DNA of 61,340 bases from a virus. Shown here one piece after another: positions 1-61,340 of this stretch (its first letter is position 1; every line of letters starts with the position of its first letter). A program made the translations under genes and the position numbers. The stretch spans positions 1 through 61,340 of the IMG/VR virus record IMGVR_UViG_3300028610_001469; one strand, 5' to 3'. Under the pieces are notes generated by a model, which was given only the letters and a program-made list of their open reading frames with translations, had not been told where the DNA came from and ran no database searches.

Positions 1-69
1 GTCAGCCATCACGTCAAGCGTGGCCGGGATTATTCAAATCTAGAGTTATTGACTGTAAATATTAACTAA
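1..69 (+). CDS. C-terminal fragment of a probable HNH endonuclease (cut by window edge)
   Basis: Frame 1 is open from the first base to a TAA at 67-69 and encodes 22 residues ending in NLELLTVNIN. An HH pair followed by S-N-L-E-L-L-T resembles the last part of phage HNH homing endonucleases, where an NLE(L/W)(L/V)T motif closes the HNH fold. The N-terminal part lies outside the window, so the call rests on this short tail. The next gene is also an HNH-type endonuclease, which fits a cluster of homing genes. Confidence 0.35.
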   Translation, partial: VSHHVKRGRDYSNLELLTVNIN

Positions 70-76
70 GTTTTAT

Positions 77-145
77 AGCTAGGCAGATAGACAAGCATAA
101 TTACCTTGTTCGAACAGATAGCCTCTCCTATCCTTCTGTCTAGCT
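77..145. other. structured spacer, possible small RNA or mRNA leader
   Basis: An 11-bp closing stem (77-87 with 135-145, one G-U pair) encloses two smaller hairpins, 91-95/105-109 and 117-121/128-132. This gives a compact multi-branched fold of 69 nt between the fragment at 1-69 and the endonuclease at 177. I do not recognise an RNA family. It is too short for a group I intron core and there is no matching half after the endonuclease gene. The strand is unknown because the stems are symmetric. Confidence 0.3.
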
Positions 146-176
146 TAAAATATTGAGAGATTATGTGAGGATAAAA

Positions 177-1250
177 ATGTCGCGGAAACAAAAAGTATTT
201 TTAAAAGATGCAAAAGAAAGAGTATTCAATAAACATGGAAACAATATAGAAATTCTTGAATATACATACATTAGCGCTCATGCGAAATTTAAATGTAATG
301 TTTGTGGGAATATATGGGAATCTGAAGCAAGATCTATGTGTAGAGGTCATGGATGCCCAAGGTGTTCTGAGAAGGCAACGATAAAAAAACTTACATTTAA
401 TATAGAATATGTGAAATCATTTATTGCCAATGCTGGTTGTGAACTTATTTCTAAAGAATATGTTAATTCAAAGACACCTATAAGAATTAAATTTCAATGT
501 GGTTGTATTTCAGAAATGGGATTTAGAAGGTTTAAAATTGGTCAAAGATGCAAATGTATGAGAGAAAAGCAGAATAAAATTCGCCGTGAACAAAAAACGA
601 GAAAAAAAACATTGGACACATTAAACAAGATTGGTTTTGAATTTATTTCTTTTGAAAACAATTGGGCTACACATGCCACTAAGGTTACATATGTATGCAA
701 TAGGGAACATTTAGAAACAAAAAGTGTAGCCAGTATTTTAAGAAAAAAAAGATGTATTGCTTGTTCAAAAATAAAGTATGATTTGAACAATAAAGGAAAA
801 AATGCCAATGGTTGGAATGGCGGAACTTCAAATCTTAGACAATATGCTCATACTAAACTATATCTTTGGAGAAAGGCTAGTATAAAAAATAGTGATGGTG
901 TTTGTGTAATTTCAGGCGATAAGTTTGACAGGACACACCACCTATATTCATTAAGTGCCATAGTAAAAGAAGCCATATCAAATTTGGGGCTTGAAACAAA
1001 AGATACGATTGGAGAATATAAAGAAGAAGATTTAGAACTCTTCGCAAAAGAAATTTTAAGATTGCATGATGTCTATGGCCCTGGAGTTTGTCTTAGGAAG
1101 GATATTCATAAAAAGTTTCATGATATGTTTGATTATCGTGGCAATACAATTCCCGCCCAATTCAAAGAATTCCATCACCTCATCCTTTCTGGCGAAATAA
1201 AAATCCCCAACTTAAATATAGAAAAACAAAAGGAACTACAAAATGTCTAA
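177..1250 (+). CDS. HNH-like homing endonuclease with zinc-ribbon repeats
   Basis: The protein begins with two or three treble-clef or zinc-ribbon modules (CNVCG...GCPRC near residues 40-63, then further CxC and CxxC pairs), as seen in phage endonucleases that use zinc knuckles for DNA binding. The C-terminal third carries NGWNGG, then a CVISGDKFDRTHHLYS segment and a late HKKFH motif typical of HNH-type catalytic regions. The ATG at 177 is preferred over an upstream TTG at 153 because TGAGG lies 6-12 nt before it. The last 8 bases overlap the next gene. It probably spreads by homing into the head-tail gene cluster and has no structural role. Confidence 0.65.
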   Translation: MSRKQKVFLKDAKERVFNKHGNNIEILEYTYISAHAKFKCNVCGNIWESEARSMCRGHGCPRCSEKATIKKLTFNIEYVKSFIANAGCELISKEYVNSKTPIRIKFQCGCISEMGFRRFKIGQRCKCMREKQNKIRREQKTRKKTLDTLNKIGFEFISFENNWATHATKVTYVCNREHLETKSVASILRKKRCIACSKIKYDLNNKGKNANGWNGGTSNLRQYAHTKLYLWRKASIKNSDGVCVISGDKFDRTHHLYSLSAIVKEAISNLGLETKDTIGEYKEEDLELFAKEILRLHDVYGPGVCLRKDIHKKFHDMFDYRGNTIPAQFKEFHHLILSGEIKIPNLNIEKQKELQNV

Positions 1251-1881
1251 AACAAAAAGAGCACCTGGAAGACCAAGTAATGCTTCTAAAATAGAAGAAT
1301 TAAAAGAAAATGAACAATTACTACAAGCAGAACTTGCAGAACTTAGGGCAGCTACACAAGAAAGTGTTGTAGAACCCGAATCAAGGGACAAAATACCCCA
1401 AGATGACTACATTACAGTAATATCTCTATGTCCTAATACATTATGCTTATCAAGAGAAAAGGGAGATAAACAAACAAAAATATTCCGTGAATTTGGTGAA
1501 TCAAAAAGAATTATATATTCAGTTTTAGTTCAAATTATGGAACATCACCATAACTTTTTACATGATGGATTTTTCTACATAGCAGACCAAAGAGTTATTA
1601 GGGCTCATGGTCTTGATGAAGCTTATTCTAAAATACTAACAGAATCGACAATAAAAAGGATTGTCAATGGCAATGAAGAAAATATAGAAGAAGTTTTCAT
1701 GTCCGCCAATAAAGCACAACGAAAATTCATTGTGCAAATGATTATTGAGCGAATTTTGAATCCTAACATTGAAATGAATTTAAATATGGTTGATAGATTA
1801 GAACGTGCTTCTGGCATTAAGATAAACGAAGCCGTAGCTTACCGCAGATATTTAGAGGACTTAGAAACTGAAGTAGCATAG
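1243..1881 (+). CDS. unknown protein of the head-tail joining region
   Basis: 212 residues, not recognised. The N-terminus has a basic GRPSNASK stretch (AT-hook-like GRP), then a short predicted coiled coil (residues 15-40) and a mixed alpha/beta body. The start overlaps the stop of the endonuclease gene (ATGTCTAA). It is the first of a tight series of structural genes, so a role in head completion or scaffolding is plausible by position only. Confidence 0.6.
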   Translation: MSKTKRAPGRPSNASKIEELKENEQLLQAELAELRAATQESVVEPESRDKIPQDDYITVISLCPNTLCLSREKGDKQTKIFREFGESKRIIYSVLVQIMEHHHNFLHDGFFYIADQRVIRAHGLDEAYSKILTESTIKRIVNGNEENIEEVFMSANKAQRKFIVQMIIERILNPNIEMNLNMVDRLERASGIKINEAVAYRRYLEDLETEVA

Positions 1882-1899
1882 CAATAAGAAGGAGGAAAT

Positions 1900-2349
1900 A
1901 TGGCAACTACAGCAGAAGAGGTTTTTGACGTTTTTCTTTCGCTTATAAATGACTATTCATTAACCTCCTTATTTACGACTTCTGGGTCTGAGAATTTTAA
2001 TACCTATCTTCAACCCTGGTTGCTTTTTTCAAATCAAGCATTAACTAATGTTGGTGCAACACTTACATATGTAACTGACTCTCAATCATATACTACCACA
2101 CTTGCTTCAGAAGAAATATTAATTCTTGCCCAAGTAATGGTAAGATATTGGATGTCAAAACAAGTAAACAATGTTCTTCAAATGGAAAACATATTGCAAG
2201 ACAGGGACTTCAAAAGACACTCTGCTGCCCAAAACTTGGATAAAAAAACAGAAGTTTACAGCAACAAGATTGAAGAGGTTGAACAATTGTTGGGTGATTA
2301 CGCATATAAAAATAATGCTTGGACTAATTGGGAAAATCAAAGTTATTAA
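1900..2349 (+). CDS. probable head-tail connector or adaptor protein
   Basis: 149 residues with a strong ribosome binding site (GGAGG, 7 nt before ATG). The protein is largely helical with an N-terminal helix pair and a central helix (LASEEILILAQVMVRYWMSKQVN), the size and composition of gp6/gp15-like adaptor proteins that sit under the portal. It is followed immediately by the larger structural protein at 2365. The adaptor role comes from size, fold composition and gene order; no diagnostic motif was seen. Confidence 0.55.
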   Translation: MATTAEEVFDVFLSLINDYSLTSLFTTSGSENFNTYLQPWLLFSNQALTNVGATLTYVTDSQSYTTTLASEEILILAQVMVRYWMSKQVNNVLQMENILQDRDFKRHSAAQNLDKKTEVYSNKIEEVEQLLGDYAYKNNAWTNWENQSY

Positions 2350-2364
2350 ATAAGAGGTGATTCC

Positions 2365-3642
2365 ATGGCATATCCATATTTTACTGCAGGATCACCAACA
2401 TATTTTGGAAACGCCAAAGATACGGTTAGAAATGAGTTTCAAGCGATGCTTGATGCCCAATTTTATACGTCAACGTGGGTCAATGTTCAAGAGGAAACGT
2501 CTGTTGGTTCTGGTTCATTTGCAGGACTTGATGTTCGTGTGGAATCGGCCATTGAATCTTTATCTGGTGAAAAATTAGGGGATGATTTTAAGGTTTTACT
2601 TTTTAAAAGTATCACTCATGATACGGGCTTAGGAAAGCTTTATTATTTTAATGATAATTATTGGATTGTTTCTCACAGTGAAGTTATAGAAGCATTGGGT
2701 GTTTCTTGCACAGTAAGAAGGTGCAATAATATGCTTCGATGGGTAGACGTTAATGGTAAAGAATTTTCAGAAAAATGTGCAATAGATTATAAAGTTAAAC
2801 GACCTACTGATTCTGCCAGATCAAGAGCCATTGTTACACCCGAAGGTTTTATAGAAGTAATGTCACAGGGGAATGACAGAACAAGAACAATAAGGGATGG
2901 ACAAAGATTTTTATTTGGCAATACTGAAAATCGTATTGGCTATAGGGTGTATGGCGATGGAGTAAATAATTTTCTCAATCAACAGACATTGGATGATGAT
3001 TCCGCAAATGTGCTTTATTTTATGATGGGGGTCAACTACGTCAATGACGATACGGATGATCTTACAAACGGTATAGCAGATAAATATAAAGAAGCATTTG
3101 TTCTATCCGCTTCGCCCACATCCTTTACTGGCAATGTATCTGATTCATTCCAGATTACAGCAACATTAACAAGAAATGAAATTCCTGTTACGAAACCAAT
3201 CACATACATGACCAGTTCAAGTCCTATTGCAACCGTTTCTGCTTCAGGATTGGTTTCATTGGTAGCAACTGGATCTTGCAACATTTCTGCATCTATGACA
3301 AACAATGCAAGTGCTAGTGCAACTATTTTAACTACGGTTTCTGGTACACCAATTGATCAAGATGAAATACGTGTTTCTCCGAATCCTGATTTTATTTTAC
3401 AGGAAGATACTCAAACTTATCTCGTATACGCATGGTCTAGCGGTTCCGTACAAGCAGATACGTTTACATTTGTTGCAAGTGGTAGCGTGCCCGTTGCCAA
3501 TTATGCATTGACAACTATAAACGATAATTCATTCTCAATTAAAAATGAAGATAAATATTTGGATGCACCGTTGATAATTACATGTACAAGCAGTGAATCT
3601 GCAACAAGACGATTGAGTATTGAATTAAGAGGAGCGTGGTAA
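2365..3642 (+). CDS. structural protein with Ig-like (BIG2-type) domain
   Basis: 425 residues. The N-terminal half is unique; the part around residues 250-320 has the Ser/Thr/Val-rich pattern of a bacterial Ig-like domain (ITYMTSSSPIATVSASGLVSLVATGSCNISA as repeated short strands). The C-terminal section adds another beta-rich module. Ig-like domains are common decorations on phage heads, necks and tails and often bind cell-surface sugars. Position between the adaptor and the tail tube gene suggests a head-closure or neck protein with a decorative domain. Confidence 0.6.
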   Translation: MAYPYFTAGSPTYFGNAKDTVRNEFQAMLDAQFYTSTWVNVQEETSVGSGSFAGLDVRVESAIESLSGEKLGDDFKVLLFKSITHDTGLGKLYYFNDNYWIVSHSEVIEALGVSCTVRRCNNMLRWVDVNGKEFSEKCAIDYKVKRPTDSARSRAIVTPEGFIEVMSQGNDRTRTIRDGQRFLFGNTENRIGYRVYGDGVNNFLNQQTLDDDSANVLYFMMGVNYVNDDTDDLTNGIADKYKEAFVLSASPTSFTGNVSDSFQITATLTRNEIPVTKPITYMTSSSPIATVSASGLVSLVATGSCNISASMTNNASASATILTTVSGTPIDQDEIRVSPNPDFILQEDTQTYLVYAWSSGSVQADTFTFVASGSVPVANYALTTINDNSFSIKNEDKYLDAPLIITCTSSESATRRLSIELRGAW

Positions 3643-4221
3643 ATGACGAGTGCTAGTGCCACGAACATTAGACAATCTGTTTATAATAAATATTCAAACT
3701 TTGCCCAGGTATCCTACAATTGCATTACCTATCTTATTGAAAATAATGAAATGGTATGGAAACTTTTGAAATATGACGATGCTGATGCTTGGAAAGACGA
3801 TGCTGATCATCCTGATTTGACAAAAGCACAAAAGGGTGCTCTTATTTATGCTGGACAAAAGGATGAAACTCAATTCAGAGTGTTTTCAGATATAGGACAA
3901 GACCAACCTTGGGAAATAGAAGCTTGTACTTTAAGAATACACCCTGTTGAATTGTATCCAACCAATCATATTTGGGGCGAATTAATTCTAGGGTACGAAA
4001 CATATTCTCATTACGCAATGAACACATTATCAAATTATGAAACGCGTATAGATCGTATTATTCAAGAACTTTTAAAAACATTTAATGGTGCTGAAGTAGA
4101 AAATATTGGTAGAATATTCTTTGATGATAGTGCTTATGGAAGAAGTAAAGTTTCTATTGTAGGGCAAATTCCATGGAAGGGGAAAGCCATGACGATGTGT
4201 ACTCAAGCATTGGGGCAATAA
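3643..4221 (+). CDS. probable tail-completion or neck protein
   Basis: 192 residues; starts directly after the previous stop with GAGGAG upstream. Predicted mixed alpha/beta, with a central stretch (EIEACTLRIHPVELYPTNHIWGELILGYETYSHY) resembling tail terminator or completion proteins. No catalytic motif. Position one or two genes before the tail tube fits a head-tail joining role. Confidence 0.5.
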   Translation: MTSASATNIRQSVYNKYSNFAQVSYNCITYLIENNEMVWKLLKYDDADAWKDDADHPDLTKAQKGALIYAGQKDETQFRVFSDIGQDQPWEIEACTLRIHPVELYPTNHIWGELILGYETYSHYAMNTLSNYETRIDRIIQELLKTFNGAEVENIGRIFFDDSAYGRSKVSIVGQIPWKGKAMTMCTQALGQ

Positions 4222-5015
4222 TGAATAACTCAGTGGCTAAAATTTATAAAAGAAATAATGACATATGGGGATTGCCACAAGAATATAAAAATATAAAGTT
4301 TTCTCCAGTTATGATAAAAGATGTTGAATATTTAGATCTATTATATATGCTGTTTGGTCAACCAAAAAACTATATACCAGATCGACAAATAATAAAAATG
4401 TCATATTTAATGTTCTTGTTATATATAGTTTTTGCTTCAGATCCAAATTCTAAAAGAGATCCAGAAGATGTGGGAAAAGATTTGATAAAATTTTTTAAGT
4501 ATATAACCAAAACAGAAGATGTGGAGTTGGGTCAAATTATAAACCCTGAAGCTAAAGACCCAATAAACAGAAAGAAGTTGTGTATTAGAATAGACGATGT
4601 TGAATTTTCAGAAAATGAATTTGATAACATTAGAGAAATAATTTTAGAACAAAATGGAATTGGAATCAAATATATAGATGATTACAATCCAGAATTAGAA
4701 GCCAAGATGATAGGAATCAATGCAAACAAAACTGGAAAGATTGCGTTGCATGACGAAGTATTTACTCTTTGTGCTCTATTAGGACAGAGTGTATTTGAGA
4801 TTGGAAAATATAGTTTATTTCAATTTAAAATGCAAGTTGAAAAGTCTTTTGCCTTGAATAGTTTTGAGGTTTATAAACCTATGGAGGCATGGGCGGAAAT
4901 TAAGGGTGGTGTAGATCATTTTCTATTCCATTCTGAAAATAAAGGAAGATATGACAGTATTCTTATATCGAAAAATGAATATATGAAGAGTGATATTTTC
5001 AAGGCATCAGCATAG
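4221..5015 (+). CDS. unknown protein of the head-tail joining region
   Basis: 264 residues from the ATG at 4221, which overlaps the upstream stop (TAATG) and implies translational coupling; a longer in-frame start at 4173 lies inside the previous gene and has no ribosome binding site. The protein is rich in charged and aromatic residues, with a hydrophobic helix near residues 53-70 (MSYLMFLLYIVFASD). I do not recognise a family. It precedes the tail tube gene. Confidence 0.55.
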   Translation: MNNSVAKIYKRNNDIWGLPQEYKNIKFSPVMIKDVEYLDLLYMLFGQPKNYIPDRQIIKMSYLMFLLYIVFASDPNSKRDPEDVGKDLIKFFKYITKTEDVELGQIINPEAKDPINRKKLCIRIDDVEFSENEFDNIREIILEQNGIGIKYIDDYNPELEAKMIGINANKTGKIALHDEVFTLCALLGQSVFEIGKYSLFQFKMQVEKSFALNSFEVYKPMEAWAEIKGGVDHFLFHSENKGRYDSILISKNEYMKSDIFKASA

Positions 5016-5043
5016 AAAATAATTTACAAAAGGAGTTAAAAAT

Positions 5044-6075
5044 ATGGCAGCACAAGAATATCTAGTTAGTGTAGCTAATGCGATTATACGCGATAGTGCA
5101 ACTGGCAACGCATTGGTTTATGGTATTACAAATATTAGTTCAGCATTTACGCTGACAACAAATAAAACAGAGGTGCGGGGTGGTATTAACAACGCTCTTT
5201 TGTATGAATATATTCATGACAGAAACTTGGAAGTAAACATTGAACAAGCAATTTTCAATGAAACACTTTTGGGATTGAATGTTGGACAAACAGCTTCTAC
5301 AGCTTCAGTAACGGTTACTGCAACGGATTGTATTGTACTTTCTGGCGGGTCTGGAAATACTTTATCAACTCCTAATAGTACGACTGTAAGCGTATTCCTT
5401 CCTGATGGAACTATTGATAACGTTACACCTGCGGGGTCGGCAATATATGTGGGCGCTGGAGCTAGTCAAAAAGTTAATGCAGTTTATACAACTGCTCAAA
5501 CGGCTTCTCAAATTACTGTTGAATCAACAACACCACCTAATGTTGTAGATCTGACGCTTGTGGCAGAAGTACGAGACAATACGAATACAATTGTAGACAG
5601 TTTGCAAATTAACATTCCGCGTTTCCAAGTCTCAGGTGATTATACTTTGTCGATGACTGCCAATGGTGTGTCAAGTGAAACCTTAAATGGTAAAGCTCTT
5701 GTTAATGTGTCTGATGATTGTGATACAGAGGATTATTATGCTAAATGTACGTGGATACCAGTAGATTCAACAGTATTGGTTTCAAGCATTGCTGCAATCC
5801 CATCAACCATTACATTTGATGACGAAAGCCTTCCTGATACAGCCCAAATTACAACTTTGGGAATCAAAGGTGGAATTTATCAGAATGTTAATATTACAAC
5901 TGATTGCACGTATGCAAGAGAAAGTGGAGAAACTGAGATTTCTGTAGGTGGGGCAACTGGTTTGGTAACAGCAGCCTCAAGTGGATCTGATGGAGACTCT
6001 GCTATAATTAGTTCAACATATTATCAAGCAACTGCTGGATCATTGATTGACTACGTTACAGTAAATATTACATAA
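5044..6075 (+). CDS. major tail tube protein with Ig-like extensions
   Basis: 343 residues. The first ~80 residues (SSAFTLTTNKTEVRGGINNALLYEYIHDRNLEVNIEQAIFNETLLG) match the pattern of Gram-positive siphophage tube proteins, where a G-G-x-x-x-x-L-x-Y-E-Y-x-H loop is typical. The rest is Thr/Ser/Val-rich beta structure and the end (residues ~240-343) looks like an Ig-like domain projecting from the tube. A strong AGGAG site precedes the ATG. The gene is followed by a small Cys-rich gene and a strong terminator, as often seen after highly expressed tube genes. Confidence 0.7.
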   Translation: MAAQEYLVSVANAIIRDSATGNALVYGITNISSAFTLTTNKTEVRGGINNALLYEYIHDRNLEVNIEQAIFNETLLGLNVGQTASTASVTVTATDCIVLSGGSGNTLSTPNSTTVSVFLPDGTIDNVTPAGSAIYVGAGASQKVNAVYTTAQTASQITVESTTPPNVVDLTLVAEVRDNTNTIVDSLQINIPRFQVSGDYTLSMTANGVSSETLNGKALVNVSDDCDTEDYYAKCTWIPVDSTVLVSSIAAIPSTITFDDESLPDTAQITTLGIKGGIYQNVNITTDCTYARESGETEISVGGATGLVTAASSGSDGDSAIISSTYYQATAGSLIDYVTVNIT

Positions 6076-6081
6076 TAACTT

Positions 6082-6258
6082 ATGGCTAATTGTGCCAATG
6101 GGAAACAAGAGAAAATCAGTGGTGGGCTATTTTATATTTGTCAATATGGCAAACATAAAGGAAATCATTGTCAGTTTGTAAGATTGTGTAAAAAAACACA
6201 ATTATTTAAACAATCTGCCATTAACTGTTCTGATTTCTCAACAAAAAAAGCATACTGA
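6082..6258 (+). CDS. small Cys-rich protein
   Basis: 58 residues starting ATG six bases after the tube gene stop. Six cysteines (C4, C20, C30, C36, C49 and a Y-C-Q-Y context) are spaced like small zinc-binding phage proteins of the form C..C....C.....C. There is no clear Shine-Dalgarno, so translation is probably coupled to the tube gene. The terminator lies just after its TGA. The function is unknown. Confidence 0.5.
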   Translation: MANCANGKQEKISGGLFYICQYGKHKGNHCQFVRLCKKTQLFKQSAINCSDFSTKKAY

Positions 6259-6262
6259 AATT

Positions 6263-6300
6263 GGGGGTGGGCGTAAAATCCCACTCCCTTATTTTAATTT
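6263..6300 (+). terminator. Rho-independent terminator after the tail tube gene
   Basis: A 9-bp GC-rich stem (6263-6271 with 6280-6288, one G-U pair) and 8-nt loop are followed by the T-rich tract TTATTTTAATTTT. It probably attenuates readthrough and helps keep tail tube mRNA in excess over downstream genes. Confidence 0.75.
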
Positions 6301-6318
6301 TAAGGATGAAATTTATCA

Positions 6319-6918
6319 ATGGATAAAGTAAAAATTAATTTTGAACAAATACAATGGATTCCATTCAATATTGGAGAAGAAACCATTCACATTAACCCAT
6401 ATATCTCTTTAAGAAATAAACAGACATTATTGCAATCATATATAAATATGATGATGGATGAATCTTTTGATTTGAGCAATAGGTATTTACAAGCTGAATA
6501 TGGATTAGCTTTGAGTATTGTAGAGCTTTGCACCACAATAGATGTTGATTTTGATAGTGAAAACGCTTTTGATATTGAAACTTTTATGAGCAGTGGTATC
6601 TGGGAAAAAATTTCAGCCCAAATAAAAAATCTTGCTAGTTTTCAAAATGATATTCGCAAGGCTCTTTTGATTGCAAGAGAGGACGTTGCATTAGAAAAAT
6701 CTGTTGGTGTAACCATTGATAAATTGGCTTTATGGCTTTATGGCTTTTTAGAAAACATTTCAGAACTTGATTTGTCTGAAGATGGTATAGCTAAACTTTT
6801 AGAAAGATTGAGCAAAGAGGCTGAAAAACTTGATCAAATTTTGCCTGTAGTTAAACAAACAGAAGAATCGCCAAAGAAAAAGCCTGGAAGACCACGAAAG
6901 AAACCAGAAACAGAATAA
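6319..6918 (+). CDS. probable tail assembly chaperone
   Basis: 199 residues, mostly helical, acidic body and a basic C-terminal tail containing an AT-hook-like K-P-G-R-P-R-K-K-P. It lies between tube protein and tape measure, where tailed phages encode the gpG/gpGT chaperone pair. AAGGAT lies 11-16 nt before the ATG. The frame of the next gene is open back to 6851, over the A-rich codons near 6872, so a +1 or -2 programmed shift could make a fusion. Confidence 0.5.
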   Translation: MDKVKINFEQIQWIPFNIGEETIHINPYISLRNKQTLLQSYINMMMDESFDLSNRYLQAEYGLALSIVELCTTIDVDFDSENAFDIETFMSSGIWEKISAQIKNLASFQNDIRKALLIAREDVALEKSVGVTIDKLALWLYGFLENISELDLSEDGIAKLLERLSKEAEKLDQILPVVKQTEESPKKKPGRPRKKPETE

Positions 6919-6919
6919 T

Positions 6920-7105
6920 ATGAGTAAAAGAAAAAGAAATAAGTTGTGCCCTGTTTGTTGTGAGGGACAACTAAGAATAGCTGATTATCCTCAAAGAAAA
7001 GCAAAAATTACCTATATTGATAAATATTTTGAGTGTGATTATTGTGATTATAGCGAAAGAATAAAGTCATCTGGCAATAGGAGTAAAGAGATTTTTGGAG
7101 GGTGA
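6920..7105 (+). CDS. zinc-ribbon protein, possible frameshift extension of the chaperone
   Basis: 61 residues with CPVC near residue 10 and CDYC near residue 40, a classical four-Cys zinc ribbon. The ATG two bases after the upstream stop has no Shine-Dalgarno. Either translation is coupled to the 6319 gene or the ribbon is reached by ribosomal frameshifting as a GT-like extension. Confidence 0.55.
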   Translation: MSKRKRNKLCPVCCEGQLRIADYPQRKAKITYIDKYFECDYCDYSERIKSSGNRSKEIFGG

Positions 7106-7107
7106 TT

Positions 7108-7668
7108 ATGCCACAAATGAAAAATGATGCTGAACTTTTGGCCATAATGAAAATGGATATTGCATCAATTATCAATGATGTCACTGAAGTTGTTCAAAGT
7201 AAACTTAAGAAAAAAATTGAGACGGAGGTTTATAACAAGAAACATCCAAAGTGGTATGTTAGAAGAAAAGAAGATGGGGGTCTTTTGGGAACTTTTACAA
7301 GATCGTCAGCTAAAAGTGCAGGAAATAAGATATGGGCTGAAATTTCTCCAAGTATTGGCAATATGGTAAATAAACCAGATTTATTTACTCACGGAAGCCA
7401 TTTTTGGGGTGGAATCACAGACATACGACACTTATTAGTTGATATTATCGTAAGAGGATTGTCTGGGCCATTATTCAATCAGCATAGAATAACAGGATCA
7501 GACGGTAAATTGACCGAAGGAACTCCTGGATGGTGGACTTATCCCAGAGATTTTTGGACGCCAACAGTAGATTTATTGTATGATGGTACGTGGATGCCAA
7601 ACAAAATGGAACCAATGTTTAGTAAAAAATTTGGTAGGCAAGGTATTGGTTGGAAAAGAATTAAATAA
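7108..7668 (+). CDS. unknown tail-region protein
   Basis: 188 residues from the ATG at 7108, preceded by GGAGGGTG; the alternative GTG at 7102 lies inside that site. The sequence is rich in Trp and basic residues. Size and position suggest a tail-completion (HK97 gp10-like) role but no signature residues are evident, so the function is open. Confidence 0.55.
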   Translation: MPQMKNDAELLAIMKMDIASIINDVTEVVQSKLKKKIETEVYNKKHPKWYVRRKEDGGLLGTFTRSSAKSAGNKIWAEISPSIGNMVNKPDLFTHGSHFWGGITDIRHLLVDIIVRGLSGPLFNQHRITGSDGKLTEGTPGWWTYPRDFWTPTVDLLYDGTWMPNKMEPMFSKKFGRQGIGWKRIK

Positions 7669-7684
7669 AAAGGAGCAATAAATT

Positions 7685-8101
7685 ATGGATCCCAATTTTT
7701 GGGCTGAATTTGGAATGAATATGGCAAATGCTGTAGCTGGAGTTATGGTGTGGGCATTGCCCGTTCTTGTAACAGCATTGGTTGGTTTGGTTGTACAATT
7801 TATTCGTGTGCAACAAGCAAAATTAAAGGGCATGTATCCTTCTCAATATGAGATGCTTGGAAAAGTTGCTGCAACAGCAGTAAAAATAGCAGAACAATTA
7901 GGAGTCAAGAATCTTATTGAAAACAAGAAACAGTGGGCTATTGATTATGTTCAGGTAGAAGTCAATAAACTGGGTCTTGAAGTCAGTATGGAAGAAATTG
8001 CCAATATCATAGAGAAAGCTTTGTTTGATGAGATTACAGTTAAGTATGACGCAGAAAAACTTCTCAGTGATGCAAGTCGTGTTGTTATAAAAGATATTTA
8101 A
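7685..8101 (+). CDS. holin, LLH family
   Basis: 138 residues. One N-terminal membrane segment (residues ~14-38, VAGVMVWALPVLVTALVGLVVQFI) is followed by a basic amphipathic region (RVQQAKLKGMYPSQYEMLGKVAATAVKIAEQLG) and a helical, acidic C-terminus, the layout of the superfamily 6 / LL-H holins. Such proteins time membrane permeabilisation so that the endolysin reaches the wall. No endolysin gene is visible in the window. A strong terminator follows. Confidence 0.65.
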   Translation: MDPNFWAEFGMNMANAVAGVMVWALPVLVTALVGLVVQFIRVQQAKLKGMYPSQYEMLGKVAATAVKIAEQLGVKNLIENKKQWAIDYVQVEVNKLGLEVSMEEIANIIEKALFDEITVKYDAEKLLSDASRVVIKDI

Positions 8102-8119
8102 TAATAAATAGTGGGTGAA

Positions 8120-8157
8120 TAGAGACAAACATACATAATGTTTGTCTCTATTTTTTT
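8120..8157 (+). terminator. strong Rho-independent terminator
   Basis: A 12-13-bp perfect stem (8120-8132 with 8138-8150), 5-nt loop and a run of seven T. It ends the transcript of the holin gene and separates it from the probably inserted genes at 8167-10396. Confidence 0.9.
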
Positions 8158-8166
8158 GGTTGATAT

Positions 8167-8745
8167 ATGAAAATAGTTAACAAAAAAACAAACATATATT
8201 GTATTGGGGATTGTTTAACTGAAGGTATTGGTGCAACAGAGGATCGTAATTATCCATATTTTTTACAAAAAATATTAAGAAATAAATATCATGTAGTTAA
8301 TATGGGTAGAACCATGATAAAAATGGATGCATTAATAAAATATCCAGATTTATTTATGCCAGAAAATTCAGGTATTGCGTGTATATGGTGTGGTACAAAT
8401 GATTTATATTTTCAAGAAAATCCAAACATCGTATTAGAAAATTTAAATACCTATTGCAAATTGTTACAAAATAAAGATGTGCAACCACTCATTATTACTA
8501 TATTACCCCGCAGTAATAAAACGCCAAAAAATTTTGAAGATCTTAGGTTAAGGTTTAATCAACTTGTTAGAGATGCTTACAAGCATGTGGCAGACGTTGC
8601 TGAAAACGAAAGAATAGGGTTTGAGGGAAGTGAAATGTATATGCAATATTATTGTACCAAAGACAATACACATTTGAACAATCTTGGATATGCATTAGTA
8701 GGAAAAATTGTTGCTAAGGCTATAAAGAATATGAGGATAAAATGA
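8167..8745 (+). CDS. SGNH/GDSL-type hydrolase with Cys at the nucleophile position
   Basis: 192 residues, the normal size of a single-domain SGNH hydrolase. Block I reads I-G-D-C-L-T-E-G (residues 13-20) where the family has GDS; block III G-T-N-D (76-79) carries the oxyanion Asn78; block V D-N-T-H (166-169) supplies Asp and His. The catalytic Ser is therefore replaced by Cys16. Family members deacylate sugars, lipids or wall polymers; a tail-associated or lytic deacetylase is possible. Whether the Cys form is active cannot be told from sequence. The stop overlaps the next start (ATGA). Confidence 0.7.
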   Translation: MKIVNKKTNIYCIGDCLTEGIGATEDRNYPYFLQKILRNKYHVVNMGRTMIKMDALIKYPDLFMPENSGIACIWCGTNDLYFQENPNIVLENLNTYCKLLQNKDVQPLIITILPRSNKTPKNFEDLRLRFNQLVRDAYKHVADVAENERIGFEGSEMYMQYYCTKDNTHLNNLGYALVGKIVAKAIKNMRIK

Positions 8746-8915
8746 GTAAAATAAAAAAAATGTATTTATTTTTTAAATATTTAATATGCGATTTTTCTGT
8801 GCCTATCCATGGCAAAATAAAAGATGCAAAACTTAGAGTAGAACGGGATGAAAAATGGAACATAGAATTATCAAAAATGCATCTTGTAAATGGGTTTGTG
8901 GTAAGAGATGAGTAA
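8742..8915 (+). CDS. small basic protein of unknown function
   Basis: 57 residues; ATG overlaps the stop of the hydrolase gene, with GAGGA upstream, so it is translationally coupled. A hydrophobic, aromatic stretch (MYLFFKYLICDF, residues 7-18) precedes a charged C-terminal half. Not recognised. Confidence 0.45.
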   Translation: MSKIKKMYLFFKYLICDFSVPIHGKIKDAKLRVERDEKWNIELSKMHLVNGFVVRDE

Positions 8916-8924
8916 ATATTTTTA

Positions 8925-8944
8925 AATAAAACGATGATTTTATT
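8925..8944 (+). repeat. recurrent palindromic intergenic element
   Basis: AATAAAA, 6-nt loop, TTTTATT, then GTGAGGAG before the TTG start at 8959. A clear + strand copy of the element, oriented with its gene. Confidence 0.7.
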
Positions 8945-8958
8945 GTGAGGAGAATTTA

Positions 8959-9432
8959 TTGAAAAAATACATCTGGTCTTTTGATTTAAGTTTGTCTAAC
9001 ACTGGGTTTTGTATTTGGGATCTTGATGGAAATCCTCTTCATGTTTTTAGTGTAAAAACCACAGATAAGCAAAGTCATCCCAATAGATTGCGAACCATAG
9101 GGAATTTTATATTGGGTAAAAAAGAAGCATTCCCAACAGAACTTATAGTTATAGAATCTGGATTTACTAAATTCAATAAAAGTACACAGGCATTATTTAA
9201 AGTGTTGGGTGTTATACAATATTTGTTTTATGACTGCAAACAAATTTTTTATGCTTCCACTACAATAAAGAAGGCTGTTTGTGGGTATGGAAAAGCAACT
9301 AAGGATCAAGTGGCATATATAATATTGCAAGAATATCCTAATTTACAAATAAATAATGATGATGAAAGTGATGCCGTGGCTATAGGCGTGTGCCATTTTT
9401 TGGAGAATAGATATGCCCAAAAATGTTTATAA
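8959..9432 (+). CDS. RuvC-like Holliday junction resolvase
   Basis: 157 residues with the RNase H-fold pattern of RuvC: Asp9 in SFDLSLSNTGF, Glu66 in VIESGF, and the late pair Asp135/Asp138 in DDESDAVAIGVCH. The start is TTG at 8959 with GAGGAG 9-14 nt upstream. It would resolve branched phage DNA during recombination or before packaging. It overlaps the tyrosine recombinase gene by 20 nt. The location inside the tail module, just after a lysis gene, is unusual. Confidence 0.75.
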   Translation: MKKYIWSFDLSLSNTGFCIWDLDGNPLHVFSVKTTDKQSHPNRLRTIGNFILGKKEAFPTELIVIESGFTKFNKSTQALFKVLGVIQYLFYDCKQIFYASTTIKKAVCGYGKATKDQVAYIILQEYPNLQINNDDESDAVAIGVCHFLENRYAQKCL

Positions 9433-10396
9433 TGCGTTCTTCGATAAAGATATTTATGAAAAAGTTTGTACAGAAAATAAAACTTTGCTTGAAGATTACC
9501 TTTTAGAGCTAAAACAAAATCAAAAAAGCGAAGGAACTATTTATCAATATAAACGCGATATTATGGGGTTTTTTGTTTATGCATATAGAAAATTGGATAA
9601 TGCAAGTATTTTGACATTTACAAAAAAAGACTTTAGACGCTACTCATTGTATCTTCAAGATTTAGGATTATCTAATGCAAGACAGAACAGATTGCTTTCT
9701 TCTCTTAGATCAATGTTATCGTTTGCGGAAGATGAAGACGACTACGAATACGACATAAACATAGCCAAAAAAGTAAGGGGCTTGCCTAAACAGTCAGTCA
9801 GGGAAATATTTTATCTTACAGATAATCAAATTCTAAAAATACGAGATGTTCTTATGGAACGAAAAGAATACCAAAGAGCGACTCTTCTTATGTTGGCTTA
9901 TGATTCTTCTGGTAGAAAAAATGAATTGTCTCAGGTTGAAAAACATTCCTTTTATGATTCTAAAAAGAGTAGTACAAATAAAGTGATTGGAAAAAGAAAG
10001 AAAGTTTTTAGATTGCTTTATTTTTCTGGCACTAAAGAATGTGTTGTAAAATGGTTGGAACAACGCGGCGAAGACGATATAAATTCTTTGTGGTTCGTTA
10101 ATAGTGAACGACCAACATCTAATGTTCTTTATGATTGGACGATAGAAATGAGAGATATCTTATATGAGATTGATGGGGCAAACATTGATTTTAATCTTCA
10201 CTCTATGCGTCATGCTTGTCTTCAAAATCTTTCTGATGGTTCTCATTATGTTGCTAGAGAACTTGGTATAGATGGATTTCCTATTGAGAAGTTGAAATTA
10301 ATTGCTAATCACATTTCAATAGAGACGACCCAGAGTTACCTCAAAGATAATTCTATAGACGAATTAGAAAACATGTTCAATATCAAAATTGATTAA
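9413..10396 (+). CDS. tyrosine recombinase/integrase
   Basis: 327 residues. The N-terminal ~120 residues form a core-binding-type helical domain; the catalytic domain has Arg168 (SSGRKNEL), His263 and Arg266 (HSMRH), His300 (ANH) and nucleophile Tyr309 (TTQSYL), i.e. the full R-H-R-H-Y set. GGAG lies 8-11 nt before the ATG, inside the 3' end of the resolvase gene. The two genes read as a recombination pair. A second, distinct tyrosine recombinase is encoded at 37255-38133. Confidence 0.8.
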   Translation: MPKNVYNAFFDKDIYEKVCTENKTLLEDYLLELKQNQKSEGTIYQYKRDIMGFFVYAYRKLDNASILTFTKKDFRRYSLYLQDLGLSNARQNRLLSSLRSMLSFAEDEDDYEYDINIAKKVRGLPKQSVREIFYLTDNQILKIRDVLMERKEYQRATLLMLAYDSSGRKNELSQVEKHSFYDSKKSSTNKVIGKRKKVFRLLYFSGTKECVVKWLEQRGEDDINSLWFVNSERPTSNVLYDWTIEMRDILYEIDGANIDFNLHSMRHACLQNLSDGSHYVARELGIDGFPIEKLKLIANHISIETTQSYLKDNSIDELENMFNIKID

Positions 10397-10428
10397 ACAG
10401 AGAACTTGCTTCTCTAAATGGAGGGAAT

Positions 10429-13400
10429 ATGGCTGAGAAAGTAAGTGCTCCTGACAAATATCAGATTTTAGTAGAAGCGGTTCTTAAAACAACAACGGCT
10501 GGAAAAAGCAATGTTCAGACTGGATTAAATAAACTTTCTAAAGAATTAGAACTCACAATACATAAAGTTAAAATTAGTGGCAAAGGTCTTGCACATATTA
10601 AATCCCAATTGAAAAGCGCTTTATCTGATTTTGATGTTGATTTAGAAAAAATTGAAAAGGGGGGCGAAGCTGCTGGAAAAGCTCTTGGGATAAATGTTGG
10701 AAAAGGATACCAAAAAGCCGCTGCTGGAATTAATAAAATAGTAATTGAAAATGTTGATGATATTAGAAAATATTATGAGGGATTGGGCTGGCAAGAAATT
10801 TCTGCAAAAAAAATATTTGATGATGAAGAAACAAAAAAATATAATGTTACTCTTAAAAAGATAGTTGGGAATGAACAACAAATTCTAAGAACTAGAGTTG
10901 ATATTAATAAAAATGGTAAACATTATATTAAACTTTTGGATGAATCGTCAAGATATACAAAAAGTATTGCAGATCAAACTAAAACTTGGTCAACTAGACT
11001 TGAAGATATAAGAACTAGAAATGCTGATGTTGTTAAATCTAGTAGTGCAGTTAGAGATAAAATTAGAGAAATTGGAATCAGTATGCAAAAGTTTACTGGT
11101 GCAACTGCTGAAAGAGATAAAATAACTCAACAATTTAGAGAATTAAATTTAGAAGTTAATAAAACAAAAACAGCATTGGCCAGTGCTCACAAACAAGGCA
11201 TGACTTTTACATCAATGTTGAGTCTTGCACTCAAGAAAATTGTGCTTTGGGGAATCGGTACTGCTGTAGTTTATGGAACAATTAGACAAATACAGAAAGC
11301 AGTTGGATATGTAAAAGAATTAAATAAAGAGATGACTAATATCCAAATTGTTTCTGGTGCTTCTGTGCATGAAATAAAGAATCTCGCGCAAGAGTATAAC
11401 AATTTGGCTATTGCTCTTGGTGTAACAACTTTAGAAGTTACTAAGGGAAGTCTTGAATGGATACGACAAGGTAAGACAGCAAAAGAAACCGCTGAGTTGT
11501 TGCGTGCAAGCACTATGATGGCAACTTTAGGCAATCTTGATCAAGCAGAATCAACAGAATATTTAACATCCATTATTAATGGGTATGATTTAGCTTTAGA
11601 AGAAGTTATGCCCACCATTGATAAACTTATTGCTCTAGATAATGCTTACGCTACAAGTGTTGGTGAAATAGCTGCTGCTTTGCGTAGGGCCGCCAATTCG
11701 GCGCGTCTTATTCAAATTCCACTTGAAAATGTGGCAGCAATGATTACTGTTGTTTCTGCCGTGACTAGAAAAAGTGCGGAAAGTATTGGTGAAAGTTTTA
11801 AAACAATCTTTTCACGTATGAGAGATGTAAAACTCAATAAAGATATTGATGAAGCAGGGGAAAGTATATCTGATGTAGAAAAAATACTTGCTAGGTTTGG
11901 TATTGAACTTCGAGATAGTAGTCATCAATTTAGAAATATGAATGATGTTCTTGATGAAACAAGAGCAAAATGGTTAGAACTAGCTGAAGCAGGAAGGACT
12001 GTTGATCAATCTACGATTGCAAAAGCATTTGCTGGTGTTAGACAGGCTGAAAACTTTATTGCGTTAATGAACAATCAAGAAATGTACATTGAAGCTTTAA
12101 AAATTGAAGCAGAAGCACTAGGCACAACAGAAGAAAGATATGAAATTTATGTCAATAGTGTTGAAGCTGCTTCCAATCGCCTTATAGCCACTTGGGAAAA
12201 ATTAGTTGCAAATACTTTTACAGATGAATTATTGAAAAATGTTCTTGGTTTAGGCGAAGGTATAATAAAATTTGCAGATGCAGTGGGAATTCTTAATTTA
12301 GCTTTTGTTGCCCTTGGCATTTATTTAACAGCCAAATTTTCAATTATATTGCCATTTGTTGGACAGCAATTAGCTGGACTTTCAGCCGCCTTAAGCATTA
12401 CAACTGTAGCGGCTGAAGGATTAATGGTTGCGTTATCTGGAGTTGCAATAGTTTTGGGCATTATTGCCGTTATAGCCCTTGGTAAAATATATAGTAATTG
12501 GATAAATGGCGCTGAAATAGCCCGCGAAAAAACTATTGAGTTAAAAAATGAAATTGATTCTTTAACTCGTTCAATTAAAAAACTTGAAGAAGAGCGAAAT
12601 TCCGTTAGCTTATTGGCACAAGAATTTGTAGATTTACAACAAGATACTAAAAAATCAGCAGATGAGCAAGAAAGATACGTTGAGGTTCAAAATGAACTAA
12701 AAGATTTAATTCCTGGTCTTCAAGGATATTATAATGATCTTGGCAATTTTCGTATTACTGAAATTGCAGATTTAAAAACCATTATTGAACTGAGAAAAGA
12801 AGAATTAAGTTTAATAAAAGAGACGCTTAAAGAAAAAAAAATAGAGGGATTTGAAGCAGAATTAGAACTTTATGAGGAGCTTATAAAAAAACAAACTAGG
12901 CTTCAGGCCCTATCTGATATGGCTGAAATAAGAGTTGCAGATCCTTGGACAGGATTGCCAACAACTGATGTTAGTGCCGTTAATGCTGAAAAAGCCAGAA
13001 AAGATCTTAAGTCAGTAAGTGATGAAGTAGAGCTTTTTGTAAATAGAACTAAACAAGAATTTCTTTCTTTAGATGTTGCTACACAAAATCTTTTCTTAGA
13101 TATGGCTGAAAATTTGGGACGTTCTGATTTGGCTAATGAATTGCGTAAACTTGTGGGATCTTTTGATGTAATTGCCCAAAGAGCTATGCGTGCATTGCCA
13201 TTTAATCAACTTGGCGAATTTTTTGATGAATTAAATTTTGTTTTAAGTGAAACTTTAGATGAACTTATTGACTTCGATAAACAAATATTTTCCATTGTTG
13301 ATACTATGGAAGAATTTGGCAAAATTAGTGCAGAACAAGTAAAAATACTTGCTGGAATATTATCTCCTGCAGATTATGATGCTATAGTTTCTTGGGATGA

Positions 13401-14676
13401 ATTGAATAATGCCTACAAGATAAACATAGGGTTGCTGAAAAGCATATCTATAGCAAATGTTGATACCGCAATCACTATGGCATATATGGCAGATGCCAGC
13501 GATGAAGTGATAGAATCATTAAGGGGATATTTAGAACTTCTTGCCACTGGCGATCCATTTAAAAAATTTGGAGACAATCTCAAAGAAGTAGAACAAGCAG
13601 AAAAAGACTACCAAAAAGCCTTGGAAGACGCAGAAAAAGAACGAGAAAAAGCATATCAAGATCTCCTAAAAGCCACAATTTCAATGATCAAACAACGCAA
13701 AGAAGAAGAACGCGATGCTTTAAAAGATCAACTTGATGGATATAAAAAAATCATTGATGCTAGAAAACAAATCATTGATCAAGAAAAGAAAGAACGTGAT
13801 CATCTAAGGGCAGTTAAAGATCAACAAAAAGAAATTACAAACATTGAAGAAGAATTAATGGAACTTCAGTTTGATACCAGCGAAGAAGGAATGAAACGCA
13901 GGTTGGAGCTTGAAGAACAATTATTCGAAGAAAAGCGCGACCTTGAAGATGAAGAATATGATCATAGTGTTGATAAACAAAAGAGTGCCTTAGACGAAGA
14001 ATATGATAGGTTTAAGCACATTATTGATAAAAAACTTGATGTCATACAAGCATATTTACAACAATCTGGAACCATAGCCATGCAAGCCATTACCATGATT
14101 GAAAATAGAAGTGACACATTCTATCAATCATTATTGGAATGGAATAGAATTTATGGTAGTGGCATAGATAATGATATTGTGGGTGCTTGGAATAGGGCAT
14201 TTATGGCTGCAAGTCAATATGCAAGTGTTGTTGGGGCTCAACAAACACTCTCTGCACTTACTGGCACTGGATATACTGGGTCTTCATGGGGCGCAACGGA
14301 AATTGCAAGATTGCAAGCGTTGGGAATGGAATCTAGGGAATATCGCCAAGATCCTTCTATGATTAGAGGATATCATGAAGGTGGTTTTGTTGGCGGTCTT
14401 CCAAAGATAAGATCAAATGAAGAATATGCTAAATTAATGACGGGTGAATTCGTATCTAGACCAGATCAAATATCCAATTTTATGAATAAAACATTGCCAA
14501 ACATTGTTGCTAACACTGGCGGTGATGGCGAAATAACTATACATAATGAATTCAATGTTGCTGGAAACTTAGATAAGTCAGTTATTCCTATAATTGATAA
14601 CAAGATAGCGGAATCTCTCAATAGAATAATGAAAAATCGTGGAATTCGCCGTAACGCAAACGCATACAGTATTTAA
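10429..14676 (+). CDS. tail tape measure protein
   Basis: 1415 residues, the longest protein in the window and the ruler that sets tail length. Residues ~270-500 match the TP901-type tape-measure core (GYVKELNKEMTNIQIVSG... through VSAVTRKSAESIGESFKTIFSRM). Long coiled coils flank it (residues ~180-260 and ~1060-1200), and hydrophobic segments lie at ~620-690. The C-terminal ~130 residues have the EGGFV and FNVAGN patterns typical of these proteins. GGAGG precedes the ATG. At the common ratio of about 1.5 angstrom per residue the tail would be near 200 nm. Confidence 0.9.
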   Translation: MAEKVSAPDKYQILVEAVLKTTTAGKSNVQTGLNKLSKELELTIHKVKISGKGLAHIKSQLKSALSDFDVDLEKIEKGGEAAGKALGINVGKGYQKAAAGINKIVIENVDDIRKYYEGLGWQEISAKKIFDDEETKKYNVTLKKIVGNEQQILRTRVDINKNGKHYIKLLDESSRYTKSIADQTKTWSTRLEDIRTRNADVVKSSSAVRDKIREIGISMQKFTGATAERDKITQQFRELNLEVNKTKTALASAHKQGMTFTSMLSLALKKIVLWGIGTAVVYGTIRQIQKAVGYVKELNKEMTNIQIVSGASVHEIKNLAQEYNNLAIALGVTTLEVTKGSLEWIRQGKTAKETAELLRASTMMATLGNLDQAESTEYLTSIINGYDLALEEVMPTIDKLIALDNAYATSVGEIAAALRRAANSARLIQIPLENVAAMITVVSAVTRKSAESIGESFKTIFSRMRDVKLNKDIDEAGESISDVEKILARFGIELRDSSHQFRNMNDVLDETRAKWLELAEAGRTVDQSTIAKAFAGVRQAENFIALMNNQEMYIEALKIEAEALGTTEERYEIYVNSVEAASNRLIATWEKLVANTFTDELLKNVLGLGEGIIKFADAVGILNLAFVALGIYLTAKFSIILPFVGQQLAGLSAALSITTVAAEGLMVALSGVAIVLGIIAVIALGKIYSNWINGAEIAREKTIELKNEIDSLTRSIKKLEEERNSVSLLAQEFVDLQQDTKKSADEQERYVEVQNELKDLIPGLQGYYNDLGNFRITEIADLKTIIELRKEELSLIKETLKEKKIEGFEAELELYEELIKKQTRLQALSDMAEIRVADPWTGLPTTDVSAVNAEKARKDLKSVSDEVELFVNRTKQEFLSLDVATQNLFLDMAENLGRSDLANELRKLVGSFDVIAQRAMRALPFNQLGEFFDELNFVLSETLDELIDFDKQIFSIVDTMEEFGKISAEQVKILAGILSPADYDAIVSWDELNNAYKINIGLLKSISIANVDTAITMAYMADASDEVIESLRGYLELLATGDPFKKFGDNLKEVEQAEKDYQKALEDAEKEREKAYQDLLKATISMIKQRKEEERDALKDQLDGYKKIIDARKQIIDQEKKERDHLRAVKDQQKEITNIEEELMELQFDTSEEGMKRRLELEEQLFEEKRDLEDEEYDHSVDKQKSALDEEYDRFKHIIDKKLDVIQAYLQQSGTIAMQAITMIENRSDTFYQSLLEWNRIYGSGIDNDIVGAWNRAFMAASQYASVVGAQQTLSALTGTGYTGSSWGATEIARLQALGMESREYRQDPSMIRGYHEGGFVGGLPKIRSNEEYAKLMTGEFVSRPDQISNFMNKTLPNIVANTGGDGEITIHNEFNVAGNLDKSVIPIIDNKIAESLNRIMKNRGIRRNANAYSI

Positions 14677-14681
14677 CTCAG

Positions 14682-14700
14682 ATAAAAGGGGGATTTTATT
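14682..14700 (+). repeat. recurrent palindromic element at the tape measure 3' end
   Basis: ATAAAA, loop GGGGGA, TTTTATT, 5 nt after the tape-measure stop. The G-rich loop also forms the 5' half of the terminator-like hairpin that follows. In other copies a Shine-Dalgarno comes next; here the omega RNA and iscB come next instead. Confidence 0.6.
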
Positions 14701-14711
14701 TAATCCCCCTT
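14686..14711 (+). terminator. terminator-like hairpin between tape measure and IscB locus
   Basis: A 10-bp stem (14686-14695 with 14702-14711) with five consecutive G-C pairs and a 6-nt loop, followed only by a short T-containing stretch (TATTAAATC). It may attenuate rather than stop transcription. It would insulate the IscB locus from tail transcription. Confidence 0.5.
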
Positions 14712-14714
14712 ATT

Positions 14715-14984
14715 AAATCAGGAGGTAACCGTCAACTACCGCTCCTTTGTGGAGAGACTTATAAAAGTCCGCGTTGACCAGCCTAAGTTCTTTGAGAACT
14801 ACGTTATCAAGAAAGTTTAAGAACGTACGTTGGAATGACCGAGCCAGTTCCAACCACTACAACCAAAAAGTTAAACATGTTGAGGGTATAAACAAGTGCT
14901 TTTTGGAAACACTGATTGATAACATTGGCGAGGCTCACTTTACCCTCGAAAGAGGAGATTACAGTAAACCATAAAAGGTAAAAT
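14715..14984 (+). ncRNA. omega RNA (HEARO-type guide RNA) of IscB
   Basis: Non-coding stretch directly upstream of iscB with dense secondary structure. GTCAAC 14731-14736 pairs with GTTGAC 14773-14778 and encloses hairpins 742-745/751-754 and 756-760/765-769 (offsets from 14000). Then come AGTTC/GAACT hairpin 14786-14800, a 7-bp hairpin 14829-14835/14848-14854, and a long-range 7-bp stem 14882-14888/14941-14947. Multi-hairpin RNA ending at the nuclease start codon is the hallmark of IscB omega RNAs, where the guide lies 5' of the first stem. By that rule the guide would be about 14715-14730, which contains GGAGGT. The exact 5' end is inferred. Confidence 0.7.
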
Positions 14985-16265
14985 ATGCAAAGAGTATTTG
15001 TTTTAGATAGTAATAGAAAACCTCTTGTTCCTTGTCATCCGGCAAGGGCCAGACAGTTGATGAAGAATGGTAGAGCAAGTGTATTTCGTAAATATCCATT
15101 TACGATCATTTTGAATGACAGACTACAAGAAGAATCGACAATGTCTCCAATGAGAATCAAGATTGATCCTGGCAGCAGGACAACGGGAATAGCAATTGTA
15201 CAATTTGGGGGAAAAGTTTTGTGGGTGGCAGAAATAAATCATAGGGGGCAACAAATTAAGTTTGGTCTTGAAAGAAGACGAAATCGGCGTCGCAATAGAA
15301 GATCTAATTTAAGATATCGTCCTGAAAGATTTAATAATCGTAGTAGATCAAAAAAATGGTTGCCCCCAAGTTTGATGAGTAGGGTTCATAATGTTTTTAC
15401 TTGGACATTTCGTTTATGTCGATATGCTCCAATACAAGCAATTTCGATGGAATTAATTCGTTTTGATACCCAAAAAATGCAAAATCCAGAAATTTTAGGA
15501 GTTCAATATCAACAAGGTAAACTACAAGGGTATGAAGTAAGAGAATATTTGCTTGAAAAATGGGGAAGAAAATGTGCTTATTGTAACTCCAAGAATATTC
15601 CTTTAGAGATTGAACATATCATTCCTAGGGGCAGGGGAGGAAGCGATAGAGTGGATAATTTGACTATTGCTTGTCGATCCTGTAATCTTGCCAAGGGTAC
15701 ACAAACGGCAAAAGAATTTGGATTTTCTAAGATACAAATAAAAGCACGAAAATCTCTAAGAGATGCTGCAGTTATGAATGCTACTAGATGGAAATTGTGG
15801 CAAACATTGAATGAATTTAGTTTGCCTTTAGAAATTGGTACTGGGGGAAGAACAAAATATAATCGTTTTCTTCAAGGATTGCCTAAGACACATTGGATTG
15901 ATGCGATATGTGTTGGTAAAACTGGTGCACGCGTATATGTTCCTACAAAAATGACACCTTTAAGTATTAAAGCAAAGCGACATGGGAAAAGACAAATGTG
16001 CCTAATGAATAAGTATGGATTTCCAAGAACAAAAGCTAAAAAATCGTCAGTTGTTCACGGATTTAAGACAAATGATTTAGTTGTGGCAACAATACCTTTT
16101 GGAAAGAGATCGGGAACATATATCGGCAGGGTAGCGATTCGTTCAAGAGGATATTTTCGTGTTGGAAAAATTGATAGTATTCCTTATCAGCATTGTCAAA
16201 TTTTACAAATGAGTGATGGTTATGAATATGTGGAATCTAAACAATCATTATTGTCGTTAAAATAA
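14985..16265 (+). CDS. iscB: IscB RNA-guided nuclease (RRXRR/HNH)
   Basis: 426 residues, the usual IscB length. The N-terminal PLMP-type domain (residues 1-50) reads K-P-L-V-P. RuvC-I has Asp61 (KIDPGSRTTGIA), the Arg-rich bridge helix spans ~97-115, RuvC-II has Glu156 (SMELIRFD), the HNH insert spans ~190-240 with zinc cysteines C197/C200/C230/C233 and His211, and RuvC-III has His303 and Asp306 (HWIDAICVG). All catalytic residues are intact. AAAGG precedes the ATG. No TnpA transposase is nearby, so it is not an autonomous IS200/605-type element; a homing-like or exapted role in the phage is an inference. IscB proteins are ancestors of Cas9. Confidence 0.93.
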   Translation: MQRVFVLDSNRKPLVPCHPARARQLMKNGRASVFRKYPFTIILNDRLQEESTMSPMRIKIDPGSRTTGIAIVQFGGKVLWVAEINHRGQQIKFGLERRRNRRRNRRSNLRYRPERFNNRSRSKKWLPPSLMSRVHNVFTWTFRLCRYAPIQAISMELIRFDTQKMQNPEILGVQYQQGKLQGYEVREYLLEKWGRKCAYCNSKNIPLEIEHIIPRGRGGSDRVDNLTIACRSCNLAKGTQTAKEFGFSKIQIKARKSLRDAAVMNATRWKLWQTLNEFSLPLEIGTGGRTKYNRFLQGLPKTHWIDAICVGKTGARVYVPTKMTPLSIKAKRHGKRQMCLMNKYGFPRTKAKKSSVVHGFKTNDLVVATIPFGKRSGTYIGRVAIRSRGYFRVGKIDSIPYQHCQILQMSDGYEYVESKQSLLSLK

Positions 16266-16284
16266 AATTTGATTGGAGGGTTTT

Positions 16285-17076
16285 ATGGCATTTTTTGGAA
16301 GAAGATTTATTTGGGATGGAACTTCCAGTGATCTATATGGATTATATGTTACTAATTTTAAAACTGGTTTAGTAAAGTCTGATGCAGGATCGAATGTTAC
16401 ACCAATTAGAACATTACCCTATCGCAGATCAAAACAATATTTCTTTGGTGTTACACAAGATGAAATATTAGAAGTTGATTTGGAATTAACAAGTGCTGGT
16501 CGAGTTGATGGTCATATGAGAAGCCTTATGAAAAGGTGGTTATTTGGCAGTATTGTTGAAAAGAAGTTGCAAATTTTGCAATGCGATATTGATGAAGTTT
16601 ATTTTAACGGAATTTTGACCAACGTTAAAGATATATATGTGGGCAACATTCATCAAGGATTTTCTTGTACGATGAGTTGTGATTCACCCTGGGGTTGGAC
16701 GTTTCCAAAAACAATAACAAGACCATATGGTGGAGGAATTGCAAACGATACGTTTACATTCTATAATGATACTGATGATGCGGATTATCTTTATCCAGCC
16801 ATAACATTTACTTTAAATGCAATTGGAGATTCTTTTGGTTTGGTAAATACTACGGATGATAGTAGGGCTTTTACCTTTACTGATATATCTGCGTTAGAGG
16901 TAATGACCGTAGACAATAGTAGACAAATAGTAAGTTCAAGTACAGGATTAAACAGGCTTGGAAAATTTAATAAAAATTGGCTTAGATTATTGCCAGGGAA
17001 TAATAGTCTTACACTCACAGGAGGGGTAAGCGAGTTTACTATGACTTACCAGTTTGCAAGAAAAATTGGAGGGTAA
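16285..17076 (+). CDS. distal tail protein (Dit)
   Basis: 263 residues from the ATG at 16285 (GGAGGG 5-10 nt upstream; a GAGGG-embedded start at 16273 is rejected). The N-terminus (FFGRRFIWDGTSSDLYGLYVTNF) and the following beta-rich domain fit the Dit hub that joins tail tube to tail tip, with a C-terminal galectin-like domain. The gene sits between tape measure and tail-tip genes as in other siphophages, now separated from the tape measure by the IscB locus. Confidence 0.7.
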   Translation: MAFFGRRFIWDGTSSDLYGLYVTNFKTGLVKSDAGSNVTPIRTLPYRRSKQYFFGVTQDEILEVDLELTSAGRVDGHMRSLMKRWLFGSIVEKKLQILQCDIDEVYFNGILTNVKDIYVGNIHQGFSCTMSCDSPWGWTFPKTITRPYGGGIANDTFTFYNDTDDADYLYPAITFTLNAIGDSFGLVNTTDDSRAFTFTDISALEVMTVDNSRQIVSSSTGLNRLGKFNKNWLRLLPGNNSLTLTGGVSEFTMTYQFARKIGG

Positions 17077-17078
17077 TA

Positions 17079-20000
17079 ATGCAACAAAACTTTGACTTTT
17101 ATGATCAGTTTGAGCAACCTCAAATAACTTTGCTAAATCCTGATAGAACTGAGCTATATTCTTTGGGAACCATTGAAGGCGGACAGCTTGAATGGCGATA
17201 TAATGCGCTATCTCGTTTTCGTTTTACGGCCTACAAGACTATTGATGAAGTAGACAATGAATATTATGATTTTTTACAACATAGAAGATTGATATCCGTA
17301 GAGAATATAGGATATTTTATAATAACTGATATTACTGAAGGTAGTGATGGAATTACTGAATTTAAGGAAATAGTTGTTGATTCTCAAGAAGCAGAATTTA
17401 TCAATAAAAAGGTTACTGTTTTTAGTGGTACATTTGAATTTTATGATCCTATAACTCCTGCTGGAACATTGGTTGGCACTCTTTTAGCATATGTACCTGG
17501 ATGGTCTGTAGGCACTATTGATGCAGATCTATGGGGTTTGTACAGGTCGTTTGATGTATCTGATACAACACTTTATGAATTCATGATGACAGAAGTTTCT
17601 CAAGCATATCAGGCAGTATTTTATTTTGATACAATTAATAAAACAGTAAATGCAAGATATGTTCCTGATACTCCTACAGCAACAGATATATTTTTATCTT
17701 TTGATAATCTTATTGAAAAAACAGAGATTAAGGAAATAACATCTGAATTAGTTACTGCACTTACAGTTTATGGTGGTGGTGACTTAGATATTTTAACTGT
17801 TAATCCTTTAGGCACGAATACCATTTATAATTTTGAACATTTTGAAACAACAGATTGGATGAGTCAAGGATTAATAGATGCTCTTGATACTTGGGAAGCA
17901 TTGATTGTATCCAATCAGATAACTTATGCCAATAAGCTTACACAATTAAAAGATGAAAATGAGAATTTACGTGCGTTGGAATCTGAATTGGCAGACCTTA
18001 CAGCAGAACTTGTGGCTTTACAAGGTGTTCAAGGAGCTAGAATTCAACAGGGCTTAGATATTTCAAGTATAGCCTCACAAGTTTCTTCGAAAGAGGCTGA
18101 AATAGTTTCTAAAAATTCAGAAATTACTACTTCTGAAGGATTAATTGCGGGATATATTGTAGACTTAACGGCAATTAATACAACTTTAAGTTTTGATTCA
18201 AATTTTAATGATGCTCAATTATTGGAACTGAATCCACTTATTATAGGTTCAACATATCAGAACCCTAACTTTATTCAAACAGACATTATGACAAATGCCG
18301 AGATACAAGACATGTCACAAAACTTATATGACCAAGCAATTATAGTTTTAAATAAAATTGCGGTTCCAAGATATGAATTCAATATAAGTGCTGTAAACTT
18401 TATTTTCTTAAAAGAGTATGAAGAATTTATCAGTCAAGTTACATTGGGATCAACCATAACTTTAGAACTTACTGATGGCACATACATTTCTCCTGTGTTA
18501 TTGGGAATAGATTTAGATTATGATGATCCTAAGAATTTTCAAATGATTTTTGGAAATAAGTTTAGATTGGGAAGTAGTTCATATGAATTTTCTGATTTAT
18601 TTGGAGACAGCTCTAATTCTTCTATAAAAACAAGTTTTAATTCAGAACAATGGGGAAACTGGTCAACAAGTCATAAATCTGAAGTAACCACTTTTATTGA
18701 TAGTGCTCTAAACGCATCTTTAAATAAACTTATAAGTTCTACAAACGAAGAAATCACAATAAGTGAAATTGGTTTAAGGGCTAGAACGTATCGTCCTACC
18801 ACAGACGATTATGATCCCAAGCAATTATGGTTAACAAGTAATACGCTTGCATTTAGTAGGGATGGTTTTCAAACAGCCAGTTTAGCGTTAGGTCAAATTG
18901 CTGGCCCTAGTGGTTCTGCTTTTGGTCTAGTTGGAGAAGTAATTGTTGGGCATATTATTGCAGGAAATGAATTAACAATTCAAAATGAAAATAATACATT
19001 TGTTGTGGATGGGGCTGGTGCAAGGTTAACTAATGCTACATTTACTCTTACGGCAAATGCGAACAGAAATAAAATTCTTTTAGATCCACAGAATGGAATA
19101 AAAATTCAAAAATTAATTGGATCTTCTTATGTTGATCAATTTTATGTAGATAGTTCTGGAAATGTAATTTTCAAAGGAAATTTATCTGCGGCTACGGGAG
19201 ATTTTACAGGTACTATTGCTGCCGCCTCTGGTAATATTGGTGGTTGGCAAATCAAGCCAACTGGACTATTTGATTCTCGCGGAAACTATATTAAAAGTAC
19301 TGGAGATATTCGACTTGGAAAGTTATCCATACATGGCCGCACAGCAATTTTTAGTGGTGATATTTATGCTGATAATTTGCAAGGATTCATCATGGGGCCG
19401 CAGATTGGGTTGAATCAAATAATACCAGAACATATTGATTATTTAGATGCAACTAAAATTACTGCTGGCGAGATGTTGGCGGATAGAATTTTTGGTGGAA
19501 CTATCAGATGGCCTGGAGCTCAATTGGGAGTGTCAAAATCTGGATATCCAGAACTTGTGGCGCAGAGCAACATTTCTTTAAGAGTGCTTGATGCTAATGG
19601 TCTTCCAAAAATAACATTATCTCGATTGGGATTGGTAGTAAGAGGAAATGCTAAGTTTATCAATGATGTTTCTTTTGGTGGAGCGATCATTGCTGATTCA
19701 TTTTATCCAGAAACGACAAAGGGTAAAACAAAAGATGTTAAACTTGGTGAAAGAATACTCAATTTTAAAAAAGGTATCTTGATTGGTCTTAATTTTGATA
19801 ATGTTGACGATCCTTCGCCAGAACAAGCCCCACTAGTAAGTTATGCAGGAAAAGACATTCCAAATTCAGACTTCACGGATCCTGGTATTTTTAATGGCGC
19901 AATTTTTGCTGGAGCCAATGTGCGATATAGCGATTTTGAAGACGCTTCTCTATATGGGGTAAATTTTTCTGTAGTTGATGCTAGGGACACCAACTTTGAT

Positions 20001-20411
20001 GGTGCTTATTTTGGTGGAGCAAATCTTGCGGTCAGCAATTTTAGTGACGCAAATTTTTTTAATACGTCTTTTAATGGTGGTGATCTTAGTCATGCACGTT
20101 TTGATGATACGAATATAGGAGCGATGGATTGTTGGGGAGTTACCATGTTGGAAGTTCATATTGATGACTGTATAGGAAACCCAACGGCATTTACATCTTG
20201 TACGATGAATGGAGCATTTTTTAGAGATGTAGATTTATCAGGGACTACTTTTGATGGTAGCAATTTATCTGATGGCGATATTCGTACTTGCAATATTGCC
20301 GGTGCATCGTTTAGAGATTGCAATTTAACAGGGGTTAACTTTACTGGATCAACTGGTTCAGGAACGGCAAATTTTACAAATGCTCTTATGACTGGCGTTA
20401 TTGGTTTATAA
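17079..20411 (+). CDS. tail-associated tip protein (Tal-like) with C-terminal pentapeptide repeats
   Basis: 1110 residues. Residues 1-~430 resemble the hub domain of Tal / prophage endopeptidase tail proteins; a coiled coil lies near 290-360. The central part (~640-790) has the glycine-rich beta repeats found in tail-tip extensions (SGNVIFKGNLSAATGDFTGTI). From about residue 915 to the end the sequence is a pentapeptide-repeat array (A(N/D)(L/F)xx pattern, e.g. FAGANVRYSDFEDASLYGVNF), which folds as a square beta-helix. GGAGG precedes the ATG. The pentapeptide domain probably forms a spike or sugar-binding tip. Confidence 0.75.
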   Translation: MQQNFDFYDQFEQPQITLLNPDRTELYSLGTIEGGQLEWRYNALSRFRFTAYKTIDEVDNEYYDFLQHRRLISVENIGYFIITDITEGSDGITEFKEIVVDSQEAEFINKKVTVFSGTFEFYDPITPAGTLVGTLLAYVPGWSVGTIDADLWGLYRSFDVSDTTLYEFMMTEVSQAYQAVFYFDTINKTVNARYVPDTPTATDIFLSFDNLIEKTEIKEITSELVTALTVYGGGDLDILTVNPLGTNTIYNFEHFETTDWMSQGLIDALDTWEALIVSNQITYANKLTQLKDENENLRALESELADLTAELVALQGVQGARIQQGLDISSIASQVSSKEAEIVSKNSEITTSEGLIAGYIVDLTAINTTLSFDSNFNDAQLLELNPLIIGSTYQNPNFIQTDIMTNAEIQDMSQNLYDQAIIVLNKIAVPRYEFNISAVNFIFLKEYEEFISQVTLGSTITLELTDGTYISPVLLGIDLDYDDPKNFQMIFGNKFRLGSSSYEFSDLFGDSSNSSIKTSFNSEQWGNWSTSHKSEVTTFIDSALNASLNKLISSTNEEITISEIGLRARTYRPTTDDYDPKQLWLTSNTLAFSRDGFQTASLALGQIAGPSGSAFGLVGEVIVGHIIAGNELTIQNENNTFVVDGAGARLTNATFTLTANANRNKILLDPQNGIKIQKLIGSSYVDQFYVDSSGNVIFKGNLSAATGDFTGTIAAASGNIGGWQIKPTGLFDSRGNYIKSTGDIRLGKLSIHGRTAIFSGDIYADNLQGFIMGPQIGLNQIIPEHIDYLDATKITAGEMLADRIFGGTIRWPGAQLGVSKSGYPELVAQSNISLRVLDANGLPKITLSRLGLVVRGNAKFINDVSFGGAIIADSFYPETTKGKTKDVKLGERILNFKKGILIGLNFDNVDDPSPEQAPLVSYAGKDIPNSDFTDPGIFNGAIFAGANVRYSDFEDASLYGVNFSVVDARDTNFDGAYFGGANLAVSNFSDANFFNTSFNGGDLSHARFDDTNIGAMDCWGVTMLEVHIDDCIGNPTAFTSCTMNGAFFRDVDLSGTTFDGSNLSDGDIRTCNIAGASFRDCNLTGVNFTGSTGSGTANFTNALMTGVIGL

Positions 20412-20422
20412 AGGATGAAAAT

Positions 20423-20608
20423 ATGAACAAAAATTTCAAAAAACAAATTGAAGAAATTTATGGTCTTTTAGACAGATTGGAATTTAGGGGAATAAATAAC
20501 GTTATAATAATGTCAAATGTCTTCCAGCATTTGGAAGCAATTATACAAGAATTCCAAAAGGATGACATAAATATTAAAAAAATTCCAGAAAAGAAGGAGG
20601 AAAAATGA
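20423..20608 (+). CDS. small helical protein of the tail-tip cluster
   Basis: 61 residues, predicted helical with Glu/Lys-rich C-terminus. AAGGATG lies just upstream, and the stop overlaps the next start (ATGA), so the two are translationally coupled. Function unknown; could be a fibre-associated small subunit. Confidence 0.5.
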   Translation: MNKNFKKQIEEIYGLLDRLEFRGINNVIIMSNVFQHLEAIIQEFQKDDINIKKIPEKKEEK

Positions 20609-20955
20609 CATTTCCTGTATATGCAACTATTAATGACTTGTCAGAAACAACTTTTATTGCTGGAACAGAACAAGTTTATACTTTTAATGTTTATAATAGT
20701 GCGAGTGCTCCAATCAACATTGCTTCGGGCAGTACGTCTTGGAGATTGAGTAAATATGGCGACCCCACTGTTTTAGTTACAAAAACTGGCTCTCCATCTG
20801 GCAGTGCTTCTAGTCAATTTTCTGTAACACTAGAGGGAAGTGATACGATTGATTTAAGCGGTAAATATTTGCATCAACCTTTATTTATTGATGCTGATGG
20901 ATCGCCGTTTCGTCCAAGCCAGGGCATATTAAATATTACAAGTGCAATTCAATAA
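20605..20955 (+). CDS. baseplate/fibre accessory protein (BppU-like fold)
   Basis: 116 residues, all beta. The pattern VYTFNVYNSASAPINIASGSTSWRLSKYGDP...DLSGKYLHQPLFIDADGSPFRPSQGILNI fits a small family of phage structural proteins found next to fibre genes, with the YLHQP and RPSQG motifs near the end. GGAGG precedes the ATG. Probably a subunit of the host-binding apparatus. Confidence 0.55.
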   Translation: MTFPVYATINDLSETTFIAGTEQVYTFNVYNSASAPINIASGSTSWRLSKYGDPTVLVTKTGSPSGSASSQFSVTLEGSDTIDLSGKYLHQPLFIDADGSPFRPSQGILNITSAIQ

Positions 20956-20967
20956 AGGAGGAAATAA

Positions 20968-21378
20968 ATGGCTATTACAATTTATGCAAGCAATAAGTGG
21001 CTTGATAAGGGATTTGGGGCTACTAACTATACGCCTCCTGGAACTATGTATCTAGGCTTATCTACTACGACTATTAGCGCAAGTGGCACTAATTCAACTG
21101 AACCTGGAAGTGGTTCATATGTGAGAAAATCTGTAACTAATGATAAAAATGAATTTAGTACCGCTGCTGGTGGAGCACTAACTAACAAAAATGACATTGA
21201 GTTCCAAGAAAGTTCTGGATCGTGGGGAACGATTACGGATGTTGCCTTCTGGGATCATGCAGAGTCAGGTAGCGGAAATGTTTGGTATTTTCAACAGTTG
21301 TCTTCGTCTAAAGTTGTACAAGCACAAACTACAGTAACGTTTTCTGCTAGTTCGCTTAATATAACAATGACAAATTAA
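20968..21378 (+). CDS. virion protein of the tail fibre-like family
   Basis: 136 residues. The N-terminus YASNKWLDKGFGATNYTPPGTMYLGLSTTTISASGTNSTEP and the segment GSWGTITDVAFWDHAESG match a widespread family of small phage structural proteins with an N-terminal helix and a beta-sandwich. AGGAGG precedes the ATG. It probably decorates the tail tip or fibre. Confidence 0.65.
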   Translation: MAITIYASNKWLDKGFGATNYTPPGTMYLGLSTTTISASGTNSTEPGSGSYVRKSVTNDKNEFSTAAGGALTNKNDIEFQESSGSWGTITDVAFWDHAESGSGNVWYFQQLSSSKVVQAQTTVTFSASSLNITMTN

Positions 21379-21383
21379 GTTTA

Positions 21384-21404
21384 AATAAAAAACTGCATTT
21401 TATT
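21384..21404 (+). repeat. recurrent palindromic intergenic element
   Basis: AATAAAA, 7-nt loop, TTTTATT on the + strand, followed by AAAGGAGG of the 21426 gene. Confidence 0.7.
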
Positions 21405-21425
21405 TGGGAATAAAAGGAGGAAATT

Positions 21426-22214
21426 ATGGCTTCATTATATCCAGGACAAATTGATTCTTATACGCCAGCAGTTGACGATTCAATTGCATTCGCATCTCAA
21501 ATGAATGTGGCTTATGACGGAATTGTGGCAACTCAGACGGCATTGGGAACTAATCTTTCTAACGTATTTAAATCTGATGGAGAAGCGATATTAACAGGAT
21601 CGGCACTTGATATTTCTGGTTCAACAACGCCAACCCTCTCCACAACACACCAGACTGTGCTGGAGCTGCATAGGGATACGAAAGTCCAAGCAGATACACT
21701 TGAGCTTTTATTTCAAGCTGATGACACTAATGACACTGTTCAAACTTATTCCAAGATAGATGTGTATTTGTCTGACACAACAGCAGGAAGCAAAGATGCT
21801 GTGATGAGATTTTATACGATGAGAGGCAACAATTTCAGTGTTGGTATGCAAGTGGCGGAATCAAGAGTAAGAATTAATCCCAATGCTGCAGATTATGATT
21901 TTCAAATATATAGTGATGATGACTCGCCATTAGTTCATGTTGATGGCAATAACAATGCCGCCACCTTTGGTAATACAACATATGGAGGCAAGGTATTAAT
22001 TGACCAAAATGATAATACAGGTGCAATACCTGTGCTTGGTCTTGATCAAGCAGACATATCAGAAGAATTTATCAATTTTGTATCAACTAGTGCATCAAGT
22101 GTAGCGAATCCTATTAGTGAATGGACAAGTGGCAATTCAATTCAAGGGTTTCTTAGAATGGCTATTAATAATAGTTTTGTATGGGTTCCATACTATGATG
22201 CCCCAAGTAGTTAA
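21426..22214 (+). CDS. tail fibre or appendage protein
   Basis: 262 residues, low-complexity beta-rich, with a middle part (FQIYSDDDSPLVHVDGNNNAATFGNTTYGGKVLIDQ) typical of fibre shafts and head domains. AAAGGAGG precedes the ATG. Located in the host-recognition cluster; receptor binding is plausible. Confidence 0.55.
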   Translation: MASLYPGQIDSYTPAVDDSIAFASQMNVAYDGIVATQTALGTNLSNVFKSDGEAILTGSALDISGSTTPTLSTTHQTVLELHRDTKVQADTLELLFQADDTNDTVQTYSKIDVYLSDTTAGSKDAVMRFYTMRGNNFSVGMQVAESRVRINPNAADYDFQIYSDDDSPLVHVDGNNNAATFGNTTYGGKVLIDQNDNTGAIPVLGLDQADISEEFINFVSTSASSVANPISEWTSGNSIQGFLRMAINNSFVWVPYYDAPSS

Positions 22215-22225
22215 GGAGATATTTC

Positions 22226-22447
22226 ATGACACAAAAAATTAATTTATCAGTAGATGATGTGGCAGATGTAAATTTTATAAATGATTTTTGTGATTCGCAG
22301 TCATATGATAGTAATGTAGATGGAACAAAAACAGAATTTATTAAGGCAGAAATTATACGGTTTCTTGCAGGAAAAGTAAATAACCATCGAGAGCGATTGG
22401 CACACGAAGCAGCAGACTGGACAGATGCAATAGGTTCAATATCATAG
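22226..22447 (+). CDS. small acidic protein of unknown function
   Basis: 73 residues, helical and acidic, GGAG 8-11 nt before ATG. Co-transcribed with the fibre genes. No recognised family. Confidence 0.5.
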   Translation: MTQKINLSVDDVADVNFINDFCDSQSYDSNVDGTKTEFIKAEIIRFLAGKVNNHRERLAHEAADWTDAIGSIS

Positions 22448-22454
22448 GAGATAA

Positions 22455-22649
22455 ATGACAACAAAAAAAGAAGATAAAATATTGACTCCGCAAGAACGCT
22501 CGGACAAATGTGATATATTAGTTAAGGCTGCGTTAAAAAAAACCAATTGTCAATTAATTAGTGAGCCCGTTGTAGTTAGAATACCGTTAGGCAAACAATG
22601 GATTTATGGATTAGATTCAATACCTAAAATTGTACCAAATCCAGAATAG
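22455..22649 (+). CDS. small protein of unknown function
   Basis: 64 residues, AGGAGATAA before the ATG, 7 nt after the preceding stop. A basic N-terminus is followed by a short beta-rich end (VVVRIPLGKQWIYGLDSI). Not recognised. Confidence 0.5.
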   Translation: MTTKKEDKILTPQERSDKCDILVKAALKKTNCQLISEPVVVRIPLGKQWIYGLDSIPKIVPNPE

Positions 22650-22674
22650 TTGTAAGTAAAAAAGGAGACAACCG

Positions 22675-23280
22675 ATGAAATGGGGTTTTGGTATTTGGGG
22701 TAGAGATAAATGGGGGGCAGAAGCTAATAAGATTTTTGATTCTTATATTGCTGGTACAAAAACTTTTAATATATATATCAACACTGCCGGAACATCTTTT
22801 GATTCCTATATTACTTCAGCAAAATCATTTTCAGTTGAACTTTTTGGATATCAAGTAACTGCCTCATGGAATATAAATTTTATTCAACATTTGAATATTT
22901 TGGTTACACAATTTTTACAAACTTTAAGATTGTTCCAAGATATTGATATTCCCGCCACTATAATTACTTTCACTGCAGGTATGTTAAAGTTGGGGGAACG
23001 ATTATTCGTAGATTGGGATATTCCTGAGCCTGTTTTTGACATTGTATTCAAACAGAATTTAAAAGTATTAAATACAGTAGTAACTATACCAGTATCCACA
23101 CTTGCAATATTGGTTAGAGTAGGTGTAAAAATTCCCAACGTATCAATGGCAATTCCGCCAACAGTTTTCGCTGCAAGTGCGGTTGTACAACAATATTATC
23201 ATTTATATGATTACGATCCAGATGCTTTACATACGATGGACAGTACAGCATTAGAAGATTTAGATTTTCAGACAATATAG
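22675..23280 (+). CDS. structural protein with WGxGxWG N-terminus
   Basis: 201 residues; AAAGGAG upstream. The N-terminal W-G-F-G-I-W-G-x-x-x-W-G motif occurs at the start of many phage tail-fibre cluster proteins. The remaining beta-strand-rich sequence contains repeated Phe/Ile/Val strands (FDSYIxxxKxF repeated at residues ~22-58). Function unknown, probably virion associated. Confidence 0.5.
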   Translation: MKWGFGIWGRDKWGAEANKIFDSYIAGTKTFNIYINTAGTSFDSYITSAKSFSVELFGYQVTASWNINFIQHLNILVTQFLQTLRLFQDIDIPATIITFTAGMLKLGERLFVDWDIPEPVFDIVFKQNLKVLNTVVTIPVSTLAILVRVGVKIPNVSMAIPPTVFAASAVVQQYYHLYDYDPDALHTMDSTALEDLDFQTI

Positions 23281-23292
23281 GAGGAGGCATTT

Positions 23293-24414
23293 ATGAGTAT
23301 TTCGCCCTATTTAGGATTAACTTTGTATGATGCAATTACAGATGCCTCTGCTTTATTTTCAACATACAGAGATGATCAAGCGGGAACGGGTGGCAGTTCC
23401 AATATGTCCATAGTTGATAGGTTTGCCAATGATACGGCTGGATCTATTGTTACACTTCAGGGGTCGCCTCAAATAATAAGAGTGGATGGAGTTGAAATAT
23501 CTACTAATTATTATGAAGCAACCGTTGCCGCAATTGATACATATATTACAGACATGTTCATTTCTTTAAATTTAGATGTAACTGTTACGGGCAATACAAC
23601 ATTAAAGATTAATGCGCTATCTGTAATTACATTGAAAAAAATTAATGTTGCTGGAAATAAAACCAATATTGCTAGTGGTGAATTAAATATCAATAAAGAA
23701 TATCTTTTTAGATATGATGGAACTAATTGGATGTGGGTTACTCCCAATGTTGCCAATCAGATATTTGTTTCTGGAACAACTGGGAATTTTACTGCTATTA
23801 GTTCTGATGGATATTTAGAAGATAGTGGAATAGCACCTTATCTTGGCATTTCTCCAATTTCTATTTCTGGCAGTCAAGTTTCACATGTTGTTAGTGGGGT
23901 GGGAGCCGCTGCCTATACAAATGCAAGTGTTACTGTCAATGCAAAGGGACACATTACTGCCGCTGCATCTGGTGATAGCGGATCTACAATAATATCTGGT
24001 TCAGATGTAATGTCAGACAGTAGTGGATCCGTTGCTAAACACAATGTAAGCGGTATTGCTCTTGGAACTTATAATAAAGTTGATGTGAATACAACAGGGC
24101 ACAATACAAGTGGCAGTCTTGTGGCATATTTGACAGATGCGGTTATATCTGGTTCTGATGTGATGTCAGATACAAGTGGGTGCGTTGCAAAGCATAATGT
24201 AAGTGGTGTTGCCTCTGGATCATATAACTCAATTGGAGTTAATACGACTGGGCACGTTACAAGTGGAAGCACATTTAGTTATTTAACTATTGTTGGTATT
24301 CCTGCAAGCGGAAGTGCAGCGGGCGTTGCTGGACAATTTGCATATAGCGGAAGTTATATATATATATGTACACAAGCTAATACATGGACAAGAGCGGCAA
24401 TTGCAACATGGTAA
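23293..24414 (+). CDS. tail fibre protein with repeats
   Basis: 373 residues; GGAGG upstream. The N-terminal half is a beta-rich domain. The second half contains two imperfect copies of a ~45-residue fibre repeat (SGSDVMSD(S/T)SG.VAKHNVSG...YN...VNTTGH.TSGS at about residues 235-275 and 280-325), preceded by a related weaker copy. The last ~35 residues form a distinct cap. Such repeats form trimeric fibre shafts that end in receptor-binding tips. Confidence 0.65.
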   Translation: MSISPYLGLTLYDAITDASALFSTYRDDQAGTGGSSNMSIVDRFANDTAGSIVTLQGSPQIIRVDGVEISTNYYEATVAAIDTYITDMFISLNLDVTVTGNTTLKINALSVITLKKINVAGNKTNIASGELNINKEYLFRYDGTNWMWVTPNVANQIFVSGTTGNFTAISSDGYLEDSGIAPYLGISPISISGSQVSHVVSGVGAAAYTNASVTVNAKGHITAAASGDSGSTIISGSDVMSDSSGSVAKHNVSGIALGTYNKVDVNTTGHNTSGSLVAYLTDAVISGSDVMSDTSGCVAKHNVSGVASGSYNSIGVNTTGHVTSGSTFSYLTIVGIPASGSAAGVAGQFAYSGSYIYICTQANTWTRAAIATW

Positions 24415-24415
24415 C

Positions 24416-24434
24416 ATAAAATCTTTATTTTATT
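24416..24434 (+). repeat. recurrent palindromic intergenic element
   Basis: ATAAAA, 6-nt loop, TTTTATT on the + strand between the fibre gene stop and AGGAGGAGG of the 24447 gene. Confidence 0.65.
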
Positions 24435-24446
24435 AGGAGGAGGGAG

Positions 24447-24779
24447 ATGCCATATGATTTAACTTCTGGATTTTTATTTCTGGGAATTTTACAACTGCTA
24501 TGTTTTTCTTTTGCAATTGTTTTATTAGTAATGAAATTAAAAATATCTAAATGCTCTAAATATAAGAAAATTTATCAAATACCTTGGATTGTTTGGACAA
24601 TCCATTTTATTATTTTTTATGGTGTTTACTTTGTTGATTGGACTTTTGGTTTGGGACTTCGCAATATGATAGAGCCAGATTTCTTTACAATATGGTCAGT
24701 GATACTAAGGCTACACCTGTTAGGAACTTTTCTTTCCTATTCATCAATACAAAAACCATTTTATAAGGGAGGTAAGTAA
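24447..24779 (+). CDS. three-pass membrane protein
   Basis: 110 residues with three hydrophobic segments (about 8-29, 47-69 and 80-99) separated by short basic loops. A very strong AGGAGGAGG site precedes the ATG. Stop and next start overlap (TAATG), so it is coupled to the single-pass protein that follows. The pair could be a second holin/antiholin system or superinfection-exclusion proteins; no diagnostic motif is seen. Confidence 0.55.
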   Translation: MPYDLTSGFLFLGILQLLCFSFAIVLLVMKLKISKCSKYKKIYQIPWIVWTIHFIIFYGVYFVDWTFGLGLRNMIEPDFFTIWSVILRLHLLGTFLSYSSIQKPFYKGGK

Positions 24780-25189
24780 TGACAGTACCGCTTTGGATAA
24801 TTATTGTTGGCACTATTATAATACCTTTAATAATATGTTTGCCTAGTTATTGGATTTTATGGCAAAATAGAAAAAAACGAGATATAGATGAAAGAAGAGA
24901 TTTGTCTGATGATGCACTTGAACTTTATGATAGAATGAAAGTTAAGGCAGAAGAAGTAGAAGAAGAGCTAGAAAATTTAAGAGCATCTTCTAAAGATGTA
25001 ACTGAACTACAAAATACAATTGCAGAATTAAAAAATATAGTAAAAGAAATGAGAAAAGAAATTGAAACATTAGCCACTTCACTTGAAGAGGCAATTTCAA
25101 TTGGTTGGATGTTGCATGATCAATTGGTGGAAAATAAAATTGAACCAACAATAAAACCAAAAGCAAGAAGAAGAAGTGACAAGAAATAA
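24779..25189 (+). CDS. membrane-anchored coiled-coil protein
   Basis: 136 residues: an N-terminal membrane anchor (residues 4-28), then a charged coiled coil (~45-110) and a basic C-terminus (KPKARRRSDKK). The last gene of the + strand module, ending just before the bidirectional terminator. It could be a lysis accessory protein or partner of the preceding membrane protein. Confidence 0.55.
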   Translation: MTVPLWIIIVGTIIIPLIICLPSYWILWQNRKKRDIDERRDLSDDALELYDRMKVKAEEVEEELENLRASSKDVTELQNTIAELKNIVKEMRKEIETLATSLEEAISIGWMLHDQLVENKIEPTIKPKARRRSDKK

Positions 25190-25192
25190 AAA

Positions 25193-25218
25193 TAGCCCCA
25201 TATTGGGGCTAATTTTTT
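25193..25218. terminator. bidirectional terminator between convergent modules
   Basis: An 8-bp stem (25193-25200 with 25204-25211) and 3-nt loop are flanked by a T-run on the right (ATTTTTTT) and an A-run on the left (AATAAAAA), so it can work on both strands. It lies where the late + strand genes meet the - strand replication genes. Confidence 0.9.
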
Positions 25219-25227
25219 TGCCAATTT

Positions 25228-25590
25228 TTAGTATCCTAATTCTTCCAAGATTTTTCTTTCTTTTTTGAGATCTCTATTAAGAGCGTGTTGTTCTGTAAAT
25301 TTATCAGGATATCTAGATTTCAATTTATCTATGTTGTTTTGAAGGATGTTTTCTAGGTCAAAATTGTTTATATTGCAAAAATTTATTAAATAAAACATCG
25401 CGTCTCCAATTTCTTCTTGAACATTTATCCAATCTATTTTTTTACCATATGCCATGTTAGTTTTAAAAATATTGGCTAATTCTGCAACTTCTGTGACCAT
25501 GCCCAACACCATATGTAAATTATCCATTTTTTTGGATGGAAGTTTGGCGTTTGTACGTTTTGCTTCTTGAGCGTATTTTTTGAGATTCAT
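25228..25590 (-). CDS. MazG-like nucleotide pyrophosphohydrolase
   Basis: 120 residues. TEVAELANIFK and EEIGDAMFYLINFC give the E-x-x-E and E-x-x-D metal-binding set of the MazG / all-alpha NTP pyrophosphohydrolase fold. It would hydrolyse (d)NTPs to monophosphates or degrade an alarmone. Its ATG overlaps the nrdJ stop (ATGA), a natural coupling with nucleotide reduction. A second MazG-like protein is at 27585. Confidence 0.75.
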   Translation of the reverse strand: MNLKKYAQEAKRTNAKLPSKKMDNLHMVLGMVTEVAELANIFKTNMAYGKKIDWINVQEEIGDAMFYLINFCNINNFDLENILQNNIDKLKSRYPDKFTEQHALNRDLKKERKILEELGY

Positions 25591-27260
25591 TTAATAGTTT
25601 TAACCTTCAACATACATTCCGTACATTCCTTATTTCCATTAAGGGATATCAATTCTTTGTTGCAAGTGGGGCATTTATCTCTTTTGATATTTTTTGGGGA
25701 AAGCACTTCATTTTTACGAGAACCATTTCTATACATAGCCACCCCTTTACAACCTTCTTTCCATGCTATCATTATTGCTTTACGCATTGTTTTTTTATGA
25801 GTTTTGGTAGGGAAATTAATTGTTTTACTAATGCTCGAATCTATATGCTTTTGTCCCGCAGCCAATATTGCAATGTGCTCTTGCCAAGTTACTTCGTTTG
25901 ACTCATTTGAGGAAACAGCGCATCTGAAGTATGGTTCCGATGAGAGATTATTGCTAAAAGTATAGACCCCTGTCTTGTCATTTCTTATGGTAATCTCGCT
26001 AAAAATGGGTTCTAAGCCACTGGAGCATCCAGCAATTAAACTAACTGTCCCAGTGGGAGGTGCGGTTAATACCGTAATATTTCTTCTGGGGGTTGGCAAC
26101 TTTTTACACATTTTAGGAACACCCAATTCATACCCCATTATCTCTGATTCTTTATACGCTTCTCTTTTCATAAAAGATAAAATATTTTCAAGTTCGCCAA
26201 TTGATTCTTTAGATCCATATGCGATTTCTTTCATCAGGCAATAGTCTGCAAATCCCATTATTCCCAACCCTACACTTCTATTTTCTTGAGCCCACTTTTC
26301 TATTGAAGGAGTGGGGTAGGAAGATTTGCTAATTGTAGAATCTAAAAATCTTATTCCTAATTTTACTGCAATACCTAATTTTTCATAATTCATTTCTTGA
26401 GATGATACAAATTTAGACAAATCAAGAGAACCAAGTGTGCAGATTCCATTTATGGGCAATGGTAATTCTGAACACACGTTGACACAAAATATTTCTTGAC
26501 CTGTGTGTTTATATGGAGAATCATTTATGCGATCCATGAAGAGAATTCCTGGTTCACCGTTTTTCCATGCGCCTTCAACAATCAACCTAAAAACATCTCT
26601 TGCCTTATATTTGTCATATTTTTTACCATCAAATTCTGTCCAATAATCCTCATTGTTGTCAACGGCATTCATAAACTCATCGTCTACCATAACAGATATA
26701 TTCGCATTGGTAAGTTTCCCTTCTTCTGATTTAGAAACTATAAACTTTATTATATCTGGATGCGAAACTTTTTGTGCGAACATAATCGCCATTTCGCGAA
26801 ACCCTGCCCCTTGCGAGAGGACAGTCATGTCGTGAGATATTGTATTGGCAAATTTTATTCCTCCTCCTGCGTATCCATGAGTACTTCCCGCAACTGGATC
26901 TCCTTCTGGGCGAAGCTTGGCTAAGGACGTTCCACATCCCCCTCCTTTTCTTGCAATCAATGCAAAATCAAGTTTAGTTTTATATATACCCCTAATATCA
27001 TCTGGAAAATCAACTACAAAACAGGCACTTAATCCAGCGTCTTTTTTTCCAGCATTTACTAAACAAGGAGAATTGGGAATGAAATATCTATTTTTTATCA
27101 TTTGTCTTGTTAATTCTTTATCTTTCTTTTTAAACTCAGGAATCACATTGTCCACAACTCTATCAACAAGTTGGTTCCATGTTGTTTCCCCCTCCATAAA
27201 ATATCTTTTCTTCAAGATATTCATTGCTGTCTTACTAATTTTTCTCTTTGGTGTGAACAT
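25587..27260 (-). CDS. nrdJ: class II (adenosylcobalamin-dependent) ribonucleotide reductase
   Basis: 557 residues, a compact class II enzyme. PNSPCLVNAG (62-71), GGGCGTS (107-112) and the active-site N-V-C-S-E (Asn261, Cys263, Glu265) are present, and APPTGTVS matches the phosphate-binding loop. The C-terminus has a CPTC...CTEC zinc-type segment typical of class II enzymes. It makes deoxynucleotides independently of oxygen, using vitamin B12. GGAG lies 14-17 nt before the ATG. Confidence 0.9.
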   Translation of the reverse strand: MFTPKRKISKTAMNILKKRYFMEGETTWNQLVDRVVDNVIPEFKKKDKELTRQMIKNRYFIPNSPCLVNAGKKDAGLSACFVVDFPDDIRGIYKTKLDFALIARKGGGCGTSLAKLRPEGDPVAGSTHGYAGGGIKFANTISHDMTVLSQGAGFREMAIMFAQKVSHPDIIKFIVSKSEEGKLTNANISVMVDDEFMNAVDNNEDYWTEFDGKKYDKYKARDVFRLIVEGAWKNGEPGILFMDRINDSPYKHTGQEIFCVNVCSELPLPINGICTLGSLDLSKFVSSQEMNYEKLGIAVKLGIRFLDSTISKSSYPTPSIEKWAQENRSVGLGIMGFADYCLMKEIAYGSKESIGELENILSFMKREAYKESEIMGYELGVPKMCKKLPTPRRNITVLTAPPTGTVSLIAGCSSGLEPIFSEITIRNDKTGVYTFSNNLSSEPYFRCAVSSNESNEVTWQEHIAILAAGQKHIDSSISKTINFPTKTHKKTMRKAIMIAWKEGCKGVAMYRNGSRKNEVLSPKNIKRDKCPTCNKELISLNGNKECTECMLKVKTIK

Positions 27261-27304
27261 TGTTCAATGATTTCTCCTTTATTTTGTAATTTTTAACCTT
27301 TTTA

Positions 27305-27324
27305 AATAAAATGCACATTTTATC
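27305..27324 (-). repeat. recurrent palindromic intergenic element
   Basis: Perfect-arm copy (AATAAAA/TTTTAT) 45 nt upstream of nrdJ, farther from its gene than usual. Confidence 0.6.
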
Positions 27325-27366
27325 TGATTTTTGTTATAGTTAGTGATTGTATTTTTAAAGACTATT

Positions 27367-27588
27367 TTATCCATTTTTTTGTGAATAATCTATATTAACT
27401 CCTGTCTCTAAAACAACCCTGCATTTTTTAGGATTGCTATCATCAATGGCAAGCCTTACATTCAATTTTGCATTATGCCCTTTAATTTCCTCAAAAATTC
27501 TTTCACCCATTCTTTGATAAGCATTTGCTATAGCTATTTTTTTTGCCATAAATCCAAATCCATATTCTTCTTCTTCTCTATATATCAT
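27367..27588 (-). CDS. small protein of the replication operon
   Basis: 73 residues; AAAGGA 6-11 nt before the ATG, which overlaps the stop of the upstream MazG-like gene (ATGA). The middle is helical (AKKIAIANAYQRMGERIFEEIKG) and the end is beta-rich. Not recognised. Confidence 0.5.
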   Translation of the reverse strand: MIYREEEEYGFGFMAKKIAIANAYQRMGERIFEEIKGHNAKLNVRLAIDDSNPKKCRVVLETGVNIDYSQKNG

Positions 27589-27917
27589 TTTCTATCCTTT
27601 GGCAATGTTCTATTATCTATTGAATTATTTAAACTTTTCCATATATTTATGTTTTGACGATTGCAAAATTCAAATAAATTAAACAATAAATCTCCAACAG
27701 AATCAGATAGTTCATTGGTGTCAGATAAATCTTTCTCATATCTAACATCCTCTGCTAAAAATCGTGCAACAAGCTCTCCTAATTCTTCAGTACAAGCTAA
27801 CAATATTAATTCTGTTGGTGTTTGTGTCCATCCATTATGTATATAAACATTTCTAATTTTATCTTGCAAGTTTAATTCAAATTTTTTATTTGTTTCTTTT
27901 TTAAATTTTATGCACAT
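27585..27917 (-). CDS. second MazG-like nucleotide pyrophosphohydrolase
   Basis: 110 residues. CTEELGELVARFLAED and ELSDSVGDLLFNLFEFC provide the E-x-x-E and E-x-x-D metal-binding pairs of the MazG fold in a different sequence context from the 25228 protein. GGAG precedes the ATG. Two MazG enzymes in one nucleotide operon suggest pool sanitation or removal of a particular base or signal nucleotide. Confidence 0.65.
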   Translation of the reverse strand: MCIKFKKETNKKFELNLQDKIRNVYIHNGWTQTPTELILLACTEELGELVARFLAEDVRYEKDLSDTNELSDSVGDLLFNLFEFCNRQNINIWKSLNNSIDNRTLPKDRK

Positions 27918-27927
27918 GTTTTCTCCA

Positions 27928-27947
27928 GATAAAATCTACCTTTTATT
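27928..27947 (-). repeat. recurrent palindromic intergenic element
   Basis: GATAAAA-type copy directly before the TCTGGAG of the 27917 gene; the stop of the gene at 27936 falls inside the element. Confidence 0.7.
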
Positions 27948-28145
27948 CCTGTCTAATTTCAAGCTAAATCCATTTTCACATTTGATTATTCCACATACAC
28001 AATTCCTACATAGGTATATGGGTTTTTCCTTATATCTGGGATATGCAAGAATTTTTATATCTTTCCATTGGGCGTGAATAACTCCAGTCATACAATCTTT
28101 TTTGCGTATTGATTCTCCACATATCTGACATATTTTTTTATTCAT
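27936..28145 (-). CDS. small zinc-binding protein
   Basis: 69 residues with two CxxC pairs (CQICGESI near residue 6 and CRNCVCG near residue 47) that could bind one zinc ion. Its ATG overlaps the end of the polymerase gene. Function unknown. Confidence 0.55.
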   Translation of the reverse strand: MNKKICQICGESIRKKDCMTGVIHAQWKDIKILAYPRYKEKPIYLCRNCVCGIIKCENGFSLKLDRNKR

Positions 28146-31100
28146 TTACAATCCTATCAAACTCTTCTGGTTCAACAACGCTACAGGTATCAATCCACCA
28201 TTCAGTTTTTCCACTTTCATCTTTTATAAATTTTCCATCTTCAAATCTTACAACTGGTTTTTTCTTATATGATCCAACCCATAATATGTCTCCTCCTAAA
28301 AATACGTTGCGATCATAAAGTGCTTTTTGAATCTTGATTGAACCTTGATTGCCATTATTCAGACAGTATGCTTGTAATCTTGGTGAAAATTTAGTCTGTA
28401 GTGACAGCACAAAAATAAATCTTTTATCTATGTTGGGAAATATAGATTGGACATAGCCCAAGATATCTCTATCGAATTCTATTTGTGCAGTTATAGAGAA
28501 TTTTTCATCAGGAATTTCTTCCCATATTTTATATAGTGCCTCAATCCGTTTATTCTTAGTCTTCTCTTTATATTTGCGTGAATATCTGGACTTACCCTCC
28601 AAGAATTCCTTGTAAAACATAAACAACTTTTTGTTTCCACCAAAACATTCAAAGTAATTTATTTTGATTAAATCATAAAACTTTTTAGATGTCTTGCCTA
28701 ATTCCTCTGTGGCAATTAGAAAGTCAACAAATGTGTTGTGTTTTAATAATCCTAATTCATATAAGCCTTCGCCCATGACATGTCTGAATCCTTTGATGCT
28801 GCCCAGGCTAGAAGTTATTTCATTCTTTTCTTTATTGGCAACAATATCTCTGTTGTCTTGTCTAAATCTGAATGGTGGAAATTTTATGCCGTAGGCTTCA
28901 ATGGCTTCTTGTTTAGCTCTGGTTAGACGTTTTTTATGTCCGGCTTTTTCAAGAACTTTTAAAAATACTTCATAAAATTCAAGAGTATAATTTGATTTTA
29001 AATATGCTCCATATAATGAATCACCAGCAACACTTAGAGAATGGGATGCATTAAACCCGTACGCGGAATTGTCATGAACAATTTGCCAAGTCATAAGAGC
29101 AATTTGATGGGCATCGCTTTCTTCCATGCTCTCTGATTGCATTATTTTTCTAGTTATACCTAAAATAAATTCTTTCTCATATTTTAAGACTTTTCCCACA
29201 CGTTTCTTAGCAATGTTTTTAACAACGTCATATGTTTCTGATGTTGGTATCCCTGCGTATTCAAGGACTTGCATTACGTTTTCTTGATACAAAAGATATG
29301 AATGAGGAAATTGAGGTGTTTGAATAAGAGAATCTAGGGACGGAATGCCATATGAAAACGGCTCCCTTGCTTCAAATTGCCTATAATTAGATTGAAACCC
29401 TGGTCGTATAGCAGCTACAAATGCAGAAAGTTCTGCTGGATTTTGCGGTGCATATGCGGCTGCTCGGCCACTTGTATTGGGTTGTTCAAATTGATTGATA
29501 CCCATTGTCCAAGCATTTTTATAAATTTCCCAAACCTTATCGTCATTTTTACATATGTCTATAAGATCTGCAAATTCATGCGGCGCAACATTTATTCTAT
29601 CATATGTCCCATATATAATACCAACAATGGCAACTTTTAATAAATCGTTTTTTAAGAATGAATATGTTTCGGCCCATAATCCATCCATAATGCAACATAG
29701 GTTTTCTTTGATTTTTATCAGTCCAATTTCTTCTGAAATATTACCACTATGCAAGAGAAACGCACAATTATGTATTTTTCCAGTTGCCACAATCCCCAAA
29801 TATTTTTTACTTTCGATTACAAGATCTTGGTATTCATTATCAATATAGTCAAGTAAATCTATATTATCTTTGTCTTCGTCATCAGCATAATATAGCGATT
29901 TTTGATAGTCTCCTATTTGGCCAGATATCTTATTGGCAGTATTGGGATTTATATTTCGGGCCCTGGAAAACATTTTCCATGCAGCTTTTGGTTGCATAGT
30001 ATCAAATGATAGCATAGGATAAGAATGATCTTCACCCAGAGTTTCAACTTGGGCTTGAGCAAACATTTCTTGATTTTCAATGTTGAAATCAATATCTGGC
30101 AAACTACCCGCGTCAAGAATTCTTTCTTTAGTCATAAATCTTTCTGGAAACAATTTAATGGGAGCACTAATTCGATCTATAGTTGTAAAGTCAAGCAATT
30201 TGCAAATGTAAAAGCTTGGGGCTGATCCTCTTCCGCTCAAAGTAATATTTCCCCCTAATTCCTTTCCTCTTTTTATAACCTCATAATCCAACAAAAAATA
30301 GTCTGCCATATTTGTTTCAATAACAATATCCATTTCTTTTTGAATTTCGCTAACATATTTTTCCCACAATTGCTGAGGAACTTTTTCCTTTTCTTCTTTC
30401 CACCTTTTAGATATAATCTCCCACAGCAAATCATTTTTTTCTTCTTGTGTTTTACCAGGGTAAATGGAAGGTAATTTTATATTCTTTGAGAATACAGCAG
30501 ACTTATATTCTTCTACATCAAGAAATGTATTTGTGTTATCAATGGTTTCTTTAATCTGAGCTTTAGAGAGCACATTTTGTTTCTCAAATCTATAGATTAC
30601 CTCTTCTCCGTTAGGATAATCCATATACCATCCAACTTCATCCTCATATTCAATATGTTTAGATAATAAATAATCGTCTCTATCTTTATCTTGATCAGGA
30701 TATATGAAATGCGAATCGCATCCAAAAATAATTTTTATATTATTTTGATTGGCAAGATTTATTATTTTACTATTGATAGCTTTTTGTGCAAAAGTGTTGT
30801 GACTTTGAACCTCTAGAAAAAAACTATTGCCAAAATGTTCAAACATTTGTAGCACAAGTTCATCAGCATCTTCGTATTTCCATATACCAGAAACACATGC
30901 ACTCGTAATCCATACATCATCTTTTGGCAAAGAATACAACAAATCAAAATCAATACGAGCCCTATAATAGAATCCAGTTACATTAGCTTCAGAAATAATC
31001 TTGTTGATTTTTCGTCTGCCGTTTTCATTTTTAGCCAACAAGATTATGTGGGCATTGGTTCTATCTTTTTCAAAACGATCTTTTACAATGTAGGCTTCTG

Positions 31101-31302
31101 TACCAAACAAGAATTTCAAATTGTATTCTTGAGCCAGTTCATAATATTCAATATATCTAGAACACCAGCCATGATTAACAGAAGATATAATTCCATGATC
31201 TAAAGTGACTGCTCTCTGAGCGTATGCCTCTGGAGAAACGGGGGAATCAGGTGTGATTATATTGCTGAAGTAGTCGTGCTTGTGGAAATTCTGGTAGATC
31301 AT
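28138..31302 (-). CDS. dnaE: DNA polymerase III alpha subunit, DnaE type
   Basis: 1054 residues. The N-terminus is a PHP domain (FHKHDYFS, then ISSVNHGWCSRYIEYYELAQE and a later CDSHF). The palm carries the catalytic P-D-I-D-F-N motif near residue 400, equivalent to PDIDxDF, and the GRGSAPSFYICKLL phosphate-binding segment. RGFQSNYRQFEAREPFSYG and the thumb/fingers follow. This is a phage-encoded C-family replicase, less common in phages than A or B family enzymes. Its start lies 3 nt after the stop of the RecB-like nuclease gene. Confidence 0.9.
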   Translation of the reverse strand: MIYQNFHKHDYFSNIITPDSPVSPEAYAQRAVTLDHGIISSVNHGWCSRYIEYYELAQEYNLKFLFGTEAYIVKDRFEKDRTNAHIILLAKNENGRRKINKIISEANVTGFYYRARIDFDLLYSLPKDDVWITSACVSGIWKYEDADELVLQMFEHFGNSFFLEVQSHNTFAQKAINSKIINLANQNNIKIIFGCDSHFIYPDQDKDRDDYLLSKHIEYEDEVGWYMDYPNGEEVIYRFEKQNVLSKAQIKETIDNTNTFLDVEEYKSAVFSKNIKLPSIYPGKTQEEKNDLLWEIISKRWKEEKEKVPQQLWEKYVSEIQKEMDIVIETNMADYFLLDYEVIKRGKELGGNITLSGRGSAPSFYICKLLDFTTIDRISAPIKLFPERFMTKERILDAGSLPDIDFNIENQEMFAQAQVETLGEDHSYPMLSFDTMQPKAAWKMFSRARNINPNTANKISGQIGDYQKSLYYADDEDKDNIDLLDYIDNEYQDLVIESKKYLGIVATGKIHNCAFLLHSGNISEEIGLIKIKENLCCIMDGLWAETYSFLKNDLLKVAIVGIIYGTYDRINVAPHEFADLIDICKNDDKVWEIYKNAWTMGINQFEQPNTSGRAAAYAPQNPAELSAFVAAIRPGFQSNYRQFEAREPFSYGIPSLDSLIQTPQFPHSYLLYQENVMQVLEYAGIPTSETYDVVKNIAKKRVGKVLKYEKEFILGITRKIMQSESMEESDAHQIALMTWQIVHDNSAYGFNASHSLSVAGDSLYGAYLKSNYTLEFYEVFLKVLEKAGHKKRLTRAKQEAIEAYGIKFPPFRFRQDNRDIVANKEKNEITSSLGSIKGFRHVMGEGLYELGLLKHNTFVDFLIATEELGKTSKKFYDLIKINYFECFGGNKKLFMFYKEFLEGKSRYSRKYKEKTKNKRIEALYKIWEEIPDEKFSITAQIEFDRDILGYVQSIFPNIDKRFIFVLSLQTKFSPRLQAYCLNNGNQGSIKIQKALYDRNVFLGGDILWVGSYKKKPVVRFEDGKFIKDESGKTEWWIDTCSVVEPEEFDRIVNE

Positions 31303-31304
31303 TT

Positions 31305-32081
31305 TTATTCGTATGCATCACAAGAGTTGCGAACCCCGCACAGCATCTCGCAGAAATACTTATTACTTTTGTCCGTATTTCCCTCCCACTCTTTCTCTTC
31401 CTTTATTTTTGCAATCGTTCCTGTAAACCAATCAATTGTTTTTTGCATTTCGATTGGATCCACATCAACATCCAAAACATAACCTTCGTTCCTTATGAAC
31501 CACACTTTAATTTTTGTTATATTATAATTTTTACTCTTATTTAAGAAATAAACGTACAAATAAAATTGCCTCATATATCCAGCAATCTTTTTTTCATCGT
31601 ATTTATTTAGTTTCAGTTTGGATGTTTTATAATCCACCAATGTACATTTACCAGTTTCTTTTTCTTTTAAAACCAAGTCTGGTTTTATTACAAGGTTGAC
31701 TCCATCAATTTCAGCATCAATCATTTCTTCAATGCTAATAACATCATATGCACTTAAATCAAAATCAAAGTTAGAAAAGAAATCTAATCCATTTTGTTCA
31801 TATGTGTCTTTCATTCCTTTGGGGTATGGTGGTGGAGGTGTTGCTACTTTTTCTCCAAAGTTATCATCAAAGTATTCTTCTAAATCCCAAAGTTCAAGTT
31901 CACCACTAAAATACTTTTCTAGTATTTCGTGACAAAATAATCCAAAATCAGAAAAGAAATTTGGAACTCTTGGTTCTCTGTCTATATAGGACAAATAAAA
32001 CATCTTTGGACATGTTTCAAATCCATTCACACTGGAATGTGAAAATTTCATGTCGTCTAAAATAAAATCATATTCGCTCAT
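31305..32081 (-). CDS. RecB/Cas4-like PD-(D/E)xK exonuclease
   Basis: 258 residues. Motifs: HSSVNGFETCPKMFYLSYI, FGLFCHEILE, PDLV near residue 150 and VDYKTSK (D-Y-K) about 15 residues later, which make a PD-(D/E)xK nuclease site. One Cys near residue 24 and three near the C-terminus (C-x3-C-x5-C) resemble the iron-sulphur staple of AddB/Cas4-type nucleases. It probably processes DNA ends during phage recombination. Confidence 0.75.
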   Translation of the reverse strand: MSEYDFILDDMKFSHSSVNGFETCPKMFYLSYIDREPRVPNFFSDFGLFCHEILEKYFSGELELWDLEEYFDDNFGEKVATPPPPYPKGMKDTYEQNGLDFFSNFDFDLSAYDVISIEEMIDAEIDGVNLVIKPDLVLKEKETGKCTLVDYKTSKLKLNKYDEKKIAGYMRQFYLYVYFLNKSKNYNITKIKVWFIRNEGYVLDVDVDPIEMQKTIDWFTGTIAKIKEEKEWEGNTDKSNKYFCEMLCGVRNSCDAYE

Positions 32082-32093
32082 TAATTCTCCATA

Positions 32094-34016
32094 TTAGTTC
32101 ATAAAATCAGGTAATTCTTCAGTTAGTCTAGGATTATGTGTGGGCAGTGGCGAACTATCTTTGTTCCATTTATATCTCTTCCATAGTTCTTCTGCGGTAT
32201 GAAAAAATCTATAAGTTTGCGGACAAAAATACAATTGAACTTCATCATTATATCCCGTATATCTATTCTTAAGAACCTCTAATGCCATATCATATTCAAT
32301 TGGTTCTTTCCCAGGTTTGTAATCATTGCTATTGTACTTTAACTCCCCTTCTTTTTCTTTTTTAGTATATCTGTGTGCAGCTAAAATATAATGAGCCCTA
32401 TTTCCCAGATCAGAACTACCAGCAATATCATCAGATACTATTCTTCTGCCAAATTCCGCTATCTTTTTGGGATGGGTTACTAGTATAATTAGTACACCAT
32501 ATAATTCCGCAAGATTTGCCAATTTGACAATAAATTCTTTTTGTAAATCCCACTTGCTTATATTTCCCTCTTGTCCTAAATGAAGTGCCATAAGATTATC
32601 AATTACCCAAACCTTGACGCCAAATCTTTTTGTAACTGCAATGGCTCTATTTAAAATAATATCAATATCATTTTCCATTCCATCAAAATTCCATATTCTT
32701 CCCTGATACCAATCTCTCATTGATTTTCTGGCTTCTGGATTTATAACACGAACAAACTTATTTTTCATCTTAATGTTTTCTCTTCCAGACATAGTGGTTT
32801 CAATCCAATTTCTTATAACTGGATTACTCATTTCTCCTGAAAAGAAAAATACATCATATCCTTGTTCTAGCGCTTCGCAAATAAAGATTTGATTTAAAAT
32901 AGTTGACTTGCCTGATGATTTCAGTCCCGTAAATAGTATTACACTTCCAAAAAGAAATTTATAAATAATATTGTCTAACCCCTTTATACCAGAATATAAT
33001 CCTGGTGCTGATTCAATATCAAAATCATCAACATCTGCCAAATCAACTATATTTTGAATTGGAACTTCTTGTGCGTTTTCAATGCATTTTATAACTTCTA
33101 ACTTCCCAAATAGATGTAGAACTTCATTAATGTCATTTGGTTTAATAATTTTTCCGTCTATCTCTTTTTCTAGATTTTCTGGTATTTCTACAGAAAGAGC
33201 TTCGAGTCTTGGGCAAACCTCTTTTCGCATCTTGATTCCAGATTTATCATTATCTGCCCATACAATAATTTTATTATTTTTATTGAATTGTTTCAAAAAT
33301 CCCCAACATTCTTCTATCCAATCATAGGAATTAGCTCCATGAGGAACTGATACTACATTTTTAAATCCAGCTTCTATGGCAGCCAATCTGTCTGGTGGCC
33401 CTTCGCAAATAAGTAGCGGTTGGGAAGGATCCACTTGGTTGATTCCATATAATAGTGGCATTTTATCGCTTGCTGCTTGCCACCAAAACTTAGGTGTTTT
33501 TTCATCTTTTTTTATTTTGCGTGATGGTCTATATTTTACCATACATAAAACATCATCCAGGTTATAAAAATGAAAGGCCGTATTACCATTAGAATCAGAT
33601 TGTACATTAGCATAATCTAATGTTTTTTTAGAAATCCCTCTTGTTTTCCAATAATTTTCAACACTTATTCTATCATGACCTTTTTCTTCATGAGGATATA
33701 TGTATTCTCTTTGTATATTTTGATTGTCGTAAAAACGATGTTCAATATTTGTTTCATTAAATAATCTTTTTATTGATTTTAAAAATGTTAATTTATAGTA
33801 TTCTTTATAGTGATCAATAATTCCATATACAATACCACAACCAAAACATTTATAGGCATTGTCTTTATAATTCCACTTAAAACTGGCAGTATCTTCATCG
33901 TGAAATGGACAGTGCGAATCTAATGGATCATTCAATCCCAAATCTTCAGCAATAATTTTTGTAGCTCTTTCCCCCATTTTTTCTTTAGCTTCTAGAATCT
34001 TTTCTATTGGAATCAT
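32094..34016 (-). CDS. primase-helicase (DnaG-type primase fused to DnaB-type helicase)
   Basis: 640 residues. Residues ~36-60 form a CHCC zinc site (C36, H39, C57, C60); a TOPRIM domain follows (LLICEGPPDRLAAIEAG near 200, WADNDKSG near 250). A RecA-fold helicase occupies the C-terminal half, with Walker A G-L-K-S-S-G-K-S-T near 370 and a VWVIDNLMA Walker B. Fused primase-helicases of this T7 gp4 / Twinkle type open and prime the replication fork. Confidence 0.85.
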   Translation of the reverse strand: MIPIEKILEAKEKMGERATKIIAEDLGLNDPLDSHCPFHDEDTASFKWNYKDNAYKCFGCGIVYGIIDHYKEYYKLTFLKSIKRLFNETNIEHRFYDNQNIQREYIYPHEEKGHDRISVENYWKTRGISKKTLDYANVQSDSNGNTAFHFYNLDDVLCMVKYRPSRKIKKDEKTPKFWWQAASDKMPLLYGINQVDPSQPLLICEGPPDRLAAIEAGFKNVVSVPHGANSYDWIEECWGFLKQFNKNNKIIVWADNDKSGIKMRKEVCPRLEALSVEIPENLEKEIDGKIIKPNDINEVLHLFGKLEVIKCIENAQEVPIQNIVDLADVDDFDIESAPGLYSGIKGLDNIIYKFLFGSVILFTGLKSSGKSTILNQIFICEALEQGYDVFFFSGEMSNPVIRNWIETTMSGRENIKMKNKFVRVINPEARKSMRDWYQGRIWNFDGMENDIDIILNRAIAVTKRFGVKVWVIDNLMALHLGQEGNISKWDLQKEFIVKLANLAELYGVLIILVTHPKKIAEFGRRIVSDDIAGSSDLGNRAHYILAAHRYTKKEKEGELKYNSNDYKPGKEPIEYDMALEVLKNRYTGYNDEVQLYFCPQTYRFFHTAEELWKRYKWNKDSSPLPTHNPRLTEELPDFMN

Positions 34017-34037
34017 TCATTCTCCCGTATAGAAAAC

Positions 34038-34065
34038 GGCTGGATATTATCCAAACTATCCAGCC
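34038..34065. terminator. hairpin between ssb and primase-helicase genes
   Basis: A 9-bp perfect stem (34038-34046 with 34057-34065) with a 10-nt loop, flanked by GAAAAC/GTTTTC. On the - strand it is followed by GTTTTCT, so it may be an attenuator reducing replicase expression relative to SSB. Confidence 0.5.
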
Positions 34066-34096
34066 ATTTTCAGTTGTTAAAGTTTATTGAGTGATC

Positions 34097-34501
34097 CTAG
34101 AAAGGCAAATCGTCATCATCTCCCTCTACTTGCGGAGGGGTGTCCATTCCACTAGCAGAACCGTCATTATAAGATTCTGCAAATTCCCAGTTGAACACCA
34201 TTAGTTGTGGTTGCTTAGGCCAAGCGCGTTCACCCTCTTTTGTTTCGTATTCTTCCCTGCTTATACCTCCCTTGATTACAACTCTTACCATGTTTTTATC
34301 GCTTGACGCTAATGCCTCTACAAGATCATCTATTTTTTTATAGGCATCTCCAAGCCATCGCGTATAAGTCCAAGATGTGTTCTTATATTTTCCATCTCGT
34401 TTATCTTTTCGCGATGTTGTAAAACGAACAAGAGCAACATTACCGTTATCTTCTTGTACTTCCCAAACTGTTGCAAATTGTCGATCCTGAAATCCAATCA
34501 T
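34097..34501 (-). CDS. ssb: single-stranded DNA-binding protein
   Basis: 134 residues. The body is an OB-type beta-barrel length protein with basic strands (VALVRFTTSRKDKRDGKYKNTSWTYTRWLG), and the last residues D-D-D-D-L-P-F match the acidic protein-interaction tip of bacterial SSB. It is next to the Sak4-like ATPase and the primase-helicase, which is where an SSB is expected. Confidence 0.8.
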   Translation of the reverse strand: MIGFQDRQFATVWEVQEDNGNVALVRFTTSRKDKRDGKYKNTSWTYTRWLGDAYKKIDDLVEALASSDKNMVRVVIKGGISREEYETKEGERAWPKQPQLMVFNWEFAESYNDGSASGMDTPPQVEGDDDDLPF

Positions 34502-35458
34502 TTATTTTGACTCCTTTAAGGGTTTTACATCTTTTAACTCACCAAGAAGACTTTTCAATACTGCGAGATCTTTAATGTTTTTTGGATTACGAAGATATCC
34601 CTTTTTCTTTTGGTCTAATACTGCTACAACCGCTTCATTCTTTGAGCCGCCTAACTCTTTACAGCGATCAATTACTTCATTTGCTAAAGTCTTTACCATT
34701 TCTTTTTCAGTAGGAGGATCATCACGAACTACAGGAATATAAACTGCATCTCCGCTGTTAGCCCATTCAATAATTTGCACTCCATGTTTATCATCAAACA
34801 ATATGTTTCCAAGATCTTCAAAAATGTGTGTATTGTCCTTTTGATAAAGAGCCATATTGTCACTTTGATCAAGTAAAAATGAACAAGTGAATTCGTACTC
34901 AACACCTTCGCGCTGTTTAGGCCCTATCCCAACTTTTCTGATAGAGGTTTTTCCACCAGTAGTTTTTTCTACTTCATATTGATCTTTACCGCGCATTGTT
35001 GCAATGATATGAATGGGGCTATCTGCTATTGCATAAAGAAATTCATTATGTCTTGGCGTTACTTTAGCCCATGCCGCCCAAGTGCCTCCAGCCTGATTGT
35101 GAAGATCTAAACAACCTCCTTTTCCTTCCCATTCGTGCGAAGTAGAGTCGATGATAAGAATTTTATAGTCTTCATCTACAGCGAATTGAATTAATTCAAC
35201 ATATTTTTCTGGATTATGCGGTGCTGCAATGTCCATAATATCATATTCAAATTCGTTAGCATAATATAATCCGCGAGTGCTCTCGTTGTTGGCCATAAGA
35301 ATTCCTGTTTCTTGATCCAATTCTTTTAGCTTAGTTTGCATACCTCTTGCAACTTTTAATGCGCTATAAGTTTTCCCACTTCCAGACGGCCCAATAAGCG
35401 CGACTTTACACCATACCAGTTGTCTTATAGCTTTTTGAATAATAAACTTGTCTGCCAT
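34502..35458 (-). CDS. Sak4-like RecA-fold recombinase / AAA ATPase
   Basis: 318 residues. Walker A is G-P-S-G-S-G-K-T (residues 23-30) and Walker B is ILIIDSTSHEWEG (near residue 100). The ATPase domain of ~220 residues and a C-terminal basic region correspond to the phage AAA_24/Sak4 group that pairs with an adjacent SSB for strand annealing and recombination. The ssb gene follows immediately. Confidence 0.75.
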   Translation of the reverse strand: MADKFIIQKAIRQLVWCKVALIGPSGSGKTYSALKVARGMQTKLKELDQETGILMANNESTRGLYYANEFEYDIMDIAAPHNPEKYVELIQFAVDEDYKILIIDSTSHEWEGKGGCLDLHNQAGGTWAAWAKVTPRHNEFLYAIADSPIHIIATMRGKDQYEVEKTTGGKTSIRKVGIGPKQREGVEYEFTCSFLLDQSDNMALYQKDNTHIFEDLGNILFDDKHGVQIIEWANSGDAVYIPVVRDDPPTEKEMVKTLANEVIDRCKELGGSKNEAVVAVLDQKKKGYLRNPKNIKDLAVLKSLLGELKDVKPLKESK

Positions 35459-35461
35459 ACT

Positions 35462-42637: not shown

Positions 42638-42657
42638 GATAAAATACGTGTTTTATT
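42638..42657 (-). repeat. recurrent palindromic intergenic element
   Basis: Lies between tRNA-Met and the CTAGGAG of the 42234 gene, so it separates a tRNA from a protein gene. Confidence 0.7.
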
Positions 42658-42662
42658 TTGAG

Positions 42663-42735
42663 TAGCAGAGATGGGATTTGAACCCATATTATGCCAACTT
42701 ATGGGGCTGGTGTGTTACCTATACACTACTCTGCG
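42663..42735 (-). tRNA. tRNA-Met (CAT)
   Basis: Anticodon loop CCCATAA on a CCAGC/GTTGG stem. Position 33 is C instead of U, and position 1-72 is a C-U mismatch, which recalls initiators; a tRNA-Ile2 (lysidine) identity is also possible. No CCA. Confidence 0.75.
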
Positions 42736-42739
42736 ATAA

Positions 42740-42812
42740 AGCCGAAAGCAGGGATCGAACCCGCGGCATCCTTCTTACAAGGAAGGCACTCTACCAACTG
42801 AGTTATTCCGGC
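42740..42812 (-). tRNA. tRNA-Thr (TGT)
   Basis: Anticodon loop CTTGTAA on a CCTTC/GAAGG stem; acceptor GCCGGAA/TTTCGGC. Confidence 0.88.
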
Positions 42813-42813
42813 A

Positions 42814-42888
42814 TGCTCTTGGAAGGATTTGAACCTACAACTCACTGCATATAAGACAGGCACTCTAACCAGATTGAGTTACAAGAGC
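42814..42888 (-). tRNA. tRNA-Ile (TAT)
   Basis: Acceptor GCTCTTG/CAAGAGC; loop CTTATAT reads TAT, decoding the rare ATA codon that AT-rich phages use heavily. Confidence 0.8.
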
Positions 42889-42891
42889 TTA

Positions 42892-42962
42892 TGGACAATG
42901 AGAGGATCAAACTCTCGCCTCATCCTTGCAAGGGATGCGTACTCTCGCTATACTAATCGCCC
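42892..42962 (-). tRNA. tRNA-Ala (TGC), atypical elbow
   Basis: Loop CTTGCAA on CATCC/GGATG. The acceptor has G3-U70, the alanine identity pair. The D-loop is only 7 nt and lacks the usual GG, and T-loop position 56 is T instead of C, so the canonical D-loop/T-loop G19-C56 contact is missing on both sides. Confidence 0.75.
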
Positions 42963-42966
42963 AAGG

Positions 42967-43038
42967 TGGATGTGGAGAGATTTGAACTCCCGACTTCTCC
43001 CTTATCAGAGGAGCGTTCTACCACTGAACTACACATCC
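42967..43038 (-). tRNA. tRNA-Ile (GAT)
   Basis: Loop CTGATAA; acceptor GGATGTG/CACATCC. Confidence 0.9.
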
Positions 43039-43041
43039 CTA

Positions 43042-43116
43042 TGCACCTAGCTGGACTTGAACCAGCGGATCTCATCTTTGTAAAAGATGTGTTTTCACCA
43101 ACTAAACTATAGGTGC
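43042..43116 (-). tRNA. tRNA-Val (TAC)
   Basis: Loop TTTACAA on CATCT/AGATG; acceptor GCACCTA/TAGGTGC. Confidence 0.9.
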
Positions 43117-43120
43117 ATGG

Positions 43121-43197
43121 CGCATCCGGTGAGATTTGAACTCACGACCTTCTGTTCTTCAAACAGACGCTTAACTACCAGACTGAGCTACAGATGC
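43121..43197 (-). tRNA. tRNA-Phe (GAA)
   Basis: Loop TTGAAGA on TCTGT/ACAGA; acceptor GCATCTG/CGGATGC with one wobble pair. Confidence 0.88.
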
Positions 43198-43217
43198 ATA
43201 AATTTTTAAGGTTCTAA

Positions 43218-43299
43218 TGCTGATGGTAGGGCTCGAACCTACACGCTCGAAAGCACCAGATTTTAAGTCTGGGTTGTCTGCCAATTCCAACACACCAGC
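43218..43299 (-). tRNA. tRNA-Leu (TAA)
   Basis: Loop CTTAAAA on CCAGA/TCTGG, with the long variable arm of class II tRNAs; acceptor GCTGGTG/CATCAGC. Confidence 0.88.
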
Positions 43300-43320
43300 C
43301 TATGTTGTAGTCCAGGTCGC

Positions 43321-43443
43321 TCAGTTTAGTTGGTAATACCTGCATTTACCATCAGGACGGTTGCTGTAAATCTTCAACTTTTTTAACTCGTTGAGCAATT
43401 GCCAACTTACGCCAATTTTACGAACTGCCCTCGATGCTACAAC
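43321..43443 (-). pseudogene. possible winged-helix protein remnant inside the tRNA array
   Basis: One frame encodes ~40 residues ending in VSWQLLNELKKLKIYSNRPDGKCRYYQLN, closely like the recognition helix and wing of ArsR-type winged-helix regulators (LLxxLkkLglv..rrdGK.ryY.L). There is no start codon or Shine-Dalgarno; the upstream part is tRNA-Leu sequence. An 8-bp inverted repeat (43303-43310 with 43437-43444) flanks the piece. It may be a relic of an inserted gene or part of a structured RNA. Confidence 0.3.
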
Positions 43444-43445
43444 AA

Positions 43446-43528
43446 TACTGAAGATAGGAGTCGAACCTACACACCCAAAGGGTACTTCCGTTTGAAGAAA
43501 GCGCGTCTGCCAATTTCGCCACTTCAGC
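43446..43528 (-). tRNA. tRNA-Leu (CAA)
   Basis: Loop TTCAAAC on CTTTC/GGAAG; long variable arm; acceptor GCTGAAG/CTTCAGT. Confidence 0.85.
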
Positions 43529-43532
43529 ATAA

Positions 43533-43615
43533 TACTGGAGAGAGGGGTCGAACCTCTACGCCCTGCGGCACGTAGTTCTAAGCCACGCATGTCTGCCAAA
43601 TTTCATCACTCCAGC
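43533..43615 (-). tRNA. tRNA-Leu (TAG)
   Basis: Loop CTTAGAA on CGTGG/CTACG; long variable arm; acceptor GCTGGAG/CTCCAGT. It is the first tRNA transcribed from promoter 43693-43721. Confidence 0.88.
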
Positions 43616-43620
43616 AAATA

Positions 43621-43673
43621 TGTGAGCAATGTGTTGAAATTCTCTACAACCTCAGTGTAAAGCATTGCTCACA
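43621..43673 (-). promoter_or_regulatory. leader hairpin of the first tRNA array
   Basis: An 11-bp perfect stem (43621-43631 with 43663-43673) between the promoter and the first tRNA, starting about 13 nt after the predicted start site. Likely a processing or anti-decay structure. Confidence 0.55.
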
Positions 43674-43692
43674 GGGTCTTAATCTACTTATA

Positions 43693-43721
43693 ATAATACC
43701 ACAAACAATCAGATTTGTCAA
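43693..43721 (-). promoter_or_regulatory. host-type promoter of the first tRNA array
   Basis: TTGACA (43716-43721), 17-nt spacer, TATTAT (43693-43698) on the - strand. A near-consensus housekeeping promoter that fits early, strong tRNA expression. Confidence 0.88.
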
Positions 43722-43733
43722 GGGGTATTTACC

Positions 43734-43753
43734 AATAAAATCAGTATTTTATT
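43734..43753 (-). repeat. recurrent palindromic element next to the tRNA promoter
   Basis: AATAAAA, 6-nt loop, TTTTATT at the 3' end of the 43753 gene, directly upstream of the tRNA promoter. No protein start follows it. Confidence 0.65.
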
Positions 43754-43965
43754 TAATGATTAAATATGCGTAACTCATCTTCAATCTCATCTTTCATATC
43801 CATAATTAAAAATAATGGACTTTTAGGTATGAAAGTCATATCAAGAGTGTTCTCAATATTTCTAATAGCATCTCGCATTTGACACCATGCTCTTTCTGCA
43901 ATAATGCACTCTTTATACAGCCTCATTAGTTCATGTGGCTTAAGTTCTGATACAGGTATTGCCAT
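43753..43965 (-). CDS. small helical protein
   Basis: 70 residues, helical and charged; GGAG precedes the ATG after the element at 43977. Not recognised. Confidence 0.5.
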   Translation of the reverse strand: MAIPVSELKPHELMRLYKECIIAERAWCQMRDAIRNIENTLDMTFIPKSPLFLIMDMKDEIEDELRIFNH

Positions 43966-43976
43966 TTATTTCTCCA

Positions 43977-43996
43977 GATAAAAGTCGCATTTTATT
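43977..43996 (-). repeat. recurrent palindromic intergenic element
   Basis: GATAAAA/TTTTATT arms; followed by CTGGAG of the 43753 gene. The stop of the 43992 gene falls within it. Confidence 0.7.
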
Positions 43997-44177
43997 TATA
44001 GTCCTCTGGTCTTTTATTCCATTCATCCTCGCGTATTCCGCCATCTTCAGTTTTATATTGTAGCCATGCCAACTCACATTTTTTATTTATACATGCATAA
44101 AATTTTGTATTATTCCATTCATGTACAATTTCAGGATGTTTGCCACAAAATGGACAACTCTTTGCTTTGTCATTCAT
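43992..44177 (-). CDS. Lar-like restriction-alleviation protein
   Basis: 61 residues from the ATG at 44177, which overlaps the preceding stop (ATGA). CPFCGKHPEIV and a late E-W-N-K-R-P give the C-P-F-C-G...W-N-x-R pattern of Lar-like proteins, which in some systems modulate host restriction enzymes. The host target is unknown. Confidence 0.55.
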   Translation of the reverse strand: MNDKAKSCPFCGKHPEIVHEWNNTKFYACINKKCELAWLQYKTEDGGIREDEWNKRPEDYK

Positions 44178-44362
44178 TTGCAAGGCCAAGGAGCATTTTC
44201 TTGATCATCCTGCTTCTCAATAATTTTTTTAGGCCCTACCGTTCCAGCCTCGCAACCATATTCATTATTTTTTCCAATATAACATTGAAAATGAACAAGA
44301 TCATCACCCATCATTCCATTTTCACTTCCCATTGATTTGCCACAAAGCACACAATTAGTCAT
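44174..44362 (-). CDS. small zinc-binding protein
   Basis: 62 residues starting ATG at 44362 (GGAG 9-12 nt upstream). C-V-L-C-G at the N-terminus and later single Cys; probable zinc binding. Function unknown. Confidence 0.5.
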   Translation of the reverse strand: MTNCVLCGKSMGSENGMMGDDLVHFQCYIGKNNEYGCEAGTVGPKKIIEKQDDQENAPWPCK

Positions 44363-44372
44363 ATTTTTCTCC

Positions 44373-44392
44373 AATAAAACTTACATTTTATC
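44373..44392 (-). repeat. recurrent palindromic intergenic element
   Basis: AATAAAA/TTTTATC arms; TTGGAG of the 44174 gene follows. Confidence 0.7.
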
Positions 44393-44582
44393 TTGCCACA
44401 TTGCCATACGCGGCAACCAATTTCAGACTACCATATTTAAAAACCTTTCCCCATTTATATCCTTTACTTTGATATATAGAAAATGCTTCCTCCAATGTTT
44501 CTACCCAAACTGATTCGGTTAGTGGTCTTGGAAAGTTTTTTAATGTTGCTGGTTGAAATATCATTTTATAGTTTTTTACCAT
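44388..44582 (-). CDS. small protein of unknown function
   Basis: 64 residues, TTGGAG 8 nt before the ATG. No motif recognised. Its stop lies in the neighbouring palindromic element. Confidence 0.5.
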   Translation of the reverse strand: MVKNYKMIFQPATLKNFPRPLTESVWVETLEEAFSIYQSKGYKWGKVFKYGSLKLVAAYGNVAR

Positions 44583-44591
44583 TTTTCTCCA

Positions 44592-44611
44592 AATAAAAGC
44601 TACGTTTTATT
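44592..44611 (-). repeat. recurrent palindromic intergenic element
   Basis: AATAAAA/TTTTATT arms; followed by TTGGAG of the 44388 gene. Confidence 0.7.
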
Positions 44612-44906
44612 TAATAGGCTGAATACCGCTAACATTTCCAAACAGCTTTCTTCGCACTTTAGCTTTGCTTGTTTTTTCTGCATCAATTCTTTCTGCATTT
44701 TGCAAACTTAACAACCCTTCTCCAAACAGCATGCCCTCTGGATCTTCCCTATAATCCCACACCCCTCCAAGCTTTTCATCTCCTGTTTCATTATCAATAA
44801 CAGTTTCTAAAGCGAGTCCTAGCAGGTGAAGAAATTGTCTATTCAGTTCTTGCAAATATCCTTGCGCCCTGAATTCTTTTATTGGCATTCTCTTTATTTC
44901 ATTCAT
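44607..44906 (-). CDS. conserved phage protein of unknown function
   Basis: 99 residues starting ATG at 44906, overlapping the upstream stop. The segment G-Y-L-Q-E-L-N-R-Q-F-L-H-L-L-G-L-A-L-E and G-V-W-D-Y-R-E-D-P-E-G recurs in many phage genomes as an orphan family. No catalytic residues are obvious. Confidence 0.6.
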   Translation of the reverse strand: MNEIKRMPIKEFRAQGYLQELNRQFLHLLGLALETVIDNETGDEKLGGVWDYREDPEGMLFGEGLLSLQNAERIDAEKTSKAKVRRKLFGNVSGIQPIK

Positions 44907-45240
44907 TATCTTTCTTCTCAGTCTCAGAATCCCCTTCCTCTGTAGGTTCTTCTGGCTCATCAGTTCCAGCAATATGTGCTACAATAAGAGCATTTACAGT
45001 TCTCACTTGAGAAGTGTCTACTGCATCAACAAGTGTTTCTAAAAGTTTCTCTTCAAATATAACTTCATATCCATTTGGAAAGATAACTCCCTGATCTTCT
45101 TTTGAGTCGCGATTAAAATTCAATCCGTTTAATGGATGTTTTGTCCAAGAAAAACTATAGCGATTGGTAGCGCTATATTTCCAAATGAAGTCAAGGCTTC
45201 CGTTGTTTGTGTTCTTAATTAGTGTTTCAATAAATTTCAT
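44899..45240 (-). CDS. unknown acidic protein
   Basis: 113 residues; acidic C-terminal tail (DEPEEPTEEGDSETEKKDNE). It starts just downstream of the methyltransferase remnant (ATGA overlap) and overlaps the next gene. Confidence 0.5.
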   Translation of the reverse strand: MKFIETLIKNTNNGSLDFIWKYSATNRYSFSWTKHPLNGLNFNRDSKEDQGVIFPNGYEVIFEEKLLETLVDAVDTSQVRTVNALIVAHIAGTDEPEEPTEEGDSETEKKDNE

Positions 45241-45716
45241 TTTATCTCTCCAATAAAATTTGGTTGTTTGTATGATATATAATTTTTGCCATTGTTTTCA
45301 CTTTTTCCAAAAATTACAATAGCGCTAGGGAACGGTGCTCCAACAGACAAACCGCCAAACTTGATACGTTTTTCAACAAATCTAATTTCTGTGGCATGCA
45401 TAAAATAACTATGCCAATATGCCGTATCAGTTCTTGAAGGAACAAGACAAACAACCACCGCGCCCTTTTCCCATTCTTCATATGATTTTTTAGCCCAATG
45501 TTTTATTTCTCGACCATATGGAGGATTCATAAAAACAACGTCTTGGCTCCAGTCTTGTTTTAATCCATCATGCTCTTTGGTAAAATATTTTTAGCATTTT
45601 GCTGTCAGTTTTGTACAACATGGATCAAGAGTAAATCCAAATTCTTTATCCAAGTCGTCAAAAATATGTTGGGGTGTTGAATACTCATTGCTTTCCGATG
45701 AGAAATGCACATCCAT
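45237..45716 (-). pseudogene. dam: phage N6-adenine DNA methyltransferase (Dam-like) split by an in-frame stop
   Basis: From ATG 45716 the frame reads MDVHFSSESNEYSTPQHIFD, DPCCTKLTAKC, a TAA stop at 45591-45593, then KYFTKEHDGLKQDW and NPPYGR (the DPPY-type catalytic motif) to the stop at 45237. This matches phage Dam proteins residue by residue, with only codon 42 changed (expected Lys/Pro/Arg). A nonsense mutation (AAA to TAA would do), a base error, or readthrough are the options. A reduced 97-residue product could start at M45530 but lacks the SAM-binding N-terminus. Confidence 0.75.
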
Positions 45717-45835
45717 CAATACTTAATCCCCAACAATTTCAACATTTCAACAGGAAATGCAACCACCCAGTCTCTAGTGTCTATCCAATACATTTTCAAA
45801 TTTTTAAGAAATTCCTTACTGTTTTCATTACCCAT
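45716..45835 (-). CDS. 39-residue protein coupled to the methyltransferase
   Basis: ATG 45835 with GAGG 9 nt upstream; the stop overlaps the methyltransferase start (TGATG). Sequence is basic and aromatic (MYWIDTRDWVVAFPVEMLKLLG). It overlaps the 3' end of the 45828 gene by 8 nt. Not recognised. Confidence 0.5.
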   Translation of the reverse strand: MGNENSKEFLKNLKMYWIDTRDWVVAFPVEMLKLLGIKY

Positions 45836-46325
45836 TATTATTTTCCTCTTTTGTAATTTTTATATTCCTAAATATAACACATTTTCTCAATTGTTTTTCA
45901 CGATCTTCAATACAATCATCAAGACATCTGGTTTCTTCAATCCCTTTTTTATAACAATAGTTTCCCATAGCTCTAAACAACCAACTATAAAGTTCTTCTA
46001 TAAAATGATTTTCGCCATGGCATTCTATAAACTTTTTTGCTGTTACGTCTGATTGTTGTTTCAAATGTTTAAGCCTGCTTTGTTTGTTTTCTTTTGTATA
46101 GAAGCAATGACAATATTCTTCACCATGATACGAACTACTACGACTGGTACAATTTTCTTTGTGATGCTTGTCCCAATTATATTGTTCTAACCTCAACTCT
46201 TTAATCTCAGCAAGAAGTTGGGGAATAACCTCAAATGCAAATTGGGATACTATATTATCATTCTTGAATTTTTTCCAACTAGCAAGTGAATTTTGCCACT
46301 CTTGTAATTTATCAGGTCTTATCAT
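45828..46325 (-). CDS. unknown Cys/His-rich protein
   Basis: 165 residues; the middle (H-H-K-E-N-C-T-S-R...H-C-F) and the C-terminal region (ETRCLDDCIEDREK) contain several Cys/His pairs that could bind metal. GGAAGGAT lies 5-12 nt before the ATG. Confidence 0.5.
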   Translation of the reverse strand: MIRPDKLQEWQNSLASWKKFKNDNIVSQFAFEVIPQLLAEIKELRLEQYNWDKHHKENCTSRSSSYHGEEYCHCFYTKENKQSRLKHLKQQSDVTAKKFIECHGENHFIEELYSWLFRAMGNYCYKKGIEETRCLDDCIEDREKQLRKCVIFRNIKITKEENNNG

Positions 46326-46452
46326 ACAAATCCTTCCAATATATGCAAATATTCCAATAGTTTATCGCAAATGTAAAAAAACAGCCATGTTTTTGTAAAA
46401 ATATAAATGGGCGATTTATTGATCTGGCTTTGAATAATCTTATTTCAATCAT
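46312..46452 (-). CDS. 46-residue basic aromatic protein
   Basis: Start ATG 46452 overlaps the end of the preceding small frame and the end overlaps the 45828 gene. Sequence R-L-F-K-A-R-S-I-N-R-P-F-I-F is rich in Phe/Arg. Only weak ribosome binding; the call rests on the tight packing of genes. Confidence 0.35.
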   Translation of the reverse strand: MIEIRLFKARSINRPFIFLQKHGCFFTFAINYWNICIYWKDLYDKT

Positions 46453-46600
46453 TTATTATCTCAACCATAAACCATAGCCAATGAACAATAATTCCTTTTC
46501 TTTTACCATATCTATATTCATATTCTATCCCCATGTCATATTCACCTGAAAATAATAATGGGATAAAAGTAAATTCGCCAATAGAAAAATTAATTTTCAT
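46445..46600 (-). CDS. 51-residue protein of unknown function
   Basis: Its ATG overlaps the stop of the 46597 gene (ATGA). Tyr/Gly-rich (GEYDMGIEYEYRYGKRKG), C-terminus hydrophobic (IVHWLWFMVEII), possibly a membrane anchor. Confidence 0.45.
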   Translation of the reverse strand: MKINFSIGEFTFIPLLFSGEYDMGIEYEYRYGKRKGIIVHWLWFMVEIIND

Positions 46601-46791
46601 TTCTCTGGCATCCAGTTGTTCACCATGGCTCCTACTACTCTCTCATATTTTTTTATTTTATTTCTTAAATTATTAATTTCTTCTGCCATACCAATAATTA
46701 TTGTATAAGTTTGAATATCAAAAGAATCAGTATTTTCAATATCTTCTGCAAATTCTATTGCTGTTATTAAAATTTCATGATTTAATCTCAT
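46597..46791 (-). CDS. small helical protein
   Basis: 64 residues, helix-rich with a charged middle; GGAG before the ATG (TTAGGAGACATT). Not recognised. Confidence 0.5.
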   Translation of the reverse strand: MRLNHEILITAIEFAEDIENTDSFDIQTYTIIIGMAEEINNLRNKIKKYERVVGAMVNNWMPEK

Positions 46792-46799
46792 AATGTCTC

Positions 46800-47300
46800 C
46801 TAATTCCCAACAACCATAAAACGATATCCTAAAATTTTTGTATTCGTATAGTCTTCTGTTGTTATTATTCTTTTTTTAATATATTTTAATGTTAATACAT
46901 CTTTGCTTTTATCGTTGCTCCATTTCAACTTGTACGATTGATCAACGGCTTGAACATATTCTAATTTTTTTTTGCCCATAATTCCATTCTCAGAAAGATA
47001 TATTATATCATGCGGCGTCAATTTAATTGCATCAAACGGTTCATTAGCCTTATTGTTGTGAAGATAATCTTTATCCCAACCTCTTTTAGGAAATGGAATA
47101 ATACTATTGGCCATCCATAAATTGTTCAATTCACCATTTTTAGGAATAGAAACCTTTCCAATCCCATCTTTAACTTCTGTATTGATACTAAAAACACTTC
47201 CATTGTCAATATCAATTGTACTTTGAACAGTATAATTCAAAGAATCAAAATCAAAAGCCATTGCCTTTAGAATATGTATTACGGGAAAATATTTTTTCAT
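46800..47300 (-). CDS. unknown protein
   Basis: 166 residues from ATG 47300 (GGAGAG upstream); a GTG at 47327 is not used because it lies within the palindromic element. Beta-rich with a conserved-looking G-Y-R-F-M-V-V-G-N end. No recognised family. Confidence 0.5.
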   Translation of the reverse strand: MKKYFPVIHILKAMAFDFDSLNYTVQSTIDIDNGSVFSINTEVKDGIGKVSIPKNGELNNLWMANSIIPFPKRGWDKDYLHNNKANEPFDAIKLTPHDIIYLSENGIMGKKKLEYVQAVDQSYKLKWSNDKSKDVLTLKYIKKRIITTEDYTNTKILGYRFMVVGN

Positions 47301-47315
47301 TGTACCAATCTCTCC

Positions 47316-47335
47316 AATAAAAGCCACATTTTATT
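47316..47335 (-). repeat. recurrent palindromic intergenic element
   Basis: AATAAAA, loop, TTTTATT; followed by TTGGAGAG of the 46800 gene. Confidence 0.7.
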
Positions 47336-47471
47336 TCTGAATTTGTATGCCATAAAGTCTTCCAAATATTTTCATTTCAATATAAAATATTTGATATATT
47401 TTTTTGTACCCAACAGAGAAGTATATCCAGTCTGCAGAAGGATTTTTCTTTTTATAAAAATTTATTTCCAT
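47331..47471 (-). CDS. 46-residue aromatic protein
   Basis: Starts ATG 47471 with no clear ribosome binding site, ends in the palindromic element like its neighbours. It is Tyr/Phe/Ile-rich (KKIYQIFYIEMKIFGRLYG). Plausible real gene by position. Confidence 0.4.
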   Translation of the reverse strand: MEINFYKKKNPSADWIYFSVGYKKIYQIFYIEMKIFGRLYGIQIQK

Positions 47472-47500
47472 ATTTATTTTTGTCTTTTTTATAATAATAA

Positions 47501-47698
47501 TTAATCTCTTTCATAAAAGGTTTCATTACCATTGGAAAATTTTACTCGTATTCTTTTAGGGAGTGGTTTATATTGTTCCCATACACAATACTTTATTGAT
47601 ACAATTTCCGTGTGGTAATTTTCACATGCCTTACAAAGTTTTTTTGACGAATGCTCTGTATGGCAATATTTACATACGTACCTTGTTACTTTTTTCAT
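47501..47698 (-). CDS. small zinc-ribbon protein
   Basis: 65 residues with CKYC near residue 9 and CKAC near residue 22. Zinc binding is likely; function unknown. Confidence 0.55.
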   Translation of the reverse strand: MKKVTRYVCKYCHTEHSSKKLCKACENYHTEIVSIKYCVWEQYKPLPKRIRVKFSNGNETFYERD

Positions 47699-47706
47699 TT
47701 TTCTCC

Positions 47707-47726
47707 AATAAAATCTGCGTTTTATT
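47707..47726 (-). repeat. recurrent palindromic intergenic element
   Basis: AATAAAA, loop CGCAGA, TTTTATT; TTGGAG of the 47501 gene follows. Confidence 0.7.
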
Positions 47727-47943
47727 TCTTGCGAATAATTATTTCGTTTCGTGCATAACCTGCTATAACTTCTAATTTTTCTCTTAATTTTTTATTTTCT
47801 CTTATTAGTCCAGATATTAAAATATCATATTCATAGCTTCTTTTGCAATCAGGACATTTGCTTCTGGTATATCCATGTCTATTTATAACAACCTTATATC
47901 TTTTTTTACAAGAACATACATGCCATGTTTTATGTTTTTTCAT
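47722..47943 (-). CDS. small zinc-ribbon protein with coiled coil
   Basis: 73 residues with CSCKK and CPDC (zinc ribbon), then a charged helix (LIRENKKLREKLEV). ATG overlaps the stop of the 47940 gene. Confidence 0.55.
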   Translation of the reverse strand: MKKHKTWHVCSCKKRYKVVINRHGYTRSKCPDCKRSYEYDILISGLIRENKKLREKLEVIAGYARNEIIIRKK

Positions 47944-48230
47944 TTTTTATCTTCCTCATAATAATCACAATTCTTAACAAAAGAAGTTACATTGCGGTTG
48001 CGTTTGAAAGCCTTGTTTAAAAACTCGCAGGTGTTATCAACATATCTACATGAACGTCTTCCACTGGGATCTTCCCTATAAACTATTTCATGGGCGCAAG
48101 ATATACAAGCCCTAGTTGCTGGATTGCGATCACAGGTCTTTTCATGTTTCAAAATAACTTTCACATCAAAAGAACCAGCTTTTCTACAACCATAAAATTG
48201 ACAGAGATAGAATATTTTTTCTTTAGGCAC
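47940..48230 (-). CDS. Cys-rich protein with several zinc-type pairs
   Basis: 96 residues, eight cysteines including C-x4-C, C-x2-C and C-x6-C spacings. It starts where the IMP dehydrogenase gene ends. Function unknown. Confidence 0.5.
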   Translation of the reverse strand: MPKEKIFYLCQFYGCRKAGSFDVKVILKHEKTCDRNPATRACISCAHEIVYREDPSGRRSCRYVDNTCEFLNKAFKRNRNVTSFVKNCDYYEEDKK

Positions 48231-49645
48231 TATATCTCTCCTGCCGTATGAGAATTGCTTTCCCTGAATCCAGCACTGGTAATCTCTATAAATTCAGCCT
48301 TAGTAAGTTCTGGCACATTATACGCATTGCAATAACTCATTCCAGATTTCAAACCTCCAAGCAACTGATAAATTATATCATTCACAATTCCTTTATATGG
48401 TATGAAAGATTCTACTCCTTCTGGTACGATGGTATTAAGTGCTCCCTTATCTGTCCTATCAGCGTTTGCCAAAAAAGAAGCTGAACCCCTATGGGCCTTA
48501 TACTTTTTATTCTTTCTCGTAATTACTTCGCCAGGACTTTCAGTGGTTCCAGCAAATAATCCTCCCAACATTACTGTAGAGGCTCCTGCGGCTAAAGCTT
48601 TAGTTATATCGCCAGAATATCTTATACCCCCATCAGCAATTATGTGCTTATTCAATCTTGTAGCAGCCTTTGAACATTTCATAACTGCTGTTAACTGAGG
48701 CACTCCTACACCAGCCACAATTCTTGTCGTACAGGAAGCCCCAGGGCCAATTCCAACTTTTACTGTGTCTGCTCCCGCGTCTAATAAATCATTTACTCCA
48801 CTGGCTGTAGCAACATTTCCACCAACAATATCCACATGTGGAAATTTTGTTCTAATCTGTCTTATTGTTTTCAGAACAATTTCATTATGACCATGTGCCA
48901 CATCCACTACAATTGCATCAGCGCCAGCTTCTACAATGGCCTCTACTCTTGCCATATAGTCGCCAATTACACCAACAGATGCACCAACTTTGTATCTTTC
49001 ATGTTCATCAACAGTAGAATTAGGATATTTTTCAGAATTCTCTAAAGACTTTGCCGTAATAAGTTTTATAAATTTATAATACATTTGCCTTTCACTTATT
49101 ATGGGTAATTTTTCAACTTTATGCATTTTGAAAAATTCTTTTGCCTCATCTTTGGTTGGAATGTCCGTCAAATAAAAAATGTTTGACATTGGTGTCATTA
49201 GTTCAAGCGCAGTCTTAGACAAATCTGTTTCATAAACATAATCTCTTTTAGAAACAATACCCAAAAAACTATTTTGTGTGTCTACAACAACAAATCCCGT
49301 CTTATCAGAATAGCTAATTAATTCCTTCATTTCTGCAAGAGTAACTAAAGGCAAAATCTTTTGTGGATCCTCAATCGTATGTCCAGCATAATTTTTCACT
49401 CTTTTAATATGCCAGACCTCTTCTTCAATAGACATAAACCTGTGAATAAATCCAATGCCACCAGTCTGAGCCATAGCAATAGCCATGTTTGACTCTGTTA
49501 CAGTTGCCATATTTGCAGAAATCAATGGTATATTCAAAACTATTTTTTCTGTAAGATTTGTAGCCAGGGATACATTAGATCTACTATCAATAAATGATCG
49601 TTTAGGAACTAGAAGCACATCGTCAAATGTCAAACCTTTTATCAT
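48230..49645 (-). CDS. guaB: IMP dehydrogenase
   Basis: 471 residues, full length. [14 protein letters not shown] opens the TIM barrel, a CBS pair fills residues ~90-205, AHGHNEIV and GGNVAT lie near 250-280, and [11 protein letters not shown] carries catalytic Cys305. The flap has GTTESPGEV and ADRTDKGA near 420. It converts IMP to XMP, the rate-limiting step to guanine nucleotides. Gene order in the operon: purA-like gene upstream, Cys-rich small gene downstream. It is an uncommon phage gene. Confidence 0.92.
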
Positions 49646-50716
49646 TTAGATAAACCTTGCAAGATTTTTCTCAATAGTTTCCCAATCAATGATTCCACCA
49701 GTTCTGTCAATGATGGAATCGTAAGATTTGCCCGTATTCAATATTGTAATTGGTAGATTAGTTAACATTTCAATCTTATCAATTAGATGGTGTATCTTGG
49801 GCGTAATTTGATTGGCATTTGTAGTATTATTTATATTGATATCATAGTGCTCACAAAATGTAAGTGCAATTTGTGTTGCGCCATTAACTTCAACCGCATA
49901 CAACAACTGTTCAAAATCAATCCCAGATGCCTTACGCCTGGTTTTGCCATAAATTGAACTAGGTTCTGCAAAGCCCATAGAATCCAATTGATCATATTGA
50001 AGCTCTGGTACATCTCCCATATTGCCAGCACCCTCCCTGGATGGCAATGCCTTTACCACCAAAACAACTTCTTTCAAATTTTGCCAATTCAAAAGCACAT
50101 CATCTGCCGCAGCCATAGCTGTAACATTGTCTGAGGTTACGTTAGGGTAGTCACCTATAGACAGCGAAAGAAATGTTCCTTGAGAGGATTCAATCATTAC
50201 AACACCTTCTTTAGAACCTTGATTGATTTCTCCGCTAACCTCAGTCAAAAATTCCTGAAGCACTTCAATATCTTTAGCTTGTTGAACTTTACGAAGAGCA
50301 AGATCAGCCCTACAATATCCAGTTCCACTCATTGTGGATCCAATATTGTTCATATCTTTACTGTCATATTCTGCTTGAATGTGTTCTGGGGTAATGATTG
50401 GACAATGCCTGTCTATTTTTACACGTTCTCTTAGGTTATACCTATCCATTTCGGCAAACAATTTTACAGGATCTACAGCAACACCACTGCCGATTCTAAT
50501 TTGTGTTTCAGGATTGAATATCCATCCTAAAGGAAGTTGGTTTGCTTTGAGATAGGTTGTTTCATTTTGCATAAAGATGCCATGCTCTGCATTAGCGCCA
50601 GTTCCAGCACGACATACCAATTTAGAATTTTCTCTTACACTGAGATATGCATCAATCAACCCCTTTCCCTCATCTCCCCACTGCGCCCCAACGACAATCC
50701 ATGCTCCTCTATTCAA
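49646..50716 (-). CDS. adenylosuccinate synthetase family protein (PurA/PurZ-like)
   Basis: 356 residues, shorter than bacterial PurA (~430). V-V-G-A-Q-W-G-D-E-G-K-G (residues 8-19) is the P-loop and catalytic Asp15; A-N-A-E-H (41-45) corresponds to the NAGH loop with His45 but with Glu in place of Gly; KTRRKASGID near 260 matches the GRPRR substrate loop. In phage PurZ, which makes the Z base precursor 2-aminoadenylosuccinate from dGMP, the catalytic Asp is replaced; here it is kept, so the substrate could be IMP, XMP or GMP. Directly upstream of guaB, one nt apart. Confidence 0.8.
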   Translation of the reverse strand: MNRGAWIVVGAQWGDEGKGLIDAYLSVRENSKLVCRAGTGANAEHGIFMQNETTYLKANQLPLGWIFNPETQIRIGSGVAVDPVKLFAEMDRYNLRERVKIDRHCPIITPEHIQAEYDSKDMNNIGSTMSGTGYCRADLALRKVQQAKDIEVLQEFLTEVSGEINQGSKEGVVMIESSQGTFLSLSIGDYPNVTSDNVTAMAAADDVLLNWQNLKEVVLVVKALPSREGAGNMGDVPELQYDQLDSMGFAEPSSIYGKTRRKASGIDFEQLLYAVEVNGATQIALTFCEHYDININNTTNANQITPKIHHLIDKIEMLTNLPITILNTGKSYDSIIDRTGGIIDWETIEKNLARFI

Positions 50717-50748
50717 TACTGTTCTCCTTTTTGTTTTTTATTTTCTCA

Positions 50749-50768
50749 GATAAAACATCTATTTTATC
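50749..50768 (-). repeat. recurrent palindromic intergenic element
   Basis: GATAAAA/TTTTATC arms between the radical SAM gene stop and the PurA-like gene. Confidence 0.65.
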
Positions 50769-51749
50769 TTAGATTCGATATAATGGGCATTCTCTATTAT
50801 TACTCCAAAGCCTATTTCGCCATTCTTTCATCTCTGAAGATAACCAAATATTGTTCAAGAAATCAATATCTCCTAAAAGATTTAGTTTGAATGTATTGTT
50901 TTCAGTAAATGAACAAGGGGAAACGTATGCATCAACATTGATATAGATAGAAAACAATCCAGACTCGCAAGGTTCTGCATATATTTGAGCCATTGCTTCA
51001 TGCTGTGTTCCCCTTACTGCATTCATATATTTATGAGCAGAACAAGAATCGAATCCCAGTGGAATATCCCATATTGCAGCCTTTTCAATAAGATTGTTGA
51101 ATTCTTTTTGATTAAGTTGTGTATATTTACTACCCCTTCCACATTTTTTCAAAGACAATAAAACAATTGCATTTATTTTTTTCTTTCTGCTATCTTCTAT
51201 TTGTAGAAAATCATAGAGATTACTCAGCGTTTCTTTTGCAAGCATATAATGTACGTTCACTTGATTCAATCCCGCATCAGACAACATTTCAACAGCATTC
51301 AAACATACTGTATGATCATAATTGCTTACAGCAATAGCTCCACAAAGATTAGCAAGATCTTTCGCTATCTTTGGCACTATCTGATATCCGTTGATAGTCA
51401 AATTAGGAACAACATTGTTCTCCCTGCAGTAATTAAAAATTTTTAACATATCTGGATTGCTATCAAGATCTCCTATTCCAAAAGCAATTTGAGTTATGGT
51501 GTCTGGCAATTTGACAAACACTTTTTGAAAAGTTTCTAGTGTCATATATCTGCCATATATTGTATTTGATTTATAACAGAATGAACATCCTTTATGACAT
51601 ATAGTAGAGATTTCAATATCTGCTATCTCTGGCCCTAACTCACACCATTGAGGATCTTCTTCTAATGTTTTACCCCATCGTGCCATAAACCCAGTTATTG
51701 GATTGAATATCATATTGTAATTTTTCGTGTGTATTTGTTTTGTTTTCAT
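50769..51749 (-). CDS. radical SAM protein with SPASM-like C-terminus
   Basis: 326 residues. C51-x3-C55-x2-C58 (C-H-K-G-C-S-F-C) binds the [4Fe-4S] cluster and SAM. The C-terminal region has CESG, SPCSF and ECPLYRI cysteines resembling an auxiliary-cluster (SPASM/twitch) domain. Such enzymes modify peptides, proteins or small molecules. It lies between four FVSNSSSSSF proteins and the PurA-like and guaB genes, so either a peptide modification or a nucleotide modification is plausible. Confidence 0.8.
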   Translation of the reverse strand: MKTKQIHTKNYNMIFNPITGFMARWGKTLEEDPQWCELGPEIADIEISTICHKGCSFCYKSNTIYGRYMTLETFQKVFVKLPDTITQIAFGIGDLDSNPDMLKIFNYCRENNVVPNLTINGYQIVPKIAKDLANLCGAIAVSNYDHTVCLNAVEMLSDAGLNQVNVHYMLAKETLSNLYDFLQIEDSRKKKINAIVLLSLKKCGRGSKYTQLNQKEFNNLIEKAAIWDIPLGFDSCSAHKYMNAVRGTQHEAMAQIYAEPCESGLFSIYINVDAYVSPCSFTENNTFKLNLLGDIDFLNNIWLSSEMKEWRNRLWSNNRECPLYRI

Positions 51750-51754
51750 TTGTA

Positions 51755-52165
51755 TTATTCGCCCACGATTATATTGAATGTTTCCTCATTGTTCATGACG
51801 TTTAGAAAATTAATAAATGATTCATCATGATAATCTATGTCTGCTTGCAAAATAATAAATCCTTCTTCTATTTTGGACTTGCATTTTTTATATGTCTTTC
51901 TATAATATTCTTCATCATCCAATATTTTTTCTAGGGTGTCAAACTTTCCCCAACAATGCTCATCAACAAAATATTTGTCTAGCTCTTTGACAGTTTTAAT
52001 TTGTTCCATTTGATTAGACAATGCACTTAAGAATGTATCAGTAAAGGTCTTTAAAAATGGATATTTTTCTAGGGTTTCTTTATCAAATATCTCTGAAGAT
52101 ATTTTGGATGCAATCATGTAAGAGGAGGTAGAACTATTACTTACAAATCCTTGTCTAATTTTCAT
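51755..52165 (-). CDS. FVSN-type protein 1
   Basis: 136 residues. N-terminus M-K-I-R-Q-G-F-V-S-N-S-S-T-S-S-Y, the variant of the motif shared by four adjacent proteins. The remaining sequence is helical and acidic with one Cys pair (HCWGKFD...KKC). Starts at the ATGA overlap with the next gene upstream. Function unknown. Confidence 0.65.
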   Translation of the reverse strand: MKIRQGFVSNSSTSSYMIASKISSEIFDKETLEKYPFLKTFTDTFLSALSNQMEQIKTVKELDKYFVDEHCWGKFDTLEKILDDEEYYRKTYKKCKSKIEEGFIILQADIDYHDESFINFLNVMNNEETFNIIVGE

Positions 52166-52635
52166 CCATCCCTCCAGCCCTCTTCATAATATGAAACATC
52201 TGAAACATCAAAATCTATATTGAATTGTTTTTTAATTTCTTCAACAACAATTTGGGGAATTTCTGAAATCTTTCTGTCTGGATATTCTTTTAAAAATGTT
52301 TCTGGCATAATGCCAACAAATCTTTCATAGTCCCACGGCCCACCCTCTGTCAGATTACCTTTATTTTTTACTTCTTCATCGAATTCATTTTGAGCATATT
52401 CAATCTTTTCATCATTTGTTTCACATTGTTTTAATTCTGCGATATATTCTGGAAATCTTTTTTGCACATAGTCATTGTCAATTTCTTTGGATAATCTTTC
52501 TTCATATTCGCTTAATGCATCTTGAAAAATTTTTAACCATACATTATCACTGATTTCTATTCTCTCAGATGAAACACCCCATGCCGCAAAACTACTTGTG
52601 CTACTGTTGGATACAAATCCATTTCGTATTTTCAT
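52162..52635 (-). CDS. FVSN-type protein 2
   Basis: 157 residues from ATG 52635; GGAG lies 9-12 nt upstream. M-K-I-R-N-G-F-V-S-N-S-S-T-S-S-F at the N-terminus; acidic helical body ending in YYEEGWRDG. The in-frame ATG at 52671 is upstream of the motif and has no site. Confidence 0.65.
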   Translation of the reverse strand: MKIRNGFVSNSSTSSFAAWGVSSERIEISDNVWLKIFQDALSEYEERLSKEIDNDYVQKRFPEYIAELKQCETNDEKIEYAQNEFDEEVKNKGNLTEGGPWDYERFVGIMPETFLKEYPDRKISEIPQIVVEEIKKQFNIDFDVSDVSYYEEGWRDG

Positions 52636-52636
52636 T

Positions 52637-52936
52637 TTATGAACTCCATTCCACACAATCCATATTGACACCTATTTTTTCTAAAAATAATTCCATATTG
52701 AAATTATCCATGAACACATTGCCCTCAATCTTTCTAGAGGTTTCAGAAATATTCCAATTAAAATTGAGATTTCGATAATCGACATCGGGGTGAATTCCAC
52801 ATTCCGACCCAAATAATAAATCATCAATTTCAATATGTTTTCTTATGAGTTGTAATTGAATATCAGTAAGCTTATTCTTACTAAGAACAAAACTTGAACT
52901 ACTACTGTTACTTACAAAACCATTTCTAATTTTCAT
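52637..52936 (-). CDS. FVSN-type protein 3
   Basis: 99 residues. M-K-I-R-N-G-F-V-S-N-S-S-S-S-S-F-V-L-S-K at the N-terminus. AGGAAAATAAA precedes the ATG. The rest (DIQLQLIRKHIEIDDLLFG) is unrelated to its paralogues. Confidence 0.65.
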   Translation of the reverse strand: MKIRNGFVSNSSSSSFVLSKNKLTDIQLQLIRKHIEIDDLLFGSECGIHPDVDYRNLNFNWNISETSRKIEGNVFMDNFNMELFLEKIGVNMDCVEWSS

Positions 52937-52945
52937 TTTATTTTC

Positions 52946-53446
52946 CTAATGTTTGCTTATTCTTATGTGTGGCAAATTTCTGAATATATTTCCATGTTCA
53001 AGAAAGCATTCATATTGTCCACCATTATCACTATACTCAAATAGAGATATGAAACAACCATTATTATCTTGTACAAATTTTCTAAAAAATTCGGAATTTT
53101 TAATGGCTTCTAAAGTTGCTTTGTTATACCCTTCCCAATCGTAGTCTCCATCTTCAACAAAGTCTTCATAGTCTGGAAGTTCGCCATCAATTTCATAAAC
53201 AGTTCCACAGCTTAGTTCTTTAATAATTTCCGATTCACTTATTGAGATTTTTGATATATCCATAAAGATTTTTTCTGAAATTTCTTCTGTAGTATAAGAA
53301 GATGTGTCTACATAAGGATGATTTAACCTTTCTTCTCCATCATACATAAGCTCTTTTGTTTTCTCAACCGACAATGGCTTATTAGGAAAGGCTACTACAA
53401 AACTGCTACTTGAACTATTGCTTACAAATCCGTTTCTAATTTTCAT
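52946..53446 (-). CDS. FVSN-type protein 4, first gene of the operon
   Basis: 166 residues from ATG 53446, with AAGGAG 6-11 nt upstream. M-K-I-R-N-G-F-V-S-N-S-S-S-S-S-F-V-V-A-F at the N-terminus, then an acidic body. Promoter 53465-53493 lies 19 nt upstream, so this is the promoter-proximal gene of the FVSN-radical SAM-purA-guaB set. Confidence 0.65.
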   Translation of the reverse strand: MKIRNGFVSNSSSSSFVVAFPNKPLSVEKTKELMYDGEERLNHPYVDTSSYTTEEISEKIFMDISKISISESEIIKELSCGTVYEIDGELPDYEDFVEDGDYDWEGYNKATLEAIKNSEFFRKFVQDNNGCFISLFEYSDNGGQYECFLEHGNIFRNLPHIRISKH

Positions 53447-53464
53447 GTATTCTCCTTGTATAAT

Positions 53465-53493
53465 ATCATACCATACTTTTTCAGTCTTGTCAA
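53465..53493 (-). promoter_or_regulatory. host-type promoter of the FVSN/radical SAM operon
   Basis: TTGACA (53488-53493), 17-nt spacer, TATGAT (53465-53470) on the - strand. A palindromic element (53494-53513) abuts the -35. Confidence 0.88.
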
Positions 53494-53513
53494 GATAAAA
53501 CCTAGATTTTATA
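53494..53513 (-). repeat. recurrent palindromic element adjoining a -35 box
   Basis: Arms AAAAT/TTTTAT around a 6-nt loop, immediately upstream of the -35 TTGACA of the operon promoter; it follows the stop of the 53509 gene. Confidence 0.6.
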
Positions 53514-53763
53514 TTATAAATGGTGGGATTTCTAACCACCAAACATCATTGTATTTATTATAATCGATATCTTTGAGATCATATCCAAATGTAGAACTTC
53601 CAGACCATGCCTTTTCCATTACATATATCATTCCATCAAGTTCTCTACAAGCGTATTTGCCCATCAACAATCTAATGATTGTACGAATTAAAAATGGTTT
53701 CTCTAAATACGCCCTTACAAAATCAGTGGCCCATCCTGAAAGAACAATACATTCACTTATCAT
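53509..53763 (-). CDS. unknown small protein
   Basis: 84 residues from ATG 53763, overlapping the end of the methyltransferase gene by 11 nt. Pattern L-S-G-W-A-T-D-F-V-R-A-Y-L-E-K-P. Not recognised. Stop is in the palindromic element. Confidence 0.45.
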   Translation of the reverse strand: MISECIVLSGWATDFVRAYLEKPFLIRTIIRLLMGKYACRELDGMIYVMEKAWSGSSTFGYDLKDIDYNKYNDVWWLEIPPFII

Positions 53764-54652
53764 GCGGGTTTTTAGTAAAAGTCCTTTCCAATGTGGGAAC
53801 CCCACAAATTTTTTCCCAAACACCAGGACTGAATGGGTATTTGTTGCTAGATTCCTCTTTGAAACGCCTTTCTATTCCATATGCCTTATGCTCTTCATAT
53901 CCATGTCCCCTACCAATGTCTGCAGGATTATTTATAATGTACAACAATCCTTTGGTTTTTAGCAATCTTGCAAACTCGTCTACGTAGAAGTCAAACGATG
54001 GCTTTGTCATTTCTTGGAACGAATGTAGATTTATTCCAAGATCAAAAGATTCTTTTTTGAGTTTCCCAATATTCCAAGCTGGTAATGATACAAAATTGTA
54101 ATCATTAAAATTGGTTGTCTTATTCAATATACCAGCCACCTTTAGATTAGGGAATGCTTGTTTCATAACTTGTGGTGCAAATGTAAGAGATGAAGGCACA
54201 TAGTCCACAGAAACATAGTGACACTTCTTACCAAAAAACTTTAGGAAGAACATTGCCATACGTCCGTAGCCACCACCAACTTCAACCACTCTAATACTTT
54301 TCATATTTTCAAAATTAATCTTTTGTGATTTGAAAAACTTTTCAATTTTGTAGAATTGATAAAGTCCTGTTTGAACATCCAAAGTGTCTACATTTCTAAA
54401 ATGTTCTGCCATACTGTGCTTATCAATTTGGTTAGATTTTTCTTTAGTCTTTTCAGGATATCCATTTCCTAGCCAAGAAAGTGATTCAAACTTTCCTCCG
54501 TTATTTATAACAGATTTAAGATTCAGTTTTGAATCTTTTTCCCAATGATGATGCAATTTACACCCGTCATTATTCTGCCAATTTTTTGCAACAAGTTTTT
54601 CCACCCTATTGAATTGTTTTGGATCTAATTTAATTTTTGAAAAATCTATCAT
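53753..54652 (-). CDS. SAM-dependent methyltransferase, sugar O-methyltransferase-like
   Basis: 299 residues. V-V-E-V-G-G-G-Y-G-R-M-A near residue 123 is motif I of a Rossmann methyltransferase, followed by VSVDYVP (motif II). The N-terminal helical region and the NLHSFQEMTKPSFDFYVDEFARLLKTKGLLY segment fit the putative sugar O-methyltransferase group often found with polysaccharide genes. It could decorate host or phage glycans, or DNA-linked sugars; substrate unknown. Confidence 0.65.
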   Translation of the reverse strand: MIDFSKIKLDPKQFNRVEKLVAKNWQNNDGCKLHHHWEKDSKLNLKSVINNGGKFESLSWLGNGYPEKTKEKSNQIDKHSMAEHFRNVDTLDVQTGLYQFYKIEKFFKSQKINFENMKSIRVVEVGGGYGRMAMFFLKFFGKKCHYVSVDYVPSSLTFAPQVMKQAFPNLKVAGILNKTTNFNDYNFVSLPAWNIGKLKKESFDLGINLHSFQEMTKPSFDFYVDEFARLLKTKGLLYIINNPADIGRGHGYEEHKAYGIERRFKEESSNKYPFSPGVWEKICGVPTLERTFTKNPHDK

Positions 54653-54657
54653 ACTTC

Positions 54658-54813
54658 TTATTCCTCCTTTTTATTTCCAACCATAGATTGTGCCATTTTT
54701 GCAAAAAGCTCTCGCTTCTTTCTCAATTGTTGTGCTTTTTGTTTGAGTTGTTCGCCTTCCAACCCATATGTTTTTCTTACATATCTGGTGAACTCATCTT
54801 CTTTATTATTCAT
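54658..54813 (-). CDS. 51-residue charged helical protein
   Basis: Lys/Glu/Gln-rich helix (EGEQLKQKAQQLRKKRELFAKMAQ). Start ATG 54813 abuts the palindromic element; the only Shine-Dalgarno-like bases (AGGA) are in the element loop. GGAGG for the 53753 gene lies in its own 3' end. Confidence 0.5.
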   Translation of the reverse strand: MNNKEDEFTRYVRKTYGLEGEQLKQKAQQLRKKRELFAKMAQSMVGNKKEE

Positions 54814-54829
54814 AAAATCCTATTTTATT
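54812..54829 (-). repeat. recurrent palindromic element overlapping a start codon
   Basis: AATAAAA, loop TAGGA, TTTTAT, the last T being the T of the ATG start. Here the loop provides the ribosome binding site. Confidence 0.6.
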
Positions 54830-55365
54830 ACCTTTTCATATATAATATCATTTGGAAAATTTAATCCAAATGTAAACCATGCAGTATCAAACCATGCACC
54901 TTTTGTTTGTATACCATCTACTATAAAACTTATACGCTTATCTAATAATACTAGTTGTAACCAATTGTCTTGAAATATCTTTTGTCTCTTGGCTGTAGAT
55001 AATGAGGATAGATTCATAAGGAAACAAAATGGTTTTCCAAAACTTGCTGCTCTTTCTAAGAATTCAGTTTTCAAAGAGAATGGAGGATTGGTCACAATAA
55101 TATCCCAATGAAATTCTGGTTTTATTTCGAAAAAATCTTGTTCCCATTTATAACAGATATCTGTTCCTATGGCTTGATATCCCATATTCCTAGCACAAGA
55201 TATAATTTTTAACTCTCCGCATCCAGGATCCCAAATCACCCAATCTTTAGGAATGTATTTCAAGATTATATTTGTAGCATAATCTGGAGTTTGATAATTA
55301 TCTTGTTTCAGTTTTTTTGCGTTTGTTTTTCTGTTCAACCTACTGTATTCATTGTGTTCATTCAT
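54820..55365 (-). CDS. DNA methyltransferase, adenine-type
   Basis: 181 residues. W-D-P-G-C-G-E-L-K-I (SAM-binding motif I) near residue 45 and T-N-P-P-F-S (DPPY/NPPF-type catalytic motif IV) near residue 93 are in the order expected for small adenine-N6 methyltransferases. AAGGAG precedes the ATG. It could protect phage DNA from host restriction. Confidence 0.7.
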   Translation of the reverse strand: MNEHNEYSRLNRKTNAKKLKQDNYQTPDYATNIILKYIPKDWVIWDPGCGELKIISCARNMGYQAIGTDICYKWEQDFFEIKPEFHWDIIVTNPPFSLKTEFLERAASFGKPFCFLMNLSSLSTAKRQKIFQDNWLQLVLLDKRISFIVDGIQTKGAWFDTAWFTFGLNFPNDIIYEKVIK

Positions 55366-55378
55366 AGTTTTCTCCTTG

Positions 55379-55452
55379 AAGCAGGTAAAAGATTCGAACT
55401 TTTTACTAGTGGTTCAAAGCCACTTATGTTAAGCCAATTACACCAACCTGCC
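55379..55452 (-). tRNA. tRNA-Gln (TTG)
   Basis: Loop CTTTGAA on AGTGG/CCACT; T arm AAAAG/CTTTT; acceptor GGCAGGT/ACCTGCT. Confidence 0.8.
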
Positions 55453-55456
55453 ACAA

Positions 55457-55528
55457 TACTCCCACAGAGAATTGAACTCTGATCTGGACATTGAAAGTGT
55501 CCAATCCTGACCATTAGACGATGGGAGT
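55457..55528 (-). tRNA. tRNA-Glu (TTC)
   Basis: Loop CTTTCAA on GGACA/TGTCC; acceptor ACTCCCA/TGGGAGT. Confidence 0.88.
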
Positions 55529-55556
55529 ATTTTATCAACACTATATTGTTACTAAA

Positions 55557-55631
55557 TCTGGATGGGAAGATTTGAACTTCCGATTTCGCGCGTCCAAGGC
55601 GCGTATCTTAGCCTGACTCGATTACATCCAG
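55557..55631 (-). tRNA. tRNA-Pro (TGG)
   Basis: Loop CTTGGAC on CGCGC/GCGCG; acceptor CTGGATG/CATCCAG; irregular D arm. Confidence 0.8.
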
Positions 55632-55829
55632 TTATTCTGGCTTTCCACCAGATTGACAGTGTTATCATGAATTACTGTTTGTTGTCTTTTTCCAACTGTC
55701 AGGTTTAGTCAACAACTTTCCTTTGTCACAGGCTCCTACATTTTTACTCAGGGACATATTATTGTTTGAGATTTACTGTCGATTTCATCTGTGTGTTTAC
55801 CAAGCGAGACAAATACTTGGTCAGCCTTG
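55632..55829 (-). other. structured non-coding spacer in the second tRNA array
   Basis: No open frame or tRNA. Several pairs are visible: TGACAGT near 55654 with ACTGTCA near 55695, and CCAAG/CTTGG near 55800-55820. It may contain an unrecognised small RNA, or be a decayed tRNA stretch. Confidence 0.3.
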
Positions 55830-55911
55830 TGGATGCGAAAGGGCTCGAACCTATAATGCTTTACGCGCCTGATTTACAGTCAGGTTCCTTATCCATTTTG
55901 GATACACATCC
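55830..55911 (-). tRNA. tRNA-Tyr (GTA)
   Basis: Loop CTGTAAA on CCTGA/TCAGG; long variable arm; acceptor GGATGTG/CGCATCC. Confidence 0.87.
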
Positions 55912-55918
55912 ATATCTG

Positions 55919-56005
55919 CGGAGAATGCTAGGATCGAACTAGCGCACCCAATTACGGATGACCTCAATTTAGCAAATTGGTGCTTTGCCACTCAGCCAAT
56001 TCTCC
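55919..56005 (-). tRNA. tRNA-Ser (GCT)
   Basis: Loop TTGCTAA; long variable arm; acceptor GGAGAAT/ATTCTCC with discriminator G, as is usual for Ser. Confidence 0.87.
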
Positions 56006-56006
56006 A

Positions 56007-56093
56007 AGGAAGGTGGTGGGATTGAACCACCGCACCCCGTTAAGGATGTCATCAGTTTTCAAGACTGCAGCATTACCACTCTGCCAACCTTCC
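56007..56093 (-). tRNA. tRNA-Ser (TGA)
   Basis: Loop CTTGAAA; long variable arm; acceptor GGAAGGT/ACCTTCC. Confidence 0.85.
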
Positions 56094-56102
56094 AATAAAT
56101 TG

Positions 56103-56288
56103 TTAAGGTGCTTTTCTAAATGTTATAAAAAATAAAAAATTTATACCCCAATATGTTTCCATGTGATGCCGTCTTGATGGGCTTATTGCAAATGAAAACA
56201 AAGAATGTTTTCCTAGTCTTAGAATATATATTCGAAAAACTCCATATTCATAATTTATACTAAATAAATCAAAATTAAATGTTTTCAA
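56103..56288 (-). CDS. small protein of unknown function
   Basis: 61 residues starting TTG 56288; GGAG sits in the loop of the palindromic element 8 nt upstream. Aromatic-rich, no family recognised. Ends 10 nt before tRNA-Ser. Confidence 0.4.
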   Translation of the reverse strand: MKTFNFDLFSINYEYGVFRIYILRLGKHSLFSFAISPSRRHHMETYWGINFLFFITFRKAP

Positions 56289-56307
56289 ATAAAATCTCCG
56301 TTTTATT
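56288..56307 (-). repeat. recurrent palindromic intergenic element
   Basis: AATAAAA, loop CGGAGA, TTTTATT; the loop supplies the Shine-Dalgarno of the 56103 gene. Confidence 0.65.
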
Positions 56308-56310
56308 CAA

Positions 56311-56559
56311 TCACCAAGATATTTCTATTGTTTCCATACTTTTTTTATATGATTCCTTAATAGCGGCTTGATATCCATGGTAAGCTAACCATTTAAGAAT
56401 ATCAATGGCATGCTTTTCATTCACAAGAATATCAATACCACAATTTCCATTCTGGCATTTTTTTGTTATCTCTTGTGTAATCCTGTGTTTATATTTTTTT
56501 AAAACATCTTCAGATTCAATAATCTCGCGTGCTTCTTTTGCCATAATTAAATTATTCAT
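56311..56559 (-). CDS. small protein, paralogue of 57102 C-terminus
   Basis: 82 residues. C-Q-N-G-N-C-G-I-D-I-L-V-N-E-K and the closing I-E-I-S-W match the C-terminal half of the 57102 protein (C-Q-N-G-E-Y-S-I-D-V-C-V...L-Q-I-S-W). GGAG upstream. Unknown function. Confidence 0.55.
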   Translation of the reverse strand: MNNLIMAKEAREIIESEDVLKKYKHRITQEITKKCQNGNCGIDILVNEKHAIDILKWLAYHGYQAAIKESYKKSMETIEISW

Positions 56560-56773
56560 ATATTTTCTCCAGATAAAAATTCGTTTTATTCAAAACAATG
56601 GGCGGTGCAGGTATTATAATTTTACCACATCCCATACACCTTATAGCCACAGCAACAACCATAAACATAAATCCTTCTACTGTATGTCCACTATCTTTAT
56701 TGCAATGGCGGCAAACAATAGGTGTTGATTTTGATTGATATCCATATTGATTTTTATTGATTTGTAATTCCAT
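56552..56773 (-). CDS. small zinc-ribbon protein
   Basis: 73 residues with CRHC near residue 21 and CMGC near residue 48. A zinc site is likely. Its start follows AAT-rich spacer with GGAG. Confidence 0.5.
   Translation of the reverse strand: MELQINKNQYGYQSKSTPIVCRHCNKDSGHTVEGFMFMVVAVAIRCMGCGKIIIPAPPIVLNKTNFYLEKIYE
56572..56590 (-). repeat. recurrent palindromic intergenic element
   Basis: GATAAAA/TTTTATT, loop of 5 nt; CTGGAG of the 56311 gene follows. It lies inside the 3' end of the 56552 gene. Confidence 0.65.
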
Positions 56774-56784
56774 TTTATTCTCCA

Positions 56785-56804
56785 GATAAAATATTCGTTT
56801 TATT
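56785..56804 (-). repeat. recurrent palindromic intergenic element
   Basis: GATAAAA/TTTTATT, loop CGAATA; CTGGAG of the 56552 gene follows. Confidence 0.7.
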
Positions 56805-57066
56805 CTGTTTTTATTTGATCTATTGCACTACATAATTTCACAAACATATCACGAATCTCATAAATATCTTCAATACTATTTATAGCAAAAAGACAATCAT
56901 TAAATTCTGATAATATTAAGTTTTCGCGTAAACGCAATTCTTTATTTTGTGTAACTTCAATATCTCCTCGAAGAGCAAATACTCGATTCCAATGATCACT
57001 AATAATATTCACATGTTTTATATGTACATCTGTTATATTCAAAACATCAAGATCTATTTTTTCCAT
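56800..57066 (-). CDS. small protein of unknown function
   Basis: 88 residues; AAGGAAAAT precedes the ATG. Mixed alpha/beta with a hydrophobic strand (MFVKLCSAIDQI). Not recognised. Confidence 0.5.
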   Translation of the reverse strand: MEKIDLDVLNITDVHIKHVNIISDHWNRVFALRGDIEVTQNKELRLRENLILSEFNDCLFAINSIEDIYEIRDMFVKLCSAIDQIKTE

Positions 57067-57087
57067 TTTATATTTTCCTTATTTCCA

Positions 57088-57106
57088 AATAAAAATTTGT
57101 TTTATT
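57088..57106 (-). repeat. recurrent palindromic intergenic element
   Basis: AATAAAA/TTTTATT around a 5-nt loop; the stop codon of the 57102 gene is inside the 5' arm. Confidence 0.65.
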
Positions 57107-57536
57107 CGTAATACCAGCTTATTTGTAGTTTAATGGCATTACTTTCACAAGACACACTTCCACAATCTCTAGCACCATATTTTAACTTAACAAGATGCGA
57201 TAAAATTCTTGAAACATTTTTTTGATGAACACAAACATCAATTGAATATTCTCCATTTTGACAAGCTGTTGTAATAGCAGAGCTAACAATATTGAAATCT
57301 TTTTGAAAATCTTCATTTATTGCTGTAGCAATTTCTTGTGCTTGTTTTGCATTTATCATTTTTGTTTCCTTTATTTCTCTTTGGTGTTGTATAACTTGAT
57401 CAAGAACTATTGTAGTAATAAGTTCGGGATTTCTTTTTCCTAAATTTATAGCAGCACCAAGCCTTCTTGGTTCAAATACATCGATATGTAACCAATAAAA
57501 ATCTTCTTGATCTCTGGAAATTTTTAATTTATCCAT
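57102..57536 (-). CDS. unknown protein with paralogous C-terminal module
   Basis: 144 residues from ATG 57536 (TTGGAG upstream); a longer start is in the element. The C-terminal ~80 residues match the 56311 protein and, more weakly, the 57727 protein (common ending I-x-x-S-W). The N-terminal part is helical. Confidence 0.5.
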   Translation of the reverse strand: MDKLKISRDQEDFYWLHIDVFEPRRLGAAINLGKRNPELITTIVLDQVIQHQREIKETKMINAKQAQEIATAINEDFQKDFNIVSSAITTACQNGEYSIDVCVHQKNVSRILSHLVKLKYGARDCGSVSCESNAIKLQISWYYE

Positions 57537-57547
57537 TTTTTCTCCAA

Positions 57548-57567
57548 GATAAAACCTTCGTTTCATT
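57548..57567 (-). repeat. recurrent palindromic intergenic element
   Basis: GATAAAA, loop, TTTCATT between tRNA-His and TTGGAG of the 57102 gene. Confidence 0.65.
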
Positions 57568-57573
57568 TGATGG

Positions 57574-57647
57574 GGTGACTGAGGAGATTTGAACTCCCAA
57601 CTTCTGCATTCACAGTGCAGCGTTCCGCCAATTGAACTACAGCCACC
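57574..57647 (-). tRNA. tRNA-His (GTG)
   Basis: Loop CTGTGAA on CTGCA/TGCAG; the extra G at -1 and discriminator C73 are visible, as required for His. Behind promoter 57697-57725. Confidence 0.9.
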
Positions 57648-57651
57648 AGGC

Positions 57652-57690
57652 GATGGTTGGTATCGAATCTAGATTCGTCACCATGCCATC
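57652..57690 (-). promoter_or_regulatory. leader hairpin of the tRNA-His transcript
   Basis: GATGG/CCATC (57652-57656/57686-57690) encloses the perfect 14-bp palindrome CGAATCTAGATTCG at 57664-57677. Same position relative to promoter and first tRNA as the hairpin at 43621. Confidence 0.5.
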
Positions 57691-57696
57691 ATCTTT

Positions 57697-57725
57697 ATCT
57701 TACCACAAATATCATTGTTTGTCAA
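57697..57725 (-). promoter_or_regulatory. host-type promoter of the tRNA-His transcript
   Basis: TTGACA (57720-57725), 17-nt spacer, TAAGAT (57697-57702) on the - strand. Confidence 0.87.
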
Positions 57726-57726
57726 G

Positions 57727-57948
57727 TCATTCCCAAGAAATCATAATGTCATATGTACCATGGTGACATTTATCTATAGAAACTTCCCAACCCATCATGG
57801 CACAATATGATTTAATTTGACATATTGTATTGTCAGACATATAGACATCAAATAACCCGTAGTGGAATTTATCTTTGTTGGTTTGATATTCCATGATGCA
57901 ACAAAGGGCATCGCCAATAAATTCCCTATCTATAGATAAAATTTTCAT
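57727..57948 (-). CDS. small protein related to the 56311/57102 family
   Basis: 73 residues from ATG 57948; another start 12 nt upstream (TTG) is possible. Ends in Y-D-I-M-I-S-W-E, like the 56311 and 57102 proteins. Ribosome binding site weak; translation coupled to the 57954 gene. Confidence 0.45.
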   Translation of the reverse strand: MKILSIDREFIGDALCCIMEYQTNKDKFHYGLFDVYMSDNTICQIKSYCAMMGWEVSIDKCHHGTYDIMISWE

Positions 57949-57953
57949 TTCAT

Positions 57954-58226
57954 CTACCAATCGTCACCTTGTTTTATCTCATTCAGCGCAACATTGGCCA
58001 CTAACACAGCAAACTCTTGATCACTCATTTCTTTAGCGATACAGATCAAATCTTTAATTGTAATATTATCTAAAACGTTATCGTTATACCAAAACCCCAC
58101 TCCATAATTTTCACCCATTGCTAAAGGATAAGGATATTTGGCAACTTCTATTTTTATTCCCAATGATAACGCTCTTAATATAATGCTGGCCCTGTGTATT
58201 AAAAGTTTAGTTGATTTTTCAGTCAT
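57954..58226 (-). CDS. unknown helical protein
   Basis: 90 residues, hydrophobic N-terminal helix and charged helices. Overlaps the 58219 gene by 8 nt. Not recognised. Confidence 0.5.
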   Translation of the reverse strand: MTEKSTKLLIHRASIILRALSLGIKIEVAKYPYPLAMGENYGVGFWYNDNVLDNITIKDLICIAKEMSDQEFAVLVANVALNEIKQGDDW

Positions 58227-58524
58227 TGTATTCCTTGTTTATATTACAAGTCTTGCATGCATCCATACAACAATCAGATCCATTGTACAAACATAAATCA
58301 TTTTGATGATCCCAATCAAAAAAATTTGGAGCACAATAAAACCTACAAACTTTTATTGGTTGAGAAAAACTTTGCATGTTGAAAGATCCAGTAATTTCAT
58401 AACAATACATTCCAACGGGCACATATTTCTTAGCGTTAAGCATTATTCTTGGATGAAAAATCATCCAAATCAACCTATAAATCCATCTATGAATCAAATA
58501 AAATCGGTATTTCATTTCAAACAT
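58219..58524 (-). CDS. Cys-rich protein with N-terminal hydrophobic region
   Basis: 101 residues; N-terminal aromatic hydrophobic segment (YLIHRWIYRLIWMIFHPRIML) and a C-terminal cluster of eight Cys (CLYNGSDCCMDACKTC). An alternative ATG is 58515. A possible secreted or metal-binding protein. Confidence 0.45.
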   Translation of the reverse strand: MFEMKYRFYLIHRWIYRLIWMIFHPRIMLNAKKYVPVGMYCYEITGSFNMQSFSQPIKVCRFYCAPNFFDWDHQNDLCLYNGSDCCMDACKTCNINKEYND

Positions 58525-58736
58525 TTTATTTTTTTTCTTAAAATATAATTAAAATTTTCAATATGAACACCAACTATTTTCCGATCTTTTGATCTTCGAA
58601 GCCATGCCAATTCACCTTTTCCAAAATAAGATACTATAGTTTCTTCATATTTATTTGTCAAAAAAATTCGAAGAATGTCAGCATGTTTATCATATTGAAT
58701 ATGTTTTTTTATCCAATTCATGATTTTATATGGCAT
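58512..58736 (-). CDS. DUF2283-like small protein
   Basis: 74 residues. Y-D-x-H-A-D-I-L-R-I-F-L-T-N and later I-V-G-V-H-I-E-N fit the DUF2283 fold of toxin-antitoxin or regulatory small proteins. Unknown partner. Confidence 0.45.
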   Translation of the reverse strand: MPYKIMNWIKKHIQYDKHADILRIFLTNKYEETIVSYFGKGELAWLRRSKDRKIVGVHIENFNYILRKKIKCLK

Positions 58737-58740
58737 TTAT

Positions 58741-59019
58741 TTATTCTCTCCTTTTATAAAATTGTGGATGACTAGATGGATGTTCATGTAATCTAATTTT
58801 TTTTTCTCTAATTATAAATTTTCCCTTAATGGTTTGCTTTTTTTTAGGTAGTCTAGACGGCGGAATATTTAATTCCATTTTATTATTTTCTTTAAAAATA
58901 AGATCCCAAAAAAATTCAAATACAAATAGAACTATATGAAAAGAAACATAATAAATAAAAGCAATTGCAAGGAATATGATAAGATATATGTCACCTAGAT
59001 GTTTACGAATCTTTATCAA
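58741..59019 (-). CDS. membrane protein with basic C-terminus
   Basis: 92 residues: a membrane segment (residues ~11-40), then a Lys/Arg-rich tail. Not recognised; could be a phage membrane anchor. Confidence 0.5.
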   Translation of the reverse strand: MIKIRKHLGDIYLIIFLAIAFIYYVSFHIVLFVFEFFWDLIFKENNKMELNIPPSRLPKKKQTIKGKFIIREKKIRLHEHPSSHPQFYKRRE

Positions 59020-59056
59020 TTTTTCTTATTCCTTTTGTTTTCTCATTAATGACCCA

Positions 59057-59076
59057 AATAAAATGGTTCTTTTATT
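59057..59076 (-). repeat. recurrent palindromic intergenic element
   Basis: AATAAAA/TTTTATT between the AAA ATPase gene stop and the start of the 58741 gene. Confidence 0.6.
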
Positions 59077-59081
59077 TAAAT

Positions 59082-60332
59082 TCATTGTGTTGTCAATATT
59101 TCTGTTCTAATCTTATCTAATATTTCTTCAATGTCCATATTCATCAATACCATATTTTGTATCTCTGCAATTGTAATATCTTCTCTTATATTAAATTCAA
59201 TTTTAATTTCTTTATCAAAAAATTTGCTCAAAAAATCTTGTACCATTTCTCTAGTAGCATAACCAATTTCTACCTTCAAATCTATTCGACCTGGTCTAAT
59301 AAGGGCAGAATCTAATTTTTCAACATGGTTAGTTGTAGATACTAAAATTCTTCCATGAGAAGAAAAAAATCCATCAATAGAATTCAAAATTCCAGATAAA
59401 CCAATTTTATTTATATCATCAAACAAACTATCTATTTCTTCTATTTCATTCTTGCCATTCTTTTTATTTGTTTTTTTCTTACGACTTTTTGTAAGATTGC
59501 TGGAATCAATGTCTTCGATAACAAGAATAGCCCTATCAGGTAACTCGCTCACCGCACTTTCTATTTTCATTAAGCTTTGAGCCCCCAAATAAAAAATAGG
59601 ATAGTTTAAATATGTTGCAATTGCTTTAATCATGCTCGTTTTGCCAGTGCCAGGATGACCATGCAATAATATTCCCAATTGATAAGGTATTCCCATATCT
59701 ATATACCAATCTTCTTTTTCAATAAATCTATCTAAACTATCAAATATTATTTTTTTCTTATTGCTCTCTAAAAAAACACTTTCGGGATTCCTTGAAGAAA
59801 TATTTTTAACATAAGACCAATAAGAATGATCCATTTTATATATTTCGATTCCCTCCTTTTGTGAAATCGAATCTGCATTTTTTACAAAACTTTTTAGAAT
59901 ATTTGAATTTCTTCCTAAACATGTTAGCTTCAAACTGTCTTTTTCATATTCAGTATTATTTGCGCTTTCTTTATCAATACGAACAATAATTATTCGTTTT
60001 TCATAAAGAATAAAATGAGTTCCATAACCCATAGAAATAGTAATAGCTTTATCACCGCCATATCTTCCACTTGTAACTTTCAATCTTCTAAAATTTTTAT
60101 CTCCATAATTATCTTGCAAAGTTTTTAAAATTTTATAATAAACAATATTGGCATTTGACATTTCAATATCGGTTGTAAAAAATCTTTTTATATTATTGAT
60201 TATTGATAATGGAAGATCTTTAATCCAAAAAGTTATTATGCCAGCACCACTTAAACCAATAAGAGTTGTTAACAGTTGATTTTCCTCAATTTTTGCAATA
60301 ATTGTTTCAATGATTTTTATAATGTCGTCCAA
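59082..60332 (-). CDS. BCS1-like AAA ATPase with N-terminal membrane segment
   Basis: 416 residues. Residues ~19-37 form a hydrophobic segment; the AAA module has Walker A G-H-P-G-T-G-K-T (225-232), Walker B I-L-V-I-E-D-I-D (269-276) and TTN plus PGRID sensor/arginine motifs near 330-345. This layout (TM, unique region, AAA) matches BCS1-type ATPases, known from mitochondria and some bacteria and phages, where they move or dismantle folded substrates at membranes. Its role here is unknown; membrane remodelling, defence or assembly are all possible. Confidence 0.7.
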   Translation of the reverse strand: MDDIIKIIETIIAKIEENQLLTTLIGLSGAGIITFWIKDLPLSIINNIKRFFTTDIEMSNANIVYYKILKTLQDNYGDKNFRRLKVTSGRYGGDKAITISMGYGTHFILYEKRIIIVRIDKESANNTEYEKDSLKLTCLGRNSNILKSFVKNADSISQKEGIEIYKMDHSYWSYVKNISSRNPESVFLESNKKKIIFDSLDRFIEKEDWYIDMGIPYQLGILLHGHPGTGKTSMIKAIATYLNYPIFYLGAQSLMKIESAVSELPDRAILVIEDIDSSNLTKSRKKKTNKKNGKNEIEEIDSLFDDINKIGLSGILNSIDGFFSSHGRILVSTTNHVEKLDSALIRPGRIDLKVEIGYATREMVQDFLSKFFDKEIKIEFNIREDITIAEIQNMVLMNMDIEEILDKIRTEILTTQ

Positions 60333-60352
60333 AAAAATCTCCTATTGTCTCC

Positions 60353-60371
60353 AATAAAACTCTCTTTTATC
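60353..60371 (-). repeat. recurrent palindromic intergenic element
   Basis: AATAAAA/TTTTATC between the 60371 gene stop and TTGGAG of the AAA gene. Confidence 0.7.
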
Positions 60372-60532
60372 TAATAATGTGTTACATATGTGGAGCTTAA
60401 ACAAAAGGGACAATCGTAATATTTTTTATCAAAGTGTTTTTTACAAGCGCCACAATAGCGATGGCTCTTGTGTTTCTTGCGATACTTTTTTATTTTTTTC
60501 CATATTTCCTTATCAGTTCTAGGTTGTTTCAT
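60371..60532 (-). CDS. small zinc-ribbon protein
   Basis: 53 residues from ATG 60532 (GGAG upstream). CGAC near residue 28 and CPFC near residue 43 make a zinc ribbon after a basic N-terminus. Confidence 0.55.
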   Translation of the reverse strand: MKQPRTDKEIWKKIKKYRKKHKSHRYCGACKKHFDKKYYDCPFCLSSTYVTHY

Positions 60533-60540
60533 TTTTCTCC

Positions 60541-60560
60541 AATAAAATCTCTCTTTTATC
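60541..60560 (-). repeat. recurrent palindromic intergenic element
   Basis: AATAAAA/TTTTATC; followed by TTGGAG of the 60371 gene. Confidence 0.7.
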
Positions 60561-60727
60561 TATCCTATCTTGTTTACCCATTCATTGTATATCTCTAATG
60601 CAAAAAGATTGGTAGCGTCCTTCAAAAGAAATTCTAGTTCCATAATATCCTCTTCTAATTGATCAATTTTTTCTTTAAGTTTTTTGTTTTCATCCCATAA
60701 ACGTTCATAGTCTTTATCTGAACACAT
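60560..60727 (-). CDS. small coiled-coil protein
   Basis: 55 residues from ATG 60727 (TTGGAG upstream), almost entirely a heptad-like helix (LWDENKKLKEKIDQLEEDIMELEFLL). Possible dimeric adaptor. Confidence 0.5.
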   Translation of the reverse strand: MCSDKDYERLWDENKKLKEKIDQLEEDIMELEFLLKDATNLFALEIYNEWVNKIG

Positions 60728-60738
60728 TATCTTTCTCC

Positions 60739-60757
60739 AACAAAACACACTTTTATC
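60739..60757 (-). repeat. recurrent palindromic intergenic element
   Basis: AACAAAA/TTTTATC variant; followed by TTGGAG of the 60560 gene. Confidence 0.6.
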
Positions 60758-60930
60758 TAAAGGACTTCTGATACCACTTTAAACTTATAGCCACAAAAAC
60801 ACTTTATATGTCCATATTCTATTCGTGTTGAGCAAAGGTTTTCACCAATACTTTCACATTCAGGGCACACATAATACCATTTATTAACATTGGCATAATA
60901 TTTACATATGCTTGCTTTTACTATTTTCAT
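60757..60930 (-). CDS. small zinc-ribbon protein
   Basis: 57 residues from ATG 60930 (TTGGAG upstream). CPEC near residue 22 and CFCG near residue 46. Unknown function. Confidence 0.5.
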   Translation of the reverse strand: MKIVKASICKYYANVNKWYYVCPECESIGENLCSTRIEYGHIKCFCGYKFKVVSEVL

Positions 60931-60939
60931 TTTCTCCAA

Positions 60940-60959
60940 GATAAAACCTATGTTTTATC
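60940..60959 (-). repeat. recurrent palindromic intergenic element
   Basis: GATAAAA, loop CATAGG, TTTTATC; TTGGAG of the 60757 gene follows. Confidence 0.7.
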
Positions 60960-61200
60960 TTCTTAATTTTGCAAATCTTATTTCAAAAGAATCTTTATCT
61001 GTTGGCATAATTTTTTCTATCATCATACCAAGAAGTCCTTTTCTTTTTATTAGAACAACGTGATCTAAAACTAAATCCTCCTCATTGTCATATCCACTAA
61101 TATTTCCGTTGTTCCAAAGTTCGCCCAATATTCCATCTTTTACCATATTCGCAAAATCTTGAATATCTTCTGTTGTATATTGATATATTTGCATTTTCAT
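60955..61200 (-). CDS. small protein of unknown function
   Basis: 81 residues; GGAG upstream. Acidic N-terminal helix and a hydrophobic strand (VVLIKRKGLLGMMIEKIM). Not recognised. Confidence 0.5.
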   Translation of the reverse strand: MKMQIYQYTTEDIQDFANMVKDGILGELWNNGNISGYDNEEDLVLDHVVLIKRKGLLGMMIEKIMPTDKDSFEIRFAKLRR

Positions 61201-61340
61201 TTTTTCTCCATTGTATTTTTACACAATTCACAACTACAAATTGGTTGCCATCCTTCCATATCGCCAAATCTTTGAGCCATAGTTTCAAAAGTAATGGGTA
61301 CATCATCAATGCTTTTATCCCTATAGGGCATCATATCTAT
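61197..61340 (-). CDS. partial gene at the window edge, CxC...C protein
   Basis: Open to the right edge; ends TGA overlapping the next ATG. The visible 46-47 residues end in C-S-C-E-L-C-K-N-T-M-E-K-K, a zinc-type cluster. It may start at one of two ATGs near 61331-61334 or outside the window. Confidence 0.45.
   Translation of the reverse strand: MDMMPYRDKSIDDVPITFETMAQRFGDMEGWQPICSCELCKNTMEKK

What the first reader, a model, noticed from the sequence alone, without database searches (positions are those of the whole stretch)
14682..16265. IscB with its omega RNA inserted in a phage tail operon
Seen: complete IscB (RuvC-I/II/III and HNH catalytic residues intact) preceded by ~270 nt of strongly structured non-coding RNA, set between the tape measure stop and the distal tail gene. 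No TnpA is present. By the known IscB rule the guide is the DNA just 5' of the first stem, here about 14715-14730, which contains the ribosome-binding motif GGAGGT. Inference: the guide may match the tape measure-dit junction of related phages, making an RNA-guided homing element or a weapon against competitor phages.
Basis: partly seen in the sequence, partly recalled or inferred. Interest (0 to 1): 0.85.

Follow-up and report, generated by a model that had tools for sequence, protein, structure and literature searches.

The report
Phage-borne IscB element with guide RNA
A virus of bacteria carries a complete copy of IscB, a small RNA-guided DNA-cutting enzyme related to the ancestor of Cas9, inserted exactly between the ribosome-binding site and the start codon of a tail gene; it has lost the DNA end used for ordinary jumping and sits where related viruses carry selfish 'homing' genes, so it probably survives and spreads by cutting copies of the virus that lack it.

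Summary
At 14715-16284 lies a full IscB/HEARO (OMEGA) element: guide 14715-14730, omega RNA 14731-14943 (Rfam RF02033, 131 bits, full length), intact IscB 14985-16265. Comparison with about 105 other elements and with element-free junctions of related phages gives its exact edges: it split the Shine-Dalgarno (SD) sequence AGGAGGTAACC (now the guide) from the start codon ATGGCA (predicted TAM) of the distal tail gene. This is a general habit, not a peculiarity: the guide region holds an SD motif in 32/105 elements (3-8/105 in upstream control windows) and the right flank is often a start codon RTGR. In the window, the right-end hairpin of transposing relatives is gone and an SD just inside the element now serves the tail gene. 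No TnpA is in the record. The same junction holds GIY-YIG homing endonuclease genes in two related phages. Best explanation: a nuclease-competent, TnpA-less IscB that behaves as an RNA-guided homing element. Homing is inferred: no known relative carries a well-matched target (best 11/16). The 'weapon' idea has no specific support. New member of a known kind, in an informative setting.

The parts
10429..14676 (+). tail tape measure gene, left neighbour
   Evidence: PHROG tape measure E=1e-80
14688..14709 (+). ancestral hairpin between tape measure and Dit genes (GGGGGAT...ATCCCCC); part of the flank, not of the element
   Evidence: a hairpin at the same place is visible in most element-free relatives
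14715..14730 (+). omega RNA guide AAATCAGGAGGTAACC = left flank; contains the original SD of the Dit gene (AGGAGGT, 14720-14726)
   Evidence: lies directly 5' of HEARO position 1; left edge |GTCA set by multi-copy Desulfobacter elements
14731..14943 (+). omega RNA scaffold (HEARO), left end of the element
   Evidence: Rfam RF02033, 131.1 bits, model 1-211/211
14973..14978 (+). probable SD of iscB (AAAAGG)
   Evidence: sequence, 6 nt before the ATG
14985..16265 (+). iscB, 426 aa, RuvC and HNH residues intact
   Evidence: Pfam RRXRR and HNH, alignment A2, PDB IscB matches
16266..16284 (+). right end of the element: no right-end hairpin; carries SD GGAGGG (16275-16280), then TTTT
   Evidence: no match to the right-end profile at E<=10; edge ...TTTT|ATGR as in Desulfobacter copies
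16285..16290 (+). predicted TAM ATGGCA, which is also the start codon of the Dit gene
   Evidence: fits NWRRNA/NWRGNA (NWRGNA and NWRRN strings from PMC13180657; NWRRNA for OgeuIscB from memory) and the RTGR right flanks of relatives
16285..17076 (+). distal tail (Dit) gene, right neighbour, reading frame intact
   Evidence: Pfam DUF6558_C/DUF6558; alignment of six Dit sequences

Best explanation
This is a nuclease-competent IscB/HEARO element that entered a tail operon exactly between the SD and the start codon of the distal tail gene and now behaves as an RNA-guided homing (selfish retention) element. SHOWN: full omega RNA, intact IscB, exact edges by comparison, an element-free ancestral arrangement in related phages, no right-end hairpin, no TnpA in the record, no TAM next to the guide in its own locus, and no other well-matched site in the record. 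INFERRED: the omega RNA is processed from the tail-operon transcript; IscB uses guide AAATCAGGAGGTAACC to cut the rejoined junction AAATCAGGAGGTAACC|ATGGCA on genomes lacking the element (sister copies after loss, or co-infecting kin); recombinational repair from the element-bearing copy restores the insert. Insertion at a start codon keeps both tail genes intact, and an SD just inside the right end (GGAGGGTTTT|ATG) replaces the displaced one, so the insert is nearly silent.
For: HEARO 131 bits, full length; catalytic residues intact; IscB of solved structures as nearest PDB relatives. Element-free junctions: about 13 of 16 non-redundant related Dit loci read directly from tape measure stop through SD to ATG, e.g. 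L007/L019 CGCAGGAGGTGATCT|ATGGCATTTT. Edges: ten Desulfobacter latus copies diverge exactly at |GTCAAC and after TTTT|ATGA, and congeners hold the element-free site TTTAGGAATATAA|ATGAAAAACGCAG-like. SD in guide: 32/105 against 3-8/105 in five upstream windows and 4/105 on the opposite strand; 22/56 where a >=60-codon ORF starts RTGR at the right edge. Right-end hairpin not found even at E<=10, while found in 39/72 bacterial and 18/71 viral elements. No TnpA. Self-scan: only its own locus matches 16/16, and it is followed by GTCAAC, not a TAM. The same junction carries GIY-YIG homing endonuclease genes in L034 and L008, and a third phage has one after Dit. Phage IscBs are polymorphic among near-identical phages: Silviavirus and Baoshanvirus, Nodularia phages.
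Against: No relative with a well-matched empty target is known (best 11/16, mismatches next to the TAM), so homing in this lineage is not observed. Only one phage carries the element at this junction. No promoter above chance near the omega RNA, so expression would depend on the late tail operon. Right-end hairpins are also undetected in many bacterial elements (33/72), partly because the profile is imperfect, so loss is not unique. The record may be incomplete, so a TnpA elsewhere is not excluded.
Confidence: 0.6

Rival explanations
1. A stranded insertion: an ISC element placed here by a TnpA acting in trans (for instance from a host copy), now immobile and drifting, with intact IscB only because it is recent. 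No homing takes place.
For: Edges, TAM and start-codon preference are those of multi-copy bacterial elements that evidently transpose; the nearest IscB is bacterial, 61% identical in Chloroflexota; right-end hairpin missing.
Against: IscB ORF and a 213-nt omega RNA are both fully preserved although the nearest relative is only about 61% identical; the displaced SD has a functional-looking replacement; the junction is shared with homing endonucleases.
Confidence: 0.25
2. A weapon in phage-phage competition: IscB destroys co-infecting related phages that carry the uninterrupted junction, giving exclusion rather than conversion.
For: The same nuclease and guide would do it; protein homing endonucleases can exclude kin (established for T-even and SPO1-like phages; general knowledge, not tested here).
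Against: No known phage carries the perfect target; the guide is set by the insertion site and is not chosen against a rival; a late-operon position is a poor fit for early exclusion.
Confidence: 0.1
3. A domesticated regulator: IscB-omega RNA binds SD/start-codon sites and tunes tail gene expression without cutting.
For: Guide and TAM are an SD and a start codon; nuclease-dead TnpB regulators are known (from memory).
Against: All RuvC and HNH catalytic residues are intact; no second well-matched site in the phage.
Confidence: 0.04
4. The reader's 'RBS in the guide' marks a special adaptation of this phage element.
For: SD lies in the guide.
Against: The same holds for about 30% of elements in phages and bacterial chromosomes alike (13/46 viral, 19/59 genomic) and follows from an RTGR TAM that reads start codons.
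Confidence: 0.01

Closest known systems
IscB-omega RNA (HEARO; ISC elements of the IS200/IS605 superfamily), e.g. OgeuIscB, KraIscB
   Same: RRXRR-RuvC-HNH protein, 5' HEARO omega RNA with the guide taken from the left flank, TAM in the right flank
   Different: in a phage tail operon; no TnpA in the record; right-end hairpin missing; SD just inside the right end
Viral HEARO systems (Aliaga Goltsman et al. 2022, PMC9755519) and HEARO RNA in Silviavirus phages (PMC13346280)
   Same: HEARO nuclease with its RNA in phage genomes; over 16% of HEARO-bearing fragments there were viral or prophage-like
   Different: the passages read do not resolve insertion site, target or hotspot; here they are resolved to the base
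Free-standing phage homing endonucleases (GIY-YIG, HNH)
   Same: same tape measure-Dit junction in related phages (L008, L034); neutral intergenic insertion; self-target destroyed by insertion
   Different: specificity comes from an RNA copied from the flank, not from a protein recognition domain
TnpB-driven retention and gene drive of IS200/IS605 (PMC11870625)
   Same: guide records the insertion site, and element-free copies are cut
   Different: IscB (HNH + RuvC, TAM 3' of target) rather than TnpB; phage genome rather than plasmid; no transposase

Membership tests
IscB / HEARO (OMEGA) nuclease | RRXRR/bridge region plus split RuvC with inserted HNH | tested here: met
   Pfam RRXRR and HNH; PDB IscB hits
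IscB / HEARO (OMEGA) nuclease | intact RuvC and HNH catalytic residues | tested here: met
   D61, E156, H211, N234, H303, D306 in alignment A2
IscB / HEARO (OMEGA) nuclease | HEARO omega RNA directly upstream of the ORF | tested here: met
   RF02033, 131 bits, 14731-14943
IscB / HEARO (OMEGA) nuclease | guide equals left flank; TAM in right flank | tested here: met
   edges from multi-copy elements and element-free sites; ATGGCA fits NWRRNA
IscB / HEARO (OMEGA) nuclease | RNA-guided DNA cleavage | not testable with these tools
   needs biochemistry
Autonomous ISC / IS200-IS605 transposon | TnpA (Y1) in the element | tested here: not met
   PF01797 absent from the record
Autonomous ISC / IS200-IS605 transposon | right-end hairpin | tested here: not met
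   no profile hit at E<=10; 39/72 bacterial elements have it
Homing element | insertion destroys its own target site | tested here: met
   guide is followed by GTCAAC, no TAM; no other good site in the record
Homing element | element-free alleles with matching target in close kin | tested here: inconclusive
   element-free junctions exist, but the best match is 11/16
Homing element | super-Mendelian transfer to element-free genomes | not testable with these tools
   needs phage crosses
Homing element | occupies a homing endonuclease hotspot | tested here: met
   GIY-YIG genes at the same junction in L008 and L034

The most novel reading that the evidence does not exclude
Phages harbour a class of TnpA-less, right-end-less IscB elements that live as true RNA-guided homing endonucleases: they use a translation start site as homing site (SD as guide, start codon as TAM), can restore an SD from their own right end, and compete for the same neutral niches as GIY-YIG homing genes.
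Probability: 0.4. Interest if true: 0.75.

Novelty: new member of a known kind. Interest (0 to 1): 0.5.

Why it matters
Most IscB elements lack a transposase, and how they persist is open. This case gives an exact, testable target (AAATCAGGAGGTAACC|ATGGCA), a lost transposition end and a homing-gene hotspot, so 'RNA-guided homing in phages' can be tested directly. The general rule behind it (IscB TAM = start codon, guide = SD region, in about a third of elements) explains why these insertions are harmless and gives a simple way to delimit elements and predict their native targets.

Tried and rejected
Near-identical phages: none in the phage collection or in scans for Dit, DNA polymerase and tape measure; the collections may omit very near records. 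Exact search for the empty site AGGAGGTAACCATGGCNTT: four hits, all SD+ATG of unrelated genes. Exact empty site of the L043 element: none. Nodularia kac68v162 as a model of the standard insertion was rejected: its omega RNA 5' part is not recognisable and its edges differ. A general 'portable SD at the right end' was tested: 9/56 elements against 6/56 and 1/56 in windows further in, so not a general trait; it holds for the window and a few others. 'The guide's SD is an adaptation of this phage' was rejected by the same rate in bacterial elements. Free-energy z-score alone (-2.4) is weak support for the RNA; the Rfam match is what counts. The tmRNA hit at 39709-39835 was not reproduced. Weinberg 2009 and Altae-Tran 2021 are not held, so what they say on insertion motifs is from memory.

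Full report
OBSERVATION. The window is a 61,340-bp virus record with no near match in the annotated phage collection. Between the tape measure gene (10429-14676; PHROG E=1e-80) and the distal tail gene (ATG at 16285; DUF6558/SPP1_Dit) lies a complete IscB ORF, 14985-16265 (RRXRR E=1e-68, HNH), with RuvC residues D61, E156, H303, D306 and HNH residues H211, N234 kept; solved IscB structures are its nearest PDB relatives. The RNA upstream is Rfam HEARO/omega RNA at 14731-14943, 131.1 bits, full length. No Y1 transposase is in the record.

EXACT EDGES. Ten copies of a related element in Desulfobacter latus differ in their flanks exactly before GTCAAC on the left and after ...CATTTT, with ATGA next, on the right. 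Joining the flanks of one copy gives a query that matches other genomes of the genus across the junction, the best at 85-91% identity; the element-free site there reads TTTAGGAATAT-AA|ATGAAAAACGCAG. The same rule places the window element at 14731-16284, right flank ATGGCA. Related phages show what was there before: in about 13 of 16 non-redundant Dit loci the order is tape measure stop, usually a hairpin, SD, ATG, for example L007/L019 CGCAGGAGGTGATCT|ATGGCATTTT. In the window the hairpin and AGGAGGTAACC lie left of the element and ATGGCA lies right of it. The element thus sits between the SD and the start codon of the Dit gene, and the guide 14715-14730 is AAATCAGGAGGTAACC. ATGGCA fits the IscB TAM strings NWRRNA/NWRGNA (NWRRNA itself from memory).

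A GENERAL HABIT. In 105 non-redundant elements with a resolved left edge, an SD motif lies at -16..-4 of the omega RNA in 32, against 3-8 in five upstream windows and 4 on the opposite strand; viral (13/46) and bacterial (19/59) elements agree. In 56 elements an ORF of 60 codons or more starts with RTGR at the right edge, and 22 of these have an SD in the guide. Some elements are copies from one genome, but their insertion sites are separate events. So the RBS in the guide follows from a TAM that reads start codons and from the harmlessness of such sites. I recall that the original HEARO description noted ATGA/GTGA sites; the paper is not held.

WHAT IS SPECIAL HERE. (1) The right-end hairpin (TTCCTCCCC...GGGGTTTCC), found in 39/72 bacterial and 18/71 viral elements, gives no hit in the window even at E<=10; the profile misses some hairpins, so the class counts are rough. 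(2) The 19 nt after the iscB stop carry GGAGGGTTTT right before the Dit ATG, which can replace the displaced SD; this is not a general trait (9/56). (3) The tape measure-Dit junction is a homing-gene hotspot: L034 has a GIY-YIG/NUMOD3 gene there, L008 a homing endonuclease (PHROG E=2e-29, weak Pfam GIY-YIG), and L015 a GIY-YIG gene after Dit. (4) In the record only the element's own locus matches the guide fully; it is followed by GTCAAC and so lacks a TAM, and the next best site is 12/16.

ORIGIN. In a tree of 157 IscBs the window protein lies among mixed bacterial and viral rows; its nearest by path is a Chloroflexota protein, 61% identical; the labels need 21 changes on the tree, at least 8 forced by well-supported branches. 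IscB has therefore crossed between phages and bacteria repeatedly.

MOBILITY OF PHAGE ISCBs. Phages that are nearly identical differ by such inserts: Silviavirus L199/L202 (IscB) against L204/L205 (none; flanks 97-99% identical in dozens of records), Baoshanvirus L203 and L201 (two different sites) against L206-L208, and Nodularia kac68v162 against kac68v161 and kac65v151. These belong to other IscB branches or have unusual edges and only support the point that phage IscBs come and go quickly.

MECHANISM. Most likely the element is a selfish, nuclease-competent insert that cuts element-free copies of its own junction and is copied in by repair. Shown: parts, edges, self-immunity by loss of the TAM, hotspot, lost right end. 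Inferred: expression, cleavage, homing. Main gap: no relative with a well-matched target. The best is 11/16, with mismatches next to the TAM; an exact scan for AGGAGGTAACC+ATGGCNTT found four unrelated genes. The available relatives are distant (Dit 39-48% identical), so this is absence of data rather than evidence against. The weapon reading needs the same nuclease but has no separate support.

VERDICT. An authentic IscB-omega RNA element, a new member of a known kind, with an unusually clear anatomy for testing RNA-guided homing in phages.

Noticed in passing
L034 2943-3959; L008 13815-14573; L015 16403-17167: GIY-YIG homing endonuclease genes at or next to the tape measure-Dit junction of related phages: a recurrent insertion hotspot.
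   Followed up: yes
window 14688-14709 and most of L019-L038 upstream of Dit: A G+C-rich hairpin sits at the tape measure-Dit junction in most relatives just before the SD; sequence varies, position is kept. Possibly an attenuator or processing site.
   Followed up: no
L199 2641-4300 against L204 2441-2560: In Silviavirus the IscB insert lies just inside the start of a RusA resolvase gene; its right end carries a synonymous recoding of the first codons (TNS: ACAAATTCG for ACAAATAGT), rebuilding the gene while destroying the original target.
   Followed up: partly
L018 2780-4302 against L213, L214: In Nodularia phage kac68v162 an IscB element is inserted in the TnpB gene of an IS607 element; near-identical phages lack it.
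   Followed up: partly
L136-L158: Desulfobacter latus carries at least ten near-identical IscB elements, most before start codons; a good model for native TAM and guide.
   Followed up: partly
window 8959-10396: A RuvC-like resolvase gene and a tyrosine recombinase gene lie directly upstream of the tape measure gene, an odd place for them.
   Followed up: no
window 42662-43616 and 55378-57646: 17 tRNA genes in two clusters on the minus strand; the phage also encodes a ribonucleotide reductase large subunit (25587-27260) and an IMP dehydrogenase (48230-49645).
   Followed up: no
window 39709-39835 (-): Rfam tmRNA match of 54 bits squeezed into 127 nt; not reproduced by a local scan or by ARAGORN. 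Probably spurious or highly reduced.
   Followed up: partly
window 17079-20411: Tail protein after Dit ends in a pentapeptide-repeat domain; the relatives L007 and L012 show different C-termini.
   Followed up: no
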